A program made the position numbers and the translations under genes. A stretch of 64,000 bases of DNA, from positions 1-64,000 of the IMG/VR virus record IMGVR_UViG_3300008108_007691; one strand, 5' to 3'. Below are positions 1 through 64,000 of this stretch, one piece after another. How positions within the stretch are numbered: the first letter of the stretch is position 1; every line of letters begins with the position of its first letter. Origin of the DNA: a virus. The notes below the pieces were generated by a model. It did no database searches. It saw only the letters and a list, made by a program, of their open reading frames with translations, and had not been told where the DNA came from.

Positions 1-45
1 TTTATAATTTAATTTTTTTTATTATTTTCGTTTCTGCTTTAAAAT

Positions 46-453
46 ATGGAAAAGTTTATAATAATAAAACATTTTATAGGAGATAATATGACTCCTTATT
101 TGTGTTCTAGAAATATATTTTTAGATGATAAAATATTTTTCGAAGATGGTTCTGATAACACAATATTAGAGGGAATTGTTGATAATTTTAGTAGTGATAA
201 TCAATTTGTTAAGGTTATTCATAAAAATCAAATTATAGATGTAAAAGTTGAAAACTGTTTTTTTCCTATTATTGAGGTTTACAACGTCAATTTAGAATTA
301 GAGAATAAAATGGAAATTTCGAGAGATAAACTAGAGTTTTCGACTATATGTCCTGCTTGTGAAAAGAATTCTAGAGATCTTGAAAATTGTTTACATACAA
401 ACGAAAGTTGCTTAAAAAATAAAACCAAACCATACGCATTTATAAAACTTTAA
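46..453 (+). CDS. Hypothetical protein with Cys-rich C-terminus
   Basis: A 135-residue protein of unknown function. The first two thirds are charged and without membrane segments. The C-terminal 40 residues hold four cysteines, in CPAC and then C(6)H(4)C spacing, which could bind one zinc ion, though no named zinc finger is recognised. The ATG is the first in the frame, and the stop lies 2 nt before the OmpA-like gene, so the two are probably co-transcribed. The 45 nt upstream are A+T rich and contain TTTCGTTT 19 nt before the start, which resembles the downstream half of the promoter-like motif found elsewhere in the window; its upstream half is not present. Coding status is supported by length, tight packing and strand consistency only. 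Confidence 0.6.
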   Translation: MEKFIIIKHFIGDNMTPYLCSRNIFLDDKIFFEDGSDNTILEGIVDNFSSDNQFVKVIHKNQIIDVKVENCFFPIIEVYNVNLELENKMEISRDKLEFSTICPACEKNSRDLENCLHTNESCLKNKTKPYAFIKL

Positions 454-455
454 TC

Positions 456-1601
456 ATGAAAAAAACTATTATTACACTTGCTCTAACTTTATTTTGTTTA
501 GCAGGTATTGCTCAAACAAGAAAGCTCACCTTAAAAGATTTTAAAACTTGGTCTGTTCAAGGAAACATTAATTCCAATATTGGGAACGGAGATATTGCAA
601 AAAATACTCCATTTTATTCTAAAACATCCATGAATTTAGGATATGGATTAAGATTAAATAAATTTATTTCAAACAATTTTGTAGTAGCATTTGACTTGTA
701 TAATTCCAAACTATCTGGAGATGATGGAAAGTGGAGTTATGAAAGTAAAATAAACTATCAACCCTCAATTTTACTTATTGCTCAAACTGGCAATGTAAGA
801 TATTTTGATGAATTAAAAAACTTTCAACTTTATGGGTATTTAGGATATGGTGTGCTTAATTACACATCTCAATCACAAAATTCATTGCGACCAGAATTAA
901 ACACATCCTTCAAAGGTAATTATCAAGTAATTCCAGTTGGAGTAGGTATAAAATATCATATCGCTCCTGATTTTACTGCTAATTTAGAATACTCTTACAA
1001 TAGTGTTAATGGAGATAAATTAGATGGTTATGAAAATAGTTTGACTAACTATGATAATTACTCTAGATTTTCAATTGGTATTAGTTATTCAATTGGAAAG
1101 AGTTTTCATAGAGAGCTTGAATGGCATGATCCCAGACCAACTCCTTCAAGAATTCCAAATAGAGTTGATACTGTCGTAATCGTGCAAAAAATTCCAACTA
1201 CAGATTCTACTAAATTAGAATCACAAAATACAATCTCTAATTTAATGAATGATTCCATTAAAATGGATTCAATTACATTCTCTAATGCAAAAGTTACAAT
1301 CTATTATGATTTCAATAAACATAAATTACCCATTCTATATCATTACAAATTACAAAATATATCTTTAGAAGCCATAAATAGAAAAAATACAAGATTAGTA
1401 ATTGAATCTTTTACAGACACAATAGGAAGCCCAGAAAACAATAGAATTATTGTTGAGAGACGTTCCAATCAAATCATGGAATATTTAATAAATATTGGAG
1501 TACCCAAAGAATTAATTGATATCAAGCTTCACGATGAAAATGATGCAATAATGCCTACAGATGCAGAGAATAGAAAATCAATCGTATACTTAATTAAATA
1601 A
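456..1601 (+). CDS. OmpA-like outer-membrane protein
   Basis: A 381-residue secreted protein. Residues 1-20 form a signal peptide (MKKT, hydrophobic core LALTLFCLAG, AQ cleavage region). Residues about 25-215 alternate hydrophobic and polar positions with many aromatic residues and end in GISYSIG, as in an outer-membrane beta-barrel. A Pro-rich linker follows (HDPRPTPSRIPNR). Residues about 275-381 resemble the OmpA peptidoglycan-binding fold, with the recognisable FTDTIGSPENNRIIVERRSN segment (family pattern TD..G....N..LS.RRA) and a closing ENRKS. The architecture is that of Bacteroidetes OmpA-family porins. In a phage it is best seen as a moron that alters the infected-cell surface, for example for superinfection exclusion; that role is inferred. 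A strong terminator follows directly. Confidence 0.8.
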   Translation: MKKTIITLALTLFCLAGIAQTRKLTLKDFKTWSVQGNINSNIGNGDIAKNTPFYSKTSMNLGYGLRLNKFISNNFVVAFDLYNSKLSGDDGKWSYESKINYQPSILLIAQTGNVRYFDELKNFQLYGYLGYGVLNYTSQSQNSLRPELNTSFKGNYQVIPVGVGIKYHIAPDFTANLEYSYNSVNGDKLDGYENSLTNYDNYSRFSIGISYSIGKSFHRELEWHDPRPTPSRIPNRVDTVVIVQKIPTTDSTKLESQNTISNLMNDSIKMDSITFSNAKVTIYYDFNKHKLPILYHYKLQNISLEAINRKNTRLVIESFTDTIGSPENNRIIVERRSNQIMEYLINIGVPKELIDIKLHDENDAIMPTDAENRKSIVYLIK

Positions 1602-1617
1602 TATTTTAATTAAAATT

Positions 1618-1653
1618 AAAGGTCCCTCTATTTTTTTAGAGGGACTTTTTTTT
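1618..1653 (+). terminator. Rho-independent terminator after the OmpA-like gene
   Basis: An 8-bp perfect stem (GTCCCTCT at 1622-1629 with AGAGGGAC at 1638-1645), an 8-nt A/T loop and a run of eight T. It starts about 20 nt after the OmpA-like stop and ends the 46-1601 operon. Confidence 0.9.
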
Positions 1654-1698
1654 ATTATTTTTTTTTATTATTTTTACAAATCAAATATTTAATTAAAT

Positions 1699-2349
1699 AT
1701 GAATAACGATGGTATTTTAATAGGTTCTGAATCAGAACAGAGAGATGTAACTGATTTTAACCTCAGAACTAATCACATCAGTGAAGATGGTCTGATAAAG
1801 CACATTTCAGAAAATAATAAAGATTCTGAATTAGTTCTTCAAGGAGAATTTTTGTCTTTGAAAAAAATAAATAATTTTTTTTATACAGAAAGAAAAAACA
1901 TTGACTCTTTTGCATTTGTATTGTTTGCTAGAAACATTGACGATGAAAAAAGAATAGGCTTGGCTTATGATCATCAACCAAGTATAAATAAATCTATCAT
2001 AAAAGCTTTCACTAGTTCAATTAACAATGAATATGTGAATGACATCAGAGAATTGGTTATAAATGAAGTGAAAAAACAATCAGGATTTATTGTTGGTATT
2101 GATGAGATAGAATATCTTGGCAAATGTTTAGTATCCTCTAAAATGAGTGAATTTTGTCACCTTTTCGGAGTAGCTGTTGATAAACTGAGGCAAGTAAAGA
2201 GAGATGTGACCATTGGATATAAAATTAATTCCGGACATTACTGGTCTACTGTTGAAGAAATAAAAGATCTAGAGGACTGGAAAGCACAAATAATTGTTTA
2301 CAAAAGATTTTTAAATAAAAAGAATCAAATTTTAATTAAAAAGAAATAA
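1699..2349 (+). CDS. Hypothetical protein
   Basis: A 216-residue soluble protein that I do not recognise. It has no signal peptide, membrane segment or nucleotide-binding motif. The C-terminal third is basic and ends in a Lys-rich tail (NKKNQILIKKK). It is the first gene after a terminator, so a promoter should lie in the A/T-rich 1654-1698 stretch, but no clear consensus is seen there. The next gene starts 2 nt after its stop, which makes a shared transcript with the PcfJ-like gene likely. Confidence 0.6.
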   Translation: MNNDGILIGSESEQRDVTDFNLRTNHISEDGLIKHISENNKDSELVLQGEFLSLKKINNFFYTERKNIDSFAFVLFARNIDDEKRIGLAYDHQPSINKSIIKAFTSSINNEYVNDIRELVINEVKKQSGFIVGIDEIEYLGKCLVSSKMSEFCHLFGVAVDKLRQVKRDVTIGYKINSGHYWSTVEEIKDLEDWKAQIIVYKRFLNKKNQILIKKK

Positions 2350-2350
2350 T

Positions 2351-4036
2351 ATGACAGTTAATAATTTTAGTAAACAATCTATTTCCAGATTGGGGATTGA
2401 TGATTCTAAATCTGAACTAATTGAATTTCTTATTCAAAATGAAGGTTTAAATTCTTTCGACGAGACAGAACATTTTTATTATTGGTTCCATAAGGAAGAA
2501 AAAGTTTTAAGAGACAATTTCGGATTCCTTCAATATGATAAAAAACCTTTTATTTTTAATATCAACGAAAAGGAATTTGACCTTAATACCTTTGAAGGTA
2601 TAGCAAAACTTACAATAGAGGTAAAAAGCGAAAAAGAATTATCAAAAATTTTTAACGGTAATTTTAATCTTGGGAGACGTGAATTTTTTCTCAGGTACTC
2701 CAAAAAATACAATAAATTAGAGTATTATACGAACATAAGTTCTATAAGATGTGTCAAAAAAAGAGATTTGTGTTTAGTTCAACATATAAAACATAAGTAT
2801 TTTATGATTAATGAAAAAAACTTTGTTCTTTTCTACATTAATAATAATATGCCAAGATATGTCTCAAATAAGAACGCTGCGTTTCTAAACCCTTATAGTA
2901 GATATAATTATAATTTAGGAGATTATCAAAAATATGTTTATAAAATAAACAGAATGCTTTTATCCATTCACCAAAAATCCAAAGTATATAATGATAAAAA
3001 CTTCTTAAAAAGCGTTTTAGACATAAAGTACATCAGTAATAAATTTATGTTTAACTCAAATACTTTTGATGATGTTATAAACAAAATAACAAAAAATAGA
3101 CCTGTACCGAAAATTTTATTAGATAAATTTCCAAAAAGTGAGGTAGTATACTTATATAATATTATAGATTACGATGAGGTAGACAAAATAATAAAATTCA
3201 TTTATGAAAATCTAGAAATTTACAATGAAAAAGAGGAGAGAAACAAAAGAAATGATATAAGAAGCAAAGACCCTGTATATTTTGAAAACACAATTAGGTC
3301 TATAATTACAGATTATTTGTGTGTAAAGTTTGGCAGTCTAATCCCAGATAAAAACAAAAAAGAATTCATCAACCCATACATTGAAAATAGAAGTTTTTTG
3401 AATCAAATTCAACTTACTCCAACTATGTCCAATTCTCAAATTATTCATGATTATGTAAATATGTGTGAGATGCAGAATTTAAAATTGAATCTCAAAATAA
3501 AATCAGTGAATAGATTGACCCAAGAACATGACAGGATTGCTTTTAATATCACAGCAAAAAACATCCCAGAAATAAAAGTTTTCAAGAAATACCCCGATAT
3601 TAAATCAGAAGGAAATTTCGAAATTGAAAAAATATCTGATAAAAAAAGATTAATAATAGAATCTGAAATACAAAAACATTGTGTCAAGACTTACTCTAAT
3701 TCAATAAATTCAGGAAGATGCTGTATATACAGTTTTTTAGATCATAGAGACAATAAAAGGTATACTCTTGAAATACAAAAAAGATATGATGAAACTGATA
3801 AGCTAGTATTCATTTTAAACCAAATCAAAGGTAAATTTAATGCTAATCCAGAATCACATATTTTATTCGAGATTTATGGAATTTTATTAAGAAATAACAT
3901 TTTTCCGAATTTCGAGATGGCAAAAAAACAACACAAAGTTTTAAAAGAAAGTAAAAAGAAAAACAGTCCAAAAAATAATAATGAATCCTTTGATTTCCTC
4001 AACGATTTGAACAACAACGAAATTCTACCATTTTAA
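2351..4036 (+). CDS. PcfJ-like domain protein
   Basis: A 561-residue protein. The N-terminal 400 residues are Lys/Asn/Tyr-rich and unrecognised. Residues about 437-505 match the PcfJ pattern: HCVKTY, then an SG..C.YSF stretch, a YTLEI strand, and NQIKGKFNAN, which is the family's closing Q.kG..N element. PcfJ was named from the pCF10 conjugation region and is common in phages and mobile elements, but its biochemistry is unknown. A second, divergent PcfJ-like gene lies on the other strand at 11256-13241, so this phage carries two. The gene is packed between unknown small genes (2 nt and 1 nt gaps), which suggests a co-regulated cassette. The domain call is moderately firm, the function open. 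Confidence 0.65.
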   Translation: MTVNNFSKQSISRLGIDDSKSELIEFLIQNEGLNSFDETEHFYYWFHKEEKVLRDNFGFLQYDKKPFIFNINEKEFDLNTFEGIAKLTIEVKSEKELSKIFNGNFNLGRREFFLRYSKKYNKLEYYTNISSIRCVKKRDLCLVQHIKHKYFMINEKNFVLFYINNNMPRYVSNKNAAFLNPYSRYNYNLGDYQKYVYKINRMLLSIHQKSKVYNDKNFLKSVLDIKYISNKFMFNSNTFDDVINKITKNRPVPKILLDKFPKSEVVYLYNIIDYDEVDKIIKFIYENLEIYNEKEERNKRNDIRSKDPVYFENTIRSIITDYLCVKFGSLIPDKNKKEFINPYIENRSFLNQIQLTPTMSNSQIIHDYVNMCEMQNLKLNLKIKSVNRLTQEHDRIAFNITAKNIPEIKVFKKYPDIKSEGNFEIEKISDKKRLIIESEIQKHCVKTYSNSINSGRCCIYSFLDHRDNKRYTLEIQKRYDETDKLVFILNQIKGKFNANPESHILFEIYGILLRNNIFPNFEMAKKQHKVLKESKKKNSPKNNNESFDFLNDLNNNEILPF

Positions 4037-4037
4037 A

Positions 4038-4292
4038 ATGAACAACAAACCATTTATCAAATTAGGCAATAAATCATTCAATATTCATATGATTAGTTCT
4101 ATGACTCTTGAAGATGATGACTACACCGTAATACTGGATATCAATTTCGAATTAATTAAATTTAAATTTAAAACTGAAGATCAATACAACAGATTTAAGT
4201 CTTACATTAGACTTTTCTCAACTGAATTTGAATCAGAAGTAGAAATAATCAATGATTCTGATCAGCAAAAAAAATCATTACTCAAAGATTAA
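4038..4292 (+). CDS. Hypothetical protein
   Basis: An 84-residue acidic protein without recognised domains. The predicted pattern of short strands (FIKLGNKSFNI, DYTVILDINFELIKFKF) suggests a small beta-rich fold. The ATG lies 1 nt after the PcfJ-like stop, and the next gene's GTG lies 3 nt after this stop, so it belongs to the same operon. No function can be given. Confidence 0.55.
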   Translation: MNNKPFIKLGNKSFNIHMISSMTLEDDDYTVILDINFELIKFKFKTEDQYNRFKSYIRLFSTEFESEVEIINDSDQQKKSLLKD

Positions 4293-4295
4293 AAA

Positions 4296-4499
4296 GTGCC
4301 ACAATATACTAGGAAACACAGTAATTATTATGATAGAAAACCAATACTTCAATTTAAAATGAATGGAGAGTTTATTAAAGAATGGAAAAACTCACACGTC
4401 ATTCAAAGAGAGTTAGGTTTTGATAGAAATGCAATATTAAGATGTTGTAAAGGAAAGCAAAAAAAATCTTATTGGTTTATATGGAAATTCAAAGATTAA
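4296..4499 (+). CDS. Stand-alone NUMOD1-type DNA-binding protein
   Basis: A 67-residue protein starting at GTG. It is almost entirely one NUMOD1 unit: the strand pair ILQFKMNGEFIKEWKNS, then a helix-turn-helix-like VIQRELGFDRNAILRCCKG, then the typical aromatic close YWFIWKF. NUMOD1 modules are the specificity domains of GIY-YIG and HNH homing endonucleases. No nuclease domain is attached, so it is either a remnant of a homing endonuclease or a small DNA-binding protein. Upstream (3 nt) and downstream (1 nt) genes are tightly packed. The GTG start is chosen because no in-frame ATG precedes the conserved core. Confidence 0.65.
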   Translation: MPQYTRKHSNYYDRKPILQFKMNGEFIKEWKNSHVIQRELGFDRNAILRCCKGKQKKSYWFIWKFKD

Positions 4500-4500
4500 A

Positions 4501-4959
4501 ATGTCAATTAAGTTATTCACATATGATTTAAGGATTTATAAAAAAGCTAATCAGGAAATACAAAAGCAAATTAAAAAATATAACATTAGAATTCATAAGA
4601 AAAAATTTAGAACTAATGTTGGAAGAGCTTGGGTACATCTGAATTTGGTAAAAATTCCATTTATTTACGACATCGAATCTATATATATAATTTTTCATGA
4701 AATAGGTCACATAAGACATAATCATGATGATAAAAAATGGAATTACCTACAAGAACTTCAAGCTGAATCTTATGCTTTATCTCAGTTAAGAAAAATAGGT
4801 ATTAAACAACAATATCCATTAGAATATAAAGAGGTTCATGAAAGAGCAAAATATTATGTAATGACAAATATTCTTTATGATATTGAAATAGGATTGAAAG
4901 TCAAAGATATTAGCACTCAAGCTCTGAGGTTTTGTAATTTGAAAAAGACAAGAAAATGA
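4501..4959 (+). CDS. Putative zinc metallopeptidase (ImmA/IrrE-like)
   Basis: A 152-residue protein with a zincin motif HEIGH (residues about 63-67, in FHEIGHIRHNH) and a downstream glutamate in ELQAESYAL, 17-21 residues later, that could be the third zinc ligand. The arrangement and small size fit the ImmA/IrrE group, whose members cleave phage repressors or stress regulators; M78-like proteases also occur in phage anti-repression systems. The substrate is unknown and no cognate repressor is visible beside it. It overlaps the next gene by 4 nt (ATGA), which implies translational coupling. Confidence 0.65.
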   Translation: MSIKLFTYDLRIYKKANQEIQKQIKKYNIRIHKKKFRTNVGRAWVHLNLVKIPFIYDIESIYIIFHEIGHIRHNHDDKKWNYLQELQAESYALSQLRKIGIKQQYPLEYKEVHERAKYYVMTNILYDIEIGLKVKDISTQALRFCNLKKTRK

Positions 4960-5486
4960 AATTTACCAAAAAAAATAGATTTACAAACTTCAGAAAGAAT
5001 AAATTTTTTTTCTCCAATCACATAAATGAATTACTCAAAGACATAAGAAAAAAAGTAATTTATAGATCTTATTTGACAGCATCACCTTTAATAACTAATG
5101 ATAATAAAAATGATGTCCCAGAATTTTTTGATTGGAACATAAAAAAATTAGGAAAAAAAACAATCATTTTAGAAGGCAAAAAAATTATCAATGATTTTGA
5201 ATTTAAAAACAATCTACTCTATCTCTTAAGAAAGAGTGGGGTTGTTCTTTTATCTCTCAATAATTTAACCAACCAGAAGTATTCAGATGGCAAAAAAGAG
5301 ATAATTGAGTTATGGGGTTATAAAGCTAATTTATTTCTTAACTTGGTAGTAATTCAAAAAATATCTAGTGAAGAATTATTGGAAATTTGTACAGGAAATA
5401 TCAATGGTGAAAGAACTATTGAGCCGGAACCCCATGTAATTTATTGTGGTCCAGATGGCAAAATATTTGGATGGGATTTAGTCTAA
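4956..5486 (+). CDS. Hypothetical protein
   Basis: A 176-residue protein with a strongly basic N-terminus (Lys/Arg in about a third of the first 35 residues) and a mixed alpha/beta remainder ending in the glycine-rich CGPDGKIFGWDLV. No family is recognised. Its start overlaps the stop of the metallopeptidase gene (ATGA), so the two are probably translated together. It is the last gene before a promoter-like motif at 5501-5531. Confidence 0.55.
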   Translation: MKFTKKNRFTNFRKNKFFFSNHINELLKDIRKKVIYRSYLTASPLITNDNKNDVPEFFDWNIKKLGKKTIILEGKKIINDFEFKNNLLYLLRKSGVVLLSLNNLTNQKYSDGKKEIIELWGYKANLFLNLVVIQKISSEELLEICTGNINGERTIEPEPHVIYCGPDGKIFGWDLV

Positions 5487-5500
5487 TTTTTAATTTAAAA

Positions 5501-5531
5501 TGTAACTTTTTCATAGAAAATTCGTTTAAAT
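5501..5531 (+). promoter_or_regulatory. Candidate phage promoter (TGTAAC / TTCGTTTAAAT), site 1
   Basis: TGTAAC at 5501-5506 and TTCGTTTAAAT at 5521-5531, with 20 nt between element starts, 24 nt from the second element to the ATG at 5545. The same pair occurs at three other intergenic sites (8799-8830, 27870-27901, 61834-61864), always upstream of a gene and in its orientation. Promoter function is inferred. Confidence 0.55.
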
Positions 5532-5544
5532 TTAAAAAAAAGAT

Positions 5545-5958
5545 ATGAAAATTATTGAAGGGGTTTATATTTCTGAAATTTATTCTACACTTTTACAGAA
5601 AAATACTTTACAATTGAATAAATTTCTATCCCAACTTGACAAAGAAGACTGGGAATGTCTTTTTGAAGACAATGATGAAAATATTCTCCAAGATGTTCTG
5701 GAACAGTACCAAAATGGTACTCAGGTTGAATATTTTATCAAAAACTATCCAAACGTATTTATCTGTAAGGTTTATAAAGCAAGGTTTCATGATTTTAATC
5801 ACAATGAAATCGATTATGACTATAAAACCGATTATGATGATCTTTTTTTATTTTACAAATTTTCTACTAATATTGAATCATTGATTGGGCAGATAAACGA
5901 AGAGGTTGCAGAAATTATGCATGAAGAAATATTGAAAGAAAATAAATATAATCGATGA
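5545..5958 (+). CDS. Hypothetical acidic protein
   Basis: A 137-residue acidic protein without recognised domains, membrane segments or signal peptide. It is the first gene behind the candidate promoter at 5501-5531 and overlaps the IF-3 gene by 4 nt (ATGA), so it is probably translationally coupled to it. The coupling is the only hint about its role. A second ORF in another frame here is a shadow. Confidence 0.6.
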   Translation: MKIIEGVYISEIYSTLLQKNTLQLNKFLSQLDKEDWECLFEDNDENILQDVLEQYQNGTQVEYFIKNYPNVFICKVYKARFHDFNHNEIDYDYKTDYDDLFLFYKFSTNIESLIGQINEEVAEIMHEEILKENKYNR

Positions 5959-6494
5959 GTCAAAATCCCAATTTTCAAAGAAAAAGATTTACAAAAGAGC
6001 CTCTTTTTAAAATAAACCGGGCTATTACCTCACAAACAGTAAGAATAATAGGTGATGACATTGAAAGTAAAATAGTGTCATTACAAGAAGCTTTAAACAT
6101 ATCAGAACAACTTGGTCTTGATCTAGTTGAAATCAACAGCACTTCTAATCCAGTAATTTGTAAAGTATGTGACTATTCTAAATTTCTTTATGAAAAAAAG
6201 AAAAAAGATAAAGAAAAGAAAAACTCTAACAAACATACTTTAAAAGAAGTAAAGCTTGGTGCCCACATTCAACAACATGATGTTGATTTTAAATTAAAAA
6301 ATACAAGAAAATTTCTAGAACACGGTGATAAAGTTAAAGCTTATATACAATTTAAAGGAAGGGAAATAGTTTATAAAGAACAAGGAGAACTTATTCTACT
6401 TAAATTCATAGAATCGTTAAGCGATATAGGTAAACCAGAAAGCTTACCTAAATTAGAAGGTAAAAATATGTTTGTAATTATAACCCCCAAATAA
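5955..6494 (+). CDS. infC: Translation initiation factor IF-3
   Basis: A 179-residue protein that matches bacterial IF-3 over its whole length. The N-domain is present (residues about 10-75: KINRAI, RIIGDD, ALNISEQLGLDLVEI, CDYSKF), then a Lys-rich interdomain helix (EKKKKDKEKKN), then the C-domain (LKEVKL, HDVDFKLKNTRKFL, GDKVKAYIQFKGREI, LPKLEGKNMFVI). IF-3 binds the 30S subunit, checks the start codon and keeps subunits apart. Both domains appear intact, so a functional factor that biases host ribosomes to phage messages is plausible. IF-3 has been reported in some huge phages. The start overlaps the upstream stop (ATGA), and a terminator overlaps the stop codon. Confidence 0.95.
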   Translation: MSQNPNFQRKRFTKEPLFKINRAITSQTVRIIGDDIESKIVSLQEALNISEQLGLDLVEINSTSNPVICKVCDYSKFLYEKKKKDKEKKNSNKHTLKEVKLGAHIQQHDVDFKLKNTRKFLEHGDKVKAYIQFKGREIVYKEQGELILLKFIESLSDIGKPESLPKLEGKNMFVIITPK

Positions 6495-6511
6495 TTGGGG
6501 GTTTTGTTTTT
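6482..6511 (+). terminator. Rho-independent terminator at the end of IF-3
   Basis: A perfect 9-bp stem AACCCCCAA (6482-6490) / TTGGGGGTT (6495-6503) with loop ATAA, followed by TTTTGTTTTT. The IF-3 stop codon (6492-6494) lies in the loop. Confidence 0.9.
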
Positions 6512-6534
6512 CAAAACATTTTTACTTATCTTTA
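6503..6534 (+). promoter_or_regulatory. Probable Bacteroidetes-type promoter
   Basis: TTTG at 6503-6506, a 20-nt spacer, and TATCTTTA at 6527-6534, one base from the Bacteroidetes -7 consensus TAnnTTTG. It lies between the IF-3 terminator and the ATG at 6553, where a new promoter is needed. Confidence 0.45.
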
Positions 6535-6552
6535 TTTTTCAAAAATTTATTT

Positions 6553-6834
6553 ATGCCATTTTTAAATGAACTTTTATCCGATAGCATCAATTTACAAGCT
6601 ATTTATGATAAATATCCAGACGAAGAATTTCTTTCTGCAGATGGTTTTGAGAGAGCGATACTAGGTGTTGATGATGATAAAATGATTATAATATATTCTA
6701 CAAAAAAGGTTTTATCCATTTTAATGGAAGATGATGAAATGGAATATGAAGATGCTTTGGAACATTTTTACTATAATATAAAAGGTGCTTATATGGGAGA
6801 AAAAACTCCTATATTTGTCGACGATATTTTCTAA
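6553..6834 (+). CDS. Hypothetical acidic protein
   Basis: A 93-residue, very acidic protein (many Asp/Glu, for example SILMEDDEMEYEDALEHF). No domain is recognised. Small acidic phage proteins often act as inhibitors of host DNA-binding proteins, but nothing here shows that. It follows a terminator and a likely promoter and is 5 nt from the next gene. Confidence 0.6.
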   Translation: MPFLNELLSDSINLQAIYDKYPDEEFLSADGFERAILGVDDDKMIIIYSTKKVLSILMEDDEMEYEDALEHFYYNIKGAYMGEKTPIFVDDIF

Positions 6835-6839
6835 GACAC

Positions 6840-7187
6840 ATGTATAACTGGGATTTTAGTTTTAAAAAAGAAAACTGTTTGTATAGCACTCAGACAGATT
6901 GGAACAAAACATTAATCTATAAATTAAATGAGTTCGTAGAAAGGTTTAATATCAAAGAAAGTCCAATACTGATTGAGTCTCCAAAAAAATATTTTGATAT
7001 TTTCAACAGTATAGTTTATTTTGATAAGAACACTGGAATGATTGGAACCAAATACAAAATAGTTTTTCATCCTGACAATTCTGATAATTGCCTGAGATTT
7101 GAAGGTGGGAAAAAGAAATTCTTAATTAAGAATTTCAAAAAAGAACTTTATAATAACTTAAATAAAAATGATATTAACAGGTATTAA
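6840..7187 (+). CDS. Hypothetical protein
   Basis: A 115-residue protein of unknown function, Lys/Asn/Phe-rich with no motif that I recognise. The ATG is 5 nt after the previous stop. Its 3' end overlaps the next ORF by 20 nt in another frame, which suggests coupling or that the next gene's start is slightly downstream. Confidence 0.5.
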   Translation: MYNWDFSFKKENCLYSTQTDWNKTLIYKLNEFVERFNIKESPILIESPKKYFDIFNSIVYFDKNTGMIGTKYKIVFHPDNSDNCLRFEGGKKKFLIKNFKKELYNNLNKNDINRY

Positions 7188-7875
7188 TATAAGAAGTGGT
7201 CTTGAATTGGAGGTTCCGGTTGCTGACATATTTAATGTTAATGTAGCACCAGATGGAAACATACTTGCTAAACAATTTTATAATTCAAAAGACAGAAAAG
7301 ACAAAAAGCTTCTCAAAGAAATTACAGCACTATTAGACAATGATCAATTTGTTTGCTACAACGATCTTAAAATAAATCATAAATTAAGTGATACATTGAA
7401 TTGCTATGTTTATGATTCATATTTTATTTATGAGGATGATAAACAAAATAATAAAATCGAAATAACTAAGACTGTTGAACTTTTATTTGTAAACACTGAG
7501 CTATTAAATTTTGAACAATTTTGTTCCAATGTAATGCTTGCTCAATCTTATTCTGGAAATTTTGTGCGTCCGGAATTCAACTACCCATTCATTGGAGTAG
7601 GGAATTTTGATTTAGACGATTATATTCAATTACATCCATTGTGTGCTTACTCTAATTTAAATTTAGTAAGTTTCTTTATTTATCATAAAAAAATATTATC
7701 TTCTATAGGATATTTCATTTGTGGACTATTTGAAAACGATATTAAAGAGCAGAAAAAATATATATCAGACAAAGAATATAAGGAACTTTTATCATTAGTG
7801 AGAAAACATAAGAGAAACCTCTTAAATGCTTTCAAAGACCTAGATAACGAAAATTCAGGATTAGATTTTATTTAA
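7168..7875 (+). CDS. Hypothetical protein
   Basis: A 235-residue protein, mixed alpha/beta, without recognised domain. The N-terminus (TGINIRSGLELEVPVADIF) is beta-rich, and the C-terminus holds a basic helix (SLVRKHKRNLLNAF). The ATG at 7168 overlaps the preceding gene by 20 nt; no closer in-frame ATG preserves the N-terminal strands. The stop overlaps by 4 nt the stop of the convergent RadA-like gene, with no room for a terminator between them. Confidence 0.55.
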   Translation: MILTGINIRSGLELEVPVADIFNVNVAPDGNILAKQFYNSKDRKDKKLLKEITALLDNDQFVCYNDLKINHKLSDTLNCYVYDSYFIYEDDKQNNKIEITKTVELLFVNTELLNFEQFCSNVMLAQSYSGNFVRPEFNYPFIGVGNFDLDDYIQLHPLCAYSNLNLVSFFIYHKKILSSIGYFICGLFENDIKEQKKYISDKEYKELLSLVRKHKRNLLNAFKDLDNENSGLDFI

Positions 7876-8783
7876 AGCTTTTTATATTTATTTAATATAT
7901 GGTAGATGGCTGGCAAAAGATTGACCATATAGGTATATCCATCACTGTTAAACCTATCATATAATTTATCTGAAATAGAATTAATTTCATCCTTGATTAT
8001 TTCATCATTTTTATCAGATGTTTTTACTTTATCAAGATAACCTAATATGAACTGAAAAAATTCTTCAGTAAATTTGACTTCTTTTTTTGAATTTGATGTG
8101 TCTTCTTTATTTTCCATGAATTCTATAGATCCATTTACAATTTTATAGAAAAGTTCTCCCATAGGACCTTTTCTATTTTTCTTACCCCAAAAAATTCTAC
8201 GAGTTTCTGTTTTTTTATCATACTCTAAAACCATATGAGCATCGACCATTTGCATGTTAGTGTTTTTCCCAGCAAACTCATTATCCTTTGTATTATGTCC
8301 AATCAAAAATAAGGTCGATCCATTTGCTTTACACCATTGCTCAAGTTTTTGACGAACTATAACCGAGGCTTTTTCTTCGCTCATTTCAGGAAAATCAGCA
8401 CTTGCTATAGCTTGTAGAGAATCCACGATGACAACTTCTGGCTTAATAACGTCAAGTTCTTTGAAATAATCGTTTATGTGGGGGCAATCTTCATCATCAA
8501 CAAAATAAGCATTATTATTTTTAAAATTATAATCCTTTACTTGTTGCTTCAAAGAGCTTATGCTCATTTCCCTTGAATAGAATGAACTCTTATTATTCTT
8601 AAGCCAATTCATCAAATTGATCATAAGGGTGGTCTTGCCAGCACCAGAAGTACCAGTAACAAAAATGATAGAACCGGGAACAATACCTCCGTCTTTTGAA
8701 AACCACTTATCGAACATTTGATTGCCGGTCATAATTGTTTTTTCATTTACAACCTTGATATCACCGAATAACTTGCTTTTCAT
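7872..8783 (-). CDS. RadA/Sms-like RecA-fold ATPase
   Basis: A 303-residue ATPase resembling the core of RadA/Sms without its zinc finger and Lon-like domain. After a GGIVPGS lead-in it has Walker A GTSGAGKTT (residues about 43-51), a Walker B-type strand VVIVDSLQAI, the RadA-like LIGHNTKDNEFAG loop and the KKNRKGPMGE motif, the counterpart of RadA's KNRFG. RadA promotes branch migration in recombination as a DnaB-type hexamer; a DnaB-family role in replication is an alternative. The C-terminal 90 residues are helical and not RadA-like. It is transcribed away from the PrsW-like gene from an 88-nt divergent region that holds a candidate promoter. Confidence 0.75.
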   Translation of the reverse strand: MKSKLFGDIKVVNEKTIMTGNQMFDKWFSKDGGIVPGSIIFVTGTSGAGKTTLMINLMNWLKNNKSSFYSREMSISSLKQQVKDYNFKNNNAYFVDDEDCPHINDYFKELDVIKPEVVIVDSLQAIASADFPEMSEEKASVIVRQKLEQWCKANGSTLFLIGHNTKDNEFAGKNTNMQMVDAHMVLEYDKKTETRRIFWGKKNRKGPMGELFYKIVNGSIEFMENKEDTSNSKKEVKFTEEFFQFILGYLDKVKTSDKNDEIIKDEINSISDKLYDRFNSDGYTYMVNLLPAIYHILNKYKKL

Positions 8784-8798
8784 AGCTCTAATTTTCTA

Positions 8799-8830
8799 AT
8801 TTAAACGAAAAAAGGGCAAAAAAGTTACAT
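8799..8830 (-). promoter_or_regulatory. Candidate phage promoter (TGTAAC / TTCGTTTAAAT), site 2
   Basis: On the minus strand: TGTAAC (8830-8825) and TTCGTTTAAAT (8809-8799), 21 nt between element starts and 26 nt from the second element to the RadA-like ATG. It is one of four matching sites in the window. Confidence 0.55.
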
Positions 8831-8871
8831 ATTTTAACCTTATTTCTTAATATTTATAGTAAAAGAACACT

Positions 8872-9684
8872 ATGAATATTACAAATAACTTTTTTATTGT
8901 AATTTTTGCCTTAATCCCTATTATTTTATACGTTTTCCTCGTATATTATATGATACCAAAGTCCTTCGTAAGTTTGGACAGGGGCAGAAGATACTTGATT
9001 TCTGGACTAATGTCCCCTTTTTTGATTTTTTTGGTTTATTTCATTTTTCCAAATTGGGGGAAACAATTAAATGTAAACTTCCTTTTTGATTACGTATTTT
9101 TTACGGTCATACAAATAGGATTATTGGAAGAATTCAGTAAGTATTCAATATTTCAATGGGTTTCAAGTGAAAGGATTAGTAGGAAACATGATTTACCAAT
9201 TGCAACGCTTTATTATAGTCTTATGACTTCACTGGGATTTGCTTTGACGGAGAATATAAGTTATTTAATTGCTTTATATCAAAATAATTCGTTTGATCCT
9301 TTTATATCAAACACGCAATTAAATTTATCTATGCTAAAATTATCTTTAAGTAGATCATTGACTGCAGTGATAATGCATATGATATGTGGTGTGATTATTG
9401 GTTATTTCATTTCTAAATCAATAGAAATGAGCAACAAGGTTAAAACATCAACAAAACTATTCGAACATGATTTTAATTTTTCTAATAAAATATACATTTT
9501 TATTGGAATAATGTTCGCTTCCATATATCATGGAGTATATGATTTAAATTTAATGTTACCAGACAATAACTACAAGACTCTTTTTACAGTTTTCATTATA
9601 TCATTTGGCTTGATCATAGGACACTTTATGATCAACAACCTAATAAAGGAAAGTAGAGTAAAAAGATTCTGTAAAATGAATTAA
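8872..9684 (+). CDS. PrsW-like intramembrane metalloprotease
   Basis: A 270-residue polytopic membrane protein with about seven or eight hydrophobic segments. The PrsW motifs appear in order: LLEEFSKY (EExxK-type), GFALTENISYL (GFA..EN..Y), then a transmembrane stretch with IMHMICGVIIGYF, and finally ASIYHGVYDL (H...D/N). These glutamates and histidines form the presumed zinc site of this protease family, which in Bacillus cleaves the anti-sigma factor RsiW. A phage copy could act on a host anti-sigma factor or on an envelope protein; the substrate is not visible here. It starts the + strand pair with the next small ORF, 1 nt downstream. Confidence 0.75.
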   Translation: MNITNNFFIVIFALIPIILYVFLVYYMIPKSFVSLDRGRRYLISGLMSPFLIFLVYFIFPNWGKQLNVNFLFDYVFFTVIQIGLLEEFSKYSIFQWVSSERISRKHDLPIATLYYSLMTSLGFALTENISYLIALYQNNSFDPFISNTQLNLSMLKLSLSRSLTAVIMHMICGVIIGYFISKSIEMSNKVKTSTKLFEHDFNFSNKIYIFIGIMFASIYHGVYDLNLMLPDNNYKTLFTVFIISFGLIIGHFMINNLIKESRVKRFCKMN

Positions 9685-9685
9685 A

Positions 9686-9928
9686 ATGAAAGTGCTAGAG
9701 AAAAAAATGGATAAAGTTATCATAGAACTAACTTCTGAAGAAATTGGAAGATTAGGGTTTGATAAAATCTGGGATGATATCAGATTGATTTATCCAGCTT
9801 CAAAATTTGAAGTTGAACATGTTGATGAAAATCACAATGGAAAAATAATAATAATTAATTTAATAGATCTAGATTTCTATAATTCAATCTTGAGATTGAA
9901 TAAGAATATTAAAGATGATGAAATTTAA
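9686..9928 (+). CDS. Hypothetical protein
   Basis: An 80-residue acidic protein with an alternating alpha/beta pattern (KVIIELTSEEIGRLGF, KIIIINLIDLDFYNSIL), not assigned to a family. It starts 1 nt after the PrsW-like stop, so it is very likely co-transcribed. Its end overlaps the convergent gene by 4 nt. A second in-frame ATG at codon 8 is a possible alternative start. Confidence 0.55.
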   Translation: MKVLEKKMDKVIIELTSEEIGRLGFDKIWDDIRLIYPASKFEVEHVDENHNGKIIIINLIDLDFYNSILRLNKNIKDDEI

Positions 9929-10653
9929 AAATTACTTGTTAATTTATCTATTGTAATTTCTTTAATTATTTTATTTGGAATTGAAACACAATCCCAATAG
10001 ATATCTTTTATCTCTAATCCGATAACATTTCCATTGTTATCAGTAGTAATAATTCTGTCTCCAGCAGTACAGTATTTCAGATTGGATGGAATGTTTATTT
10101 CGTGCTCAGTCCAAAGAATGTTCAATTTAATTTCAATATTATCGTTATCATCTTTAGATGAGCTTTTTAAAAGCTCTGGAATTTTATTTTTATAGTCCTC
10201 TAAAAATTTTCCAATTTGTTCTATTTTTTTGTCAAATTCATTTTGTATTTCATTGATCTTGAAATTATACTTCTCAATAGTAGCATTTAATTTATCATCT
10301 AATTTAACATCGAAATCCTTGGTTATTTGATCTTTTACATCACTAACTTTTGCCTCAACTAGACCTTCGAATTTTAAATTCTGATTATAATTCTTAATTA
10401 AAAAATCTTCATCTTTCAGAATTCTTCTACCACCAGAATATGTATCTATTAGTAGTTTTATGAATTTTGGAGAAGTTACATCAGGGTTATAAATCGGATT
10501 TCTAGGATAATTATATTTAAAAAGAAGCTGATAAATGGCATCATATTCTTGTCCATTATATTTATCTAATATGCTTGGTATATCTGATTTTTTTGATGAA
10601 TTATAAATATCATATAAATCATTTAATAATATTTCAAAGGAATCTCTAGTCAT
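9925..10653 (-). CDS. Hypothetical coiled-coil protein
   Basis: About 242 residues. The longest frame opens at 10677, but that ATG lies inside the ssb terminator stem; the in-frame ATG at 10653 (MTRDSFEIL) is preferred. Residues about 95-165 form a heptad-like helix (TIEKYNFKINEIQNEFDKKI). The C-terminal part, IPSNLKYCTAGDRIITTDNNGN, is beta-rich. No family is recognised; a structural or scaffolding role is possible but unsupported. It sits just downstream of ssb, separated by the terminator. Confidence 0.6.
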   Translation of the reverse strand: MTRDSFEILLNDLYDIYNSSKKSDIPSILDKYNGQEYDAIYQLLFKYNYPRNPIYNPDVTSPKFIKLLIDTYSGGRRILKDEDFLIKNYNQNLKFEGLVEAKVSDVKDQITKDFDVKLDDKLNATIEKYNFKINEIQNEFDKKIEQIGKFLEDYKNKIPELLKSSSKDDNDNIEIKLNILWTEHEINIPSNLKYCTAGDRIITTDNNGNVIGLEIKDIYWDCVSIPNKIIKEITIDKLTSNF

Positions 10654-10671
10654 ACTATTAAATATAAAAAA

Positions 10672-10701
10672 AAACACCCTAAAGTGAACTTTAAGGTGTT
10701 T
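10672..10701 (-). terminator. Rho-independent terminator of ssb
   Basis: On the minus strand: AAACACC pairs with GGTGTTT and the stem extends inward (CTTTA/TAAAG) past one mismatch to a 4-nt loop. A run of nine T follows on the minus strand. It lies 19 nt after the ssb stop. Confidence 0.8.
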
Positions 10702-10719
10702 CTTTCAATTTAATTTATA

Positions 10720-11190
10720 TTAGAAAGGAAGATCTTCATCAGTATCATCCATTGCTGGTGCTACTACTGGTTCTGGAGATTTTGAACTAGTAGATTTTTT
10801 TGCAGTTGATGATTTTGGTGCTTCAGAAGAAGCAGAAGAAGATTGTTCCTTGTTACCGCCATTTCCACCGTTAGACAAGAATACAAGTTGAGTAATATTT
10901 ATGTCGGTTGCAAACTTCTTGACACCGTCTTGCTCCCAAGAACGATTTCTGATTTGACCTTCAAGATATAATTGTTTTCCTTTTGTTACATATTTTTCAA
11001 CCAGATCAGCAAGAGGACCCCAAGCCACAATATTGTGCCAATCAGTTCTTTCTGTCTTGTTACCTGACTTATCAGTGTATTTTTCACTTGTTGCTAAAGT
11101 GAACTTTGCTACTTTACCACCCTTATCAAGTGTGGTTACTTCCGGATCCTTGCCCACATTTCCTATGAGCATAACTTTGTTTAACGACAT
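10720..11190 (-). CDS. ssb: Single-stranded DNA-binding protein
   Basis: A 156-residue SSB of the bacterial type rather than T4 gp32. Residues 1-112 form the OB fold (LNKVMLIGNVGKDPEV, FTLATSEKYTDKSG, TDWHNIVAWGPLADLVEKYV, KGKQLYLEGQI). A flexible Ser/Ala/Lys-rich linker follows. The acidic tail ends in DEDLPF, the typical tip that docks replication and repair proteins. The close likeness to Bacteroidetes SSB suggests acquisition from a host. It is a single-gene unit with a near-perfect Bacteroidetes promoter at 11225-11255 and its own terminator, so it is likely expressed early by host RNA polymerase. Confidence 0.96.
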   Translation of the reverse strand: MSLNKVMLIGNVGKDPEVTTLDKGGKVAKFTLATSEKYTDKSGNKTERTDWHNIVAWGPLADLVEKYVTKGKQLYLEGQIRNRSWEQDGVKKFATDINITQLVFLSNGGNGGNKEQSSSASSEAPKSSTAKKSTSSKSPEPVVAPAMDDTDEDLPF

Positions 11191-11224
11191 GATTTTATAA
11201 TTTTAATTGTTTAATTAATTTATT

Positions 11225-11255
11225 CAAATATACTAATTATTTTATGAAAAACAAA
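11225..11255 (-). promoter_or_regulatory. Bacteroidetes-type promoter of ssb
   Basis: On the minus strand: TTTG (11255-11252), 19-nt spacer, TATATTTG (11232-11225), which matches the Bacteroidetes primary-sigma consensus TTTG/TAnnTTTG. It lies 35 nt upstream of the ssb ATG, in the gap after the PcfJ-like gene. Confidence 0.75.
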
Positions 11256-13241
11256 TTATTTTTCACTCAATATTTTTTTTCTTATTTCATGGGCTTTTAA
11301 TTTAGGAACATAATTTTTCATTCTTTTTTCAAGTGATTCATTTGATTGAATATCAATCTTATGTAAATGATTACTATCGGTGGATATCTCATTTTCTTTA
11401 CAAAATCCAAGGACTGTTCCAATCAACAAAGCAGTAGGGCGACTGTTTTCATATCCTTTCAATTGTTGTAGAAACAATTTACCATCCTCAATTTTTAAAC
11501 CCATAGTAGCTTTTTCTTTTGAAATTGTGTCCTTAATCCTGATAGCCAAATATGAACCCTTAATTATATCATTAAGATATGTATAAATGCAGTGTTTCAT
11601 TATAAGGCCTTCTTGACTCAATTCTTTTAGATTTGGTATTACTTTGAACTCAAATAAATTCATTGAGTTGTTTAAATTTCTATATTTTTTAACTATATCT
11701 CTAAAAATTAAATCCTTATTTTCATCTTCCATCGCCCTATATATGGCAAACATTTCATCATGAAGTTCCTTTAATTTGTCATAATTTTTTGATTCGAATA
11801 ATTTAGCCTCAGAAATTCTTGTCAGATTATTATATTTATTGTTAGTTAGATTTCTATTTTTTTTGTTTTCAAGTATTTCTACAATCAAATTTAAGGTGTT
11901 AATTGTGTCATAATACATTGTTAACCACTCATCACTACCTTCAAACAATTTATTTTTAAGAATGTGTTGGAGGTGTTTAAGATCTAATTTAACATTCCTT
12001 ATATTGGCTCCAGATACAATTTTGGACATGACTTTTATTACATCTTCACTTGAAAATTTAGAGAATAAAAGTTCAACTTCTGATTTTGATAAATTCTGTT
12101 TGCTAAAAAATTGATATATAACTAAAACATCATCAGAATCTGTTATACTTTTAATTATTATTGGACTTAATTTGAATTCTAAACTATCAACATCATTTTT
12201 TAAATTATTTTGGTATGGCTTAAAATTATTTTTACAGTAGTAATATTTTGAACAAAATTCCAGTATTTTGGAAGTATTAGTGGCACCATTATGTTCTAAA
12301 ACTATTTGTGGACAGAAAAAATCATTATCAAAAGCATTTAGAATAAAATCAAGACCTTTTGTTTTATATAAAGTTGAGATAGGTGGAAAAGTTATAAATA
12401 TAGAGGTGATATTTGAGAATTTTATTAATTTATTCAAATAATCTCCAACATTTAATTTCTTTTTTATTAATTTATCTGAACCAAAAGGATCTCTTTGATT
12501 AACAAAAAATGATACTTTTCCTTTTTCTTTAATTTCGAAAATTTTACTTGAAACTTTAAAGTTTATCAAGAACTTTTCATTATTCAAACCCTCATAATCG
12601 TAGGTCTGTTTCAGAATTTCATCATAATAATTAAAACATATTTCTAAATTTTTATAGTTTATTGTTTCCTCGAAATCAAAAAAATAATCTGCAAAATCAC
12701 TTTCATCTAGATTAAATGTTCTCATTTTGTTCTGTTTTGAATTTACATTCAAATAATCAATATCACTTTTTTCATCAATTTTGCCGAACAAATTGAAATC
12801 TAAAACAGACTCATCAAGAAAAAAATTTATTTCTTTGGTTTTATCGTCATAAATTATATAATCAGTCAAAACAAAATTCTTTAACTCATCATTTTTTAGA
12901 TCATAATAGTAAAAAAGTTTATTTTTTTTAAGAATTTTGATGGTTTTATCATTTATTAATAAATCTTCTTTTATAAAAGAAACTTCCACTAATAATTTTT
13001 GATTTATTTTGATTCCATACAAATTATTCATTATGTCAAAAACCAAATTACAGTTAGAACATTTTATTTGCTCAATGCTATATTTATCCTCATAAAGGGT
13101 TTCTGTATTTTTTAAGATTGTTCTTTTTACCGTTATTTTGCTTTTTTGTTTATTCCCGCACGAGCAAAACAATATTTGACTATAGAGACGATCGGATTTT
13201 TGATTTTTACCCAAATCTACAATAAAAGAATAATTATTCAT
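11256..13241 (-). CDS. PcfJ-like protein with putative N-terminal zinc site
   Basis: A 661-residue protein. Near the N-terminus CSC (residues about 27-29) and KCSNC (about 59-63) could form a four-cysteine zinc ribbon. The middle 400 residues are Asn/Lys-rich and unrecognised. Residues about 540-620 carry a PcfJ-like segment: LIMKHCIYTYLNDII, an AIRIKD strand, MGLKIEDGKLFLQQLKG. This makes it a distant paralogue of the protein at 2351-4036 by domain content. It is transcribed away from the 13331 gene, with a likely promoter at 13264-13295. The function is unknown. Confidence 0.65.
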   Translation of the reverse strand: MNNYSFIVDLGKNQKSDRLYSQILFCSCGNKQKSKITVKRTILKNTETLYEDKYSIEQIKCSNCNLVFDIMNNLYGIKINQKLLVEVSFIKEDLLINDKTIKILKKNKLFYYYDLKNDELKNFVLTDYIIYDDKTKEINFFLDESVLDFNLFGKIDEKSDIDYLNVNSKQNKMRTFNLDESDFADYFFDFEETINYKNLEICFNYYDEILKQTYDYEGLNNEKFLINFKVSSKIFEIKEKGKVSFFVNQRDPFGSDKLIKKKLNVGDYLNKLIKFSNITSIFITFPPISTLYKTKGLDFILNAFDNDFFCPQIVLEHNGATNTSKILEFCSKYYYCKNNFKPYQNNLKNDVDSLEFKLSPIIIKSITDSDDVLVIYQFFSKQNLSKSEVELLFSKFSSEDVIKVMSKIVSGANIRNVKLDLKHLQHILKNKLFEGSDEWLTMYYDTINTLNLIVEILENKKNRNLTNNKYNNLTRISEAKLFESKNYDKLKELHDEMFAIYRAMEDENKDLIFRDIVKKYRNLNNSMNLFEFKVIPNLKELSQEGLIMKHCIYTYLNDIIKGSYLAIRIKDTISKEKATMGLKIEDGKLFLQQLKGYENSRPTALLIGTVLGFCKENEISTDSNHLHKIDIQSNESLEKRMKNYVPKLKAHEIRKKILSEK

Positions 13242-13263
13242 TTTTATCTGTTTTTTGACTTAG

Positions 13264-13295
13264 TAAATATAAGAAATTTGAATGATTTTTTCAAA
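13264..13295 (-). promoter_or_regulatory. Probable Bacteroidetes-type promoter
   Basis: On the minus strand: TTTG (13295-13292), 20-nt spacer, TATATTTA (13271-13264), one base from TAnnTTTG. It lies 22 nt upstream of the PcfJ-like ATG in the divergent gap. Confidence 0.5.
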
Positions 13296-13330
13296 TTATT
13301 GGCTATTTATTAAATAAAAGAAAATCAATA

Positions 13331-15580
13331 ATGGCACTATTAAACAATAGTAATTTATCTTTGAATGAAATAAGATTAAAGGCTCAGGATGTATTTTTAA
13401 GAAATCCATCCAATGAAAAAGCTAAAAAATTATTTATTCAAGCATTTGTTACCGAATTAATTAAAGAAGAAGAAAATAAATTTGACCTTTTTGGATTCCA
13501 ACCTACTAGTCAAATATCTGGAAAAGAAAAATTACAAAAAGACTTATCAACCAGCACTGTCACTCAAAAAAGTGTTGTTGATCCTCCTTTTGGAATGAAA
13601 GCAGCTTTGTGTTTTGGAGAACTAGAAGAATTTCAATTAGAAGTTTTGGATTTAATAGAAAATGAGGGTTTGAGTGATGAAACTAAAAAAATATTAAATT
13701 TTGAAAAAAATGTTATGCCTTATGAAAGAGAAAAAGGGCAAATAGACACAGGGCAACCGGGATCGGATGAAAAAATTGGTCAAATGCGTCTGAAATATTC
13801 TGGTGCATTGAAAGATTTATCATTAGCAACTAGTAAACAATTTTCAGGTCAAAAAAAGATTCCAGTAACTTATACTTTGAGTACAGAAGAAAAAGATGGA
13901 ATTAAGAAAGAAATAAGTAGAACTTGGATTCCATTTAATAGAGCTAAAATGGCAAATGCAATTAGCTCAAGTAACTTAAAGGGAACTATAACACCACAGG
14001 GTGCCGGAGAATTAGAATTTTTAGCAAGAATGTATTATGCTGCTGAAAAAAATATGAATACCACTTTGGAAATACCATCTAATATTCAAATGGATAGTGG
14101 TATCAGTAGAGGATTAGCTGAAGAACAAGAAACGTTTTTGTTAAATTTAGGTGATGGTAGATTAAAAGGCAAAATAGCAGATAGATGTAAATCTATTCTA
14201 GAGGTATATATGATTCTAGTTGTAGAAAAGGTTTTACAACCATTATTAAAATTTGAGAATGTTCAAGAATATGCATACGAAGGAGTACAAAAAGCATTAA
14301 GAAAATTAATAGGTATTGATGAGGTATCAGATGAAATTTCAGAAGGAAAATATGATTTTAATTATGCTAACATTGGTGCTTGGACTTATACTGTTGTAAG
14401 GAATTATGCAATAGATCAATTAAAAGGATTTACAGATTTATTATTTGATAATTCAAAGGCTGCTGATTTAGCATCTGGACTTTCATTTCCATTCTCTTTT
14501 ATTTCAAAAGTACCTACAGATAAAGCAATAGGTAATTTTACTAAATCAGAAGAAAAGCAAGACAAGAGAACTGGTAAAGCTTATTTTGTTTATACATATG
14601 ATGATAAACAATCTTTTCTTGAAGATTTGCAAAAAGCTAATGGATTTGAATATGATGTTAGATCTCCTAAAGAAAAAGGAGAAGAGACCAGAGGTAGAAA
14701 AGCCATATACCAACCCAACAACCCACTTTTTTATAAAAATGTTTCTGATACATTCAGGGGCAACTTTATGACTTCTGTTAAAAAATATTTACCATCAGAA
14801 GAGGAAGCCGTTGAAATGCCGACAAATATTGAAAAAAAGGAAGCAGAATTATTAGCAGCCAGTATAGTAGATAAAATAAAAGGTAATTTATCAAATGTTG
14901 CAAAAGACATCATTGAAAAAATAATAAATGAACCTGATTCTGAAAAGTATGGTCAAAATAAAATAAAATCTTTCATATCTTTCAATAAAGATTTAGCCAC
15001 ATCTATTTTATTAAGAATGTTTGGTTATGGTATTTATAAATTTGTTGAAAAAGAGTCTATTAAGGAAAAAAGACAAAGAGATAAAGAAATTAAAGCTGGT
15101 TTAAAACCATCAAGCCCGAAAGGAACTTATGATTGGATGACAAAACCAGAATTATATCTAGATGATTTTATATTATCATTACAAGATAATAACTATCTTG
15201 GACAAGGCTTACCTTCTGAAGTAACAAATAAATTAGGTAAGAAAAATATACCAATAAGAGAATTCATACAATTGCTTAAAAAAGTAACTTTGGGTTCTGG
15301 TGCAGAGGGCAGAGAGCTAGAAAAATATTTCAAAGCAGGAGAAGAAGAATCTGAAGAATTTAAAAAACTATTATCATCCAAAGGATTCTTATTGCAGAAT
15401 CCTTCCTATCTTAGAAATGTATATTCATTACTCAAGCAATTACCTTCGGGAACAGAATTGGGAAATTCACCACAAGCAAGATTAGATGAGAGTATGAATA
15501 AAATACAGAAATTAATTAACGAATTAAAAAATGAATTCGATAATTATAACAACAAATTATTAAAAAGTTTTAATATTTAA
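13331..15580 (+). CDS. Large protein with sigma-70 region 2-like segment
   Basis: A 749-residue, charged, soluble protein. Most of it is not recognised. Residues about 313-367 resemble sigma-70 region 2: a helical EYAYEGVQKALRKL, followed by NIGAWTYTVVRNYAIDQLKG, which fits the family pattern f..WL..i.RN..iD.lr. The next gene (4-nt gap) holds a region 4-like segment, so the two together may form a split sigma factor. The rest has long helices and low-complexity Lys/Glu stretches (KKEAELLAASIVDKI), as in virion or scaffold-like proteins. A virion-carried transcription protein is one possible explanation. The sigma likeness is judged by eye and moderate. Confidence 0.5.
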   Translation: MALLNNSNLSLNEIRLKAQDVFLRNPSNEKAKKLFIQAFVTELIKEEENKFDLFGFQPTSQISGKEKLQKDLSTSTVTQKSVVDPPFGMKAALCFGELEEFQLEVLDLIENEGLSDETKKILNFEKNVMPYEREKGQIDTGQPGSDEKIGQMRLKYSGALKDLSLATSKQFSGQKKIPVTYTLSTEEKDGIKKEISRTWIPFNRAKMANAISSSNLKGTITPQGAGELEFLARMYYAAEKNMNTTLEIPSNIQMDSGISRGLAEEQETFLLNLGDGRLKGKIADRCKSILEVYMILVVEKVLQPLLKFENVQEYAYEGVQKALRKLIGIDEVSDEISEGKYDFNYANIGAWTYTVVRNYAIDQLKGFTDLLFDNSKAADLASGLSFPFSFISKVPTDKAIGNFTKSEEKQDKRTGKAYFVYTYDDKQSFLEDLQKANGFEYDVRSPKEKGEETRGRKAIYQPNNPLFYKNVSDTFRGNFMTSVKKYLPSEEEAVEMPTNIEKKEAELLAASIVDKIKGNLSNVAKDIIEKIINEPDSEKYGQNKIKSFISFNKDLATSILLRMFGYGIYKFVEKESIKEKRQRDKEIKAGLKPSSPKGTYDWMTKPELYLDDFILSLQDNNYLGQGLPSEVTNKLGKKNIPIREFIQLLKKVTLGSGAEGRELEKYFKAGEEESEEFKKLLSSKGFLLQNPSYLRNVYSLLKQLPSGTELGNSPQARLDESMNKIQKLINELKNEFDNYNNKLLKSFNI

Positions 15581-15584
15581 AAAA

Positions 15585-17648
15585 ATGACAAAAGATCAAA
15601 TAATAAAATTTCTTTTAGAAGATATTTTAGGAGCTTCTACAGACAATGAACTTTTCCTAATTAAAGAAGATATAAATTCAGTAGATGACCCTGAATATAA
15701 AAGAATGGTGAATTATTACACAAGATATGCTGCACCAAAATCTCGTTTCGAAATTTTGAGCGATCTTGAAAAAATTTTTGTTATAAACTACGTTGACAAA
15801 GTTGTTAATGGATCTTCAAAACAAATGAAACATCCAACTGAGGGTTTTCCAAACAAAACCCAAGATGCTATAACTACAATACTAGCCACTGAATATGTTA
15901 AACAAGACGAAATAGTAGATGACTGGAAACCAGACACTGTTAATCAGCAAAAAATATTTGAATTTTTATTGAGTTTTTACAATCCTTATGGCAGTCAAGG
16001 CAGACTTAGCAATGTAGGATATAGAGCTGCTAGTGGAGTTCCCGGTATAGATCCTTTAAAAATAGACATTGATCTAGTTTTAGATGGTTTTACCAAAGCA
16101 ATACAAGAACAGTTAGTAAACAAAAAATACAATCCAAATTCTTCCCCTTTTGATTATTCTTTTGTAAAAGTAGCTTGGCCTCAAGATATAATGGATATAT
16201 TTTCAAAAAAACAAAGAAGAAAAGATATTAATATAGATCCTATTGTTAAAAGTTCAACTGTCTCTGGAGATGAAGATGAGGAATTAGACGTTGCATCTAC
16301 ATATGGTGCATCAGATGTTGAATATTCATTAAAGAAAGATAAAGATAAATTTCAATTAATATTAGACCAATTAAATGAAACTGAAAGAAAAGTATTACAA
16401 GGATTCTTCAACTTTATTTTTTCTGAAACAAAAAATGAAGAAGCAGCAGCTTCAAAACTTATAGATGCTGTATATGATGTTGACGGTGATATAAGCGAAA
16501 TAGACGTTGAAGATATTTCTTCCAAAGGAAAAGAAAGTATGTATGATTACATAGGAAAAGAATTAGGTATTGAATATTCAGAAGCTACAGAAAGTAATTT
16601 AAAGTCTAAAGTTTCTCAATTAAGACCTAAATTAATAGCATTGTTTAGAGATCCTAGATTTAAAGAAATTATGGGTATAGAAGATTGGTCAGAAAAAAAC
16701 TTAGATATTTTGAAAGGTACAGGAACTAAAGGTCGTGAATGGAAAAAAATTTCCTCCAAGGATTATGAAGAATTAGATAAAAGTTTAAAACCAACCTCTG
16801 GAACAGCTTATGATGAATTTGGCAAACCTCTACCTTTAGACGATAAAGGAAAAGTTATTCGAAAAAGTAAAAGAAATTTATCTGAAGTTATGCTAGAAAA
16901 CATTCAAGATATAAATGATAATTTCAATTTTAGATTCAATAAAATAAATAATACTTTAGACAAAATAAGCAAGATCAATAACTATATTAATGAGGGATAT
17001 GATGTTGCTGTGAAGGATCTTGATCAAGATATTTATAATTATATAAACAATACAGTAGATGGTTTGAATAAAGCCAATTACATGTTGAATGAATTGGAAA
17101 TTGTTAGTAATGATATAAAATTTGAATATCCTGAAGTTTCAGAAAAATTACAAGAATCGATTGAACCTCTTATTGAAGAGCTTGAGAAATTGATTTTTAA
17201 AGTAAAGAATATTAAAAATTCTATAAGACCTTTTCTCTCTGAGTCAAAAAAAAAATTTAATTTAGAAGAGGATGATTTAGAAGAAGAAAGAATAACTAAT
17301 CCTGATTCAAAAGATTTTGTTAAAAAAAGAGAAAACTTTATTGGATCTCACATTTATGGTGAAGATTTAGGGGGTCTAGGAAAAATGTATGTTGCTTATT
17401 CTTACGGTGAACAGTTTCCAGCTTATGTATGGTTTGATGATAAATGGTATCACAACACTAGTAATTATGTATTAGATGATGGAACAATTAATGAACCAAC
17501 AAACCAACATAAAAAAGATATGAGACCCGCTCAAGACACTCATGGATTATCAACCTTTGCTTTAAATACAATGATTAATAAATTTAAGAACAAACATGGT
17601 TTGGGTGATAACGTTCACACCGATGTTGAACCGGGTGAAAAAAATTAA
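15585..17648 (+). CDS. Large protein with sigma-70 region 4-like segment
   Basis: A 687-residue acidic protein. Residues about 215-350 read like a sigma linker plus region 4: IVKSSTVSGDEDEELDVAS (like the SLD.p..dd.d..l linker), then QLILDQLNETERKVLQGFF (like L..L...er.vL), and an LGIEYSEATESNLKSKVSQL helix-turn-helix-like helix. A long insert separates the two halves of region 4. Residues about 430-560 form a coiled coil. The C-terminal 100 residues hold an aromatic-rich beta stretch (YSYGEQFPAYVWFDDKWYHN). The gene follows the region 2-like gene by 4 nt and ends at a strong bidirectional terminator. Confidence 0.5.
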   Translation: MTKDQIIKFLLEDILGASTDNELFLIKEDINSVDDPEYKRMVNYYTRYAAPKSRFEILSDLEKIFVINYVDKVVNGSSKQMKHPTEGFPNKTQDAITTILATEYVKQDEIVDDWKPDTVNQQKIFEFLLSFYNPYGSQGRLSNVGYRAASGVPGIDPLKIDIDLVLDGFTKAIQEQLVNKKYNPNSSPFDYSFVKVAWPQDIMDIFSKKQRRKDINIDPIVKSSTVSGDEDEELDVASTYGASDVEYSLKKDKDKFQLILDQLNETERKVLQGFFNFIFSETKNEEAAASKLIDAVYDVDGDISEIDVEDISSKGKESMYDYIGKELGIEYSEATESNLKSKVSQLRPKLIALFRDPRFKEIMGIEDWSEKNLDILKGTGTKGREWKKISSKDYEELDKSLKPTSGTAYDEFGKPLPLDDKGKVIRKSKRNLSEVMLENIQDINDNFNFRFNKINNTLDKISKINNYINEGYDVAVKDLDQDIYNYINNTVDGLNKANYMLNELEIVSNDIKFEYPEVSEKLQESIEPLIEELEKLIFKVKNIKNSIRPFLSESKKKFNLEEDDLEEERITNPDSKDFVKKRENFIGSHIYGEDLGGLGKMYVAYSYGEQFPAYVWFDDKWYHNTSNYVLDDGTINEPTNQHKKDMRPAQDTHGLSTFALNTMINKFKNKHGLGDNVHTDVEPGEKN

Positions 17649-17668
17649 CTTTAATTTTTTAAATTAAA

Positions 17669-17700
17669 AAAGGCGATCAAAAATGATCGCCTTTCTTTTT
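17669..17700. terminator. Bidirectional rho-independent terminator
   Basis: A perfect 11-bp stem AAAGGCGATCA (17669-17679) / TGATCGCCTTT (17684-17694) with loop AAAA, followed by CTTTTT on the plus strand and TTTTTTAATTT on the minus strand. It separates two convergent genes. Confidence 0.92.
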
Positions 17701-17714
17701 GCAATATACGTTAT

Positions 17715-18683
17715 TTATTCACCCAGTGTTAAGTAGTTAGATAATATTTCTTTTGCTTCATCATAACTTTTTAAAGCAATTTTTTGTGTGTAAGAAACTT
17801 TAAAAATCTCTAAATAATTACACAATGTCAAAAATAAATTTATTTCTTTTTGAGAGTACCTGTTTTTCTCTAACTTATTAATGAAATCATTATAACTTGC
17901 CAACTCCATTCCAGATTGTATTTTACCATCATCATAAAGAACACTCAACATATCCATATTTGGTTGTCTCATATCATCTAATCTTTTCTTTTTTTCATCT
18001 AGAATTTTTTGAAAATTTTCTTCTTCATGAGTTTCGACTTTACCATCTGAAATTATCGAATCTAACTTTTCATCCAAGTCAATATTTTCTTCTTCAATTA
18101 CACTTTTCTCTTCTTTACTTTCTACTACTATTTGACTTGATGGAGTATCTTCTAAATTAACTTCAGTATTTTTTTTCAAATCTATATTTTCAGGTAATTT
18201 GTTTTCTTCAATACCAAATGTTTTTCTGATGTAATCAACTAATAAATCTAAAAAAGCAAGAGAAACTATTGGTAAAATACCACCAGATATCAATGCTATT
18301 ATTCTTTTTATAAAAATTGGATCTTCATCTGCCAAACCAAATAATTCAGCCCAATTTTTAATCAAATTTGGTTCAATAACCATTTTCTGTGTCAAAACAT
18401 CATAAGCGTAATATGTATTTCCATTAACTTGAAAAATAGTTAACAAAATAAATATAAACCAAACAACATTTTTATTTATTTTACCCAAAGCAACCAAACC
18501 AGCCAATGCAGATAATGCACCAATTTCAAAAGCAATAGCTAAAGTTAATGCAAGACCAAAACCGTTTGACAGTGAAAAGAAATTAATAACGTGAATCGTA
18601 CTAATTACACTTACACAAATTGGAACTAATAAGAAAGATATTATTATTAGCCAAGTCATTTTTGAAATAGAATTTTTATTCAT
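17715..18683 (-). CDS. Membrane protein with four N-terminal TM segments
   Basis: A 322-residue protein. Four hydrophobic helices are visible at residues about 9-36, 41-67, 71-96 and 128-152. The remaining 170 residues are soluble, acidic and helical (IDLDEKLDSIISDGKV, LDEKKKRLDDMRQPN). The family is not recognised. The layout (bundle in the membrane, long cytoplasmic tail) occurs in phage membrane-anchored scaffold or exclusion proteins, without a specific match. Its start overlaps the stop of the GIY-YIG gene by 4 nt, so both belong to one minus-strand operon that ends at the bidirectional terminator. Confidence 0.65.
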   Translation of the reverse strand: MNKNSISKMTWLIIISFLLVPICVSVISTIHVINFFSLSNGFGLALTLAIAFEIGALSALAGLVALGKINKNVVWFIFILLTIFQVNGNTYYAYDVLTQKMVIEPNLIKNWAELFGLADEDPIFIKRIIALISGGILPIVSLAFLDLLVDYIRKTFGIEENKLPENIDLKKNTEVNLEDTPSSQIVVESKEEKSVIEEENIDLDEKLDSIISDGKVETHEEENFQKILDEKKKRLDDMRQPNMDMLSVLYDDGKIQSGMELASYNDFINKLEKNRYSQKEINLFLTLCNYLEIFKVSYTQKIALKSYDEAKEILSNYLTLGE

Positions 18684-19486
18684 CTTAAATTAAATTTTTT
18701 AATTAATCTATATACAGAAAAGGTTGTTATATTTAGTTTTTTTGAAGTATCTAAAATATCAAAATCATTTTCTTGTAATATTTTTAACAAATTATCTTTT
18801 TTTTCTTTATTTTTTGCTTCGAATGTTTTAGCTCTTGATTCATTAAATTTTTTTAAAAATTCCGGTGATCTTTTCTTGCCTTTTTGCCATACACTACATT
18901 TTTCCTTAAATTCATTAGACGATCTAGATTTTTTTAAAATTTCTGATTCCAACATTGATTTACTAATTTTTTGAGATCTTTCTGGGTTTTTAATAGCCTC
19001 CTTAAATTTTTCTGAATTTTTCACTGATTCACTAATTTTATTTTTCCAATCTTGAGATTCTATAATTTTCTTAACTTTTTCTGATTTTGCCCTAGATTCC
19101 TTTAATTTTTTCTTGTGTTCATCGCCTTCCCACATTTTCTTAAATTTATCTGATTTTTTTAAACCATCTGATATATTTTGTTTATGAGAATCAGTCAATT
19201 TTGGACCATTCCAACTCAAACTATTACCATCGCCCCCTTCAGTTATATTATATCCAATATTTTTATCTTGAGAATTGTAAAATTTAATATAATATTTTTC
19301 TTTTTCATTCAACTCTTCTAAATTATTACAAAAACAAATAATTTCTTTTTTAAAATTATTTTTTCCGTATTTTTTTATACTCTCTTTTAAGGCAACTCCA
19401 CTACCCAAATAATTTTTATTATTTTTCTTATCCTTACCTATATATATCTTACCATTTAAAAGATTTGTAGTTTTGTAAATTATCAT
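18680..19486 (-). CDS. GIY-YIG homing endonuclease with NUMOD3-like repeats
   Basis: A 268-residue free-standing homing endonuclease. The N-terminal nuclease domain shows IYKTTNLLNGKIYIGK (the GIY-YIG signature in its Seg/I-Tev form), YLGSG, the KKYGKNNFKKEI segment, and the closing GYNITEGGDG. From residue 95 the protein has short Ser/Lys repeats typical of NUMOD3 (SHKQNISDGLKKS, WKNKISESVKNS, ERSQKISKSM), which wrap DNA. It ends in a helix-turn-helix (DTSKKLNITTFSVYRLIKKF). Enzymes of this type cut alleles lacking the gene and spread by repair. It overlaps both neighbours by 4 nt, an unusually neat insertion into an operon. Confidence 0.88.
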   Translation of the reverse strand: MIIYKTTNLLNGKIYIGKDKKNNKNYLGSGVALKESIKKYGKNNFKKEIICFCNNLEELNEKEKYYIKFYNSQDKNIGYNITEGGDGNSLSWNGPKLTDSHKQNISDGLKKSDKFKKMWEGDEHKKKLKESRAKSEKVKKIIESQDWKNKISESVKNSEKFKEAIKNPERSQKISKSMLESEILKKSRSSNEFKEKCSVWQKGKKRSPEFLKKFNESRAKTFEAKNKEKKDNLLKILQENDFDILDTSKKLNITTFSVYRLIKKFNLR

Positions 19487-19806
19487 TTCTTCAACTTATC
19501 TAATTTTTTCTGTAACTCATCTATTTTTCTAGAATAGTCATTCATTACATCATCCGGCCTAGCTGTTGTTCTAACAATTGCATTATTAGTATAGACAATT
19601 TCTCTTGATGTTTTCAAAATACTTATTTCTCTTTCAATTGAGAGAATTTCCATATTCAAAGAATCTCTTTTCTCTAATTCATCAATTCTTTTATTTGTTT
19701 GCTTTATTGAACTTTTTGTTCCACAAGTGTTAAAGAATGTCAAAATACTGAACACAAGAAGCATGATTATTCCATACTTACCTAAAATTTTGTTTATTTT
19801 TTCCAT
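19483..19806 (-). CDS. Small single-TM coiled-coil protein
   Basis: A 107-residue protein with a basic N-terminus, one hydrophobic segment at residues about 12-29 (IIMLLVFSILTFF), and then a long helix with heptad character (KRIDELEKRDSLNMEI, RKIDELQKKLDKLKK). The shape is that of an i-spanin, the inner-membrane partner in outer-membrane lysis, but spanins cannot be identified by sequence alone. The Cys after the hydrophobic run (NTCGTKSS) does not fit a lipobox well. It is the first gene of the operon with the GIY-YIG gene. Confidence 0.6.
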   Translation of the reverse strand: MEKINKILGKYGIIMLLVFSILTFFNTCGTKSSIKQTNKRIDELEKRDSLNMEILSIEREISILKTSREIVYTNNAIVRTTARPDDVMNDYSRKIDELQKKLDKLKK

Positions 19807-19846
19807 TTTTTTAAGTGTTTTATAATAAATATTATTTTATTTTTTT

Positions 19847-20965
19847 TTAATTATTATACAGTGAATTGATTTTCAATGATTTGTTTAAAAAGCCAATTTC
19901 TGGATTAATATTTTCAATGGTAGGTTCTATTTTTTCTTTTATTTGTGAAAGTACATTTAAGGTATTCACATCTAAATTTTTTGGAACAAAAACATTTATA
20001 TGAACGTATAAATCTCCATAACTTCCGTTATTGGGCAATCCTTTTCCTTTTAGTCTTAATATTTTACCATTGTCAGTATTTGGATCAATCTTAATTCTTA
20101 TGTCCTCACCAAAAACATTTATAATAAAATTATCAGTTCCCGTTATAGCATCAATAAAATTTATAAATACATCTCTATGAATATCATTATTGAATTTTTT
20201 ATAAATAATGTGTTCTGATATTGTGCAAAGTATTATCAAATCACCGGGAATTGAGTTAGGAGAATTATTAAAGTTTCCACCATTCTCGATCTTATAAACA
20301 AATCCTTCAGTAATTCCGGGAGGTACGTTTATTTCAATATTTTCAAAGTTTTCTTTTATTCCTCTAGCTCCACAACTATTACAAATTTCATTTATTATTT
20401 TTCCTGCACCATTACAAATATTGCAATGGTTCGAAGTTTGAATTCTACCAAAAGGAGTTTGTACAACATTAATAACACTTCCTTGTCCGTTACAATTATT
20501 ACATGTTTTCAAAGAAATACCTTCTTTAGAACCATTTCCTTTGCAAGATGAACAACAAACATTTCTATTATATTTAATTGTTTTTCTAGAACCATGTACA
20601 ACTTCCTCTAAAGAAAAAGACAATTTGATTCTTAAGTCAGAACCTTTTTGGTTTTGTTGTTGAGGTCTCTGATTATTATTTCTAAAATTAAAGAAATCAG
20701 AGAAAAAATCGAAGTTTGAAAAACCTTGGTTGAAATTTGAAAAATTCCCAAAACCAGAACCTCTATTATCGTATTGTTTTCTTTTTTCTGGTTCGCTTAA
20801 AACAGAATAAGCCTCGTTAATTTTTTTAAATTTTTCTTCGGCTTCTTTATTGTTAGGGTTTAAATCAGGATGATATTTTTTACTTAAAGATCTATAAGCT
20901 TTTTTTATATCATCCTGACTGGCATCCTTAGTTAAACCCAATAATGTGTAAAAATCATCATTCAT
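19847..20965 (-). CDS. dnaJ: Molecular chaperone DnaJ (class I)
   Basis: A 372-residue full-length class I J-protein. The J domain (residues 1-66) has KKYHPDLNP with the HPD motif that triggers DnaK ATPase. A Gly/Phe-rich region follows (GSGFGNFSNFNQGFSNFDFF). The zinc domain has four CxxCxGxG-type units (CSSCKGNG, CNNCNGQG, CNICNGAG, CNSCGARG; the last is degenerate). The C-terminal peptide-binding domains follow (NVPPGITEG, GDLIIL, LKGKGLPNNGSYGDLYV). No DnaK gene is in the window, so it probably works with host DnaK. It lies directly downstream of the ClpC-like genes. Confidence 0.95.
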   Translation of the reverse strand: MNDDFYTLLGLTKDASQDDIKKAYRSLSKKYHPDLNPNNKEAEEKFKKINEAYSVLSEPEKRKQYDNRGSGFGNFSNFNQGFSNFDFFSDFFNFRNNNQRPQQQNQKGSDLRIKLSFSLEEVVHGSRKTIKYNRNVCCSSCKGNGSKEGISLKTCNNCNGQGSVINVVQTPFGRIQTSNHCNICNGAGKIINEICNSCGARGIKENFENIEINVPPGITEGFVYKIENGGNFNNSPNSIPGDLIILCTISEHIIYKKFNNDIHRDVFINFIDAITGTDNFIINVFGEDIRIKIDPNTDNGKILRLKGKGLPNNGSYGDLYVHINVFVPKNLDVNTLNVLSQIKEKIEPTIENINPEIGFLNKSLKINSLYNN

Positions 20966-21005
20966 TATTTAATAAAAATAATAGAATGAACCGAGAAATA
21001 AAATA

Positions 21006-22265
21006 TTAAATATTATCCTCTTTCTTTTTTCTCGTAACCTTTTTTTTGACAACATTTTTAACTTTGGTTTCTTTTTTTTCTTCTCTTTTAGAAATTAAAG
21101 TTCCTTTTTCTTTGTCAAAATCAATGATAATATCATCACCTTTTATAATTTTTTTGAGAAGTAATTCTTTAGACAAAGGAGTTTCAACAAATTTTGTTAT
21201 AACTCTAAGAATAGGCCTTGCTCCATATTCGTCAGAATAACCTTCTTCACCAATAAAATCAATCATTTTATCTGTAAATTCAACATTTATTCCTTGAGAA
21301 ATAACATTTTTTTCAAAGTTTCTTAAATGAATTTTTACGATATCTAATACATTATCTTGGGTCAATTTTTGGAATATAACAACATCATCAATTCTATTAA
21401 GCAACTCCGGTCTGAAATGTTTTTTTAATGCCTTTTCAATTATCCTTTGGTTTTCAAGATTATTTTTCAAAAGATCTGAATTGAATCCTACTGGTTTGTT
21501 TTCAGTAATTTCTTGCGTTCCAATATTTGATGTCATAATAACCACAGTATTTTTAAAATTAATTTCAACACCGTCTCCATCAGTCAATTTTCCTTCATCC
21601 AAAAGCTGTAATAAAATATTTATCACATCTTTATGACCCTTTTCTATTTCATCAAATAAAACAATACTATAAGGTTTATTTCTAACTTTTTCAGTCAATT
21701 GACCGCCATCACCATGACCAACATATCCCGGAGGAGCACCTATTAATTTTGATACACTATGTGGTTCCATATATTCACTCATGTCAATTCTAATTAGCGA
21801 ATCTTCATCATTAAATAAATATTCAGATAGTGCTTTAGATAATTCTGTGTTGTGATGTACAATTCCATTTTCTGTTTGATATAAATGAGTTTCAGAATCA
21901 ACGTGCATATCAAAAACAGTTTCAATTTCACCTGTTAAATTGTTGCTAATTACAGAAATTTTACTTTCATCTGCCTTTTCAACAAAATCTCCGATCAACA
22001 AATTAGAAACTAAACAACATTCATTCTTTTCTTTACGTATTTTGTGATTATCTGCAACTACACAGAAGCTTCCATCAGAAAATTTAATTTCACGAACTTG
22101 ATCTTTTTTTGTGATCATACCTAAAACATTTATCCATTTACCAAATTCGTTTTTGACCATTATTTTAGATTTTTGAAAAATCTCTTTTTCTGGAATAAAT
22201 TCTTGAGCTTCTAATTGAGAAACTGCTTCGAATATCTCTTCTATTTTTACTTTTAATTCAATCAT
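21006..22265 (-). CDS. Split-intein C-half fused to C-terminal part of ClpC-like unfoldase
   Basis: A 419-residue protein. Residues 1-139 are the C-terminal part of an intein: ADNHKI (block B-like, with its His), VFDMHVDSETHLY (block F) and GIVHHN (block G). Thr140 is the +1 extein residue. Residues 140-419 continue a ClpC second AAA+ domain from the final residue of Walker A: LIGAPPGYVGHGDGG, Walker B IVLFDEIEKGH, TSNIG, then KPVGF, a ClpP-docking (V/I/L)GF loop as in ClpC, then RPELLNRIDDVV and GARPILRVI. After trans-splicing to the 23419-24759 product it would restore GSTGIGK-T. The tail is Lys-rich. Confidence 0.92.
   Translation of the reverse strand: MIELKVKIEEIFEAVSQLEAQEFIPEKEIFQKSKIMVKNEFGKWINVLGMITKKDQVREIKFSDGSFCVVADNHKIRKEKNECCLVSNLLIGDFVEKADESKISVISNNLTGEIETVFDMHVDSETHLYQTENGIVHHNTELSKALSEYLFNDEDSLIRIDMSEYMEPHSVSKLIGAPPGYVGHGDGGQLTEKVRNKPYSIVLFDEIEKGHKDVINILLQLLDEGKLTDGDGVEINFKNTVVIMTSNIGTQEITENKPVGFNSDLLKNNLENQRIIEKALKKHFRPELLNRIDDVVIFQKLTQDNVLDIVKIHLRNFEKNVISQGINVEFTDKMIDFIGEEGYSDEYGARPILRVITKFVETPLSKELLLKKIIKGDDIIIDFDKEKGTLISKREEKKETKVKNVVKKKVTRKKKEDNI
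21849..22265 (-). other. C-terminal split-intein fragment (139 residues)
   Basis: Residues 1-139 of the C-half protein. They contain the block B-like ADNHKI, block F and block G, and end in HHN before Thr. The block B motif, normally on the N-fragment, lies here, so the break point is close to the intein N-terminus. This is the rare atypical split known from AceL-TerL and VidaL inteins. Confidence 0.88.
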
Positions 22266-22269
22266 TTTA

Positions 22270-23367
22270 TTATTTTTTTATAAATTTTATGCATTTATCA
22301 ATAGACTCTTTTATTGTATTTGTTGAATGTTTTGGTAATCTAATTCTAAGTACTTCAAAACCATTTTTTATTGCAAATTGTTCTTTAGCTATATCTTTTG
22401 ACAAAGCTTCTTCATAACTTTTATTTGTGTACGCTTGTTTCCAATTTAAACGTTCATTTTCAAGAGCATTTGGATCCGGATGTACGTGAATACCGTCAAA
22501 TTCTATTATTTTTTTTCTATCAAAAAAAGTGAGATCATACCAATACAAAGACATCGTTTCTTTGTCATATAGGTAAAATTCACTTTTTATATCTGAACCG
22601 TAAAATATGGTTTCAGTTTCAATTTCATCAGGTCCAATAATAGATAGAATTTCATCAATGTATTTTTTTGATATACCAGACGCATTCCACATATTTGAGT
22701 GAGTCTTAATATAATTTTCCCATTTTTCTGTAGCCAATTTTTCACCGTACTTAGAAACCATTTTATCTTTGGTTATACACTTGCTTTTTTCAAATTCATT
22801 TTTTTGTTCAAAAGTCATTTTACTATAAAGACTATTTTGCCACTTATCATTACGTTGATTGAATTTGATTAAACCTTCTTTCTCGCCATATTTTAATTTA
22901 AGTTTTTCAAGTGAAAAAGTTGATTGTCTTTCTTTTAATTTTATTTTTGCTTCTTCAATAGTGAATCCTTTTTCTATCCAATACTCAACATAGATATTTC
23001 TTTTTTTTTTGTAATTATTAAGATCATATTTTTTTAAATCTTGCATTACTTCAACCGCTTTTATGTTGTTAATTTTTTGAATTTTAAAAATTTCACTAAC
23101 TGCCTCTTCGTGAGAATAACCCCTTTCTAACCAATATTTTTTATTAAAAAGTGTTTTACAATTAATATAATTTTTTACAAATATATTTCTGAATTTTTTT
23201 ATACCTATTTCATTTTTTTCTGAAAGAGCAACTATAAGATTTTCTCTTTGTCCTTTTTCTAAATTATTTAAATTTTTGAAATTCTTAATCTCTTTACTTA
23301 AATATTTTTCAAACTCTTCTATTGATTCGATATTGAACAATACTTTTTTTCTACTTTTAATTATCAT
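22270..23367 (-). CDS. Free-standing homing endonuclease between split-intein halves
   Basis: A 365-residue protein. Residues about 70-220 carry repeated helical modules (YWIEKGFTIEEAKIKLKERQ, LKLKYGEKEGLIKFNQRNDKWQ, MVSKYGEKLATEKWENY) known from endonucleases linked to fractured genes. The C-terminal 100 residues look like a PD-(D/E)XK/Vsr-type nuclease: LTFFDRKKIIEFDGIHVHPD, then EQFAIKNGFEVLRIR. This matches the EDxHD-type family described by Dassa and colleagues (2009), which sits between split-intein halves in phage-like DNA. Its place here, between the two ClpC-intein genes and on the same strand, is the same arrangement. Its stop is 4 nt from the C-half start. A hairpin abuts its start codon. 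Confidence 0.8.
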   Translation of the reverse strand: MIIKSRKKVLFNIESIEEFEKYLSKEIKNFKNLNNLEKGQRENLIVALSEKNEIGIKKFRNIFVKNYINCKTLFNKKYWLERGYSHEEAVSEIFKIQKINNIKAVEVMQDLKKYDLNNYKKKRNIYVEYWIEKGFTIEEAKIKLKERQSTFSLEKLKLKYGEKEGLIKFNQRNDKWQNSLYSKMTFEQKNEFEKSKCITKDKMVSKYGEKLATEKWENYIKTHSNMWNASGISKKYIDEILSIIGPDEIETETIFYGSDIKSEFYLYDKETMSLYWYDLTFFDRKKIIEFDGIHVHPDPNALENERLNWKQAYTNKSYEEALSKDIAKEQFAIKNGFEVLRIRLPKHSTNTIKESIDKCIKFIKK

Positions 23368-23413
23368 TTAGGAATACAGGGATACTAATTTTCCTATCCC
23401 TGTTAAACCTAAA
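23367..23413 (-). promoter_or_regulatory. Hairpin abutting the endonuclease start codon
   Basis: A perfect 9-bp stem ACAGGGATA (23376-23384) / TATCCCTGT (23395-23403) around a 10-nt loop, extended by an outer 6-bp stem TTTAGG/CCTAAA. It fills the 51-nt gap between the N-half stop and the endonuclease ATG. There is no T-run, so termination is unlikely. It may limit translation of the endonuclease, as hairpins do for I-TevI in T4. Confidence 0.6.
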
Positions 23414-23418
23414 TAGTG

Positions 23419-24759
23419 TTAATTTTTGTTTTTTCTGTTTTCTAATATTTTATTTATTAAAATATCATCAGCCATTATTGTTATTTCTGTATTTTTTCCT
23501 AAACACTTACCAATACCAGTTGAACCAAGAAACAAAAAACTTGCAATAGGTTTTTTTGGATTACTCAATCCAGATCTTGATCGCTGAATAGATTCGGATA
23601 TTTTTTCAATTGCTTCATCCTGTCCAATAACCCTTTTTTTCAACTCTTCACCCATTTTCATTAGACGAACACCTTCACTTTCTGTGATTTGAGTTACCGG
23701 AATTCCAATCATTTTTGAAACGACTCTCGCAATATCATGTTCTGTGACAGGAACCCTTTTGGTTTTTTGTTGATTTTGCCAGTTGTATTTAAAAATCTCT
23801 ATTTCTTTTATTAAATCTCTCTCCTTGTCTCTGATCTTAGCAGCTTGCTCATATTTTTGAGATTTTATTACTTCGTTTTTTTCGTTCTTAAGATCATTCA
23901 ATTTATTTTCAAGAACTTCTAATTCTACTGGTAAGTGGAGATTATCCAAATGTAATCTAGCACCTGCTTCATCAATAATATCGATCGCTTTATCTGGTAA
24001 AAATCTATTGGTAATATATCTAACAGAATAATCTACTGCAGATGTTATTGCTTCGGCATCAAAAGTAACATTATGAAAATCCTCATAAATTCCTTTAATG
24101 TTATTAAGAATAGTTTTAGTTTCTTCAATAGAGGGTTCCTCAATCATTACTTTTTGAAACCTTCTTTCCATAGCCCCATCTTTTTCAATCGATTTTTTAT
24201 ATTCTTCAATTGTTGTAGCACCTATAATTTGCATTGTACCTCTTGCAAGAGCAGGTTTTATAATATTAGAAACATCTAAAGATCCAGCAGAATTACCAGC
24301 ACCAATTATGGTGTGTAATTCATCAATAAATAAAATAATGTTAGGATTATTTTCAATTTCATCCATAATTGCTTTCATCCTTTCCTCAAACTGACCTCTG
24401 TATTTTGTTCCGGCAACTATGAGTGAAATATCTAAGCTTACTATTCTTTTATCATGAAGAACAACACTAACCTTTTTATCAACTATTTTATTTGCAAGAG
24501 ATTCTACAATCGCAGTTTTACCTACACCGGGTTGACCAACTAATACAGGATTATTCTTTTTCTTTCTACTTAAAATTTGAATAATTCTATCTACTTCATT
24601 TTCTCTTCCTACTGCAGGTTCAATTTTTCCAGAAGCAGCTAATTTTGTAATATCTTTTCCAAAATTATCTAACAGCGGAGTGTTTGATCTATTTTTTTTA
24701 TTGTTATTCCCATCAGAAGGAAATAATAATTTAGAGTCATCCAAATCTTCTATAGCCAT
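23419..24759 (-). CDS. N-terminal part of ClpC-like unfoldase fused to split-intein N-fragment
   Basis: A 446-residue protein. Residues 1-418 are ClpC-like: only about 35 residues precede the first AAA+ domain, so the usual N-domain is missing. The first AAA+ has Walker A GQPGVGKT, Walker B IILFIDELHTI and GATTIEEYKK. A UVR-like middle segment follows (KSQKYEQAAKIRDKERDL), then VSKMIGIPVTQI and the start of the second AAA+, ending exactly at GSTGIGK. Residue 419 is Cys1 of an intein (CLGKNTEITIMADD, block A), which runs only 28 residues to the stop. The protein would be inactive until trans-spliced with the 21006-22265 product, giving a ~698-residue unfoldase. Confidence 0.92.
   Translation of the reverse strand: MAIEDLDDSKLLFPSDGNNNKKNRSNTPLLDNFGKDITKLAASGKIEPAVGRENEVDRIIQILSRKKKNNPVLVGQPGVGKTAIVESLANKIVDKKVSVVLHDKRIVSLDISLIVAGTKYRGQFEERMKAIMDEIENNPNIILFIDELHTIIGAGNSAGSLDVSNIIKPALARGTMQIIGATTIEEYKKSIEKDGAMERRFQKVMIEEPSIEETKTILNNIKGIYEDFHNVTFDAEAITSAVDYSVRYITNRFLPDKAIDIIDEAGARLHLDNLHLPVELEVLENKLNDLKNEKNEVIKSQKYEQAAKIRDKERDLIKEIEIFKYNWQNQQKTKRVPVTEHDIARVVSKMIGIPVTQITESEGVRLMKMGEELKKRVIGQDEAIEKISESIQRSRSGLSNPKKPIASFLFLGSTGIGKCLGKNTEITIMADDILINKILENRKNKN
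23422..23505 (-). other. N-terminal split-intein fragment (28 residues)
   Basis: The fragment starts at the Cys directly after the Walker A GIGK and ends at the stop codon. Block A (CLGKNTEI) is clear and block B is absent. It pairs with the 139-residue fragment at 21849-22265. The combined 167 residues match a mini-intein without an internal endonuclease. Confidence 0.88.
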
Positions 24760-24803
24760 ATTTTTTATTTTTAAATTTAAATTAATATTTTGAAATTTGT
24801 AGT

Positions 24804-25229
24804 TTAGTTGCCTGTGCTACCAAAACCACCTTCTCCTCTATCAGTAGTATTCAATTCATCAACCTCTTCAAAAATTACATTTGGAACAGGCATAATAATT
24901 ATTTGAGCAATTCTATCACCTATTTGATATAATTTCCGAGGATTACCAAGTTCTTTCAATCTTACTTTAATCTCACCACGATAACCCGAATCTATTACAC
25001 CAACACAATTAGCTTGAATTTGAGAAGTTTTACTTGCAGAGCTTCGAGGAAAAATAAATCCAGCATAACCATCAGGAATTTCAATCGCTAATCCAGTTCC
25101 ATACTCAGTATAGAATCCATTGGGATCTACAGTTAAAGATAATGCAGTCAAATCCATTCCTGCATCACCCATTTTAGCATAACTTGGAATAATTGCGTTG
25201 GGGTCTAATTTTTTAATTTTGATTAACAT
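24804..25229 (-). CDS. dut: Deoxyuridine triphosphatase (dUTPase)
   Basis: A 141-residue trimeric-type dUTPase with all five motifs in order: GDAGMDL, PRSSASK, GVIDSGYRGEI, GDRIAQIIIMP and the C-terminal RGEGGFGSTG arm that closes over the active site. It hydrolyses dUTP to dUMP and PPi, which keeps uracil out of phage DNA and supplies dUMP for thymidylate. The length is normal and no active-site residue is missing. The gene precedes the ClpC N-half by 44 nt and follows a small ORF by 1 nt, within a minus-strand operon that begins near 25946. Confidence 0.97.
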   Translation of the reverse strand: MLIKIKKLDPNAIIPSYAKMGDAGMDLTALSLTVDPNGFYTEYGTGLAIEIPDGYAGFIFPRSSASKTSQIQANCVGVIDSGYRGEIKVRLKELGNPRKLYQIGDRIAQIIIMPVPNVIFEEVDELNTTDRGEGGFGSTGN

Positions 25230-25230
25230 A

Positions 25231-25527
25231 TTATTTTATTTGGTTTATGATTTTAATTTTTTCTGGATGAATGATAAAACTTATTGTTCCATCATATTTT
25301 TTTTCAACTGTGGAACTGTAATTATCTTCGAATGTAGAAAATATCAAGTGTCCAGATTTTGAGAAAGCATCAAAATATACATTTTTCCTGAAATAAACAT
25401 ATTTAATTTTTATGTTTTTTGTTTCTCCATAAAATGTATAGATAATTTTTTGAAACTCGTTTTGTAGTATGTAATTAATTCTATTTAGCTTATCTCTATA
25501 AATTTTCGGATAAGTTTTTTCGTTCAT
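25231..25527 (-). CDS. Hypothetical protein
   Basis: A 98-residue basic protein with alternating strands (KIKYVYFRKNVYFDAF, GHLIFSTFEDNYSS). No family is recognised. It overlaps the upstream gene by 4 nt and ends 1 nt before dut, so it is in the same operon. Coding status rests on this packing. Confidence 0.55.
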   Translation of the reverse strand: MNEKTYPKIYRDKLNRINYILQNEFQKIIYTFYGETKNIKIKYVYFRKNVYFDAFSKSGHLIFSTFEDNYSSTVEKKYDGTISFIIHPEKIKIINQIK

Positions 25528-25946
25528 AGAATTAAATTGATTAATTTATTTTGTTCATAAAAGTAATCTTCATAATCTATATCTACAACTTCTTGATTAA
25601 ATTTTTTGAAAGCATTTTTAAGAATTATCATTTTTTGTATGATATTTTTTATGGAATTATTATCACACTTATCTTTTAAATCATATAAATCATTTACAGA
25701 AAAACTATCCCATAGTGAACGTAATTTTTTCATATACGCTTTATCATCCTCTTCATAATCAATTTTCTTCTTTATTTGATTTATGTAAACAGCTAAATCA
25801 ATAATAAAAATTTCCTGATTATCCAGAACTTCACAAATAGCGGATCTTAAATCTGATTGATTAAATAAATCATCACCAAAATTCGAAAATTCATTTTCTG
25901 AAAAATTCAAATATAATTTGATTAAAATCTCTTTAGTTTTTTCCAT
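25524..25946 (-). CDS. Hypothetical helical protein
   Basis: A 140-residue, mostly helical acidic protein of unknown function, the first gene of the minus-strand operon that leads to dut and the ClpC genes. Upstream on the minus strand is a TATGTTTG, which fits the Bacteroidetes -7 element, but the -33 region is poor (ATG instead of TTG), so the promoter is only tentative. No domain is recognised. Confidence 0.55.
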   Translation of the reverse strand: MEKTKEILIKLYLNFSENEFSNFGDDLFNQSDLRSAICEVLDNQEIFIIDLAVYINQIKKKIDYEEDDKAYMKKLRSLWDSFSVNDLYDLKDKCDNNSIKNIIQKMIILKNAFKKFNQEVVDIDYEDYFYEQNKLINLIL

Positions 25947-26014
25947 TAATAAATATTTTTGACAAACATATTTAAAAATTATAAAATTTACATAAATACG
26001 ATATATTTATTGTT

Positions 26015-26443
26015 ATGAACAACAAAAAGTTAATAGCTGCCGGAATATTAGCCGTAGATAAGAATACAGGTGAAATTTTACTTATTAAAAGAAGCAATTT
26101 AGTACCCAACCCCAATAAATGGGCAGTTGTAGGAGGTAAAAAAGATCCAGAAGATGAAAATACTAGAGTGGCAGCGATAAGAGAATTTAAGGAAGAAGTT
26201 CAACCAGACACCTCTTATCAACTCAGCAAACTCCCATTCTTTATAAACGAAAATAAATACCTTAAATTTTACACTTACATAGGGTTTTTTGATAACAAGT
26301 TTGTACCCATCCTTAATGAAGAAAATACTGATTATGGGTGGTTTTCCTTAGATGAATTACCGGAAGATTTGTTACCAGCATGTAAATTGATGTTTGAAAC
26401 AAGAGGCGATGACCTTAAAAAGATTATAAATAAAATGAAATAA
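26015..26443 (+). CDS. Nudix hydrolase
   Basis: A 142-residue Nudix-fold protein. The N-terminal strands (AAGILAVDKNTGEILLIKRS) are followed by PNKWAVVGGK and a Nudix box, GGKKDPEDE-NTRVAAI-REFKEEV. The loop between the first Gly and Glu is one residue longer than in the canonical G-x5-E-x7-REUxEExGU, and the usual Gly near the end is replaced (QPD). The catalytic REFKEE core is intact. Phage Nudix enzymes hydrolyse oxidised or regulatory nucleotides such as ADP-ribose or ppGpp; the substrate cannot be told here. A single-gene unit with a terminator immediately after. Confidence 0.88.
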   Translation: MNNKKLIAAGILAVDKNTGEILLIKRSNLVPNPNKWAVVGGKKDPEDENTRVAAIREFKEEVQPDTSYQLSKLPFFINENKYLKFYTYIGFFDNKFVPILNEENTDYGWFSLDELPEDLLPACKLMFETRGDDLKKIINKMK

Positions 26444-26444
26444 A

Positions 26445-26478
26445 AAAAGGTGAACTATCAAAGTTCACCTTTATTATT
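26445..26478. terminator. Bidirectional rho-independent terminator
   Basis: A perfect 11-bp stem AAAGGTGAACT (26445-26455) / AGTTCACCTTT (26461-26471) with a 5-nt loop. A/T-rich tails lie on both sides. It is placed between the convergent Nudix gene and the HNH/AP2-like gene. Confidence 0.85.
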
Positions 26479-26495
26479 TTAAAAATAATGTTTTA

Positions 26496-26990
26496 TTACC
26501 TAGGGATCATTTTTATCATCCTGTCATAGTTCTCTTGAGCCTCTTCTTTGGTTTCATATGTTCCAAAATTAAAAACACGACCCTCAGGACTGATGTACTT
26601 AGCTTCAAAAACAATTTTTTCTTTGACACCACTAGAATTATCTGAAATGATGTTTTTTACCTTATCATCAGATGTTTTTTCAGGATTAAAAAGTCCAAGC
26701 TGTGCGTCTTTTTTGATAATCTGCATTTCAGGAGACACTATTTTAACGTTTGTTTTAACCATGTTTTCTCTACGACAATCTAAGGTATTGCCATTTTTAA
26801 ATGTTATGTTGAAAACTTCGTTAGGATCATCTTTCATAATAAACTTATGCAAAAGTCCATACTTTTGATTTCTGGCATAATACCTTCCAGTATAAAATGA
26901 TGTTGCCACCCATTTGTATTTTAACAACTTGTAATAGTCATTCTCATCTACTAAAGCTACCTGCCCATTTGATAATGGTAATTCTTTCAT
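26496..26990 (-). CDS. Degenerate HNH/AP2-type DNA-binding protein
   Basis: A 164-residue protein with the layout of phage HNH-AP2 endonucleases. The N-terminal module (LSNGQVALVDENDYYKLLKYKW, then LLHKFIM) is the typical lead into an HNH site, and NGNTLDCRREN is its usual end. The catalytic DH pair between them is replaced by FNITFK, so the nuclease is probably dead. The C-terminal 40 residues (AKYISPEGRVFNFGTYETKE) resemble an AP2-like DNA-binding module. It may now act as a DNA-binding regulator, or be a decaying homing gene. It lies 5 nt from the next upstream gene. Confidence 0.6.
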   Translation of the reverse strand: MKELPLSNGQVALVDENDYYKLLKYKWVATSFYTGRYYARNQKYGLLHKFIMKDDPNEVFNITFKNGNTLDCRRENMVKTNVKIVSPEMQIIKKDAQLGLFNPEKTSDDKVKNIISDNSSGVKEKIVFEAKYISPEGRVFNFGTYETKEEAQENYDRMIKMIPR

Positions 26991-26995
26991 GTGTC

Positions 26996-27844
26996 TTATT
27001 GGTTTTTAATTATTTTTATAAATTCTTCTTTATTGATTTGTGGAAGACCCTTACCATTAAAAAGATCCAAGGTAGAAAATTGATTATTTACATCGACCAA
27101 TACCAATCCATTTGTGTTTAACAAATCCCAAATTTTAACAAGTTGTTCAGGAGAGAAATCTTGATCTACTAAATTTTTCAATATTGGACTTTCCTCCGGC
27201 ACATCAACAACAAATATTTCTAAAGTGTTGGAATCTGTTTTAATTGCCTTGTGACCATTCTTGTATAGAAAATGACTAACCGAATCAGTAAATTCTGATG
27301 TGGGAAATTGCATCATAAATGATTTCTGATCAGCATTTTTAATCCTACTGGCCTTGTATCCATTAGGACTGTTTTGATTGAAGCCGTAACTCATAGGAAA
27401 ATTACTGCGTATAGCTCCAATTATTCTCTTATATCGAGACCTCAACAAATTTAATTTTGGATCATCATCTTGCTCTTCATCAAAATGATCGAAACTTTCT
27501 TTTATCTCTTTTTGTATCTCACCATCTATTTCAATGTCAGAGGGATCTAAAATAGATTTGTTTTTAATTATTAATTCATCATTTTCACCACCAACCTCAG
27601 TTATGTAATTGTATTTTTTAGTAAGTAAATCTATAATAAATTTTATTTTAGATGGGTCATTCAATTTAATACTGAAAACAGGATTGTCCTCAGATATTTT
27701 TCCACATAAATAACCATTTACATCTTCACGGTTCTGATAAAGATTTTCCTGTTTTAATATAAATTTGATTCTCTTGCCCATTTCTTTAACTTGAAAGATG
27801 GTGTCAGGAACAGAATCAACATTTTTATCCAATTTCTTAGACAT
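26996..27844 (-). CDS. Hypothetical protein
   Basis: A 282-residue protein, acidic in the middle (ESFDHFDEEQDDDPKL), without a family that I recognise. It is mixed alpha/beta, with strands such as SNTLEIFVVDVP and NGLVLVDVN. The gene is preceded by one of the four TGTAAC/TTCGTTTAAAT sites, 26 nt before its ATG (27870-27901), so it probably belongs to the same expression class as the RadA-like ATPase, the IF-3 operon and the first sigma factor. Confidence 0.6.
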   Translation of the reverse strand: MSKKLDKNVDSVPDTIFQVKEMGKRIKFILKQENLYQNREDVNGYLCGKISEDNPVFSIKLNDPSKIKFIIDLLTKKYNYITEVGGENDELIIKNKSILDPSDIEIDGEIQKEIKESFDHFDEEQDDDPKLNLLRSRYKRIIGAIRSNFPMSYGFNQNSPNGYKASRIKNADQKSFMMQFPTSEFTDSVSHFLYKNGHKAIKTDSNTLEIFVVDVPEESPILKNLVDQDFSPEQLVKIWDLLNTNGLVLVDVNNQFSTLDLFNGKGLPQINKEEFIKIIKNQ

Positions 27845-27869
27845 GATGGTGTTTTTTGGAGTTTTTTGT

Positions 27870-27901
27870 ATTTAAACGAAATACTCGTTTCCAAAGTTAC
27901 A
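27870..27901 (-). promoter_or_regulatory. Candidate phage promoter (TGTAAC / TTCGTTTAAAT), site 3
   Basis: On the minus strand: TGTAAC (27901-27896) and TTCGTTTAAAT (27880-27870), 21 nt between element starts, upstream of the 27844 ATG. Confidence 0.55.
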
Positions 27902-27931
27902 ACTAATATATTTAATAGGATTTTCCTATAA

Positions 27932-28165
27932 TCAAAATCTTTCTAAATCACTGATTTTGAATCTATTAGGTAATGAAGAATGGCTTCTTGGAGAAGTTAA
28001 TTGATAGTAAATTTCTCCATCTTCGCTAACGGAAACTTTAGTAACTTGATATGGTCTTTTACTAGGTCCAAAAGATTTTACAAACACCAAATCATTTATC
28101 TTGAATGGAGAATGTTTCTCTAAAAAATTATCTATAAGATTTTTAAATTCGACTTTGTGTTCCAT
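27932..28165 (-). CDS. Hypothetical small protein, SH3/KOW-like strand pattern
   Basis: A 77-residue protein. Residues 17-75 (FKINDLVFVKSFGPSKRPYQV, then SEDGEIYYQLTS, then FKISDLERF) show the strand spacing of small SH3-like or KOW-like barrels, similar to phage proteins that mimic chromatin or translation barrels. The likeness is only in pattern. It starts immediately after the helicase operon's end (4 nt from the 28170 stop), so it is the last gene of the replication operon on this strand. Confidence 0.5.
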   Translation of the reverse strand: MEHKVEFKNLIDNFLEKHSPFKINDLVFVKSFGPSKRPYQVTKVSVSEDGEIYYQLTSPRSHSSLPNRFKISDLERF

Positions 28166-28169
28166 TTTA

Positions 28170-29585
28170 TTAGATTTTATATGCCATGAAGTGTAAAGAA
28201 TTTTTTGGTCTGGTTATGGCAACGTAAAAAACATTTTTTGATTCAAAATCTTCTTCATCATCAGGATCAAAAGAATATTTTTTCTTTTGTTCGTCTGTTA
28301 GGTTTTTTACGTTGTTAAATTCCAATAGATCTGGAGCAAAACAATTGACGACTACACAATTATCAAATTCCAACCCTTTAGATTTGTGTATAGTCAATAA
28401 AAATTTCCTACTTTCTCTATTAGATTCTATAAAATTAATAATATTTTCTACATTTCCAAAAACCGGCAAAACATAAGTTATTTTATTTTGTGTAGTTACA
28501 CTTATATTACCTTTTTTTATCCCCTCTATCTCAGATTCAGAAAAATAATTTTTATAATTCATGGGATATTTCTTAACTAAAAACTCCCTTTCTATTTCTT
28601 TGATTACATTATTAGTTCTACACAAAATTACAATCTCACTGTAATTATCTATCATTTTCATGAAATTTTCAAATTTCATAATTTTTTTATTAACAACACC
28701 TTGTTCTGTTTTAGATGGTATAGCTTTTAATGTCGAATAATTATTTGAATTTTCTACAATTGAAATTGAACTTCTGAAATTTATACTAAGTGTCATTTCA
28801 TCAACCTGTCTTCTTTTTTTCAACATATCCATTACCCTGAAAGCATTAGCACCACTATAACCAAAAATAGATTGACCTATATCTCCTATGAGTGTATAGT
28901 ATTTTGCATTCAATTTTAGTAATATATCCATTTGAATTGCAGAGGTATCTTGAAATTCATCTATGAGAATATAATCATATTTATTCCTAAACATCACGAG
29001 CCATTTATTTTCCTTTAACAGATCCCTTATCTCAATCAACATATCTGAAAAATCTCTGGTTTTAGTTTCCTTTTTGAATTTATTATATTCATCTATAAAA
29101 TTTGGTTTTTTACACTTAATGCCCTCTGCAGATTGTAATTTGAATGAAGTTATTTCAGCACTTATGTATTGTGCATTCTCATACATATCGTTTAATAATT
29201 CATAGAATTTAATTTTAAGCTCATTAGATGCACTCGGCTTAGGTCTATTTTTTTCTTTATACCAAGAAATAAATTCATATATCTCTACTACCTTTTTAAA
29301 CTTTTTCATTTTTGACAACATTCCTTGGCAAAAAGCATGGATTGTAGTTATTTTAATTTCATCATTCTGAAGCCTTGATCTGAATTCTTCTACAGCAGAT
29401 TTAGTGTAAGAGAAAAATAAAATTTTTGAAGGATCTACACCTTGTGAAATTAAATACCTTACTCTTTCGACTGCTGAAAAGGTTTTTCCCGAACCTGCGG
29501 TTGCTCTTAAAATAATATTTGATTTTATATTAGCATTGATAAATGATAATTGTTCCTCTGTATATTTGTTTTTAGTTTTTTCCAT
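28170..29585 (-). CDS. UvrD/PcrA-like superfamily 1 DNA helicase
   Basis: A 471-residue SF1A helicase, shorter than UvrD (about 720). Motifs in order: Q-motif region (YTEEQLSFI), I (ATAGSGKTF, residues 28-36), Ia (FFSYTKSAVEEF), II (ILIDEFQDTS), III (LIGDIGQSIFGYSGA), IV (LSINFRSS), V (LLTIHKSKGLEFDNCVVV) and VI (FYVAITRPKNSL). The 1B/2B inserts are reduced. It likely moves 3' to 5' on ssDNA in replication or recombination, like the host enzymes. The start lies 2 nt before the stop of the SbcD-SbcC fusion gene, in the same operon. Confidence 0.93.
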   Translation of the reverse strand: MEKTKNKYTEEQLSFINANIKSNIILRATAGSGKTFSAVERVRYLISQGVDPSKILFFSYTKSAVEEFRSRLQNDEIKITTIHAFCQGMLSKMKKFKKVVEIYEFISWYKEKNRPKPSASNELKIKFYELLNDMYENAQYISAEITSFKLQSAEGIKCKKPNFIDEYNKFKKETKTRDFSDMLIEIRDLLKENKWLVMFRNKYDYILIDEFQDTSAIQMDILLKLNAKYYTLIGDIGQSIFGYSGANAFRVMDMLKKRRQVDEMTLSINFRSSISIVENSNNYSTLKAIPSKTEQGVVNKKIMKFENFMKMIDNYSEIVILCRTNNVIKEIEREFLVKKYPMNYKNYFSESEIEGIKKGNISVTTQNKITYVLPVFGNVENIINFIESNRESRKFLLTIHKSKGLEFDNCVVVNCFAPDLLEFNNVKNLTDEQKKKYSFDPDDEEDFESKNVFYVAITRPKNSLHFMAYKI

Positions 29586-29587
29586 TA

Positions 29588-32500
29588 TTATGAAGTTATA
29601 GAAAACTGTGAAATTCCTGCATCAGGATTGGCCTCAACCTGTTCTTTAATCAACCCGGAATTAGATTTGGTAACTTGTATAATGTTATTTACAAAATCTT
29701 TTATTTCTGTTCTATGAGTTATTATAAGAATATTTTTATATCTGTTACTTAAATAAGAAAAGACCTTTCCAATGTCTGCTGTCTTATCTTCATCAAGCGT
29801 ACCAAAACCTTCATCTATAATCCTTAGACTTGGTTTCATCAAACAGCTTACAGAGTGTAATGCATCGGTAATTGCTATACTACCAACAAATTTCTGAGAT
29901 CCAGAACCCATAGATAAAGGAAGCGAATCTATTTTGTCTGGACTGAAATAAAATATTTCTTGAACATCTCCATTGTTTTTAATGAACATATCAATTCTGA
30001 AGTTAACAATATTTGATAGAATTGAGTTGATTCTATAATTAACAATTGGAAGTTTCTTTTTAATTATCTGAGCTGGTATTCCATCTCTTGAAACAGCCTG
30101 TAAATAAACAGAATATTTAGCATATATTCTAACTGATTCTTTTATCTGATTTAATTTATCAATCAAGTTTTCGATATTGTTTTGATTAACTTTTATTGTA
30201 CCGGAAAAATCTTTTATTTTATTATCAAGTTGATGAATAACAATCTTGTATTCTTTTATACTTTGTTTTAAAGCTTCAATTTTGTTATCAATTTTACTAT
30301 TAGATGATATCTTGGTTTCGTTTGATTTTATTTTAGAAATTTGTTCTTTGAGGTCTTTATTTTTATCTTCAAAACTCTTCAATTTATTTTTTTGATCCTC
30401 CAAATCTCTGTTTTTATTTTTTACCTCCTCATTATGCAAGATGTCAGTTTCGGCTTGTTTCAATTTTTCTAAATTGACTTTCAATGAATCCATTTCATTT
30501 TTATCAGATTGTAATGATATTTTAAGAGAGTCTAACTTATTTTTTTGACCATCAAAATTTATATTATGAGTAGAAGCACTTTTTATCGAATTTATTTTTT
30601 CTTGTAATCCGTTTATTTCTGATGTGATTGAAGAAATCTTCACAATACATTCTTGCTCAACTTCTGGATTAGCTTGTTTAGTGGTTTGTTTACAAGTTGG
30701 GCACTTTTCTCCTCTAGAAACCTTTAGATCATTATCTAAATTTAATTTATCTTTTCGTTTAGAATCTAATTCATCTTCATATGGTTTTGATTCCTCAACA
30801 GTAAGTTTAGGATTTTCCTTAATCCATTTCTCAAATTCAAGATATAAATTTTTATTTTTTTGGAATCGTGTTTTTATAGACTCTATTTTATTTTCTAGGT
30901 CATTTGATTTTAATCCAGCAATTTCTTGAGGTGTTTCCTTAAGAAAGTTTTTAGATGTCCAATCAGATAATGAATTTATATTTTCAGAAAATTTATTAAT
31001 TTCTGAATTATTTTTCTCTATTTTTTGTTCTACTTCAGTTATATTTTTTTCAGTAGTTTCTTCTAATTGCAATATTTTTTTTGTGAGTTCTAAAATTTCA
31101 GAATTGTGAATTTCTATCTGTTCATCATTTTCATCTTTATCCTTTTGTAGAGAGTCAAGATGTATTTTATCATTAGAATTTTTATCCTTCAATTCTTCAA
31201 TCTGTTTTTCGATTTCAGATGGGTCTCCAAGTTGTTTTTGTACAGACTTTATTTGATTAAAAATTTTATTAGCGAATTCATATTTGATGTCAAAAACCTC
31301 CAAACCAAAAAACTTTCTTATCAAATCATTCTTTGGTTGTTGTTGTAAACTTAAATAATCATCTTTTCCACCTTGTGTCTGAAGTGATATTTTTGTAAAA
31401 TCATCGAAAGTTCCTATACTATCAATTATTAGTTTTTTAAACTCTTTTTTCTCTTTAGCAGCACGATCAGAATCTTCATTGATCCAAATTTCTTCACCAT
31501 CTTCATCGTGAGATAAATATTCATATTTGACAGAATATGCAGCTTTGGTTGTTCCATCTCTTTTGGATGAAACAGTTATACCTCTTTCAATTCTATATTT
31601 AATACCTGCTATTGTAATGTAAATTCTCACCCAAGACTTGTTAACACCTGTGTAAAGATTAACAACCTTGTGATTATCTCCTCCTCCCAAAATCTTTTCA
31701 TATAATCCCCACACTAAAGCTTTTATTAAATTGGATTTTCCTGAGTAGTTTTTTCCAAATATACCGGTGATTCCATTTAATTTGTCAAAATCAAATTCAT
31801 TTGTTTGTGCTGGATGAGAAAAAATATTAAAGGTTTCCATTTTATTCAAATCCCATTCAATACCCTTCTTATCATTCGATTCTAAATTTATTTTAGAATC
31901 AATTTCCTTGCTCAATTCAATAACATCCTGAATATTTTCGTAAGAATTTTGATTTAAATAATCAATCAAAAGCTTCTCAAAGCTTTCGGAATTTTCATAA
32001 GAAAAATCATCCTCATCTGATTCTAAAACCTTATCCTTGATAATGGGTTTAAATTCAACGGTTACATTTTCGCAGCCATGAATGTCTTTAATCCATTTTC
32101 TTACTTGTGACTTCTTTTCAACATTTTCGTTTTCAGCATCATCCTCAATCTCGATATAAACTCTAGTTTTTTTCTTATCTAAAGAAAACTTTAAATCCTG
32201 TAATCTTTCTTCAACAATTTCACCTTTAGTGATATTTAACTTACAATACCCATAATCATTTGGGATATGTTTTCTCTCAAATTCATTTGAATTTAAGTCC
32301 CAAATCAAATATCCTTTTTCAATTGACTCACCGAAATTTTGTTGAATTAAACTGCCGGAATAAGCTGCAGTATCTCCATTTTTTCTTTCAAATGATTGGT
32401 GTTCGTGTATATCACCGAGTATAACAATGTCAAAATTGTTAAAGGCTGTAATTTTCATTAATTCATCACCCTTCAGTTGATATCCATTGTCATTTACGCA

Positions 32501-33019
32501 TCCATAAACAGGACCGTGGTAAAGAGCTATATATTTTTTGTTTTTTTCTTTTTCAGTTAAAGTTAATATCTCGTTATCTAATAAAGAATAAACACCATAA
32601 ATAATATCTTCTTCAATTTCATATAAACCAGAATCCTTGAAAAAGTATACACCATTGCCATCCTTGGGAATTATCAATTCTGGATTTTCTTTTGTGACAA
32701 TAAAACCATTCTCTAATAAATCAATTAATGGAGAAATTGCATCGCCCTGAGTTAAATCTTGTTGATTAAAATCGTGATTTCCAATAATCAAATCAACTGG
32801 TGCTATTTTGGATAAGGCCCTCAATAAATTACCGGCAATATCAATAGACGTTGGAGACATATTTATTTTCAGGTGAAAAATATCTCCAGCAACAACTATT
32901 CTTCTTGGTTGTTCATTTTTTAAATCTTTTATAAGTCTGTTAAATACAGTTTTATATTCTTGATGTCTTGAACCGAATCTAATATGTAGATCAGCTATGT
33001 GTGCAATTTTATTATTCAT
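29588..33019 (-). CDS. Single-chain SbcD-SbcC (Mre11-Rad50) fusion
   Basis: A 1,143-residue protein that joins both subunits of the Mre11-Rad50 complex. Residues 1 to about 360 are the SbcD/Mre11 phosphoesterase: IADLHIRFG, VVAGDIFH, IIGNHDF, LYHGPVYG and ILGDIHEHQ, all metal-binding motifs. Residues about 395-1143 are SbcC/Rad50: Walker A GIFGKNYSGKSNL (about 421-433), a long coiled coil broken by the zinc hook CPTC (about 773-776), a second coiled coil, the signature LSMGSGSQKF, and Walker B RIIDEGFGTLDED. T4 uses separate gp47 and gp46. The complex resects and nicks DNA ends. No frame break is seen at the junction. It overlaps the primase gene by 8 nt. Confidence 0.93.
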   Translation of the reverse strand: MNNKIAHIADLHIRFGSRHQEYKTVFNRLIKDLKNEQPRRIVVAGDIFHLKINMSPTSIDIAGNLLRALSKIAPVDLIIGNHDFNQQDLTQGDAISPLIDLLENGFIVTKENPELIIPKDGNGVYFFKDSGLYEIEEDIIYGVYSLLDNEILTLTEKEKNKKYIALYHGPVYGCVNDNGYQLKGDELMKITAFNNFDIVILGDIHEHQSFERKNGDTAAYSGSLIQQNFGESIEKGYLIWDLNSNEFERKHIPNDYGYCKLNITKGEIVEERLQDLKFSLDKKKTRVYIEIEDDAENENVEKKSQVRKWIKDIHGCENVTVEFKPIIKDKVLESDEDDFSYENSESFEKLLIDYLNQNSYENIQDVIELSKEIDSKINLESNDKKGIEWDLNKMETFNIFSHPAQTNEFDFDKLNGITGIFGKNYSGKSNLIKALVWGLYEKILGGGDNHKVVNLYTGVNKSWVRIYITIAGIKYRIERGITVSSKRDGTTKAAYSVKYEYLSHDEDGEEIWINEDSDRAAKEKKEFKKLIIDSIGTFDDFTKISLQTQGGKDDYLSLQQQPKNDLIRKFFGLEVFDIKYEFANKIFNQIKSVQKQLGDPSEIEKQIEELKDKNSNDKIHLDSLQKDKDENDEQIEIHNSEILELTKKILQLEETTEKNITEVEQKIEKNNSEINKFSENINSLSDWTSKNFLKETPQEIAGLKSNDLENKIESIKTRFQKNKNLYLEFEKWIKENPKLTVEESKPYEDELDSKRKDKLNLDNDLKVSRGEKCPTCKQTTKQANPEVEQECIVKISSITSEINGLQEKINSIKSASTHNINFDGQKNKLDSLKISLQSDKNEMDSLKVNLEKLKQAETDILHNEEVKNKNRDLEDQKNKLKSFEDKNKDLKEQISKIKSNETKISSNSKIDNKIEALKQSIKEYKIVIHQLDNKIKDFSGTIKVNQNNIENLIDKLNQIKESVRIYAKYSVYLQAVSRDGIPAQIIKKKLPIVNYRINSILSNIVNFRIDMFIKNNGDVQEIFYFSPDKIDSLPLSMGSGSQKFVGSIAITDALHSVSCLMKPSLRIIDEGFGTLDEDKTADIGKVFSYLSNRYKNILIITHRTEIKDFVNNIIQVTKSNSGLIKEQVEANPDAGISQFSITS

Positions 33020-34073
33020 TTATTTTATTTTTTAACCTCTCAAATTCCCTCTTTGCAAAATCAGGATTTATATTTTTTAAATAACCTTTTTTTCTACCTT
33101 TCAATTTATCAACAAAAATATGATTAAAATCTATTTTTTTATGATTTCTTAGAATTTTAATCAATTCTTCTCTTCCATTTTGCTCATAATATTTTGCTAT
33201 ATCTCCTTTAATATCAACATAATAAACGTCTAAACCCAAACTTTCTAATTTAAAATATAGATTATATGCATCTTTTTTTGCGTCTTCATCTAAACAAATG
33301 ACAATTTTAGATTTAAATTCTAAAAGCTTGGTCAGCAAAAGATCAGAAATAGTCTTACCCAATAAAGGAATAGCATTCAATATTGGAAACATATCAAATA
33401 CACCTTCAACAAGATAAACTGGCAAATTAAAATTTATGTTTTTAACATTAAAAATTATATCTTGTTTATCAGGAAAATCAGGTTTTAAATATGTGGGTTT
33501 TATATTAGGTAAATAACTCCTTGCTTCATAATAATTTATTTTACCATCGACATTATAAGATGGAATTATAATTCTAAATTTTCTTGGACCGTCTTCGGTA
33601 TAACCTATATTGTATTTTTTTATTGTTTCAAAATCAACTTTTCTAGATTGTAAATATTTTATTGCTTTTCTATAATTCAAACTACTATAAGTTTGAGAAA
33701 GTGGCTTAAAACCCTCCGGAAGTTCACAGATTAAATTTTGGTCTACAACAATTTTATTATTAGTAATGTTGTTGTTGTTTTGTAAATAATTTTTAGAGGA
33801 TTTAGGAAAAATTAATTTTATTTTTTCATTCTCATCTTCTGTTCCAAAATCTTCTATAACTCTCTTAACAAAACCCTTATATTTACACTTCCAGCAATGA
33901 AAAATATTTAATTCTGAATTGTAGCCTAAATTAAATTTATCTATATCACTTCTACAATATGAACTTGGACAATTATATTCGAATTGTATGATATTATCGT
34001 ATTCATCTTTTGGATCACCAAGGATCCTTTTCAGAATAGAATTAATGACAATATTATTTTCGCCAGAGACCAT
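33012..34073 (-). CDS. DnaG-type DNA primase
   Basis: A 353-residue primase. Residues about 20-70 hold a zinc-binding domain: CPSSYC, then HCWKCKYKG, with an extra cysteine spacing compared with CHC2. Residues about 115-195 resemble the RNA-polymerase domain (YLQSRKVDFETIKKYNIGYT, RIIIPSYN). The TOPRIM core follows: VYLVEGVFDMF with its catalytic Glu, and IVICLDEDAKKDAY with the DxD metal site. It makes RNA primers for phage DNA synthesis. It lies in one operon with the RuvC-like nuclease (28 nt upstream) and the SbcD-SbcC fusion (8-nt overlap). The protein is shorter than host DnaG (about 600) and lacks the helicase-binding C-domain. Confidence 0.88.
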   Translation of the reverse strand: MVSGENNIVINSILKRILGDPKDEYDNIIQFEYNCPSSYCRSDIDKFNLGYNSELNIFHCWKCKYKGFVKRVIEDFGTEDENEKIKLIFPKSSKNYLQNNNNITNNKIVVDQNLICELPEGFKPLSQTYSSLNYRKAIKYLQSRKVDFETIKKYNIGYTEDGPRKFRIIIPSYNVDGKINYYEARSYLPNIKPTYLKPDFPDKQDIIFNVKNINFNLPVYLVEGVFDMFPILNAIPLLGKTISDLLLTKLLEFKSKIVICLDEDAKKDAYNLYFKLESLGLDVYYVDIKGDIAKYYEQNGREELIKILRNHKKIDFNHIFVDKLKGRKKGYLKNINPDFAKREFERLKNKINE

Positions 34074-34101
34074 TTGAGCAAAAATAATAAAAAATTATAA
34101 A

Positions 34102-34650
34102 TTATACTAATTGTTTTGAGTTTATTTTAGAACAAACATGTGCCATTCCAACCACCCAAGCATCCGCCATATCAAAATTTTCATCAATTAACTTATGAGT
34201 TGTTTTGCTATATTTCCATATAACTTTTGGCTCAGCTCTGTCTACTGCCTCCCAAATTAAATATTTTTTATTTGGATGTGATTTAGGAATTTTTAAGTCC
34301 GGAAAAACAATTCCCCTAGCAGCAGAAACGTTATAATAAGTAGGTTGAATACCGGTTTTCTGATACAAAAATAAACTTATCATTGAATTCATCTGAGTTA
34401 ATTTTTGAATTGTATCTGCATTTGAAAATTTACCCTTAAATTTTTTCAAAGGTTCTTCAATGCTTATATCAGTAAATTTTATATCTTGGTAATCCTTGAA
34501 AAATTCTACAAAATCATCGTATTTTTCAAAAAGATTATGTTTAGGTTTAAATTTTTTATATGATAATTCATGAAGTTTGTAATTATCATTTTCTAAACCA
34601 AAAAGTGCAACACCTATTACAGAGGTAGAAATATCTAATGCTAAAATCAT
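34102..34650 (-). CDS. RuvC-like Holliday-junction resolvase
   Basis: A 182-residue RNase H-fold nuclease. The first strand LALDISTSVIGVALF holds the first catalytic Asp. FTDISIEEPLKKF provides the Glu, and NFDMADAWVVGMAH provides the last Asp pair. The order and spacing fit RuvC-like resolvases from phages. It could resolve recombination intermediates or debranch DNA before packaging, as T4 gp49 does by another fold. It is the first gene of the replication operon on the minus strand, directly downstream of the structural genes in genomic order. Confidence 0.85.
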   Translation of the reverse strand: MILALDISTSVIGVALFGLENDNYKLHELSYKKFKPKHNLFEKYDDFVEFFKDYQDIKFTDISIEEPLKKFKGKFSNADTIQKLTQMNSMISLFLYQKTGIQPTYYNVSAARGIVFPDLKIPKSHPNKKYLIWEAVDRAEPKVIWKYSKTTHKLIDENFDMADAWVVGMAHVCSKINSKQLV

Positions 34651-34679
34651 AAAATTAAAATAAAAATTAAATAAAAAAA

Positions 34680-36110
34680 TTAAAGATTTATATCTATTTC
34701 AAAAGTGAATAAATCTAAAGCACCTTTATAAATTGGTTCTGAAAATTTTGCAACCGCAACTAATTCATTTAATTCATTATATAAACCAACCTCAGTAATT
34801 GAAACTTGTTGATTAGCTGCATAAGGATTGCTTGCTAATGCATTATCCCAAGTAGCGTTATTTGAAATATAAAATTGACCCAATAAACTATTACAAGTTG
34901 TTCTTAATTTAAAAACTGTATCTAAAGATGTGAAATCTAGTGAACATATAGGTTCTTCATCTCCATATATTGAAGTATCAGTAGTATCAAAATAAATATT
35001 GGTTGTTTCGCCACCTGAATTTGGACTGCCATCAGGTAGAAAACCAGATACCCAATCTATTGAATTTACTATATCTGTATGAGTAATTGCAATTAAACCT
35101 TTATCAAGAACAACAAAACCAACAGGAATATCATAATTATAATATGTTCCTCCACTAATATATAAAATTCCAGCTTCATTACTAGTAGTTGCTGCAAAAG
35201 CTTTATTTGTTACTATTACATCAAATGGTCCATCATAACCATCTGGGGCATATATTAATCCAGATTGATAATAATTTTTTATAATACTAGTAACTTGAAC
35301 ATTTCCAGAATAAGTAGGGTTTAAAGTATGGTCAAATTCATCAATTGTTATTGAATCTCCTACAGAAAAGTAATTACGATCTGGTAAAACTACAAAACCA
35401 ACATCACCTGCGTCAAAATATGAATCATAATATCCTATTGCTTGACCCCTATAATCATTATATAACCCATCAACAAAAACAGATTTATTTATTCTATATC
35501 TTCTATCAGTATTTATTGAATCATTACTTAATTTTGTTTCTGCATATGAAGTTGCTGAAGGTCTATCTTGATATCTTCTATCTATGGGATTCCAAGATGT
35601 TACAGCGGAATTTGATATAATTTGTCCAATCTGATTTACACTTAATCCTGTATATGGCAAATTAACACTATCACTAAATAAATAAGTAATATTATCTCCT
35701 AGCAAAGGACTTCTTTCGCCATATTTGTCGGGTGTACTATCAGAATAAGTCGAAGAAAATAAAGTATAGAAATTAGCTGAACTACCAGTACCGGGTACAT
35801 TTAATTTTATAGATCTAGCATCTATAAATTCAGTATAAGCAGTATTTGGTATTTTTATTAATAATATTTTATCAACATTTAATTGTTGTAATTCGGGATA
35901 AAAAAAAGATAAAGATGAATTTGTTGGAAATTTATCTTTATCAGTTGGTAAATTTAAAGAAACAAAATAATTACCTAAATTATTTGTTATACCAGTTCTA
36001 TCACACAAACTTAAAGAAACACTATCTCCTGACAACGAAATTGGAATTTCGTTCTCTTCATTTATATAGAGAAAACCACTAACAGGACTTGTGAATTTAG
36101 GATCAATCAT
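34680..36110 (-). CDS. Virion protein, tail-collar-like C-terminus (paralogue A)
   Basis: A 476-residue virion-type protein (Ser/Thr/Asn/Tyr-rich, low Cys). The N-terminal 190 residues align by eye with the 395-residue neighbour: DRTGITNNLGNYFVSLNLPT against CDRNSVADNKGNYFVSFNLP, EFIDARSIKLNVP against EFIDGRSITLFVP, and KYGERSPLLGDNI against KYGETNQLLGDNI. The C-terminus (ITEVGLYNELNELVAVAKF, then FEIDI) resembles the end of phage tail-collar or fibre proteins (TEIGLYd.nG.lvAv). The middle, about 150 residues, is unique to this copy. The role is probably baseplate or short-fibre; the exact position is not determined. Confidence 0.65.
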   Translation of the reverse strand: MIDPKFTSPVSGFLYINEENEIPISLSGDSVSLSLCDRTGITNNLGNYFVSLNLPTDKDKFPTNSSLSFFYPELQQLNVDKILLIKIPNTAYTEFIDARSIKLNVPGTGSSANFYTLFSSTYSDSTPDKYGERSPLLGDNITYLFSDSVNLPYTGLSVNQIGQIISNSAVTSWNPIDRRYQDRPSATSYAETKLSNDSINTDRRYRINKSVFVDGLYNDYRGQAIGYYDSYFDAGDVGFVVLPDRNYFSVGDSITIDEFDHTLNPTYSGNVQVTSIIKNYYQSGLIYAPDGYDGPFDVIVTNKAFAATTSNEAGILYISGGTYYNYDIPVGFVVLDKGLIAITHTDIVNSIDWVSGFLPDGSPNSGGETTNIYFDTTDTSIYGDEEPICSLDFTSLDTVFKLRTTCNSLLGQFYISNNATWDNALASNPYAANQQVSITEVGLYNELNELVAVAKFSEPIYKGALDLFTFEIDINL

Positions 36111-36146
36111 AATGTAATTCTAAATGACTTTCAATATCAAATAGAA

Positions 36147-37334
36147 TTACATATCTATATCAATATTGAAAGTAACTAAATTTATATAGTTTTTTTCAAC
36201 GTATTCCGAAAGTTTAGCAACAGCTATTAATTCATTCATTCTATTGTATAATCCAACTTCAGTTACATAAACTGGATCTAATGTAATTATACCTGTTTGA
36301 GAATTAATATTGTTGAGAGCACTAGTTCTATCCCAAGTAGAATTATTAGAGATCCAGAACTCAGTAGGCATTGCCAAACAAACTGCGGAAATTTTGAAAG
36401 ATGTGTTAATATCGGTGTATTCCAAATAAGCTGCTGGATCATCATCAATATTTAATCCAGAAAAATAAACATTTGTTCTTCCAGAAGTATAGTTTAAGTC
36501 ACCTGATCCGGGGCCACCAGTACCCTCTGTCCATACAATATTTTGTGTTATGGCAGTATGAGTTAAAACACAAATACCCATATCTAAATAACAAAAACCT
36601 ACTGGAACATCGTAATTATAACCTGCAACTCCGTCTGGAAAATTAGTAGGAGGTGTTATAGAATAACTTCCTGATCTTGTATCAGTATTTAATCCGTTTG
36701 GCCTATTATTAGGATTCAATACAGAAGAAATTCCTCCACCTAAAACCTCTCTGTATGAAACAGCAGATGGTCTCTTCGTATAATCAGTTGGATCTGGTTC
36801 CCAAGTTGTATTAGCTGACATATTAGTTCTTACTCCAATTTCATTTGCAGTAAATCCAGTATAAGGAATATTTATATCATCACAAAATAAAAAACAAATA
36901 TTATCACCTAACAGTTGATTTGTTTCGCCATATTTCAATGGTTTATCAGATGAATATGTTGAAGAATAAATCTTTACTCCATCAAAAGGTCCGGGTGCTG
37001 TACCACTTGTTGGTACAAAAAGAGTTATAGATCTTCCGTCTATAAATTCTGAATATTCAGTTGGGGGTATAGAACAAAAAACAATCTTTTCATTATTTAA
37101 CTGATAAAGCTCTGGAAAATATTTTGCTATAGTTGAACTTGTACTTAAATCATCATCAGAAGTTGGGAGATTAAAAGAAACAAAATAATTTCCCTTATTA
37201 TCTGCAACTGAATTTCTGTCACATTCAGTGAAAAATAATTCTTCATTTGAAACTATTTTATTATCTAATGTTTCAGCTTGAACTGTAAGCGATGAACTTA
37301 CTAATTTTGTAAAACGTGGATCAATTGTACTCAT
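36147..37334 (-). CDS. Virion protein, tail-collar-like C-terminus (paralogue B)
   Basis: A 395-residue protein and the smaller partner of the preceding gene. The shared N-terminal part (residues about 1-190) has the motifs listed for paralogue A; the C-terminus VYVTEVGLYNRMNELIAVAKL matches too. It lacks most of the insert present in paralogue A. The same C-terminal element closes the 679-residue protein at 38953-40992, so these three form a structural family built on one end module. Gene spacing (36 and 19 nt) suggests one operon of minus-strand virion genes from 40992 down to 34680. Confidence 0.65.
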   Translation of the reverse strand: MSTIDPRFTKLVSSSLTVQAETLDNKIVSNEELFFTECDRNSVADNKGNYFVSFNLPTSDDDLSTSSTIAKYFPELYQLNNEKIVFCSIPPTEYSEFIDGRSITLFVPTSGTAPGPFDGVKIYSSTYSSDKPLKYGETNQLLGDNICFLFCDDINIPYTGFTANEIGVRTNMSANTTWEPDPTDYTKRPSAVSYREVLGGGISSVLNPNNRPNGLNTDTRSGSYSITPPTNFPDGVAGYNYDVPVGFCYLDMGICVLTHTAITQNIVWTEGTGGPGSGDLNYTSGRTNVYFSGLNIDDDPAAYLEYTDINTSFKISAVCLAMPTEFWISNNSTWDRTSALNNINSQTGIITLDPVYVTEVGLYNRMNELIAVAKLSEYVEKNYINLVTFNIDIDM

Positions 37335-37353
37335 TTCTTTTTTTTATTATTTT

Positions 37354-37758
37354 TTAAAGTGCTGCGGATGAACCAGTATCTGTTAAAGATCTTGGTGGAT
37401 AACTAAAATTAACTTCAAATTGACCTATTTCTCCGGGCTTTATAGATTTTCCCATAGTCCCGTAGAAATTAAAGAATAATTTTTTCGTTCTTCCAAATCT
37501 ATTATCAGGTATTACACTGGCACCCTCTTTTGTGGTATTAACAAAGTCATATATTGCATTCAATAAACCTTGATCTGCTTGAGTCATTGCGACCCATTGA
37601 TTTACCGATACTGCATCATTTACATTGGCAGCAACAGCTTCTCCTTGTACGGTCGCTGTACTTAAACTTGGACCCAAAGTAACTTCAGATTGTAATTCTG
37701 AAAAATTATTTTCAGTCAATCTTGCTGATAAATCTTTGTTGACTATTGCTCTTCCCAT
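37354..37758 (-). CDS. Small virion-type protein, tandem copy 1
   Basis: A 134-residue protein nearly identical to the next gene: only three residues differ (G2 to A, E24 to Q, V42 to I). The sequence has AMTQADQGLLNAIYDFVN and FFNFYGTMGKSIKPGEIG. I recognise no family; its place among structural genes and its size suggest a small virion protein. Silent differences between copies show that the duplication is not an exact repeat collapse. Start and stop contexts are intact in both copies. Confidence 0.65.
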   Translation of the reverse strand: MGRAIVNKDLSARLTENNFSELQSEVTLGPSLSTATVQGEAVAANVNDAVSVNQWVAMTQADQGLLNAIYDFVNTTKEGASVIPDNRFGRTKKLFFNFYGTMGKSIKPGEIGQFEVNFSYPPRSLTDTGSSAAL

Positions 37759-37788
37759 TTTTTATTTACTTATAGTTGTTTTTTGAAT

Positions 37789-38193
37789 TTAAAGTGCTGC
37801 GGATGAACCAGTATCTGTTAAAGATCTTGGTGGATAACTAAAATTAACTTCAAATTGACCTATTTCTCCGGGTTTTATGGACTTACCCATAGTACCATAA
37901 AAATTAAAGAATAGTTTTTTTGTTCTGCCAAATCTATTATCAGGTATGACACTTGCACCTTCTTTCGTGGTATTAACAAAGTCATATATTGCATTCAATA
38001 AACCTTGATCTGCTTGAGTCATAGCAACCCATTGATTTACCGATACTGCATCATTTACATTGGCAGCAATAGCTTCTCCTTGTACGGTCGCTGTACTTAA
38101 ACTTGGTCCTAGTGTCACTTGAGATTGTAATTCTGAAAAATTATTTTCAGTCAATCTTGCTGATAAATCTTTGTTTACTAATGCTCTTGCCAT
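37789..38193 (-). CDS. Small virion-type protein, tandem copy 2
   Basis: A 134-residue twin of the gene at 37354-37758. It starts MARALVNKD rather than MGRAIVNKD and carries Q at position 24. The two genes are 30 nt apart, in the same direction. Both keep full reading frames, so dosage or formation of a hetero-oligomer may be selected. The function is unknown. Confidence 0.65.
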   Translation of the reverse strand: MARALVNKDLSARLTENNFSELQSQVTLGPSLSTATVQGEAIAANVNDAVSVNQWVAMTQADQGLLNAIYDFVNTTKEGASVIPDNRFGRTKKLFFNFYGTMGKSIKPGEIGQFEVNFSYPPRSLTDTGSSAAL

Positions 38194-38217
38194 TATTTAT
38201 TGATTTATATTTTATTA

Positions 38218-38940
38218 TTATTCTGCAGCTGTTGCACCTATATTTGTTTGTGCTACGTTTAAAGTAGGATTAACCAAGGGATTTAAACCTGTAGATACTT
38301 GTGTCGTTGGTGTTCCCTGAATTTGATTTGCTTTTTCAAATTGAAAAGTAATTTTATTATAATTACTTCCAGTTGAAGGGAAGAATATTCTTAATCTATA
38401 ACCGGGAGCTGTTGCTGTAGGTTGTTTTAAAGGAATAATTAATTCATTATTATTGATGACATTTGGACCATAACTAGTTGGAGACACTACATAAACTCCA
38501 TCATTAACCAAAGCACCATCAACAAATGTTTGTAATTGTTGAGTAGTTACAACTGGAAAAGTTGTTGGAGCAACATTTGAATTAAAATTAATACTTTGAT
38601 ATGTTGTTTTATACTCAACTGTTTCAATTGATTCTGCCGGAATTGTTGATGTAGTAGGACTAATCAAATTATCCAATGTTCTTCCCTTTGCACCAGTTAC
38701 TGCATTTTCATTTTCGCCTGATAAATCTGGTATTTCTCCAGATAATAAAGGAAGTGGAAGAGTATAATTTACATCTGGATCACCCAATGAGAAACGTGTA
38801 ATTTTTAATCTATCTACAGTAACTCCATTAGGAAGTTGAATATATCTGGGTTTTGACAAACTGTCAAATAGATATTGTCTTCCTAATTCAGTAAGATAGG
38901 CTCTTGCATAAACAGTTGTTGCACTTGGTATTAATCCCAT
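38218..38940 (-). CDS. Virion protein, shares N-terminal motif with the 679-residue neighbour
   Basis: A 240-residue protein. Its N-terminus (TTVYARAYLTELGRQYLFDS) parallels that of the next gene (TTYINVKLTDAGRRLLSLGQ), as does the following SLGDPDVNY against DREIDYN, so both probably have the same docking domain. The rest is beta-rich with PTTSTIPAESIETVEYKTTYQ and a Thr/Asn-rich C-terminus. The likely place is tail or baseplate. It lies 12 nt downstream of the 679-residue gene in the same operon. Confidence 0.65.
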   Translation of the reverse strand: MGLIPSATTVYARAYLTELGRQYLFDSLSKPRYIQLPNGVTVDRLKITRFSLGDPDVNYTLPLPLLSGEIPDLSGENENAVTGAKGRTLDNLISPTTSTIPAESIETVEYKTTYQSINFNSNVAPTTFPVVTTQQLQTFVDGALVNDGVYVVSPTSYGPNVINNNELIIPLKQPTATAPGYRLRIFFPSTGSNYNKITFQFEKANQIQGTPTTQVSTGLNPLVNPTLNVAQTNIGATAAE

Positions 38941-38952
38941 TTTTTTACTTTT

Positions 38953-40992
38953 TTAAAAATCTATTATTAATTGAAAAGCTAAATATCTAGAATTAGCTTT
39001 TTTCAGTGGGTATGTAGGTTTACCAACAGCCACTGTATTGTTTTGATTATCTAGAATTGCTACTTCAGTTATATATGTATTTTCATCAACTAGTGAATCA
39101 AAAGTTTCATTATTTGAATCATTATATTGATAATTAGCTGCTATAACTGTTATGATTGTTTTATAAGTTGTTGTCAATACTTGGGCATCTATAGTACCAA
39201 AAAAGAAAGATTCGCCTCCAAAATTACAAATATCTCCATTAGAAGTATGTCCAGACCACATTACATAATTTCCACTTGTAGCACCAGAATTATAATCTTC
39301 TCTAGAAACAATAAATTGATGAGAATTTAAAGCTACTGGGTCAATTGTAGTATCTGGCACAACTAAAGTTGTGCAATCATAAATCCCCTGACCAGATAAA
39401 ACAACCCAGTCAGTTGCTGGTACATTACCCGGTTTATAATCAAATGATTTATCTTGTTCGTTTACTAAAATTTTAACTCTCTGAGCATTCCAACCTGTAC
39501 CATTTGCTAATTCTGTTGAATTCCTCATGTATGGAAAACTATTAGTCGGAAATTGAACAGATAAATATTGAGGGTTACCATTAATATCAACAGCTCCATC
39601 TATTTGCTTTATACTTCCACAATGAATCGGATAATCATAACCATAACCCGCTACACTTGCAGGATCAACTTCCATCAAATATGTAACAAAGTATGTTTTT
39701 CCAGATTCACACAAACCATTCACATCATTTGTAGTTAATGGTGGAGCTGGATTAGTAACAAGATTTACAATAGGTTCTGGTAAAGTATAAGATCTATTTC
39801 CTTTGTAAGACATAGCCATTAATAAATCCTGATCAGTAATTACAAATAATTGTAATTTATGATATACTCTACCAACAACTTTATTTGTTGATTGAATACC
39901 GTCTCTTAATTCTCTATATGTTGTTTTTGCTGCAGAATCATAAAAAGAATTCCCATATGAATCATATAATGTTAATCCATATTCTGTACCTTGTCCATTA
40001 TTTGCAGGGAATCCATGCCACATCAATGTTGGCATATTCATTATTACTGATTTCTCTATCAACTGTTCTCCATAAGTTAATCCACTAAATTTATTGGTAT
40101 AGTGAATCAATCCTAAAGCAGGATAACTTTCATCAAAACCCAAATAAGTCTTAGTTCCAGCATATTCTATTGAACCATATGATGAATAACCGGAAACTCC
40201 ATCAATTGTAACATCCGTACCAGCAACATCGTATGGTCTTACAATATTCATGTTCCAAAATTTTGTTTGCTGAGTATATCCTGAACCAAAATATGATTCA
40301 ACGGCATTATCTGGATAAATGAATAGTGGATATCTAGTTTTAGCACCACCTATATTTGGTATTGCTCTATCTAAATCAATATTTGTGTTTGTAATAGCCG
40401 AATAAACTTTATACCAAAGACCATTAAAAGGAGTTCCAGAATAAATTAAATCAGCTGAGGTATTTGGATTCAAAGCAGAAGCTGTTGGATATGCATCCGG
40501 AACCCATAATATGTATATATTATCACCTTCTTTAATTGTGTAACCAACAGGTGCTGTAATTTGAATATTATTTGTACCAAAAGTTGTTGTAGCCCCTTCA
40601 ACACCAATACTTCTTGCCAAAATATGTTGATTATCATCCAAGAAATACCAGTTATTAGAGTATCCTGAAAACATACCATAAGTTGCAGTTTGTGCAGTCG
40701 CGAACTGTTTTACAGATTGAATTGTTTGGTTTGTTAATTCAATTGGATTTGTACCATCTAAATTGACGGGATCTATATTCGGATAATCTCCAACTGGGGC
40801 TAACACTCTATTATTTAAAATATCGTAAGTAGATAATCCGTTAACTCTATCCCTATCTATATTATAATCTATCTCTCTATCAGAAACTACAGCTTTAGAA
40901 AACTGTAATTGCCCCAAAGAAAGTAATCTTCGGCCAGCATCAGTTAGCTTAACATTAATATATGTCGTTGATTCTGGTGGTAAAAATGGCAT
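38953..40992 (-). CDS. Large virion protein (tail/baseplate or fibre)
   Basis: A 679-residue, Tyr/Asn/Thr-rich beta protein. The N-terminus (PPESTTYINVKLTDAGRRLL) is the docking-like motif shared with the 240-residue neighbour. The C-terminus (TYITEVAILDNQNNTVAVGKP, then AFQLIIDF) is the tail-collar-like module shared with the 476- and 395-residue proteins. It therefore links both groups of minus-strand structural genes. It is the first gene of that operon; the 150-nt A/T-rich gap to the divergent 41143 gene must hold promoters for both, but none is clear. Confidence 0.65.
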   Translation of the reverse strand: MPFLPPESTTYINVKLTDAGRRLLSLGQLQFSKAVVSDREIDYNIDRDRVNGLSTYDILNNRVLAPVGDYPNIDPVNLDGTNPIELTNQTIQSVKQFATAQTATYGMFSGYSNNWYFLDDNQHILARSIGVEGATTTFGTNNIQITAPVGYTIKEGDNIYILWVPDAYPTASALNPNTSADLIYSGTPFNGLWYKVYSAITNTNIDLDRAIPNIGGAKTRYPLFIYPDNAVESYFGSGYTQQTKFWNMNIVRPYDVAGTDVTIDGVSGYSSYGSIEYAGTKTYLGFDESYPALGLIHYTNKFSGLTYGEQLIEKSVIMNMPTLMWHGFPANNGQGTEYGLTLYDSYGNSFYDSAAKTTYRELRDGIQSTNKVVGRVYHKLQLFVITDQDLLMAMSYKGNRSYTLPEPIVNLVTNPAPPLTTNDVNGLCESGKTYFVTYLMEVDPASVAGYGYDYPIHCGSIKQIDGAVDINGNPQYLSVQFPTNSFPYMRNSTELANGTGWNAQRVKILVNEQDKSFDYKPGNVPATDWVVLSGQGIYDCTTLVVPDTTIDPVALNSHQFIVSREDYNSGATSGNYVMWSGHTSNGDICNFGGESFFFGTIDAQVLTTTYKTIITVIAANYQYNDSNNETFDSLVDENTYITEVAILDNQNNTVAVGKPTYPLKKANSRYLAFQLIIDF

Positions 40993-41142
40993 TTTTTGTT
41001 TTTAAAGATATTTTTTTAATACTTAAAGTAAATAGATTTAGAAAAAAAAAATAAAATATTATAAAAGTTTTATTGTAAAAAATTTGAAAGTCTATTTATT
41101 TTAAAATTTAATTTAAAAACAAAGACATTAAATTAGTAAAAT

Positions 41143-43707
41143 ATGGTATTGCTTGAACCGGAAGATATTTTTGTGAGGAACACTTTATCAGTTCGAAGTG
41201 TTCCCGGACAGGATAAGCTGTACCAGAACACGAACACTGAATCTATTTTTACATTTGGAGATTTCAGAATAAGTAGAGATCTTAATCCAAATATTGTTGA
41301 TGGTGATCCTAGATCACTAAGTTTTGATAGGTTACAAAGTTTAACCTCATTAACTTCTTCAAATTTTAATGCTGGAGAAGCAATTGGTTTAACTATAAAT
41401 GATTTGAATTTGGATCTTTCAGATCCCAATTCTTATTCATACTTTGGTTCATATTATTCAAAACTAGCAAATACTATAAATAAAATCATAGACAATTTTC
41501 CATACGCCCTATTAGCTTATGATGGAAATGTTGGTGAAACTAATTTTATAACATTATCAAGTACACAATTAAGTTATACAGAAATAACAATTATCAGTTC
41601 TGCACTTACTAATCAAGGAAATATAATTTTTACTTCAGGAAATAGTTACAATGCATTGAGTTCTAATACCCTAACTTTATATGATAATTATGATAAATTT
41701 GAGATACAATTAAGTTCAACAACTTTAAATACTTCCCCTTCTTATCCAATTTTATCATATAATTTTAGTGCATTCTCAAATTATTATCATCTTAATTTTA
41801 AGGTTTCAGGTATTTTTACTGCGAACACAACTGATGCAATTTATATTAGACCATCAAAAAAAAGGTATTTTCAATATAAAAGAAGTCTTGATAATTTACA
41901 ATACCAGTTATTAGAAGTTGGAAAATTTAGCGTTCCAAATCCAGAAAACGATAAATTTTTTGATAAATTGATAGAGTGGCCAAGAACTATTGATGGTTTT
42001 GCACCTGACAGTTATGGAACAAATTTCGATAATTATTTAGATGAAATTCTAAAATATGCTACTTTAACCGACCAATTAAAAACAAATTGGATGGTTAGAA
42101 CAATTATACCGGAAAATTATTTAGAATTAGATTCTGATGGTCAAATATATAATAAATTCATCCAAACTTATGCTGAGGAATTCGATAAAATTAAAGGATA
42201 TATAGATAACTTAGCTTTTTCACACTCAATTAATTATACTGAGTCTGAAACAGTATCAAATAAATTCATTGGTAGATTAACAGAATTATTAGGATGGAAA
42301 CAACCGATTAATTTCACTGATACTGATTTTTTTGAATACTTAGGACAAGAAGATGATAGTAATAAAACATTAGAAGACTATAATTTAGATCTCTGGAGAA
42401 GAATCTTGACCAATATAAATTGGTTATACAAAAGAAAAGGTACTAGAGAAGCAATAATGTTTATTTTTAAAGTTATTGGAGCACCTGATTGTATGGTTAA
42501 TTTTGATGAATTTGTTTATAAAATTCAAAGAAATGCAAACATAAGCCTTACTGATCAAACGACAAGTGGGTGGGATGGAACAACAGCTTTTATACCAGTA
42601 CCAATTGGAAAAGTTAATGAAAACGGATACATCAATTTCGATGAAAGTTTTTTAGCTTTTCAAGAAGGTGGACCGGGTAGAGGAAATGGACAAGATTATA
42701 TAAATCAATGGCAACCTGAATTCGATCCTATAAAAACAGTTGACAATGTTAAAGTTTATACTGGAGATCCAAATTATTATGGAACGGAAAATTTAGTCAA
42801 TAGTAAAGAAGTTAGTATTGGATTAGATCCTGCTTCAGCTATAGAGTGCGATGTATTTGATTGGTACAAATTAGGTTTCTTTTATACCGGAAATACAAGT
42901 GTAAATTTACCTTCAGATTATAAATTAACAAATGAAGATTTGGTAGCACCTCCAGAAATTTCTGGATATACTATAAGTGAATGGTTGAATTTTGTATATA
43001 ATAATAGTATAGACGTAAAAAATAGAAAAACTTATTTTGATCCTCATCATAATTTCTTTTATCCAAATTTGCGAAAAATATATTTGACTTATTATTATTG
43101 GAATGTGACAGCACCATCTTATGAAATTTCTAGTCAAGTAACTTTTAGAAAATTAGAGCAATTTATAAGATTTGTTGAATCTAAGATATTTGTTTATTTT
43201 GAACAAATAATACCTGCAACAACCATTTTTGAAGGTGTTTCAACAATTTATAGAAATACAGTATTTAATAGACAAAAATTTGTATATCCAAAAGGAATAA
43301 ATGATGGTTCAGAATTTCAAACAAAACTACCAGCACAATTTTACAATCAAATAAATGGTGCAGTAGTAACTTCTAGCGTTAACAATATTTTCAAAGCAAA
43401 TATTGTTGGTGCTTTCGTATCGTCTAATTTAAAAAATAGCATTAACTTAAATATGAATGTTGTTCAAGCAATAGGAACTGTTTCAACACCATTGCAAATG
43501 ACAGTAAATGCTGTATCAGTGACATCAAATATATTAAGTGCTGTCACACTAAACACACAAAAAGTTGGTTTTTTTGGAACACCCATAATATTCCCACTAT
43601 CTGGAATTCCGTTTGGAACTCCTCCTCCGATACCTCAATTATATACAGGTAACACAGGTTCCGGTGGATCAGTAGGACCTTCTCCAGTAGTTCCACCTTC
43701 AGAATAA
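41143..43707 (+). CDS. Baseplate/tail protein with P2 gpI-like core
   Basis: An 854-residue virion protein. Residues about 310-460 look like P2 gpI: IPENYLELDSDGQIYNKFI, DKIKGYIDNL, a lever-like GRLTELLGWKQP and the very typical LYKRKGTREAIMFIFKVIGA. P2 gpI-like proteins join the baseplate to the tail fibres. The N-terminal 300 residues are beta-rich. The C-terminal 100 residues (SVTSNILSAVTLNTQ, GIPFGTPPPIPQL, Pro/Gly/Ser end) form a flexible extension. It opens the + strand structural cluster, 13 nt before the next gene. Confidence 0.7.
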   Translation: MVLLEPEDIFVRNTLSVRSVPGQDKLYQNTNTESIFTFGDFRISRDLNPNIVDGDPRSLSFDRLQSLTSLTSSNFNAGEAIGLTINDLNLDLSDPNSYSYFGSYYSKLANTINKIIDNFPYALLAYDGNVGETNFITLSSTQLSYTEITIISSALTNQGNIIFTSGNSYNALSSNTLTLYDNYDKFEIQLSSTTLNTSPSYPILSYNFSAFSNYYHLNFKVSGIFTANTTDAIYIRPSKKRYFQYKRSLDNLQYQLLEVGKFSVPNPENDKFFDKLIEWPRTIDGFAPDSYGTNFDNYLDEILKYATLTDQLKTNWMVRTIIPENYLELDSDGQIYNKFIQTYAEEFDKIKGYIDNLAFSHSINYTESETVSNKFIGRLTELLGWKQPINFTDTDFFEYLGQEDDSNKTLEDYNLDLWRRILTNINWLYKRKGTREAIMFIFKVIGAPDCMVNFDEFVYKIQRNANISLTDQTTSGWDGTTAFIPVPIGKVNENGYINFDESFLAFQEGGPGRGNGQDYINQWQPEFDPIKTVDNVKVYTGDPNYYGTENLVNSKEVSIGLDPASAIECDVFDWYKLGFFYTGNTSVNLPSDYKLTNEDLVAPPEISGYTISEWLNFVYNNSIDVKNRKTYFDPHHNFFYPNLRKIYLTYYYWNVTAPSYEISSQVTFRKLEQFIRFVESKIFVYFEQIIPATTIFEGVSTIYRNTVFNRQKFVYPKGINDGSEFQTKLPAQFYNQINGAVVTSSVNNIFKANIVGAFVSSNLKNSINLNMNVVQAIGTVSTPLQMTVNAVSVTSNILSAVTLNTQKVGFFGTPIIFPLSGIPFGTPPPIPQLYTGNTGSGGSVGPSPVVPPSE

Positions 43708-43720
43708 AAAAAATAAATAA

Positions 43721-45517
43721 ATGCCATCAGGAATATTTACAAATTTATCACAAACAACAGGTAATCAAGACACATCTTCTCAAGTCTTAACATCTAATGC
43801 ATCAGGTTATTTTAATCAGATTTCTTTGGGTAGTTGTTTTACATATTTATATCCTGTTTATAAAATAGAGGGAGCTACTTTAGATTATTATGGAGAAGAT
43901 TATAATTCAATTAGTTACGATATAACAAACGGAAAAATATATACTTTATTTTTTTCAGGTGAATCAACAACATCTGTAATTGATTATACGGGAAATACAA
44001 CTATTTCTCATGATTTATATAGATTACCATTTACAGCGTATACAATATATTATAATAATCCTCAAACTGAAGAAGTTGGTGACATAGAAAGTTTCTTCGA
44101 AAATAAATTAGTGTCAGTTGTTGAAAGTGTTTCTGCATTAACAATTTTTAATAGTGCTTATACATATAGCTTTCCGACACTTTACAAAGATGTAGGACAA
44201 TATACTCAACCTATATTCAATGATAAAGATCAGTTTTTATTAGATACTGTTTTTACTTTTGAGAGCAGTAACGACTTAACTTTAGGAGATGCATATTATT
44301 ATGATTCTCTTAACAATACTCCTGTATTTTTATATATGGAACCTAGTGCAACAACCATTTATAGTTCAAATATAGGTCCATTTGAAATAACAGGAGATAC
44401 TCCATTTACAGGAATTACAATCAATGGTGCATTTTTCACTTATTTTGTTCCTCCTAAAAAGCCAAATTTAAATGTATCTGGTGGAAGACAATTAATAGCA
44501 GTTCAAGGTGTTCAAAACAACTTAAGCCCGACCTTCAATTTTTCAAATGTTGATGATGGTGATTATTATCAATTGCAAGTAAATTATGATATTTTAGATA
44601 CACCTTTTTCGGGTACTGAAATTTATACTTATACTATTAATAAACAAGTTGGAGATGCTGAATTTGTGAGAGTTTTTTCAACTCCGCTAAGAGCTAATGA
44701 TGACTTTAATTATAGAATAGGAAATACTAAAGAAATAATAAATATTTTTGGAAATAAACAAAGTATTACAAGTTGGTCTGACGAAATTTATACAAGAATT
44801 GAATCTTCTGGACAATATTATTTTTCTGGATATACGTGGAGAAATTATGTTAGCAATACTTTTAATGGTTCTTATCAAATTTCTGGTATGACCATCGGGG
44901 GAAGCACTCCAGATGCATCAACATTTACATTTACAACAACAGATGTGGGTGTGACTATGCTACCTAATACAATTTCAGCTGCTACTGATGGTATAAATAC
45001 TGTGACAATCGATTATACTGGAACACTATATACTCAAGATTGGGTTAATGCTGTTTATAGTGCAACAAATTGGTCGAATCTTGGACTTTATGTAGTTGAT
45101 GGTAGTCCAAATACAGGTATTACTGATTCATCATTTTCATTTAGCACTGTAACTCAAGCTATGCCAGATGTGACTTTGACTTTGACGAACATATATAATA
45201 ATACAAATTTAGATTTAAGAATTGATAGAATATCGTCATCTCTTGTTGCTGAAACTGTTACTGAAGATTATGTAGGAACTTCAAGTGGACAAATATTTAA
45301 TAGAACCTCTGGCTCAGATGGATATTTTGATTTTGGATTTTTAAATGGTGGCTATTATAGATTGGTAGCACAACCTTCACCTGCTTATGCTGCTTACGAA
45401 CCTATAGACACTTATATAACTATTGATTCGGACCTTGGTTTAAATTTAATTTTTTATATAATTTGGGGAAATCAAACATTTACATTTGATAATTTATCTA
45501 ATGAAACATTTTTGTAA
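43721..45517 (+). CDS. Virion-type beta-rich protein
   Basis: A 598-residue protein, rich in Thr, Asn, Tyr and Gly with almost no Cys, typical of fibre or baseplate subunits. Several segments look like Ig-like beta-sandwiches (YYQLQVNYDILDTPFSG, DGYFDFGFLNGGYYRLVAQP). I do not recognise a named family. It lies between the gpI-like gene and the fibre genes, with 13-nt and 33-nt gaps, so a fibre-adaptor role is plausible but inferred from position only. Confidence 0.6.
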   Translation: MPSGIFTNLSQTTGNQDTSSQVLTSNASGYFNQISLGSCFTYLYPVYKIEGATLDYYGEDYNSISYDITNGKIYTLFFSGESTTSVIDYTGNTTISHDLYRLPFTAYTIYYNNPQTEEVGDIESFFENKLVSVVESVSALTIFNSAYTYSFPTLYKDVGQYTQPIFNDKDQFLLDTVFTFESSNDLTLGDAYYYDSLNNTPVFLYMEPSATTIYSSNIGPFEITGDTPFTGITINGAFFTYFVPPKKPNLNVSGGRQLIAVQGVQNNLSPTFNFSNVDDGDYYQLQVNYDILDTPFSGTEIYTYTINKQVGDAEFVRVFSTPLRANDDFNYRIGNTKEIINIFGNKQSITSWSDEIYTRIESSGQYYFSGYTWRNYVSNTFNGSYQISGMTIGGSTPDASTFTFTTTDVGVTMLPNTISAATDGINTVTIDYTGTLYTQDWVNAVYSATNWSNLGLYVVDGSPNTGITDSSFSFSTVTQAMPDVTLTLTNIYNNTNLDLRIDRISSSLVAETVTEDYVGTSSGQIFNRTSGSDGYFDFGFLNGGYYRLVAQPSPAYAAYEPIDTYITIDSDLGLNLIFYIIWGNQTFTFDNLSNETFL

Positions 45518-45550
45518 AAAACTTTAGTAAACTATTTATTTAAAAAAAAA

Positions 45551-47092
45551 ATGCCATACGAATTAATATTATCCACAGATACCCTAGATCAAGGAAGAAT
45601 AAAAGTTAATAGTTTTGTTAACTCCACTACTGGTGTTTGGTCTTCTGATACTATAAATTATTCTATTTTTAGTAGAATAGGTGGTAGTAATTATAATTTT
45701 GCCTTTGGCAATTATGGTTTAGTTGTAGGTGTAAATAATTCTGCTGTTACAGGAGATTATAGTTGTTTAATAGGTGGTAAAACAAATTATACAAGAGCCT
45801 CATTTAATTTAATAGGAAATGGAGTAAACAATCAAATAAGAAATGCTTCTTCTACTTACAGTTCTATTTTAAATGGTTCAGCTAATCAAATAGGAATAAC
45901 AACATTAAGTAAGTATAGTACAGTAATAAACGGAAAAACAAATAAAATATACGGAGGAAACTATAACATTGCTAATGGAAATGGCAATACAATATACGGA
46001 ACAAGTAATTTAGTTTTTGGAGCTAATAATAAAATAAAAAAATCTGCAAGCAATCCATCAAGAAACTTTATAGTCGGAGATGGAAACGTAGTTTCTGGAA
46101 GTAGTACTGTAAGAGATAATCTTGTTATAGGTATAAATAATGTAGTTGTAAATACTTTACCCGGAGGTACTGCTACAGCAAGTTTCTCTAATTATAATTC
46201 AGTGGTTGGTGGAGATAATAGGATTTATAGAGGAGGAGCATCAACATTTCATGGTATTTTTTTGACGAATTTATATAATTCTTCGACACCTAAAAATGAT
46301 ATTCACATGTTTGGAAGAGGTTCAAATTCTTCAACTCCCCTAAGACCTGTTAATAGTTACTCCATGATAATGGGAACTAGTGCAACAAGAAGGATAAGAA
46401 TTGAATTTGGAACATCTCCATCAAGTATAAATTTAATAGGCCCGGGAAGTTTTAACCAATCAGGTGCTGACTACGGAGAATTTTTTGAATGGGAAGATGG
46501 AAATCAAAATGATGAAAAAAGAGTTGGGTATTTTGTTGGTTTATCTAATGGAAAAATAAAAATATCTGACAATTTAAATACCATAGGTATTATTTCTACA
46601 ACTACTGCATTCATAGGAGATTCTAATCAAGATTATTGGAATGAAATGCATTTGAAAGATGAATGGGGTAATGTACTTATAGAAAAGTATTATGAATATA
46701 ATTTTGAAATAAACGGCGAAACAAAAACTGTTTTTTATGATGAAAATGAAATTTGTTATGAAAATATTCCTTGCCCAGAAAATACAAATAAAATTATTAT
46801 AGATGGTTTAGATAAGAAAAATGGAATTTTTGTGAAAGAAAGAGAGCAAGAAATTTTCAATCCGAATTATAATCATTCAATAAATTACATTCCAAGAGAC
46901 AAGAGAAAAGAGTGGGATGTTGTTGGTTTATTAGGAAAATTACGTGTCAGAACCTCAGAACAAATAACTGGGAATTTCGTTGATGTTGATACAAACACAG
47001 GAATGGCCAAAAACGGAACAACTTATCCTGTATTAAATAAATTTAAAGATTTTGATGGTAATTATGGTATTGTTCTTATATTTTTCAAATAA
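45551..47092 (+). CDS. Fibre with YadA-like repeats and self-cleaving C-terminal domain
   Basis: A 513-residue fibre. Residues about 60-230 carry short repeats (SSILNGSANQIG, YNIANGNGNTIYG, NLVFGANNKI) of the beta-roll YadA-head type. From residue 302 on, GADYGEFFEWEDGNQNDEKRVGYFV, NTIGIISTTTAFIGD, and then KRKEWDVVGLLGKLRVR match the Peptidase_G2 (IMC) family, the intramolecular chaperone of the phi29/GA-1 neck appendages, which folds the trimer and then cuts itself off. Auto-cleavage of this fibre is thus expected from family knowledge. It has the same repeat type as the next, much longer fibre. Confidence 0.8.
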   Translation: MPYELILSTDTLDQGRIKVNSFVNSTTGVWSSDTINYSIFSRIGGSNYNFAFGNYGLVVGVNNSAVTGDYSCLIGGKTNYTRASFNLIGNGVNNQIRNASSTYSSILNGSANQIGITTLSKYSTVINGKTNKIYGGNYNIANGNGNTIYGTSNLVFGANNKIKKSASNPSRNFIVGDGNVVSGSSTVRDNLVIGINNVVVNTLPGGTATASFSNYNSVVGGDNRIYRGGASTFHGIFLTNLYNSSTPKNDIHMFGRGSNSSTPLRPVNSYSMIMGTSATRRIRIEFGTSPSSINLIGPGSFNQSGADYGEFFEWEDGNQNDEKRVGYFVGLSNGKIKISDNLNTIGIISTTTAFIGDSNQDYWNEMHLKDEWGNVLIEKYYEYNFEINGETKTVFYDENEICYENIPCPENTNKIIIDGLDKKNGIFVKEREQEIFNPNYNHSINYIPRDKRKEWDVVGLLGKLRVRTSEQITGNFVDVDTNTGMAKNGTTYPVLNKFKDFDGNYGIVLIFFK

Positions 47093-47163
47093 TTTTTATT
47101 GATTATTTTTAAGTTCGTTTTATTTTAAATACTATTTATCTTGAGATATAGTATTTAATTAAA

Positions 47164-50100
47164 ATGGTTGAACTTTTAGGACCAGAAGGTGTAAATTTTT
47201 TTGGAAGAAGAGGTGTAAATGCAGCAGATCCATTACACGATAAGGATGTTGTAAATTTACGTTCTTTAAGATATTATTTGGATGAATTTAGTGCAAGTAC
47301 TGGAGGAAAGACCGGAACAGTAAGTATTTCAACACTAGGTAATGGTTTTCCTGTTTTTGCGGGAAGAACTGGTGTCACATATTATTTTAGAAGTTTTTCG
47401 GCAGGAACAAATTTAGGTATCTCAACCGGAAATGTAATAACATATTATTTACAACCAAATATTTCAGTAAGCGGATTAACTGCATCTACTATTCAAGTAT
47501 CATCTTTAAGTGGAAATTGTAATGATATTGTAACTCTTGATTGTTTTGGCAATCTTACAACTAGTGCCAATACCACAGTTTTTTATACAAATTTATCTGC
47601 TGGTACAGCTATTGAGATAATAAGTGGATCAAACATAGTAACCATAAGACATACTCTTTGGGAAACTGGTAGAACAAATACAGGTGGTTATTCTAGTTAT
47701 TTTATGCCTGTACAACTCCAACGAGGCAATCATATTACTGATGCAGATTGGGCTTTAGTGGCAGGTAGTGGAAATACAAATTATAGCAAATTTGGCAACA
47801 TTTTAGGCGGTAGAAAAAACTTTCTATCATCTTCTACTTATTCTTTTATAGGTAATGGAACATATAATTCAGGATATACTTCACAATATTCTTTTATAGG
47901 AAATGGTTCTTTAAATTTTATATCGAATAACTCTAGATTTTCCTCTATATTAAACGGAACTGGAAATAGTGTATATGGATACTATTCAACAGTTGTTGGT
48001 GGTTATTCTAATTTATCTTCCGGATTTACCAGTTTTATAGGCGGTGGAGTTAATAACTATACAAACGGAAATTCTTCTTTAGTAGTTGGAGGTAATTCAA
48101 ATTATTCTTATAGTAATTTTGCCTCTATAATTGGAGGTTCTGGAAATAGATCTTATGGAGGTTTTTCTTTAATAGGTAATGGTTTTTCTAATTCAGGCTT
48201 AAGTGCATACACAACTGTTGTTAATGGATCAAATAATTTAGCCAATGAAAGATTTTCAATTATAACAAATGGTTATAATAATATTTCAACAAAACCATAT
48301 TCTTTTATAGGAAATGGTTTATATGGAAAAAATAACACCAGATTTGGTTCAATATTAAATGGAGCTTATAATTCTTTAAGTGCGTCTAGTGATTATGGTA
48401 CAATAATTAATGGTAGCGGCAATACAATTGATGATGGTTATTTTAATACCATTATTCAGGGTACAGATAATTATATAAAAAATTCTTCAAAAAGCTCAAT
48501 TAAAAATGGTTCTAGTAATTCTGCCCTTACTACAAATTTCTTTTCAATTTTAAATGGTAAAGAAAATTATGTAAAGTATTCTAATTATTCATCCATAGAT
48601 AACGGAAAACAAAATAGAGGTTATGTAATTTATTATTCTTCAATAAAAAATGGTAATCAGAATTATATAGGTATATTTAACTATGCTGATATAATTAATG
48701 GATATAAAAATAAATTAAGCAGAGTATATCTATACAGTGGTATTGGTTTGCCAGAACACTCTAATATTTTAGCAGGTAAATTTAATTCTGGTTATTCAAG
48801 TTATTCAAACGTTATAAACGGTAGATATAATTTTGTAAAATCTAAGCAATCATTAATAGGAAGTGGTATTTACAATCAAATTGGTGATAAAGTTTATCAT
48901 GATAAAACATTAAGATATTCATCCATATTAAATGGTTTGTATAATCAAATATTTAGTTTTTCTCCAACTTTAGATGAGTTAGTATATCCACCTAGTATAA
49001 ATTTTCTTTTAACAACAAATGTAAATTCAACAATTTTAAATGGTATTCAAAATACTGCAACTAGTAGTTTCACAACAATATTAAATGGAACAAATAATTT
49101 AAATATAGGTGTAAATTCTTTAATTGGCAACGGTCATAAAAATAAAATATATGGAAGTTTCTATTCAATAATACAAAATGGTGTATATAATTTAATAAGT
49201 GGATCAAGTATTAATTGTTCTTTAGTTTTGAATTGTAATAAAAATAGTTATTTCAATTCAATTTTTAATGGATCAAACAACAGAATTTATTCAAATGATA
49301 AAAATCTAGAAACAAGATATAATTCAATTATTAATGGTAAGAATAATTACATTCCAACTGGAAATACTTATTATTCTACAATAATAAATGGTTTAAACAA
49401 TAGTATATTTAAATCAGGATCTACTATCACCGGAGGCAAAAACATTTCTATTGCATTAACAGCAGATACAACTGCAGTACCATATTTAAGAATTACAAAT
49501 ATATACCAAGGTCCACCTACACCTTTTCAATTTTTAACCATTGACAATAATGGATATGTATTTAAAACAGGTATAACAATACCCGGTGGATACGGACTGA
49601 CTTTTAACAATCTAGGTAATGCCGGATCTCCTGATGGAAATATTTACAGTAATCAAAACTTAGGGGTAGTATATTTAAGAACAATTTCTGCCGGTACCAA
49701 TGTTCAAGTAATAAGATCACTTAACAATAATTATATTACAATAAATGTTACTGGTCAAACAGCACCTAACATCTCAGCTGGAACTGCAATAGAAATTGTA
49801 ACAGGACTTACACTTAATGATACTTTTGGTATTAGACACACATTGTGGGAAAGCGGAAGAACAAGCACTAGCACATATGCTGCTGCAACCATGGCTGTAC
49901 AATTACAAAAAGGAGACAATCAAGCTTCTTCTAATTTTGCACTTGTAGCAGGAAAATCAAACTCTGGATTATCACAATATTCTACTATCATAGGTGGATA
50001 TCAGAATTTAATTGAAAGTGGTTCGAAATATTCATTTATAGGTTCAGGTATAAAAAATACAGGATCTAGTAATTGGTCAACGATAATTAATGGATCTGGA

Positions 50101-52218
50101 AACACAGCAAGCGGTTTAAGATCTTTCATAGGAAACGGAATTGAGAATTCTGCAAAAACAGTTACATCAATAATAATTAATGGTAGAGCAAATCTTGCTG
50201 ATGGATTCAGAGCTTCAATTATCAATGGACAATACAATGTAGCAGATGGAGAACTTTCTATAATTAATCAAGGAATATATAACAACGCTAATTCTAAATA
50301 TTCTTCAATAATAAATGGCTCAGGAAATACTGCTACGCAATTTTTATTTCCAACCATTGTTAATGGAAGAGATAATAAAGCATCTGGAAAACATTCTTTT
50401 ATAGGAAATGGATATAACAATTACGTAGATAATTCTTATACATCAATTTTAAATGGTAATTCAAATACTGCGATTACACAATATGCCACAATTGTAAACG
50501 GTAAATACAATTCAGGAAAAACTAAATTTTTTATTATTGGTGGAGGATATAAAAATTCAACATTTGCAAGTTCCTATCTGACCAGAGGATATCAATTCAT
50601 TGGAAATGGAAGTGGAAATACTGCCAAAGGAGGTTTTTCAACAATAGTAAATGGAAAAAACAATTCCACAAAAGATTTAACAAATTTTGCTTATTCTTTT
50701 ATAGGTAATGGGGCTTACAACTATGTAAATTCTTATGATAATAATTCTTCATTTAGTACAATACTTAATGGTTCTGGAAATACAACAAAAGGAGCTTTCA
50801 ATGTTATAACAAACGGACAAAATAATACGGCATTTACATCTAATGTAAATTTTGGATTTTCGTTTATAGGAAATGGACAAAATAATTTTTCAAATTTTGG
50901 TAGATTTAATTTCTTTGGAACTGGTAAATTTAATACAGCCGTAAATGGTTTCTATACTACTATAATTAATGGCGAATATAATTATATTGGAAATAGCAAA
51001 TCGAAGTCAAGTATTTTTAATGGAACTGGCAACACAATTAAAACTGATTATTCAACTATCGATAATGGTAGAAATAACTTTATAATAAATGGTAATTTTT
51101 CATCAATAGTAAATGGTTCTGGAAATACAGCAAGTACTTCATATAGTTTAATTTTAAATGGTCAACACAATATAGCATACGGAGTATCAGCCTATGATTT
51201 TAATACTATTATAAATGGAAAACACAACAGAGCATCTAAATATTATAGTTTAATTGGAAGCGGAAGATTTAATACAGCTAATTCGCGTTTCTCTACTGTA
51301 ATAAACGGTTCTGGAAACACAGTACATTATGGTAGAAAATATCATTTAATAGGTAATGGTCGTGGAAATTTCATAAGTGCAGGCCCATCAGTATCAACAA
51401 TTTTAAATGGATATGATAATTTCATCAGACCAAATAATGCTGGTTTTTCATCTGAAAATTCAATTATTGGTGGATCTGGAAACACCGTTGGAACAAGATC
51501 AGGATTACCTCCAAATGTGTATAGTTTGGGTCATACTATATTGGGTGGCAGAAACAATCAAATAGCTGATTATAGACACAGTACAATATTAAATGGAATT
51601 AATAATTTAATAACTTTAAATAATGGTGGATATAATTTAATTGGTGGTGGTAAACAAAATACTATTTATCATGCTAGATTAACAAATAGCTTAGGATTTA
51701 ATACAGTTTTAGCTGGTTGGTTAAACAGGGTAGGATTTTCTAGTCCTACACCATCTGGTACACGGTATGACACTAAGTTCTCTCAAGTATTAAATGGATA
51801 TATAAACACAGCAAGAACTCAATTCACTACAATTATAAACGGCAGAGTTAATTTAGTAGGTAAAGATAGAGGTGTAATAGACTCTACTTATTCTGCAATT
51901 TTTAGTGGATCCGCAAATACAGTTTATGGAAGCACTTCTATTATTGGAAACGGTAAATCTAATTTAATATCCGGATCAACTTCAGCAATTCTAAATGGAT
52001 TAACAAATGATATTTACTCAAATTATTCAGCAATTGTAAATGGTAAAATTAACAGAGTTATCAAAAATAACGCATTTAATTCTACTTATTCTGGCATTTT
52101 CAATGGTTCAGGAAATACTGTTTTTGGAGATTTATCATTTATTGGAAATGGTACATCTAATTTAATATCGGGATCAACTTCAGCAATTTTAAATGGTTTT
52201 ACAAATTTTTATTGGTAA
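47164..52218 (+). CDS. Giant repeat fibre, N-terminal part (frameshifted)
   Basis: A 1,684-residue ORF. Residues 1-45 form a unique anchor (LLGPEGVNFFGRRGVNAADP). From residue about 200, many imperfect repeats built on INGxxN and FIGNGxxN spaced about 14-16 residues apart give a YadA-like beta-roll. A module (SAGTAIEI, RHTLWE.GRT, VQLQ.G) near residue 142 recurs near residue 868, so the shaft arose by a large internal duplication. The frame ends in FTNFYW-stop at 52218, while the repeat pattern continues without break in the +1 frame to 54064. The two parts together would give about 2,300 residues. Host-receptor binding by the distal end is the likely role. Confidence 0.8.
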   Translation: MVELLGPEGVNFFGRRGVNAADPLHDKDVVNLRSLRYYLDEFSASTGGKTGTVSISTLGNGFPVFAGRTGVTYYFRSFSAGTNLGISTGNVITYYLQPNISVSGLTASTIQVSSLSGNCNDIVTLDCFGNLTTSANTTVFYTNLSAGTAIEIISGSNIVTIRHTLWETGRTNTGGYSSYFMPVQLQRGNHITDADWALVAGSGNTNYSKFGNILGGRKNFLSSSTYSFIGNGTYNSGYTSQYSFIGNGSLNFISNNSRFSSILNGTGNSVYGYYSTVVGGYSNLSSGFTSFIGGGVNNYTNGNSSLVVGGNSNYSYSNFASIIGGSGNRSYGGFSLIGNGFSNSGLSAYTTVVNGSNNLANERFSIITNGYNNISTKPYSFIGNGLYGKNNTRFGSILNGAYNSLSASSDYGTIINGSGNTIDDGYFNTIIQGTDNYIKNSSKSSIKNGSSNSALTTNFFSILNGKENYVKYSNYSSIDNGKQNRGYVIYYSSIKNGNQNYIGIFNYADIINGYKNKLSRVYLYSGIGLPEHSNILAGKFNSGYSSYSNVINGRYNFVKSKQSLIGSGIYNQIGDKVYHDKTLRYSSILNGLYNQIFSFSPTLDELVYPPSINFLLTTNVNSTILNGIQNTATSSFTTILNGTNNLNIGVNSLIGNGHKNKIYGSFYSIIQNGVYNLISGSSINCSLVLNCNKNSYFNSIFNGSNNRIYSNDKNLETRYNSIINGKNNYIPTGNTYYSTIINGLNNSIFKSGSTITGGKNISIALTADTTAVPYLRITNIYQGPPTPFQFLTIDNNGYVFKTGITIPGGYGLTFNNLGNAGSPDGNIYSNQNLGVVYLRTISAGTNVQVIRSLNNNYITINVTGQTAPNISAGTAIEIVTGLTLNDTFGIRHTLWESGRTSTSTYAAATMAVQLQKGDNQASSNFALVAGKSNSGLSQYSTIIGGYQNLIESGSKYSFIGSGIKNTGSSNWSTIINGSGNTASGLRSFIGNGIENSAKTVTSIIINGRANLADGFRASIINGQYNVADGELSIINQGIYNNANSKYSSIINGSGNTATQFLFPTIVNGRDNKASGKHSFIGNGYNNYVDNSYTSILNGNSNTAITQYATIVNGKYNSGKTKFFIIGGGYKNSTFASSYLTRGYQFIGNGSGNTAKGGFSTIVNGKNNSTKDLTNFAYSFIGNGAYNYVNSYDNNSSFSTILNGSGNTTKGAFNVITNGQNNTAFTSNVNFGFSFIGNGQNNFSNFGRFNFFGTGKFNTAVNGFYTTIINGEYNYIGNSKSKSSIFNGTGNTIKTDYSTIDNGRNNFIINGNFSSIVNGSGNTASTSYSLILNGQHNIAYGVSAYDFNTIINGKHNRASKYYSLIGSGRFNTANSRFSTVINGSGNTVHYGRKYHLIGNGRGNFISAGPSVSTILNGYDNFIRPNNAGFSSENSIIGGSGNTVGTRSGLPPNVYSLGHTILGGRNNQIADYRHSTILNGINNLITLNNGGYNLIGGGKQNTIYHARLTNSLGFNTVLAGWLNRVGFSSPTPSGTRYDTKFSQVLNGYINTARTQFTTIINGRVNLVGKDRGVIDSTYSAIFSGSANTVYGSTSIIGNGKSNLISGSTSAILNGLTNDIYSNYSAIVNGKINRVIKNNAFNSTYSGIFNGSGNTVFGDLSFIGNGTSNLISGSTSAILNGFTNFYW

Positions 52219-53250
52219 TGGTAGAAGCAATTTAATTTCAGGTGCAACATCTTTAATTGGAAATGGACAAGATAATGAAATTTTCTCTAGTTATTCAACA
52301 ATTATAAATGGTTCTGGAAATACCACACATCGATTGACTACACAAAGTTCTATAATTGGTGGTATAAGTAATTATATAAGTGGGCAGAATACCACAAATA
52401 TATTTGCATTAATAGGCCAAGGATTTTTGAATAGAATAATACCAACAAGAGGTGCTGGTTATAGTTTTCCATTCTCAATTTACCAACCTGAATTTGCAAC
52501 CATTTTGAATGGTACTGGAAATACAAACAAAACAAAATTCAGTACAATACTAAATGGTAAGGATAATTATATTGAATCGAGAGGCGGTAACGGCAATATG
52601 CCAAAAACCGGTTATACAACCATTGTGAACGGAGTTGCAAATACAGCTATTACAAAACATGTATTTATAGGTACTGGAGTTGAAAATTATGCTGGTATTT
52701 TTGCAAATCAAGGAAATCAAGGCTATAATGTAATTGTTAATGGCGTTCAAAATAAAGTTGTTAGAAAATGGGGCTCTATCTTAAATGGTTTCAAAAACTC
52801 AGCAACAACTTTTTATTCTACAGTTATAAATGGAGAATATAATTTAGCTAATGGAATAAAAACTTTCATAGCTCAAGGGTCTGGAAATACAGCAGGCTTT
52901 AATACTTATGCAACTATAATAAACGGTAAAAATAATACAGCAAGTGGAATTGGTAGTTTTATAGGAAATGGTTCTGGAAACACAGCAATAAATACATATT
53001 CATCAACCATAAATGGTATAAGTAATAAAGCTACTGGAATAGGAAGTTTTATTGGAAATGGTCTTTCAAACACAACTCTAGGACAATATTCAGCGGTCGT
53101 TAATGGTCAAGAAAATATTACAAATGCAATTAGATCAGCAATTCTAAATGGTTCAGGAAATACTGTTAGTGCAGGTTCAACTAATTCATCAATAGTTGGA
53201 GGTTCTGCAAATATTATAAATTCAAATGTAACAAACGCAGTAATTTTAGG
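47767..53250 (+). repeat. Protein-coding beta-roll repeats (INGxxN / FIGNGxxN)
   Basis: More than a hundred degenerate coding repeats of about 42-48 nt, each with an NG..N core, across the giant fibre. The DNA repeats are imperfect but locally similar enough (for example 51930-52020 against 52120-52200) to permit slipped or unequal recombination. Confidence 0.85.
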
Positions 53251-54064
53251 AAGCACTGGTCTTTCATTATCAAATCCTTCTTCATCATCAACTGGAAATG
53301 ATAACAATCATACATATGTAGATTATCTTAGAATAAGGAACACACCAAACGGTGGAACAAAATTCCTTACCATAGATGCTAATGGATATGTTTATTCTTC
53401 AACAAGTGGAGGTGGTGGCGGTACATCAGGCTCTTCTGGTAGTTCCGGTGCAGCAGGTACATCAGGTTCCTCTGGTAGTTCAGGGAGTCGTGGTACATCT
53501 GGTTCTTCTGGTAGCTCTGGATCAAGTGGAACTTCTGGTACAAGTGGTACAGATAAGGGATTAATAGCTGCAAACTCTGGCTATATAAACAACCCTAATG
53601 CAAATAGATATTATGTAGGTAATTCAATAGATGGAGGCTGGAATGCTGTTCCTTGGGATTTACAAGCAGGAATTAATGCCCCAGCAACTTTAACTGATAA
53701 TTCAGATTTCAATTGTGGTGTTCCTTTACCAAGAGATATTGGGACCTCTTATAAAATTAAAGTTTGTGGAATGGCTTATTCAAGAGGAGCTGTAGGTGTA
53801 TCGAGAAATTTGACAGTTCAATTGTCTTACCTATTATGTTCCGACTTTGCTATAGATGCAAGATCAACAAAAGCAATAGCAGACAATGAAGCAACACCCG
53901 TAGGTTTTAATTCAACAAGTGGACATGCATGTTTTTCAGTAAGTGCAAATGCTCCGGTAGATTTATTAGCATGTGAAACATTTCTTTATGTGGGATTTCA
54001 AGTAGATAATACCTTGGGAAATACTTTAGAATTTTCTTATACAATTAGCTATGAACCTGCTTAA
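52193..54064 (+). CDS. Giant repeat fibre, C-terminal part (in shifted frame)
   Basis: A 623-codon frame that overlaps the previous ORF by 26 nt. The ATG at 52193 is probably not a real start: reading from about 52207 (FIGNGRSNLISG) continues the fibre repeats directly. Repeats end near 53250. A module YLRIRNT, FLTIDANGYVYSS follows, then a Gly/Ser/Thr collagen-like stretch (53407-53550), then a C-terminal head of about 165 residues (NRYYVGNSIDGGWNAVPW, SYLLCSDFAIDA, TSGHACFSV) likely to be the receptor-binding tip. It needs a one-T deletion or a +1 frameshift at 52206-52210 to be joined to the upstream part. Confidence 0.7.
   Translation: MVLQIFIGNGRSNLISGATSLIGNGQDNEIFSSYSTIINGSGNTTHRLTTQSSIIGGISNYISGQNTTNIFALIGQGFLNRIIPTRGAGYSFPFSIYQPEFATILNGTGNTNKTKFSTILNGKDNYIESRGGNGNMPKTGYTTIVNGVANTAITKHVFIGTGVENYAGIFANQGNQGYNVIVNGVQNKVVRKWGSILNGFKNSATTFYSTVINGEYNLANGIKTFIAQGSGNTAGFNTYATIINGKNNTASGIGSFIGNGSGNTAINTYSSTINGISNKATGIGSFIGNGLSNTTLGQYSAVVNGQENITNAIRSAILNGSGNTVSAGSTNSSIVGGSANIINSNVTNAVILGSTGLSLSNPSSSSTGNDNNHTYVDYLRIRNTPNGGTKFLTIDANGYVYSSTSGGGGGTSGSSGSSGAAGTSGSSGSSGSRGTSGSSGSSGSSGTSGTSGTDKGLIAANSGYINNPNANRYYVGNSIDGGWNAVPWDLQAGINAPATLTDNSDFNCGVPLPRDIGTSYKIKVCGMAYSRGAVGVSRNLTVQLSYLLCSDFAIDARSTKAIADNEATPVGFNSTSGHACFSVSANAPVDLLACETFLYVGFQVDNTLGNTLEFSYTISYEPA
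53407..53550 (+). repeat. Collagen-like Gly-Ser/Thr-Ser triplet repeat
   Basis: Coding repeats of GSSG and GTSG type (for example GTSGSSGSSGAAG) over about 48 residues. They form a flexible or collagen-like triple-helical link between shaft and tip of the fibre. Confidence 0.85.
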
Positions 54065-54084
54065 AAAAATAAATAAATACTAAA

Positions 54085-54402
54085 ATGATAGACGCAACAA
54101 CAGGACAAACAGTTTATGAAATAGTTCAATCGTTTGATACCAATAATAATCCGGTATCTGCTGCAACTTTTGATTTGAATTTCTATGTGAATGGCCAAAT
54201 CTCAAACACAATAATACCTGATATAAATCTAATAAATCAGAGTGCTGCTACTTTTTCGGTAAGTTGGTCTTCTGACACTTATGGTTATCATCAATTTTAT
54301 TTGAGAAATCAAACAACAAATGTTATGTATGTTTCAGAATTATACAATGTTAATTCTGGTGCAACTGTAAATTCTCAACCTATAGTATATGTAGGTTTAT
54401 AA
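54085..54402 (+). CDS. Small virion-type beta protein
   Basis: A 105-residue protein with strands of an Ig-like fold (NNPVSAATFDLNFYVNG, AATFSVSWSSDTYGYHQFYLR). No family is recognised. It follows the fibre gene by 20 nt and ends before a terminator, so it closes the + strand fibre operon. Possible roles are a fibre-tip cap or chaperone; nothing in the sequence decides this. Confidence 0.6.
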   Translation: MIDATTGQTVYEIVQSFDTNNNPVSAATFDLNFYVNGQISNTIIPDINLINQSAATFSVSWSSDTYGYHQFYLRNQTTNVMYVSELYNVNSGATVNSQPIVYVGL

Positions 54403-54419
54403 TCATTCAATTTTTCTAT

Positions 54420-54455
54420 AATAGCTCTATTTTTAATAATAGAGCTATTTATTTT
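54420..54455 (+). terminator. Rho-independent terminator before terL
   Basis: A perfect 11-bp stem AATAGCTCTAT (54420-54430) / ATAGAGCTATT (54439-54449) with an 8-nt loop and a short T/A tail. It lies between the fibre operon and the terminase ATG at 54458, only 9 nt further on. Confidence 0.75.
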
Positions 54456-54457
54456 AG

Positions 54458-57199
54458 ATGACACCTCAAGAGATACAAGAATATATTAAATGTGCAAAAG
54501 ATCCAGTTTATTTTCTAAATAACTATGGATATGTTTATGATATTAGAAAAAGCAAAGTAGATAAATTATCTTGTTTTGAGTATCAAGAGAATGTATTGAA
54601 AAATTACATAAAATATCAGAATAATATTATTCTAAAATCAAGACAATGTTTACCAGAAGATACTTTTATAAGTACACCAGATGGGCCAAAAAAAATAAGT
54701 GAAATAAACAAAGGAGATATAGTATATTCATTCAATTTAAATAAAAATAAATATGAATTAGATACGGTTTATGATCATTGGGAATGCGGAGAAATAGAAT
54801 CTGTAAAAATAAAATTAAAAGATTCAAGAAATATTGTTGTTGGTGAAAATCACCCTTTTTTCATAAAAAATAAAAACAAATGGGTATCAGCAAAAGATTT
54901 AGAAATTGACGATGAAATTTTAGATCAAAAATTTCAATTTGGGGAAATTGAAGCTGATATAAATGAAATAAAATTGTTAGCTTATCTCATAACGGATGGA
55001 AGTACAATCAAACAAGTAAAATTTACAAACAACAATATTGATTATCTAAAAGAATTTGAAGAATCAATAAATTATATTTTTCCAGAATTAAGTTTAAGAA
55101 AAATACCAAAACTAAAAGGATTCGATTATTTACCTCATCAAAAGCATGGGGTTAATACCAAAAGTCCAATCATGGAATGGTGTGAAAATAAAAAAATAGC
55201 TGGAAAGAAAACAGAAAATAAAATATTACCTCAAGAAGTTTTTTATTGGAATAAGAATTCATTATCTATTTTATTAAATAGAATGTTTGCAGGAGATGGT
55301 TGGATAAGTATTTTAAAGAAAAAAACAAATAAAAGATTAGAAATAGGAATAGCTTCCCCAAGCAAGGAATTTTTAGAACAAGTAAAATTTTTATTAAAAA
55401 AATTTGATATTAAATGTAATATTTATGAAGTTAAAAATATGAAACTTCAAAAAAATCCTTTTTTTAAATTAAGAATAACTCACTCCAAAAGCATATCAAA
55501 ATTTATTAATGATATAGGAATTTATAAAAAAATAAATTCAGAACACGTTTCAATTTCAAATTCAAGAAAACATGATGTAAAAGATCAATCAAAAGTTAGA
55601 AAAATAGAGAGAGTTGGAAAAATTAATTGTTATGACATTTCAGTAACTAAAAATGAAAACTACTTTATTGATGGTCTTTTAGTTCACAATACAGGACTTT
55701 CTGTAATCACAGCAGGCTTTGTAGTTTGGATGTTATTGTTCAAAATGGACCAAAGAATATTAATTGTTGCAAACGATGGTGCTGGAGCAATTCGTTTTTT
55801 AAGTACCGTTAAACAATATTTTCAATTTCTTCCTAAATTTTTATTTGATCCAGATACACAATCTGAAAAAGACAATGAAAAATTCTTTTCATTGAAAAAT
55901 CCAGAAGGTAAAATATCATGGGTAAAAGCAGTTGCAAGTTCCAAAAATGCAGGTCGTGGAGAATCATTAACAATGTTGATATTGGATGAGACTGCGTTTA
56001 TAGAGAATGCAGAAGATATTTGGATGGCTGCTGGTCTTGCTTTATCTGCAACACAAGGTAAATGTATCATGATAAGCACTCCACAAGGCACGGGGAACCT
56101 ATATCATAGAACTTGGGTTGGAACAAAAAAGAGTGAAAATGATTTTATACCATTTGAAATACATTGGACTCAACATCCTGTTTATTGTAAAGAAATGGAG
56201 GAAAAAATTAATGATTATGGTCAAAAATATTGGACAAGTCCATGGTATGAAAAAGAATGTGAACGATTACAGTATGATAGGGTAAAAATCGCACAAGAGT
56301 TAGATTTGTCATTTGAGGGTTCAAGACAATTGGTTATTGAAAGTGCTATTATTGAAAAATACAAAAGATCTATTATAAACGAAAAACCAGAATTTTATTA
56401 TGATTATACAAGGTCTGAAGAAAGATTTATCAATACAAAAACAAATTTTTGGGTTTGGAAAAAACCAGAATATGGAAAAAACTACATTGTGGGCGGAGAC
56501 GTTGCAAGAGGCGATTCAAAAGACTTTTCAACATTACAAGTTTTTGACGCTGATACATGTGAACAAGTAGCAGAGTATCAAGGTAAAATTCCACCAGATG
56601 TATTTGGAAGCTTAATTGATAAAGTTGGACGTGATTATAATAATGCTTATTTGGTAATCGAATGTAATAGTTTTGGTTTAGCAACAACTTTGAATATAAA
56701 AAATAGTCTTAAATATCCAGAAGACAGAATTTATCATTCAAAATCAATAAAAGACATTATAAATCCGGTAGCAAAAGTTAAAATCAAAGAGAATGATGAT
56801 ATTCCCGGTATTCAAACAACTCAGGTAACAAGACCTTTAATTATAAGCAGTTTAAATTCTTATATGAGAGAAGGAAAGATTAAGATAAATTCAGTGAGAT
56901 TACTGGAGGAATTTGATACTTTTATATATAATGGCAATAAACCAGAACATGCTGATGGATTTAATGATGATTTAATTTTTGCTTTGGGAGTATTACTTTT
57001 TGTAAGAGATACTGAATATTTCAAACATTTTGCCAGTAGAGATTTATACAAAGCTATGATTGGTGCGATTTCGAACCAAAAAACTGAAATCGGAGATAAA
57101 ATAGATTTTGATTCCAAACCAACAGAGGGTATTATTTTGACGAGTCAAAACAGAAAATCAGACGATGATAATGATTTGAGCTGGTTGATGTCTGGATAA
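54458..57199 (+). CDS. Terminase large subunit, interrupted by an intein
   Basis: A 913-residue precursor. The extein (residues 1-63 and 412-913, 565 residues) is a terminase: SRQ-TGLS at the Walker A site (T4 gp17 has SRQLGKT), Walker B LTMLILDETAF (about 503-513), the coupling motif ISTPQGTGN, and the nuclease domain with GGDVARGDSKDFS (about 677-690) and FNDDLIFALG. It packages DNA into the prohead through the portal, encoded next. Residues 64-411 are an intein at the Walker A motif that must be spliced out for activity. The Walker A Lys is absent from its usual place (GLS for GKT), as in other TerLs with a displaced Lys/Arg. No small terminase gene is recognised beside it. Confidence 0.93.
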   Translation: MTPQEIQEYIKCAKDPVYFLNNYGYVYDIRKSKVDKLSCFEYQENVLKNYIKYQNNIILKSRQCLPEDTFISTPDGPKKISEINKGDIVYSFNLNKNKYELDTVYDHWECGEIESVKIKLKDSRNIVVGENHPFFIKNKNKWVSAKDLEIDDEILDQKFQFGEIEADINEIKLLAYLITDGSTIKQVKFTNNNIDYLKEFEESINYIFPELSLRKIPKLKGFDYLPHQKHGVNTKSPIMEWCENKKIAGKKTENKILPQEVFYWNKNSLSILLNRMFAGDGWISILKKKTNKRLEIGIASPSKEFLEQVKFLLKKFDIKCNIYEVKNMKLQKNPFFKLRITHSKSISKFINDIGIYKKINSEHVSISNSRKHDVKDQSKVRKIERVGKINCYDISVTKNENYFIDGLLVHNTGLSVITAGFVVWMLLFKMDQRILIVANDGAGAIRFLSTVKQYFQFLPKFLFDPDTQSEKDNEKFFSLKNPEGKISWVKAVASSKNAGRGESLTMLILDETAFIENAEDIWMAAGLALSATQGKCIMISTPQGTGNLYHRTWVGTKKSENDFIPFEIHWTQHPVYCKEMEEKINDYGQKYWTSPWYEKECERLQYDRVKIAQELDLSFEGSRQLVIESAIIEKYKRSIINEKPEFYYDYTRSEERFINTKTNFWVWKKPEYGKNYIVGGDVARGDSKDFSTLQVFDADTCEQVAEYQGKIPPDVFGSLIDKVGRDYNNAYLVIECNSFGLATTLNIKNSLKYPEDRIYHSKSIKDIINPVAKVKIKENDDIPGIQTTQVTRPLIISSLNSYMREGKIKINSVRLLEEFDTFIYNGNKPEHADGFNDDLIFALGVLLFVRDTEYFKHFASRDLYKAMIGAISNQKTEIGDKIDFDSKPTEGIILTSQNRKSDDDNDLSWLMSG
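54647..55690 (+). other. TerL intein with LAGLIDADG endonuclease (348 residues)
   Basis: It runs from Cys64 (CLPEDTFISTPDG, block A) to VHN411, with Thr412 as the +1 residue. Block B is VVGENHPFF, and block F/G is INCYDISVTKNENYFIDG and LLVHN. The endonuclease has two LAGLIDADG-type helices: LLAYLITDG (about 172) and LLNRMFAGDGW (about 275). The intein splits SRQ from TGLS. Confidence 0.93.
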
Positions 57200-57258
57200 A
57201 AATCTATAATTATATGATTTGCTAATCAATTTAATTAATTTAAGAGATATTTATTATT

Positions 57259-60200
57259 ATGGCAAACGAATTAGACCCAAAAAGTGTATTTTATGGTGTT
57301 ATGAGGGCTTTAAGAGGTCGAAAAGACCCGATGAAGTCTTTGGAACAAAGTAAGGATATATTATCCAGTACTCCTCCGACACAATCCTCTGATATTAATT
57401 TTATTCAGCAAAAACAACAACAATATCTTGACATACAATCTGTTAAAATTGCTCAAGATTTATATTCAAGAACGTTGTTTTATGATTCAGACAGAATTAC
57501 AGCATATAACGATTTTAGGTCCATGGATTTGTCTCCTGAAATCGCTGCTGCTTTAGATATAATCTCAGATGAAGTTTGCACTAGAAGTGAAAGGGGTCAT
57601 GTAATAACAATATATTCTGATAATTTAAGAATAAAGAAAATTTTACAAGAATTATTTTATAATACATTAAATGCTGAATTTAATTTAAGTTTTTGGACAA
57701 GAGAATTATGTAAATACGGAGATTGTTTCTTGAAATTAGAAATTGATCAGGATCAAGGAATATACGATTGTATGATTTTACCAGTTGGTGAAATTCATAA
57801 AGAAGTTGGTTATGATGGAAATCCAAAATCGACAAGATACAAATGGGATATTAACAATATGTTTTTTGAGGAATGGCAAGTTGCTCACTTTTGTTTATTA
57901 TTTGATGCTTCAAGATTGCCTTATGGTAGAAGTTTGTTAGATCCTGCAAGAAAACTTTGGAAACAATTACAGTTAGCAGAAGACGCTATGTTGGTTTATC
58001 GTTTATCCAGAGCACCTGAGAGGAGAATATTTTATATTGAAGTTGGGAACACAGATCCAAATGATGTTTATCAATTAATTGAGCAGGTAAAAAAGAATGT
58101 TAAAAAATCTCCTGTTGTTGATCCGAATAGTGGTCAAGTAAATTTAAAATACAATCCAATAACTTACGAAGAGGATTATTTCTTGCCAATAAGAGGGGAT
58201 AAGAGTTCTAAAATTGAAACTTTACCCGGAGCATGTCTTGCTTTAGATACAAAAATTGAATTATTAGATGGAAGAAGCCTAGAACTAAAAGATATAATTT
58301 CTGAATTTGAAAATGGAAAACAACTTTGGTCATATTCAATTAATCCAGAAACAGGAGAAATAGTTCCCGGAAAAATAACTTGGGCTGGATTAACTAGAAA
58401 AAATACTGATGTAGTAAAAATAACATTAGATAATGGTGAAACAATTACCACAACACCTGATCACAAATTTCCAACTAAATTTAATGGAATTAAACAAGCA
58501 AAGGATTTGCAAATAGGTGAATCTATGTGGTCATTCAATAAAAAATTTCAAAAAATTAAAGGAGCTGGTAAAAAAAGAAAAAGAAACACTTATGAAATGG
58601 TGTTTGATCATAATTCAAATGAATGGATATATACACATAGATTAGTAGCTAATTATTTTAAAAATTTAAATGAACATGAAATATTTTCATATCTAAATGA
58701 ATATTTTGATAGTGAAAAAAACACAATTCATCACAAAGACTTCAATAGATATAACAATTCACCCGAAAATTTATGTTTTATGAATCCGAAAGATCATTTT
58801 TATTATCACCAAGATAAAATTGATGAAATGTATAAATTTTTTGGAAATGAAATAACTGAATCATGGAAAAAAGAAAGAAAAAAGGGACTTGTAAAATATT
58901 TTGAAAACCTTAGCCCTGAAGAGCTTGATAAAAAAATAAAGACAGCGATAGATAACAGTTTAAAATCAAGAAAAAAATCAGCTTCTACTTTTAAAAGTAA
59001 TCCAAAAAAAGATGAAATAATTAAAAGAACTTCTAATAAAGCAAAAATAACTAAAAACAAGTTAGAAAATAAAATTCGATACAGTCAAAACTCAAAAAAA
59101 TTATGGGAAAATAAAGATTATGTAGAAAGTGTTATTGGTCCACAAAGGATTAAATATGATGAAAGAATGATCTCTATTTTATCTGATTTGATAAAAAATG
59201 GTTTTAATAAAACTCAGGATATTTTACCAATTATAAATGATTCAAACAATGAATTTTATAAAATTTTTAATGAGTTAAATTCAAATAATAAACAATTTTT
59301 AAAAAGCAAAGGAATCACACATAATAATTTAGATAAATTAGTAAAACATTTTGGATACAAAAATTGGAGAGAATTCAAAAATAGTGCTTATTGCTACAAC
59401 CATAAAATTGTTTCAGTGGAATTTTTATCCGATAAACAAGATACAGGAACTATCACAATTGATGGCCCTGAACAATATCATAATTTTCACAATTTTGCTT
59501 TAACCGTAGGCATTTTTACACAAAATTCTAATTTAGATGCCATAGCCGATATAGAATATTTACAAAACAAATTATTTGCTGCAATCAAAGTTCCAAAAAC
59601 ATATTTGAACTATGCTGAATCTATGCCGGGAGGTTCAACTCTTTCTCAAGTTGATTTGAGATTTGCTAGAACTATAAACAGAATTCAAGAACAGATAGTT
59701 CTTGAATTAAGAAGAATAGCTAATGTACATTTATACTTTTTAGGATTTGAAGATGACTTAGATAATTTTACTTTGACTTTGACAAATCCATCAACACAGC
59801 TAGAGTTATTAAAACTCGAAACTTGGAAAGCAAGAATGGAAGTTTTCAAAGAATTATTCTCAAGTGATGCCACTGCTCCTGTTTCTTATTCTTGGGCAAT
59901 GGAATATATTCTAGGTTTTTCAAAGTCAGAGATCAAACAAATTCTTAGACAAAAGAAAGTTGAAAAGAAAATGTTTTCTGAGATTGAGAGAGCAAATGAT
60001 GAATATATGGATACTGGTATATTCAAAGATTTGGATGAAAAATTTAGAAAACCAGATTTTGATGCTGGTGATGGTGGTTCAACACCTGAAGGTGGATCTG
60101 AATCATCAGGGGGAGAAGAGTCCAGTGGAGGTTTTGGAGGTTCTAGCGTATTAGGTGGTCTTGGAGGTGGTGCAGAAGCAACACCAGAAGCAACCCCTGA

Positions 60201-60402
60201 ATTAGGAGGAGCTGAAGCAGCACCGGAAGCAGGTGGAACTGAACCAGCAGCAGGCGGAGCAGAAGCTGAAGCTGGTGCCCCTTTAACTGAAAATAAATTA
60301 ATTGTTGAAAATAGAAAATTTGATATCCAAACAAGAAAAATGATGAAAAGCATAGACTCATATTTGAATAAGATCAAGGATGAGAATAGTGATTCTGAAT
60401 AA
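57259..60402 (+). CDS. Portal protein (T4 gp20-like), interrupted by an intein
   Basis: A 1,047-residue precursor. The extein (residues 1-325 and 757-1047, 616 residues) is a T4 gp20-type portal: YNDFRSMDLSPEIAAALDII, the clip/stem region DPARKLWKQLQLAEDAMLVYRLSRAPERR, VNLKYNPITYEEDYFLP, IETLPGA-SNLDAIADIEYLQ, and KLFAAIKVPKTYL. The dodecamer is the DNA channel at the head vertex and docks the terminase. The C-terminal 100 residues add a Gly/Ser/Glu/Ala tail (GGFGGSSVLGGLGGG) that is not in gp20. Residues 326-756 are an HNH-type intein. The gene follows terL by 59 nt. Confidence 0.93.
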   Translation: MANELDPKSVFYGVMRALRGRKDPMKSLEQSKDILSSTPPTQSSDINFIQQKQQQYLDIQSVKIAQDLYSRTLFYDSDRITAYNDFRSMDLSPEIAAALDIISDEVCTRSERGHVITIYSDNLRIKKILQELFYNTLNAEFNLSFWTRELCKYGDCFLKLEIDQDQGIYDCMILPVGEIHKEVGYDGNPKSTRYKWDINNMFFEEWQVAHFCLLFDASRLPYGRSLLDPARKLWKQLQLAEDAMLVYRLSRAPERRIFYIEVGNTDPNDVYQLIEQVKKNVKKSPVVDPNSGQVNLKYNPITYEEDYFLPIRGDKSSKIETLPGACLALDTKIELLDGRSLELKDIISEFENGKQLWSYSINPETGEIVPGKITWAGLTRKNTDVVKITLDNGETITTTPDHKFPTKFNGIKQAKDLQIGESMWSFNKKFQKIKGAGKKRKRNTYEMVFDHNSNEWIYTHRLVANYFKNLNEHEIFSYLNEYFDSEKNTIHHKDFNRYNNSPENLCFMNPKDHFYYHQDKIDEMYKFFGNEITESWKKERKKGLVKYFENLSPEELDKKIKTAIDNSLKSRKKSASTFKSNPKKDEIIKRTSNKAKITKNKLENKIRYSQNSKKLWENKDYVESVIGPQRIKYDERMISILSDLIKNGFNKTQDILPIINDSNNEFYKIFNELNSNNKQFLKSKGITHNNLDKLVKHFGYKNWREFKNSAYCYNHKIVSVEFLSDKQDTGTITIDGPEQYHNFHNFALTVGIFTQNSNLDAIADIEYLQNKLFAAIKVPKTYLNYAESMPGGSTLSQVDLRFARTINRIQEQIVLELRRIANVHLYFLGFEDDLDNFTLTLTNPSTQLELLKLETWKARMEVFKELFSSDATAPVSYSWAMEYILGFSKSEIKQILRQKKVEKKMFSEIERANDEYMDTGIFKDLDEKFRKPDFDAGDGGSTPEGGSESSGGEESSGGFGGSSVLGGLGGGAEATPEATPELGGAEAAPEAGGTEPAAGGAEAEAGAPLTENKLIVENRKFDIQTRKMMKSIDSYLNKIKDENSDSE
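58234..59526 (+). other. Portal intein with HNH endonuclease (431 residues)
   Basis: It runs from Cys326 (CLALDTKIELLDGRS, block A) to GIFTQN756, with Ser757 as +1. Block B is TTTPDHKFPT; block F is YHNFHNFAL. The usual penultimate His is Gln (TQN). The endonuclease is HNH: IHHKDFNRYNNSPENL at about residues 490-505, followed by long Lys-rich helices for DNA recognition. Confidence 0.92.
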
Positions 60403-60407
60403 ATTAT

Positions 60408-60632
60408 ATGATACCACAATTTAACGATAATAATAATATTGATGAGAATTTTCAAAAATTAAAATTCTTAATTCAACAAACTGAACAAGATTTATATAAA
60501 TTTATTGGACCTACTAGAAACAGAAAAGCTGGAAGAAGGGCAAGAAAAAAACTAATTAGATTAAAAGAATTAGCTCACAAAGTAAGTATTGGGATTATGC
60601 ATCAAGGTCAAGAATTTGATTCTGAATATTAA
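60408..60632 (+). CDS. Histone H1-like DNA-binding protein (Bacteroidetes Hc1-type)
   Basis: A 74-residue protein. Residues 14-60 (FQKLKFLIQQTEQDLYKF, then NRKAGRRARKKLIRLKELAHKV) match the pattern of the Hc1 histone-like proteins of Bacteroidetes: F..l..li...e.D..kF....N..AG.R.RK.L..LK.LA. The basic helix should bind DNA. It starts 6 nt after the portal stop, in the packaging operon, so it may condense the packaged DNA or coat phage DNA in the cell. The likeness covers nearly the full length but was judged by eye. Confidence 0.65.
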   Translation: MIPQFNDNNNIDENFQKLKFLIQQTEQDLYKFIGPTRNRKAGRRARKKLIRLKELAHKVSIGIMHQGQEFDSEY

Positions 60633-60683
60633 TTTACTTTGTTATTTTATTTTCATATTTTTATTTTATAAAATATAGAAAAA

Positions 60684-60983
60684 ATGTCTGATAACAATTT
60701 TATTAGCAAGTCTAATCTTATTCCGCAAGAAGAAAATAACAATAGAGAAAACAATGATGAACCTTCAACCTATTTATGCATAGGTAATGAACAAGATGGT
60801 CAACTAGAGATTGATCTTGTTCAATTCAGGGAAAAAAATGTTTCTATGAGATATTTGTCTTTAACATTTAGTGGTGTTAATCATAAAACCGGTCAAATAC
60901 AAAGTGCATTCATAAACATAGATAATGAGGAAGCCTTTGAAACAATAAAGAATTTTTTTAATCAACTTGACTGGAATAGTTAA
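60684..60983 (+). CDS. Hypothetical protein
   Basis: A 99-residue acidic protein with a disordered, Asn/Glu-rich start (LIPQEENNNRENNDEPS) and a beta-rich body (EKNVSMRYLSLTFSGVNHKTG). No family is recognised. It sits 51 nt after the histone-like gene and 11 nt before the UVR-motif gene. Confidence 0.55.
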   Translation: MSDNNFISKSNLIPQEENNNRENNDEPSTYLCIGNEQDGQLEIDLVQFREKNVSMRYLSLTFSGVNHKTGQIQSAFINIDNEEAFETIKNFFNQLDWNS

Positions 60984-60994
60984 TTATTTTTTTT

Positions 60995-61831
60995 ATGAAA
61001 TTAGTAAAGAAAATTACCTATAATAGAGTAATGCAATTACCTCAACACAAAAAGGTAATTACGATTTTTGATAAATTCAAAGAAGATCAAAATATTGATA
61101 AACATAACTCTATAAAAAGAACTAAAGATGCTTCTAAATTAAATTATTTTTTCGTCTTAGAATATGATAATATTTTAAAAAAAAAATTTAATTTCAACAA
61201 CATTTTGGATAAAAAATCCGGCAAAAAAAATGATGTTATAAATATAGAAAAACTAATTGAAGAGAAAGATAAAGTAGAGAAATACATTAAAGATAAAAAA
61301 GAAAATGAACCTAAATGTTTTTCTAAACTTGGTTTATTGAATGATGTTACAGGATGTTTTTTGATTGGCACAAATAAAAAAAATGTTAATCACGTCAAAG
61401 ACTTGGATTTAAAAAGTAAGAATAATTTAATTGTAGTAAAATTAGATTATAAAAATCTTCCAAAAGAAATAGAAGAATTATGTAATGACTTTTATAAAAA
61501 AACCCAAGAACAATTAAAAAAAGAAAAAGAGGAATTTGAGAAATTTTCTCAATTAAATAACGAACAGCAAGATATTTTTATAAATAATATTTTAAATAAT
61601 ATTAATTCTCCATCTTTTATTATTATAGATGGTTTTAATTTAAATCTTGAAAAAGATTATTTTAAAAATTCTGGATTTACCTTTTATGATGGTTTTTCAG
61701 AACAGAATCTACAGAATATCAATAACATAGAATTTTTAGAAGCTTTAAAAATAAATGCTGAAGAAAAGGAGCAATATGAATTCTGTGCAAAAATTCGTGA
61801 CCGTTTAAATGAAATTAAAAGCAAAATGTAA
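60995..61831 (+). CDS. Hypothetical protein with a C-terminal UVR-like motif
   Basis: A 278-residue, Lys/Asn/Glu-rich protein. Its only recognised part is the C-terminus: INAEEKEQYEFCAKIRDRL fits the UVR motif (E.e.YE.AA.iRD.i) that in UvrB, UvrC and ClpC mediates helical contacts. The remainder is unknown; residues about 165-190 form a charged helix (QEQLKKEKEEFEKFSQ). A contact with host UvrB/UvrC or with the phage's own ClpC-like protein, which has the same motif, is conceivable but unproven. Its stop lies 3 nt before a candidate promoter. Confidence 0.6.
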   Translation: MKLVKKITYNRVMQLPQHKKVITIFDKFKEDQNIDKHNSIKRTKDASKLNYFFVLEYDNILKKKFNFNNILDKKSGKKNDVINIEKLIEEKDKVEKYIKDKKENEPKCFSKLGLLNDVTGCFLIGTNKKNVNHVKDLDLKSKNNLIVVKLDYKNLPKEIEELCNDFYKKTQEQLKKEKEEFEKFSQLNNEQQDIFINNILNNINSPSFIIIDGFNLNLEKDYFKNSGFTFYDGFSEQNLQNINNIEFLEALKINAEEKEQYEFCAKIRDRLNEIKSKM

Positions 61832-61833
61832 TT

Positions 61834-61864
61834 TGTAACTTTTTTTTTATAATTTCGTTTTAAT
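61834..61864 (+). promoter_or_regulatory. Candidate phage promoter (TGTAAC / TTCGTTTTAAT), site 4
   Basis: TGTAAC (61834-61839) and TTCGTTTTAAT (61854-61864), 20 nt between element starts, and 36 nt from the second element to the sigma-factor ATG. One base differs from the other sites in the second element. Confidence 0.55.
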
Positions 61865-61889
61865 TAACCACAAAAAACAAATTATAAAC

Positions 61890-62747
61890 ATGAGAAGCCT
61901 AAAGATTACAGCAACCATCACGGATAGAACTTTTATAATTGATAAATATTTCAATGATGTTTCTTTAATTCCGATGATTGATCAACAAAAGGAAGTTGAA
62001 TTAGCTCAAAAAATTAGAACCGGAGATAAAAACGCAGAAAATGAATTGGTAAAAGCCAATTTAAGATTTGTTATTTCATGTGCAAAAAAATATCAGAATC
62101 GTGGTTTGTCATTAGAGGAACTGATAGCAGAAGGAAATGTTGGTTTAATAAAAGCAGCTCAAAGATTTGATGAAACTAGAGGTTTCAAATTTATTTCTTA
62201 TGCTGTAGCTTGGGTAAGACAATCAATACTAGAAGCAATTGCTAAACATGGACAATTAGTTAGATTACCTCAAAATAAAATCCAACAACAAAATCATTTA
62301 AAAGATTTAATAAATAAAAAGAAATTAGAGAATAATGGTTATTTCTCTATAGATGAAGTTTGTAAAGAATTAAATATTGATCATAAAACATTCGATATTT
62401 TATACGTCGGAAACAAGACTTCTTCTTTAGATACAAAATTAACACCTGATTGCGAAACCACTTTATTAGATGTACTCAATCAAGATGTTTTGAATATTGA
62501 AGATTACGTTGCAGGTAATTATAGAAAAAAACAGATTGAATTAGCTTTTTCTTGTCTTTCAGAAATGGAAAAGGAGGTAATAAAACTCAGTTATGGATTA
62601 AATGATAAAAATCTGGAATTAACAAACACTGAAATTGCACACAAACTTGAATTTTCTTCGGAAAGGATCAGGCAAATTAAAGATAAAGCAATCAGAAAAT
62701 TGAGAGGTTTCATGAAAAGAAATTTGGGTTCAGAACTTCGTTTTTAA
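61890..62747 (+). CDS. RpoD-like RNA polymerase sigma factor 1
   Basis: A 285-residue primary-type sigma factor. It opens with MRSLKITATITDR, close to the start of Bacteroidetes RpoD. Region 1.2 (IDKYFNDVSLIPMIDQQKEVELAQKI), region 2 (NLRFVISCAKKYQNRGLSLEELIAEGNVGLIKAA, FISYAVAWVRQSI), region 3, SLDTKLTP, and region 4 (LSEMEKEVIKLSYGL, NTEIAHKLEFSSERIRQIKDKAIRKLR) are all present. It should direct host RNA polymerase to phage promoters. It is preceded by one of the four TGTAAC sites, so it may itself be under the motif's control. It is shorter in region 3 than the second copy. Confidence 0.94.
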   Translation: MRSLKITATITDRTFIIDKYFNDVSLIPMIDQQKEVELAQKIRTGDKNAENELVKANLRFVISCAKKYQNRGLSLEELIAEGNVGLIKAAQRFDETRGFKFISYAVAWVRQSILEAIAKHGQLVRLPQNKIQQQNHLKDLINKKKLENNGYFSIDEVCKELNIDHKTFDILYVGNKTSSLDTKLTPDCETTLLDVLNQDVLNIEDYVAGNYRKKQIELAFSCLSEMEKEVIKLSYGLNDKNLELTNTEIAHKLEFSSERIRQIKDKAIRKLRGFMKRNLGSELRF

Positions 62748-62784
62748 TAAAAATTATAAAAAATTATAAAAAATTAGAAAAGTG

Positions 62785-62815
62785 TTGTCTTTATAGTTCA
62801 TATTTCTTATATTTG
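62785..62815 (+). promoter_or_regulatory. Bacteroidetes-type promoter of sigma factor 2
   Basis: TTG (62785-62787), a 20-nt spacer, and TATATTTG (62808-62815), a consensus -7 element of the Bacteroidetes primary sigma. It is 37 nt upstream of the ATG at 62853. The gene is thus probably read by the unmodified host polymerase. Confidence 0.72.
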
Positions 62816-62852
62816 TGAGATTACTTTTATCTATAGTAAAATCACAAACAAA

Positions 62853-63716
62853 ATGAGACAACTAAAAATCACTAAATCAATCACAAAGAGAGAGAGTCAA
62901 TCATTAGATTATTATTTCTCAGAAGTATCAAAAATCAAACTACTAACAGAAGAAGAAGAATATAATTTATTAGAGAGAATAGCAAACGGAGATAAAGCTG
63001 CACTAAATGAAATTGTGAAAGCTAATCTCCGTTTTGTTGTTTCTGTAGCTAAGCAATTTCAAAACCAAGGTATGAGCTTGGAAGATTTGATTTCTGATGG
63101 AAATTTGGGTTTAATTAAAGCAGCCGAGAGATTTGACAATTCTAGAGGATTTAAATTTATTTCTTACGCAGTTTGGTGGATTCGTCAATCAATCATGCAA
63201 TCAATTTCTGATAACGGCAAATTAATTCGTCTACCAAATAATCAAAATTTGGCAATAAATAAAATTAATAGAACTGCACAGCAATTAGAAATAAAACTTG
63301 AAAGAGAACCCACTGAACAGGAAATTGCTCAAGTCCTTGAAGAAACAGAAATTAAAATTAAAGATACTATGCTAAGTAACACTGGAAAGGTTGCTTCTTT
63401 GGATAGTCCTGTTTCTGACAGTGAGGATATGGTTTTAAGTGATTGTTTGATCAACAAAGAAATAACATCACCGGATGAAAAATTAATTAATGAATCTTTT
63501 TGCGATGATTTAGAGAAAATTTTGAAAAGTCTCCAACCCCGTCAAAGAGTTATAGTTTGTATGTATTATGGAATTTTGGGTTACCAAACTATGACTCTAG
63601 AAGAAATAGGTGACTATTTGGATTTAACAAGAGAAAGAGTTCGTCAAATTAAAGATATGACTATCAGAGTATTAAAATGTAACAAGAATAGCAAAGTTTT
63701 ACGTCAACACATATAG
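62853..63716 (+). CDS. RpoD-like RNA polymerase sigma factor 2
   Basis: A 287-residue sigma factor, closer to host RpoD than the first copy: it opens with MRQLKITKSITKRESQSLDYY, nearly the Bacteroidetes RpoD N-terminus. Region 2 (NLRFVVSVAKQFQNQGMSLEDLISDGNLGLIKAAERFD, FISYAVWWIRQSIM), region 3 (LEIKLEREPTEQEIAQVL), the linker SLDSPVSDSEDMVLSDCL, and region 4 (LQPRQRVIVCMYYGI, TLEEIGDYLDLTRERVRQIKDM) are intact. Its own host-type promoter and the TGTAAC promoter of sigma factor 1 suggest a cascade. The C-terminus (NKNSKVLRQHI) is shorter than usual. Confidence 0.95.
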   Translation: MRQLKITKSITKRESQSLDYYFSEVSKIKLLTEEEEYNLLERIANGDKAALNEIVKANLRFVVSVAKQFQNQGMSLEDLISDGNLGLIKAAERFDNSRGFKFISYAVWWIRQSIMQSISDNGKLIRLPNNQNLAINKINRTAQQLEIKLEREPTEQEIAQVLEETEIKIKDTMLSNTGKVASLDSPVSDSEDMVLSDCLINKEITSPDEKLINESFCDDLEKILKSLQPRQRVIVCMYYGILGYQTMTLEEIGDYLDLTRERVRQIKDMTIRVLKCNKNSKVLRQHI

Positions 63717-63718
63717 AA

Positions 63719-64000
63719 ATGGCAAAAAATAAAATAACATACATGAAGTTACTGGAAAATATTAAATTAATGGATGGTACAGTAATAGATAAAGGTAGTT
63801 CTGTAAGAATGAACTTTAAAGAGGGTCCACATTTAAATGTTGAAATTAATGAAGGTCAAAATGTAAAAAAAATATTTTGGATTACACAAGATCAGGCTAA
63901 AAATTCTATTACAAAAAATCAAGTTTGGACAAAAAAGAATTTTGATGATCATAATAAAGATTTAAAGGAAACTTGGTTTGAATCTGATTTAAAAGACAAT
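63719..64000 (+). CDS. Hypothetical protein, truncated by the window end
   Basis: An open frame of 94 codons that begins at ATG 63719, 2 nt after the second sigma-factor stop, and runs off the window without a stop (MAKNKITYMKLLENIKLMDG). A second ATG is at codon 9. The visible part is Lys/Asn-rich and beta-strand-like (PHLNVEINEGQNVKKIFWI). No family is recognised. Proximity suggests co-transcription with the sigma gene. Confidence 0.6.
   Translation, partial: MAKNKITYMKLLENIKLMDGTVIDKGSSVRMNFKEGPHLNVEINEGQNVKKIFWITQDQAKNSITKNQVWTKKNFDDHNKDLKETWFESDLKDN

What the first reader, a model, noticed from the sequence alone, without database searches (positions are those of the whole stretch)
21006..24759. 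ClpC-like unfoldase fractured by an atypically split intein, with an endonuclease gene between the halves
The N-half ends at the Walker A GSTGIGK followed by Cys1 and only 28 intein residues. The C-half starts with 139 intein residues ending HHN, then Thr and the rest of the second AAA+ domain. Splicing restores GSTGIGK-T. The break lies before block B, a rare position known from AceL-TerL and VidaL; most natural split inteins break near the C-terminal 35-40 residues. A free-standing endonuclease of the fractured-gene type lies between, as in the arrangements of Dassa and colleagues (2009). I know of no ClpC-type case, but novelty was not searched.
Basis: partly seen in the sequence, partly recalled or inferred. 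Interest (0 to 1): 0.93.

Follow-up and report, generated by a model that had tools for sequence, protein, structure and literature searches.

The report
Phage ClpC unfoldase fractured by split intein
A large bacterial virus encodes its protein-unfolding machine ClpC as two separate genes with a DNA-cutting enzyme gene between them, and the two protein halves carry the parts of a self-splicing element that should join them into one protein; related viruses break the same gene in the same way, some of them twice.

Summary
The N-half (446 aa) ends at the second Walker A (GSTGIGK) plus a 28-aa IntN; the C-half (419 aa) starts with a 139-aa IntC ending HHN, then Thr and the rest of AAA+ domain 2; a 365-aa endonuclease-like gene lies between. 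Three other metagenome contigs are identical there, so it is not an assembly error. The longest (216.7 kb) has one ClpC and its own ClpP.

The IntC belongs to a phage-associated family related to the Cat (AceL/GOS TerL) inteins; a continuous relative (L067) models as a Hint fold. The endonuclease C-terminus models like Vsr and I-Bth0305I.

It is not unique: 44 ClpC-associated IntC clusters were found (32 at the D2 Walker A, 12 in D1), and in six lineages both sites are split, so ClpC would be assembled from three polypeptides. Endonuclease start codons are often buried in RNA hairpins, here too.

Splicing and homing are inferred, not shown. The focal copy is very divergent, and its IntN is not found by the family's IntN profile. 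New member of a known kind, in a host gene for which I found no publication.

The parts
23506..24759 (-). N-extein: ClpC-like D1, UVR middle segment and D2 up to Walker A GSTGIGK (418 aa)
23506..23526 (-). D2 Walker A GSTGIGK; splice junction after the Lys
23422..23505 (-). IntN, 28 aa, Cys1 to Asn28 (stop codon 23419-23421)
   Evidence: by position and block A; not found by the IntN profile of relatives
23365..23415 (-). RNA hairpin (-21 kcal/mol) that pairs all three bases of the endonuclease start codon
   Evidence: (z -4.15)
22270..23367 (-). free-standing endonuclease-like gene, 365 aa, with N-terminal helical segments
22273..22686 (-). Vsr / I-Bth0305I-like C-terminal domain (residues 228-365)
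   Evidence: Z 9.7 to Vsr, 8.4 to I-Bth0305I
21849..22265 (-). IntC, 139 aa, ending HHN
22044..22055 (-). block B equivalent ADNH (usual Thr is Ala; Ala, Asp and His invariant in the 59-row alignment)
21849..21857 (-). block G HHN (penultimate His, terminal Asn)
21009..21848 (-). C-extein: Thr+1 and the rest of ClpC D2 with its small domain (280 aa)

Best explanation
A phage clpC gene is fractured by a naturally split intein at the Walker A Lys|Thr junction of AAA+ domain 2, with the intein's endonuclease as a free-standing gene in the gap. IntN (28 aa) binds IntC (139 aa) and completes a Hint fold; Cys1 and Thr+1 carry out the acyl shifts, Asn139 cyclises, and a scarless 698-aa ClpC with a complete D2 P-loop results. 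Neither half alone has a complete D2 ATP site. The endonuclease probably cuts uninterrupted clpC at this site and spreads the cassette by homing; its start codon lies in an RNA hairpin, which would limit or delay its translation, as described for homing endonucleases of T4-type phages. Shown: sequence, layout, family membership of IntC and endonuclease, recurrence, constraint on IntC in relatives. Inferred: splicing, cleavage, homing, the hairpin's effect, partnership with the phage's ClpP.
For: Layout and junction. Profiles without the focal sequences find IntC and endonuclease. The IntC profile matches solved inteins: CatC 5.4e-8, Pho RadA, VidaL, gp41-1, PolB16. Catalytic positions A71, D72, N73, H74, D119, H138, N139 are invariant in the six-row alignment. 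The continuous relative L067 models as an intein, pLDDT 85.8, pTM 0.78, its only segment under 50 at residues 39-48, just behind the point where IntNs of split relatives (28-39 aa) end; best Foldseek match VidaL, E 7.5e-9. Identical in three other contigs. One N-half match and one ClpP in the 216.7-kb contig. Of 80 loci found with the endonuclease, 72 have an IntC within 1.5 kb downstream (three of the 80 are copies of the focal locus). dN/dS of IntC 0.09-0.40 in the 15 pairs printed of 176.
Against: No splicing or cleavage data. The family IntN profile does not report the focal IntN. The focal IntC has a very long end branch (1.72) and at most 34% identity to any of the 141 other rows. Block B has Ala instead of Thr, as do its relatives. 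No close but non-identical copy exists to test selection at this locus. Foldseek alone gives no endonuclease match under E 0.001.
Confidence: 0.9

Rival explanations
1. The two halves work as a non-covalent complex without splicing, as reported for the split NrdA of phage Aeh1 and gp43A/B of Aeromonas phage 25.
For: Such split enzymes with a homing endonuclease in or near the break exist and are active (PMC2988022, passages).
Against: Here both broken ends carry intein-like sequence, with HHN|T at the junction, and the break falls between Lys and Thr of a Walker A motif; IntC is under constraint in relatives.
Confidence: 0.05
2. The focal intein is decayed and the phage has lost ClpC function.
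For: The focal copy is the long-branch member and its IntN is missed by the family profile.
Against: All three frames are open and identical in four records; Cys1, block B His, block F Asp, HN and Thr+1 are kept; D1 and D2 extein motifs and a phage ClpP are kept.
Confidence: 0.04
3. The split is an assembly artefact, or the two exons are joined at the RNA level by an intron that carries the endonuclease.
For: None found.
Against: Identical in three other contigs. Only 51 and 4 nt separate the ORFs, and Rfam gave no match up to E 1 in 20900-24900.
Confidence: 0.01

Closest known systems
AceL TerL / GOS TerL split inteins and their consensus Cat
   Same: Short IntN (25 and 37 aa reported; 28 here), split before block B at the S2 position, phage-type P-loop host gene; CatC is the best solved match of the IntC profile (PMC11766414 and PMC13014065, passages).
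   Different: Host gene is ClpC, not terminase; +1 residue Thr; whether AceL or GOS has an endonuclease gene in the gap was not checked.
VidaL and PolB16 OarG atypically split inteins
   Same: Short IntN, long IntC; VidaL is the best Foldseek match of the L067 model.
   Different: IntN of 16 and 15 aa, S1 position; PolB16 uses Ser1/Ser+1 (passages).
Fractured genes of Dassa et al. 2009 (recalled; paper not held)
   Same: Free-standing endonuclease gene between the two halves of a split-intein gene; Vsr-like nuclease domain.
   Different: As I recall them, hosts are other genes and the splits are at the usual C-terminal position.
Split PolB intein with HNH gene in Pseudomonas jumbo phage MIJ3 (PMC6892783, passages)
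   Same: Jumbo phage, split intein, endonuclease ORF between the halves.
   Different: DNA polymerase B host, typical late split, HNH endonuclease.
Continuous terminase mini-inteins of cultured phages
   Same: Homologous to the L067 intein, 31-36% identity over the full query in the 30 listed rows of 321 records.
   Different: Matched over the whole intein at one place; 26 of the 30 listed rows lie under a terminase annotation, none under Clp.
ClpP inteins of green-algal chloroplasts (PMC5784728, passages)
   Same: An intein in a Clp system gene.
   Different: Peptidase subunit, not the unfoldase; chloroplast genomes.

Membership tests
Naturally split intein (Hint) | Two host-gene halves each fused to a complementary intein part at one site | tested here: met
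Naturally split intein (Hint) | Catalytic residues: Cys/Ser1, block B His, C-terminal His-Asn, Cys/Ser/Thr+1 | tested here: met
   C1, H74, H138-N139, T+1
Naturally split intein (Hint) | Block B Thr | tested here: not met
   Ala71 here; Ala is invariant at this column in the 59-row family alignment, so it is a family trait
Naturally split intein (Hint) | Hint fold | tested here: inconclusive
   Met for the continuous relative L067; the focal two-part intein could not be folded as a pair
Naturally split intein (Hint) | Trans-splicing activity | not testable with these tools
   needs co-expression
Atypically split (S2) group of AceL/GOS TerL | IntN of about 25-37 aa, break after helix alpha-1 | tested here: met
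   28 aa; relatives 28-39 aa; L067 helix 23-37 then loop 39-48. Exact break in the focal copy is by alignment by eye
Atypically split (S2) group of AceL/GOS TerL | Sequence kinship of IntN | tested here: not met
   Profile of 36 ClpC-type IntNs does not report the focal N-half at E 10
Fractured-gene arrangement (Dassa 2009, recalled) | Free-standing endonuclease gene between the halves | tested here: met
Vsr-like / I-Bth0305I homing endonucleases | Vsr-like nuclease fold | tested here: inconclusive
   VIA-align Z 9.7 Vsr, 8.4 I-Bth0305I over residues 227-365, but no Foldseek E under 0.001 and no sequence match in PDB
Vsr-like / I-Bth0305I homing endonucleases | Conserved active-site residues (EDxHD motif, recalled) | tested here: inconclusive
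   E289 and H296 invariant, D278 nearly so, in 48 rows; not matched residue by residue to 3r3p
Vsr-like / I-Bth0305I homing endonucleases | Cuts the uninterrupted host gene | not testable with these tools
   needs purified enzyme
ClpC unfoldase | Two AAA+ domains with UVR-type middle segment | tested here: met
ClpC unfoldase | N-terminal Clp_N domain | tested here: not met
   Match to the ClpB model starts at profile position 146 at residue 20; no Clp_N among the 25 of 32 Pfam rows shown. Hence ClpC-like

The most novel reading that the evidence does not exclude
In six related phage lineages clpC is split at both P-loops, so the middle polypeptide has the order IntC(D1)-extein-IntN(D2). That is the permuted layout which cyclises a protein if the two fragments are compatible. 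In L006 and L117 the two IntCs are 74/108 and 75/114 identical. If the pairs cross-react, one locus would make three products: full ClpC, a circular D1 fragment, and a shorter chaperone that joins the first piece straight to D2, so that the architecture of the unfoldase is set by splicing choice during infection.
Probability: 0.1. Interest if true: 0.87.

Novelty: new member of a known kind. Interest (0 to 1): 0.64.

Why it matters
It adds the unfoldase of a proteolysis machine to the host genes of naturally split inteins and points to a phage-associated family of short-IntN split inteins, many of them at P-loop Lys|Thr/Ser junctions. Short natural IntN fragments are useful for protein labelling, and this family offers many new pairs. 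ClpC genes split twice in relatives are a natural test of whether two related split inteins stay orthogonal within one protein. The start-codon hairpins give a testable link between gene fracture and timed endonuclease expression.

Tried and rejected
RNA intron: no Rfam match up to E 1 in 20900-24900. Assembly error: three identical contigs. Second ClpC: the N-half has one match in the 216.7-kb and one in the 54-kb record; the records may be incomplete. Bacterial origin: one seeded scan of 84,980 species genomes matched 13 stretches, 3 of them relatives, on contigs of 12.3, 3.8 and 5.1 kb from metagenome bins; the seed patterns are strict, so absence elsewhere is not shown.

IntN: the family profile missed the focal IntN. 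IntN rows in the first 64-row alignment A4 were misplaced, so five rows were dropped for A5.

Mobility: 196 of 250 ClpC-D2 pairs have lower synonymous divergence in IntC than in the distal extein, and 11 of 13 disjoint pairs agree, but these were picked by low IntC divergence, which favours the result. In 11 disjoint pairs picked by closest extein, protein distance of IntC is lower than that of D2 in 2, equal in 2, higher in 7. The correlations separate IntN and endonuclease from the exteins but leave IntC in between: IntC correlates with D1b (0.61) and D2 (0.55) as well as with IntN (0.55). So a mobile cassette is suggested, not shown.

Hairpin: no covariation beyond shuffles, 0 of 16 pairs changed on both sides in 8 distinct rows. 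The count of 16 of 25 depends on start choice: with an upstream TTG the starts of L088 and L139 show no strong hairpin. Of 29 candidate starts (27 plus L178 and L187) four (L088:1052, L138:1872, L152, L275) were not put into. Many of the 16 share one sequence and are not independent.

Tree of IntCs: weakly resolved, 11 of 139 inner branches starred; the focal row's place is unsure. 'Split' means under 150 residues before the IntC match in an ORF not cut by the contig end; only the ClpC maps were read one by one. Endonuclease residues 1-227 were barely tested for a known fold.

Literature: nine full-text searches of an open-access library; the ones that name Clp genes listed no paper on an intein in ClpC or a phage ClpB. 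Subscription papers and Dassa 2009 are not held, so absence from print is not established.
Full report
WHAT IS THERE. Three consecutive minus-strand ORFs match the finding. The N-half (23419-24759) holds ClpC-like D1, a UVR-type middle segment and D2 up to GSTGIGK, then 28 residues and a stop. The C-half (21006-22265) opens with 139 residues ending GIVHHN, then Thr and the rest of D2. The 365-aa ORF between them is separated by 51 nt and 4 nt. The protein is ClpC-like rather than ClpB: UVR segment, best solved matches to ClpC (2.6e-80, best ClpB 1.1e-73), and a VGF segment aligned with that of B. subtilis ClpC (its role in ClpP binding is recalled). It lacks the N-terminal domain. The window is the start of a virus record of 72,304 bases. 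Its TerL is nearest, at 32-34% among the listed rows, to Microcystis phage Mel-JY01, an uncultured phage and Flavobacterium phages immuto, so the host is not settled.

REALITY. Three further contigs, of three dataset numbers, carry the region without a mismatch. The longest, 216,699 bases, holds one match to the N-half and a ClpP gene, about 2.7 kb beyond the window's left edge by my arithmetic. Of ten records asked, four have ClpP. Profiles built without the focal sequences find the IntC (1.1e-10) and the endonuclease (2e-48) among 1,040 window ORFs, but the IntN profile of 36 relatives does not report the focal N-half up to E 10. That end rests on Cys1 directly after the Walker A lysine, the block-A-like CLGKNTEITI and the stop 28 codons on.

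RELATIVES. A scan with the C-half gave 161 relatives, 80 kept. L005, L006 and L007 show N-half, endonuclease, C-half (L007 with two more small ORFs). L067 has the same kind of intein in one 1,013-aa ORF without endonuclease. L035 and L037 carry a different continuous intein with a long insert at the same D2 site, L008 one in D1 that begins with Ala. Scans with alignments of 6 and 59 sequences gave 60 and 541 relatives, 60 and 80 kept. Over all loci held, 250 IntC hits collapse to 150 clusters under 90% identity: 32 at ClpC D2 (31 split, 27 of them with an endonuclease within 1.5 kb upstream; 1 continuous), 12 at ClpC D1 (split, 5 with endonuclease), 61 classed TerL, 5 SbcC, 40 other. The residue after the intein is Thr in 114, Ser in 18, Cys in 13, other or missing in 5. 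In cultured phages 321 records match the L067 intein; 26 of the 30 listed lie under a terminase annotation, 3 under hypothetical proteins, 1 in a record without annotation. One scan of 84,980 species genomes found three relatives, on metagenome-bin contigs.

DOUBLE FRACTURE. Fourteen loci, six by their junctions, carry split IntCs before both D1b and D2b: L006, L088, L117, L128, L138, L282. In five the first D1 piece was also found; in L282 it was not. L088 has five genes in a row: D1a-IntN, endonuclease, IntC-D1b-IntN, endonuclease, IntC-D2b. The D1 site is GK|T in L006, L088 and L117, and GEPG|C in L128 and L138; in L282 the extein resumes TGKSS. Within a locus the two IntCs (last 115 residues or so) are identical at 74/108 (L006), 75/114 (L117), 61/113 (L088), 35/104 (L128) and 35/106 (L138); the IntNs share 4 to 14 residues. 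The focal phage has only the D2 split.

STRUCTURE. L067's intein models at pLDDT 85.8, pTM 0.78, with only residues 39-48 under 50, just behind the point where IntNs of split relatives end (28-39 aa). Foldseek's best match is VidaL (7.5e-9), then other inteins. The endonuclease models at pLDDT 81.5, pTM 0.45. Foldseek gives no match under E 0.001 (best AbaSI 0.029, Vsr 0.26), the profile none in PDB sequences; VIA-align 2 puts residues 227-365 on Vsr (Z 9.7 and 8.8), a putative endonuclease (8.7) and I-Bth0305I (8.4), with mitoribosomal chains at 8.4 and 8.1. E289 and H296 are invariant in 48 rows. Of 80 loci found with the endonuclease alignment, 72 have an IntC within 1.5 kb downstream.

EVOLUTION. 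IntC dN/dS is 0.09-0.40 in the 15 printed of 176 ClpC-D2 pairs with dS below 1.2; the focal copy has no such partner. Over 23 of 32 D2 loci with all parts, protein distances correlate at 0.83 for the two extein parts, 0.78 endonuclease-IntC, 0.74 IntN-endonuclease, 0.50 endonuclease-D2, 0.30 IntN-D2, but also 0.61 D1b-IntC, 0.55 IntC-D2 and 0.55 IntN-IntC. This hints at a cassette that moves apart from its host gene; pair tests were mixed.

HAIRPIN. The spacer before the endonuclease folds at -21 kcal/mol with the AUG fully paired (z -4.15, 1 of 200 shuffles as good). Among 25 endonuclease starts at ClpC loci 16 have z at or below -2.5 with the start codon paired, against 0 of 16 C-half starts and 5 of 52 window genes, this one included. 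Limits are told under Tried and rejected. PMC2988022 (passages) describes such structures for I-TevI, segB and Aeh1 mobE.

COMPARISON. PMC13014065 and PMC11766414 (passages) give AceL and GOS TerL as S2 splits with IntN of 25 and 37 aa, and VidaL (16) and PolB16 (15) as S1. PMC10643990 (passages) notes inteins after the Walker A lysine in archaeal MCM and VMA, so the K|T site itself is known. PMC6892783 (passages) reports a split PolB intein with an HNH ORF in a jumbo phage; PMC12363816 and PMC7886860 (passages) report gene fragmentation by introns and inteins in gut phages; the passages name no ClpC. PMC7824862 (passages) names ClpP, ClpA and ClpX in jumbo phages and does not tie them to inteins in the passages seen. 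Dassa 2009 is known to me from recall and reference lists.

VERDICT. The feature is real and the reading holds. It is a new member of a known kind in a host gene for which I found no publication; recurrence at both P-loops and the three-piece ClpC of relatives lift its interest. Splicing and homing remain to be shown.

Noticed in passing
54458-57199 (+): TerL ORF holds a continuous intein of about 348 residues between SRQ and TGLSV, long enough for an endonuclease insert; not scanned.
   Followed up: partly
57259-60402 (+): Portal-like ORF (name by eye) holds a second continuous intein, Cys after LPGA and ending near TQN|SNLDA; insert looks HNH-like by eye.
   Followed up: partly
18680-19486 (-): GIY-YIG / SegE-like endonuclease, just below the Pfam cut-offs, close to the ClpC locus.
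   Followed up: no
26496-26990 (-): Weak HNH_3 match (E 0.009, below cut-off).
   Followed up: no
19847-20965 (-): Complete DnaJ (three domains) directly downstream of the ClpC C-half: a small chaperone cluster.
   Followed up: no
9925-10677 (-): Gene with the strongest start-codon hairpin of the 52 window genes tested (z -6.1); function unknown.
   Followed up: no
37354-37758 and 37789-38193 (-): Two almost identical 134-aa neighbouring genes, a recent tandem duplication.
   Followed up: no
61890-63716 (+): Two neighbouring genes that read like sigma-70 family factors (by eye).
   Followed up: no
L008:2055-5660; L178, L180, L193: ClpC D1 Walker A with a continuous intein that begins with Ala instead of Cys/Ser; in L178, L180 and L193 together with a split intein in D2.
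   Followed up: no
L128, L138, L152, L153: A second D1 insertion point, GEPG|C, three residues before the GK|T site, used by a more distant IntC group.
   Followed up: partly
L221:2777-3343 (-): ClpP-like gene (188 aa) in the longer contig of the same phage, outside the window.
   Followed up: partly
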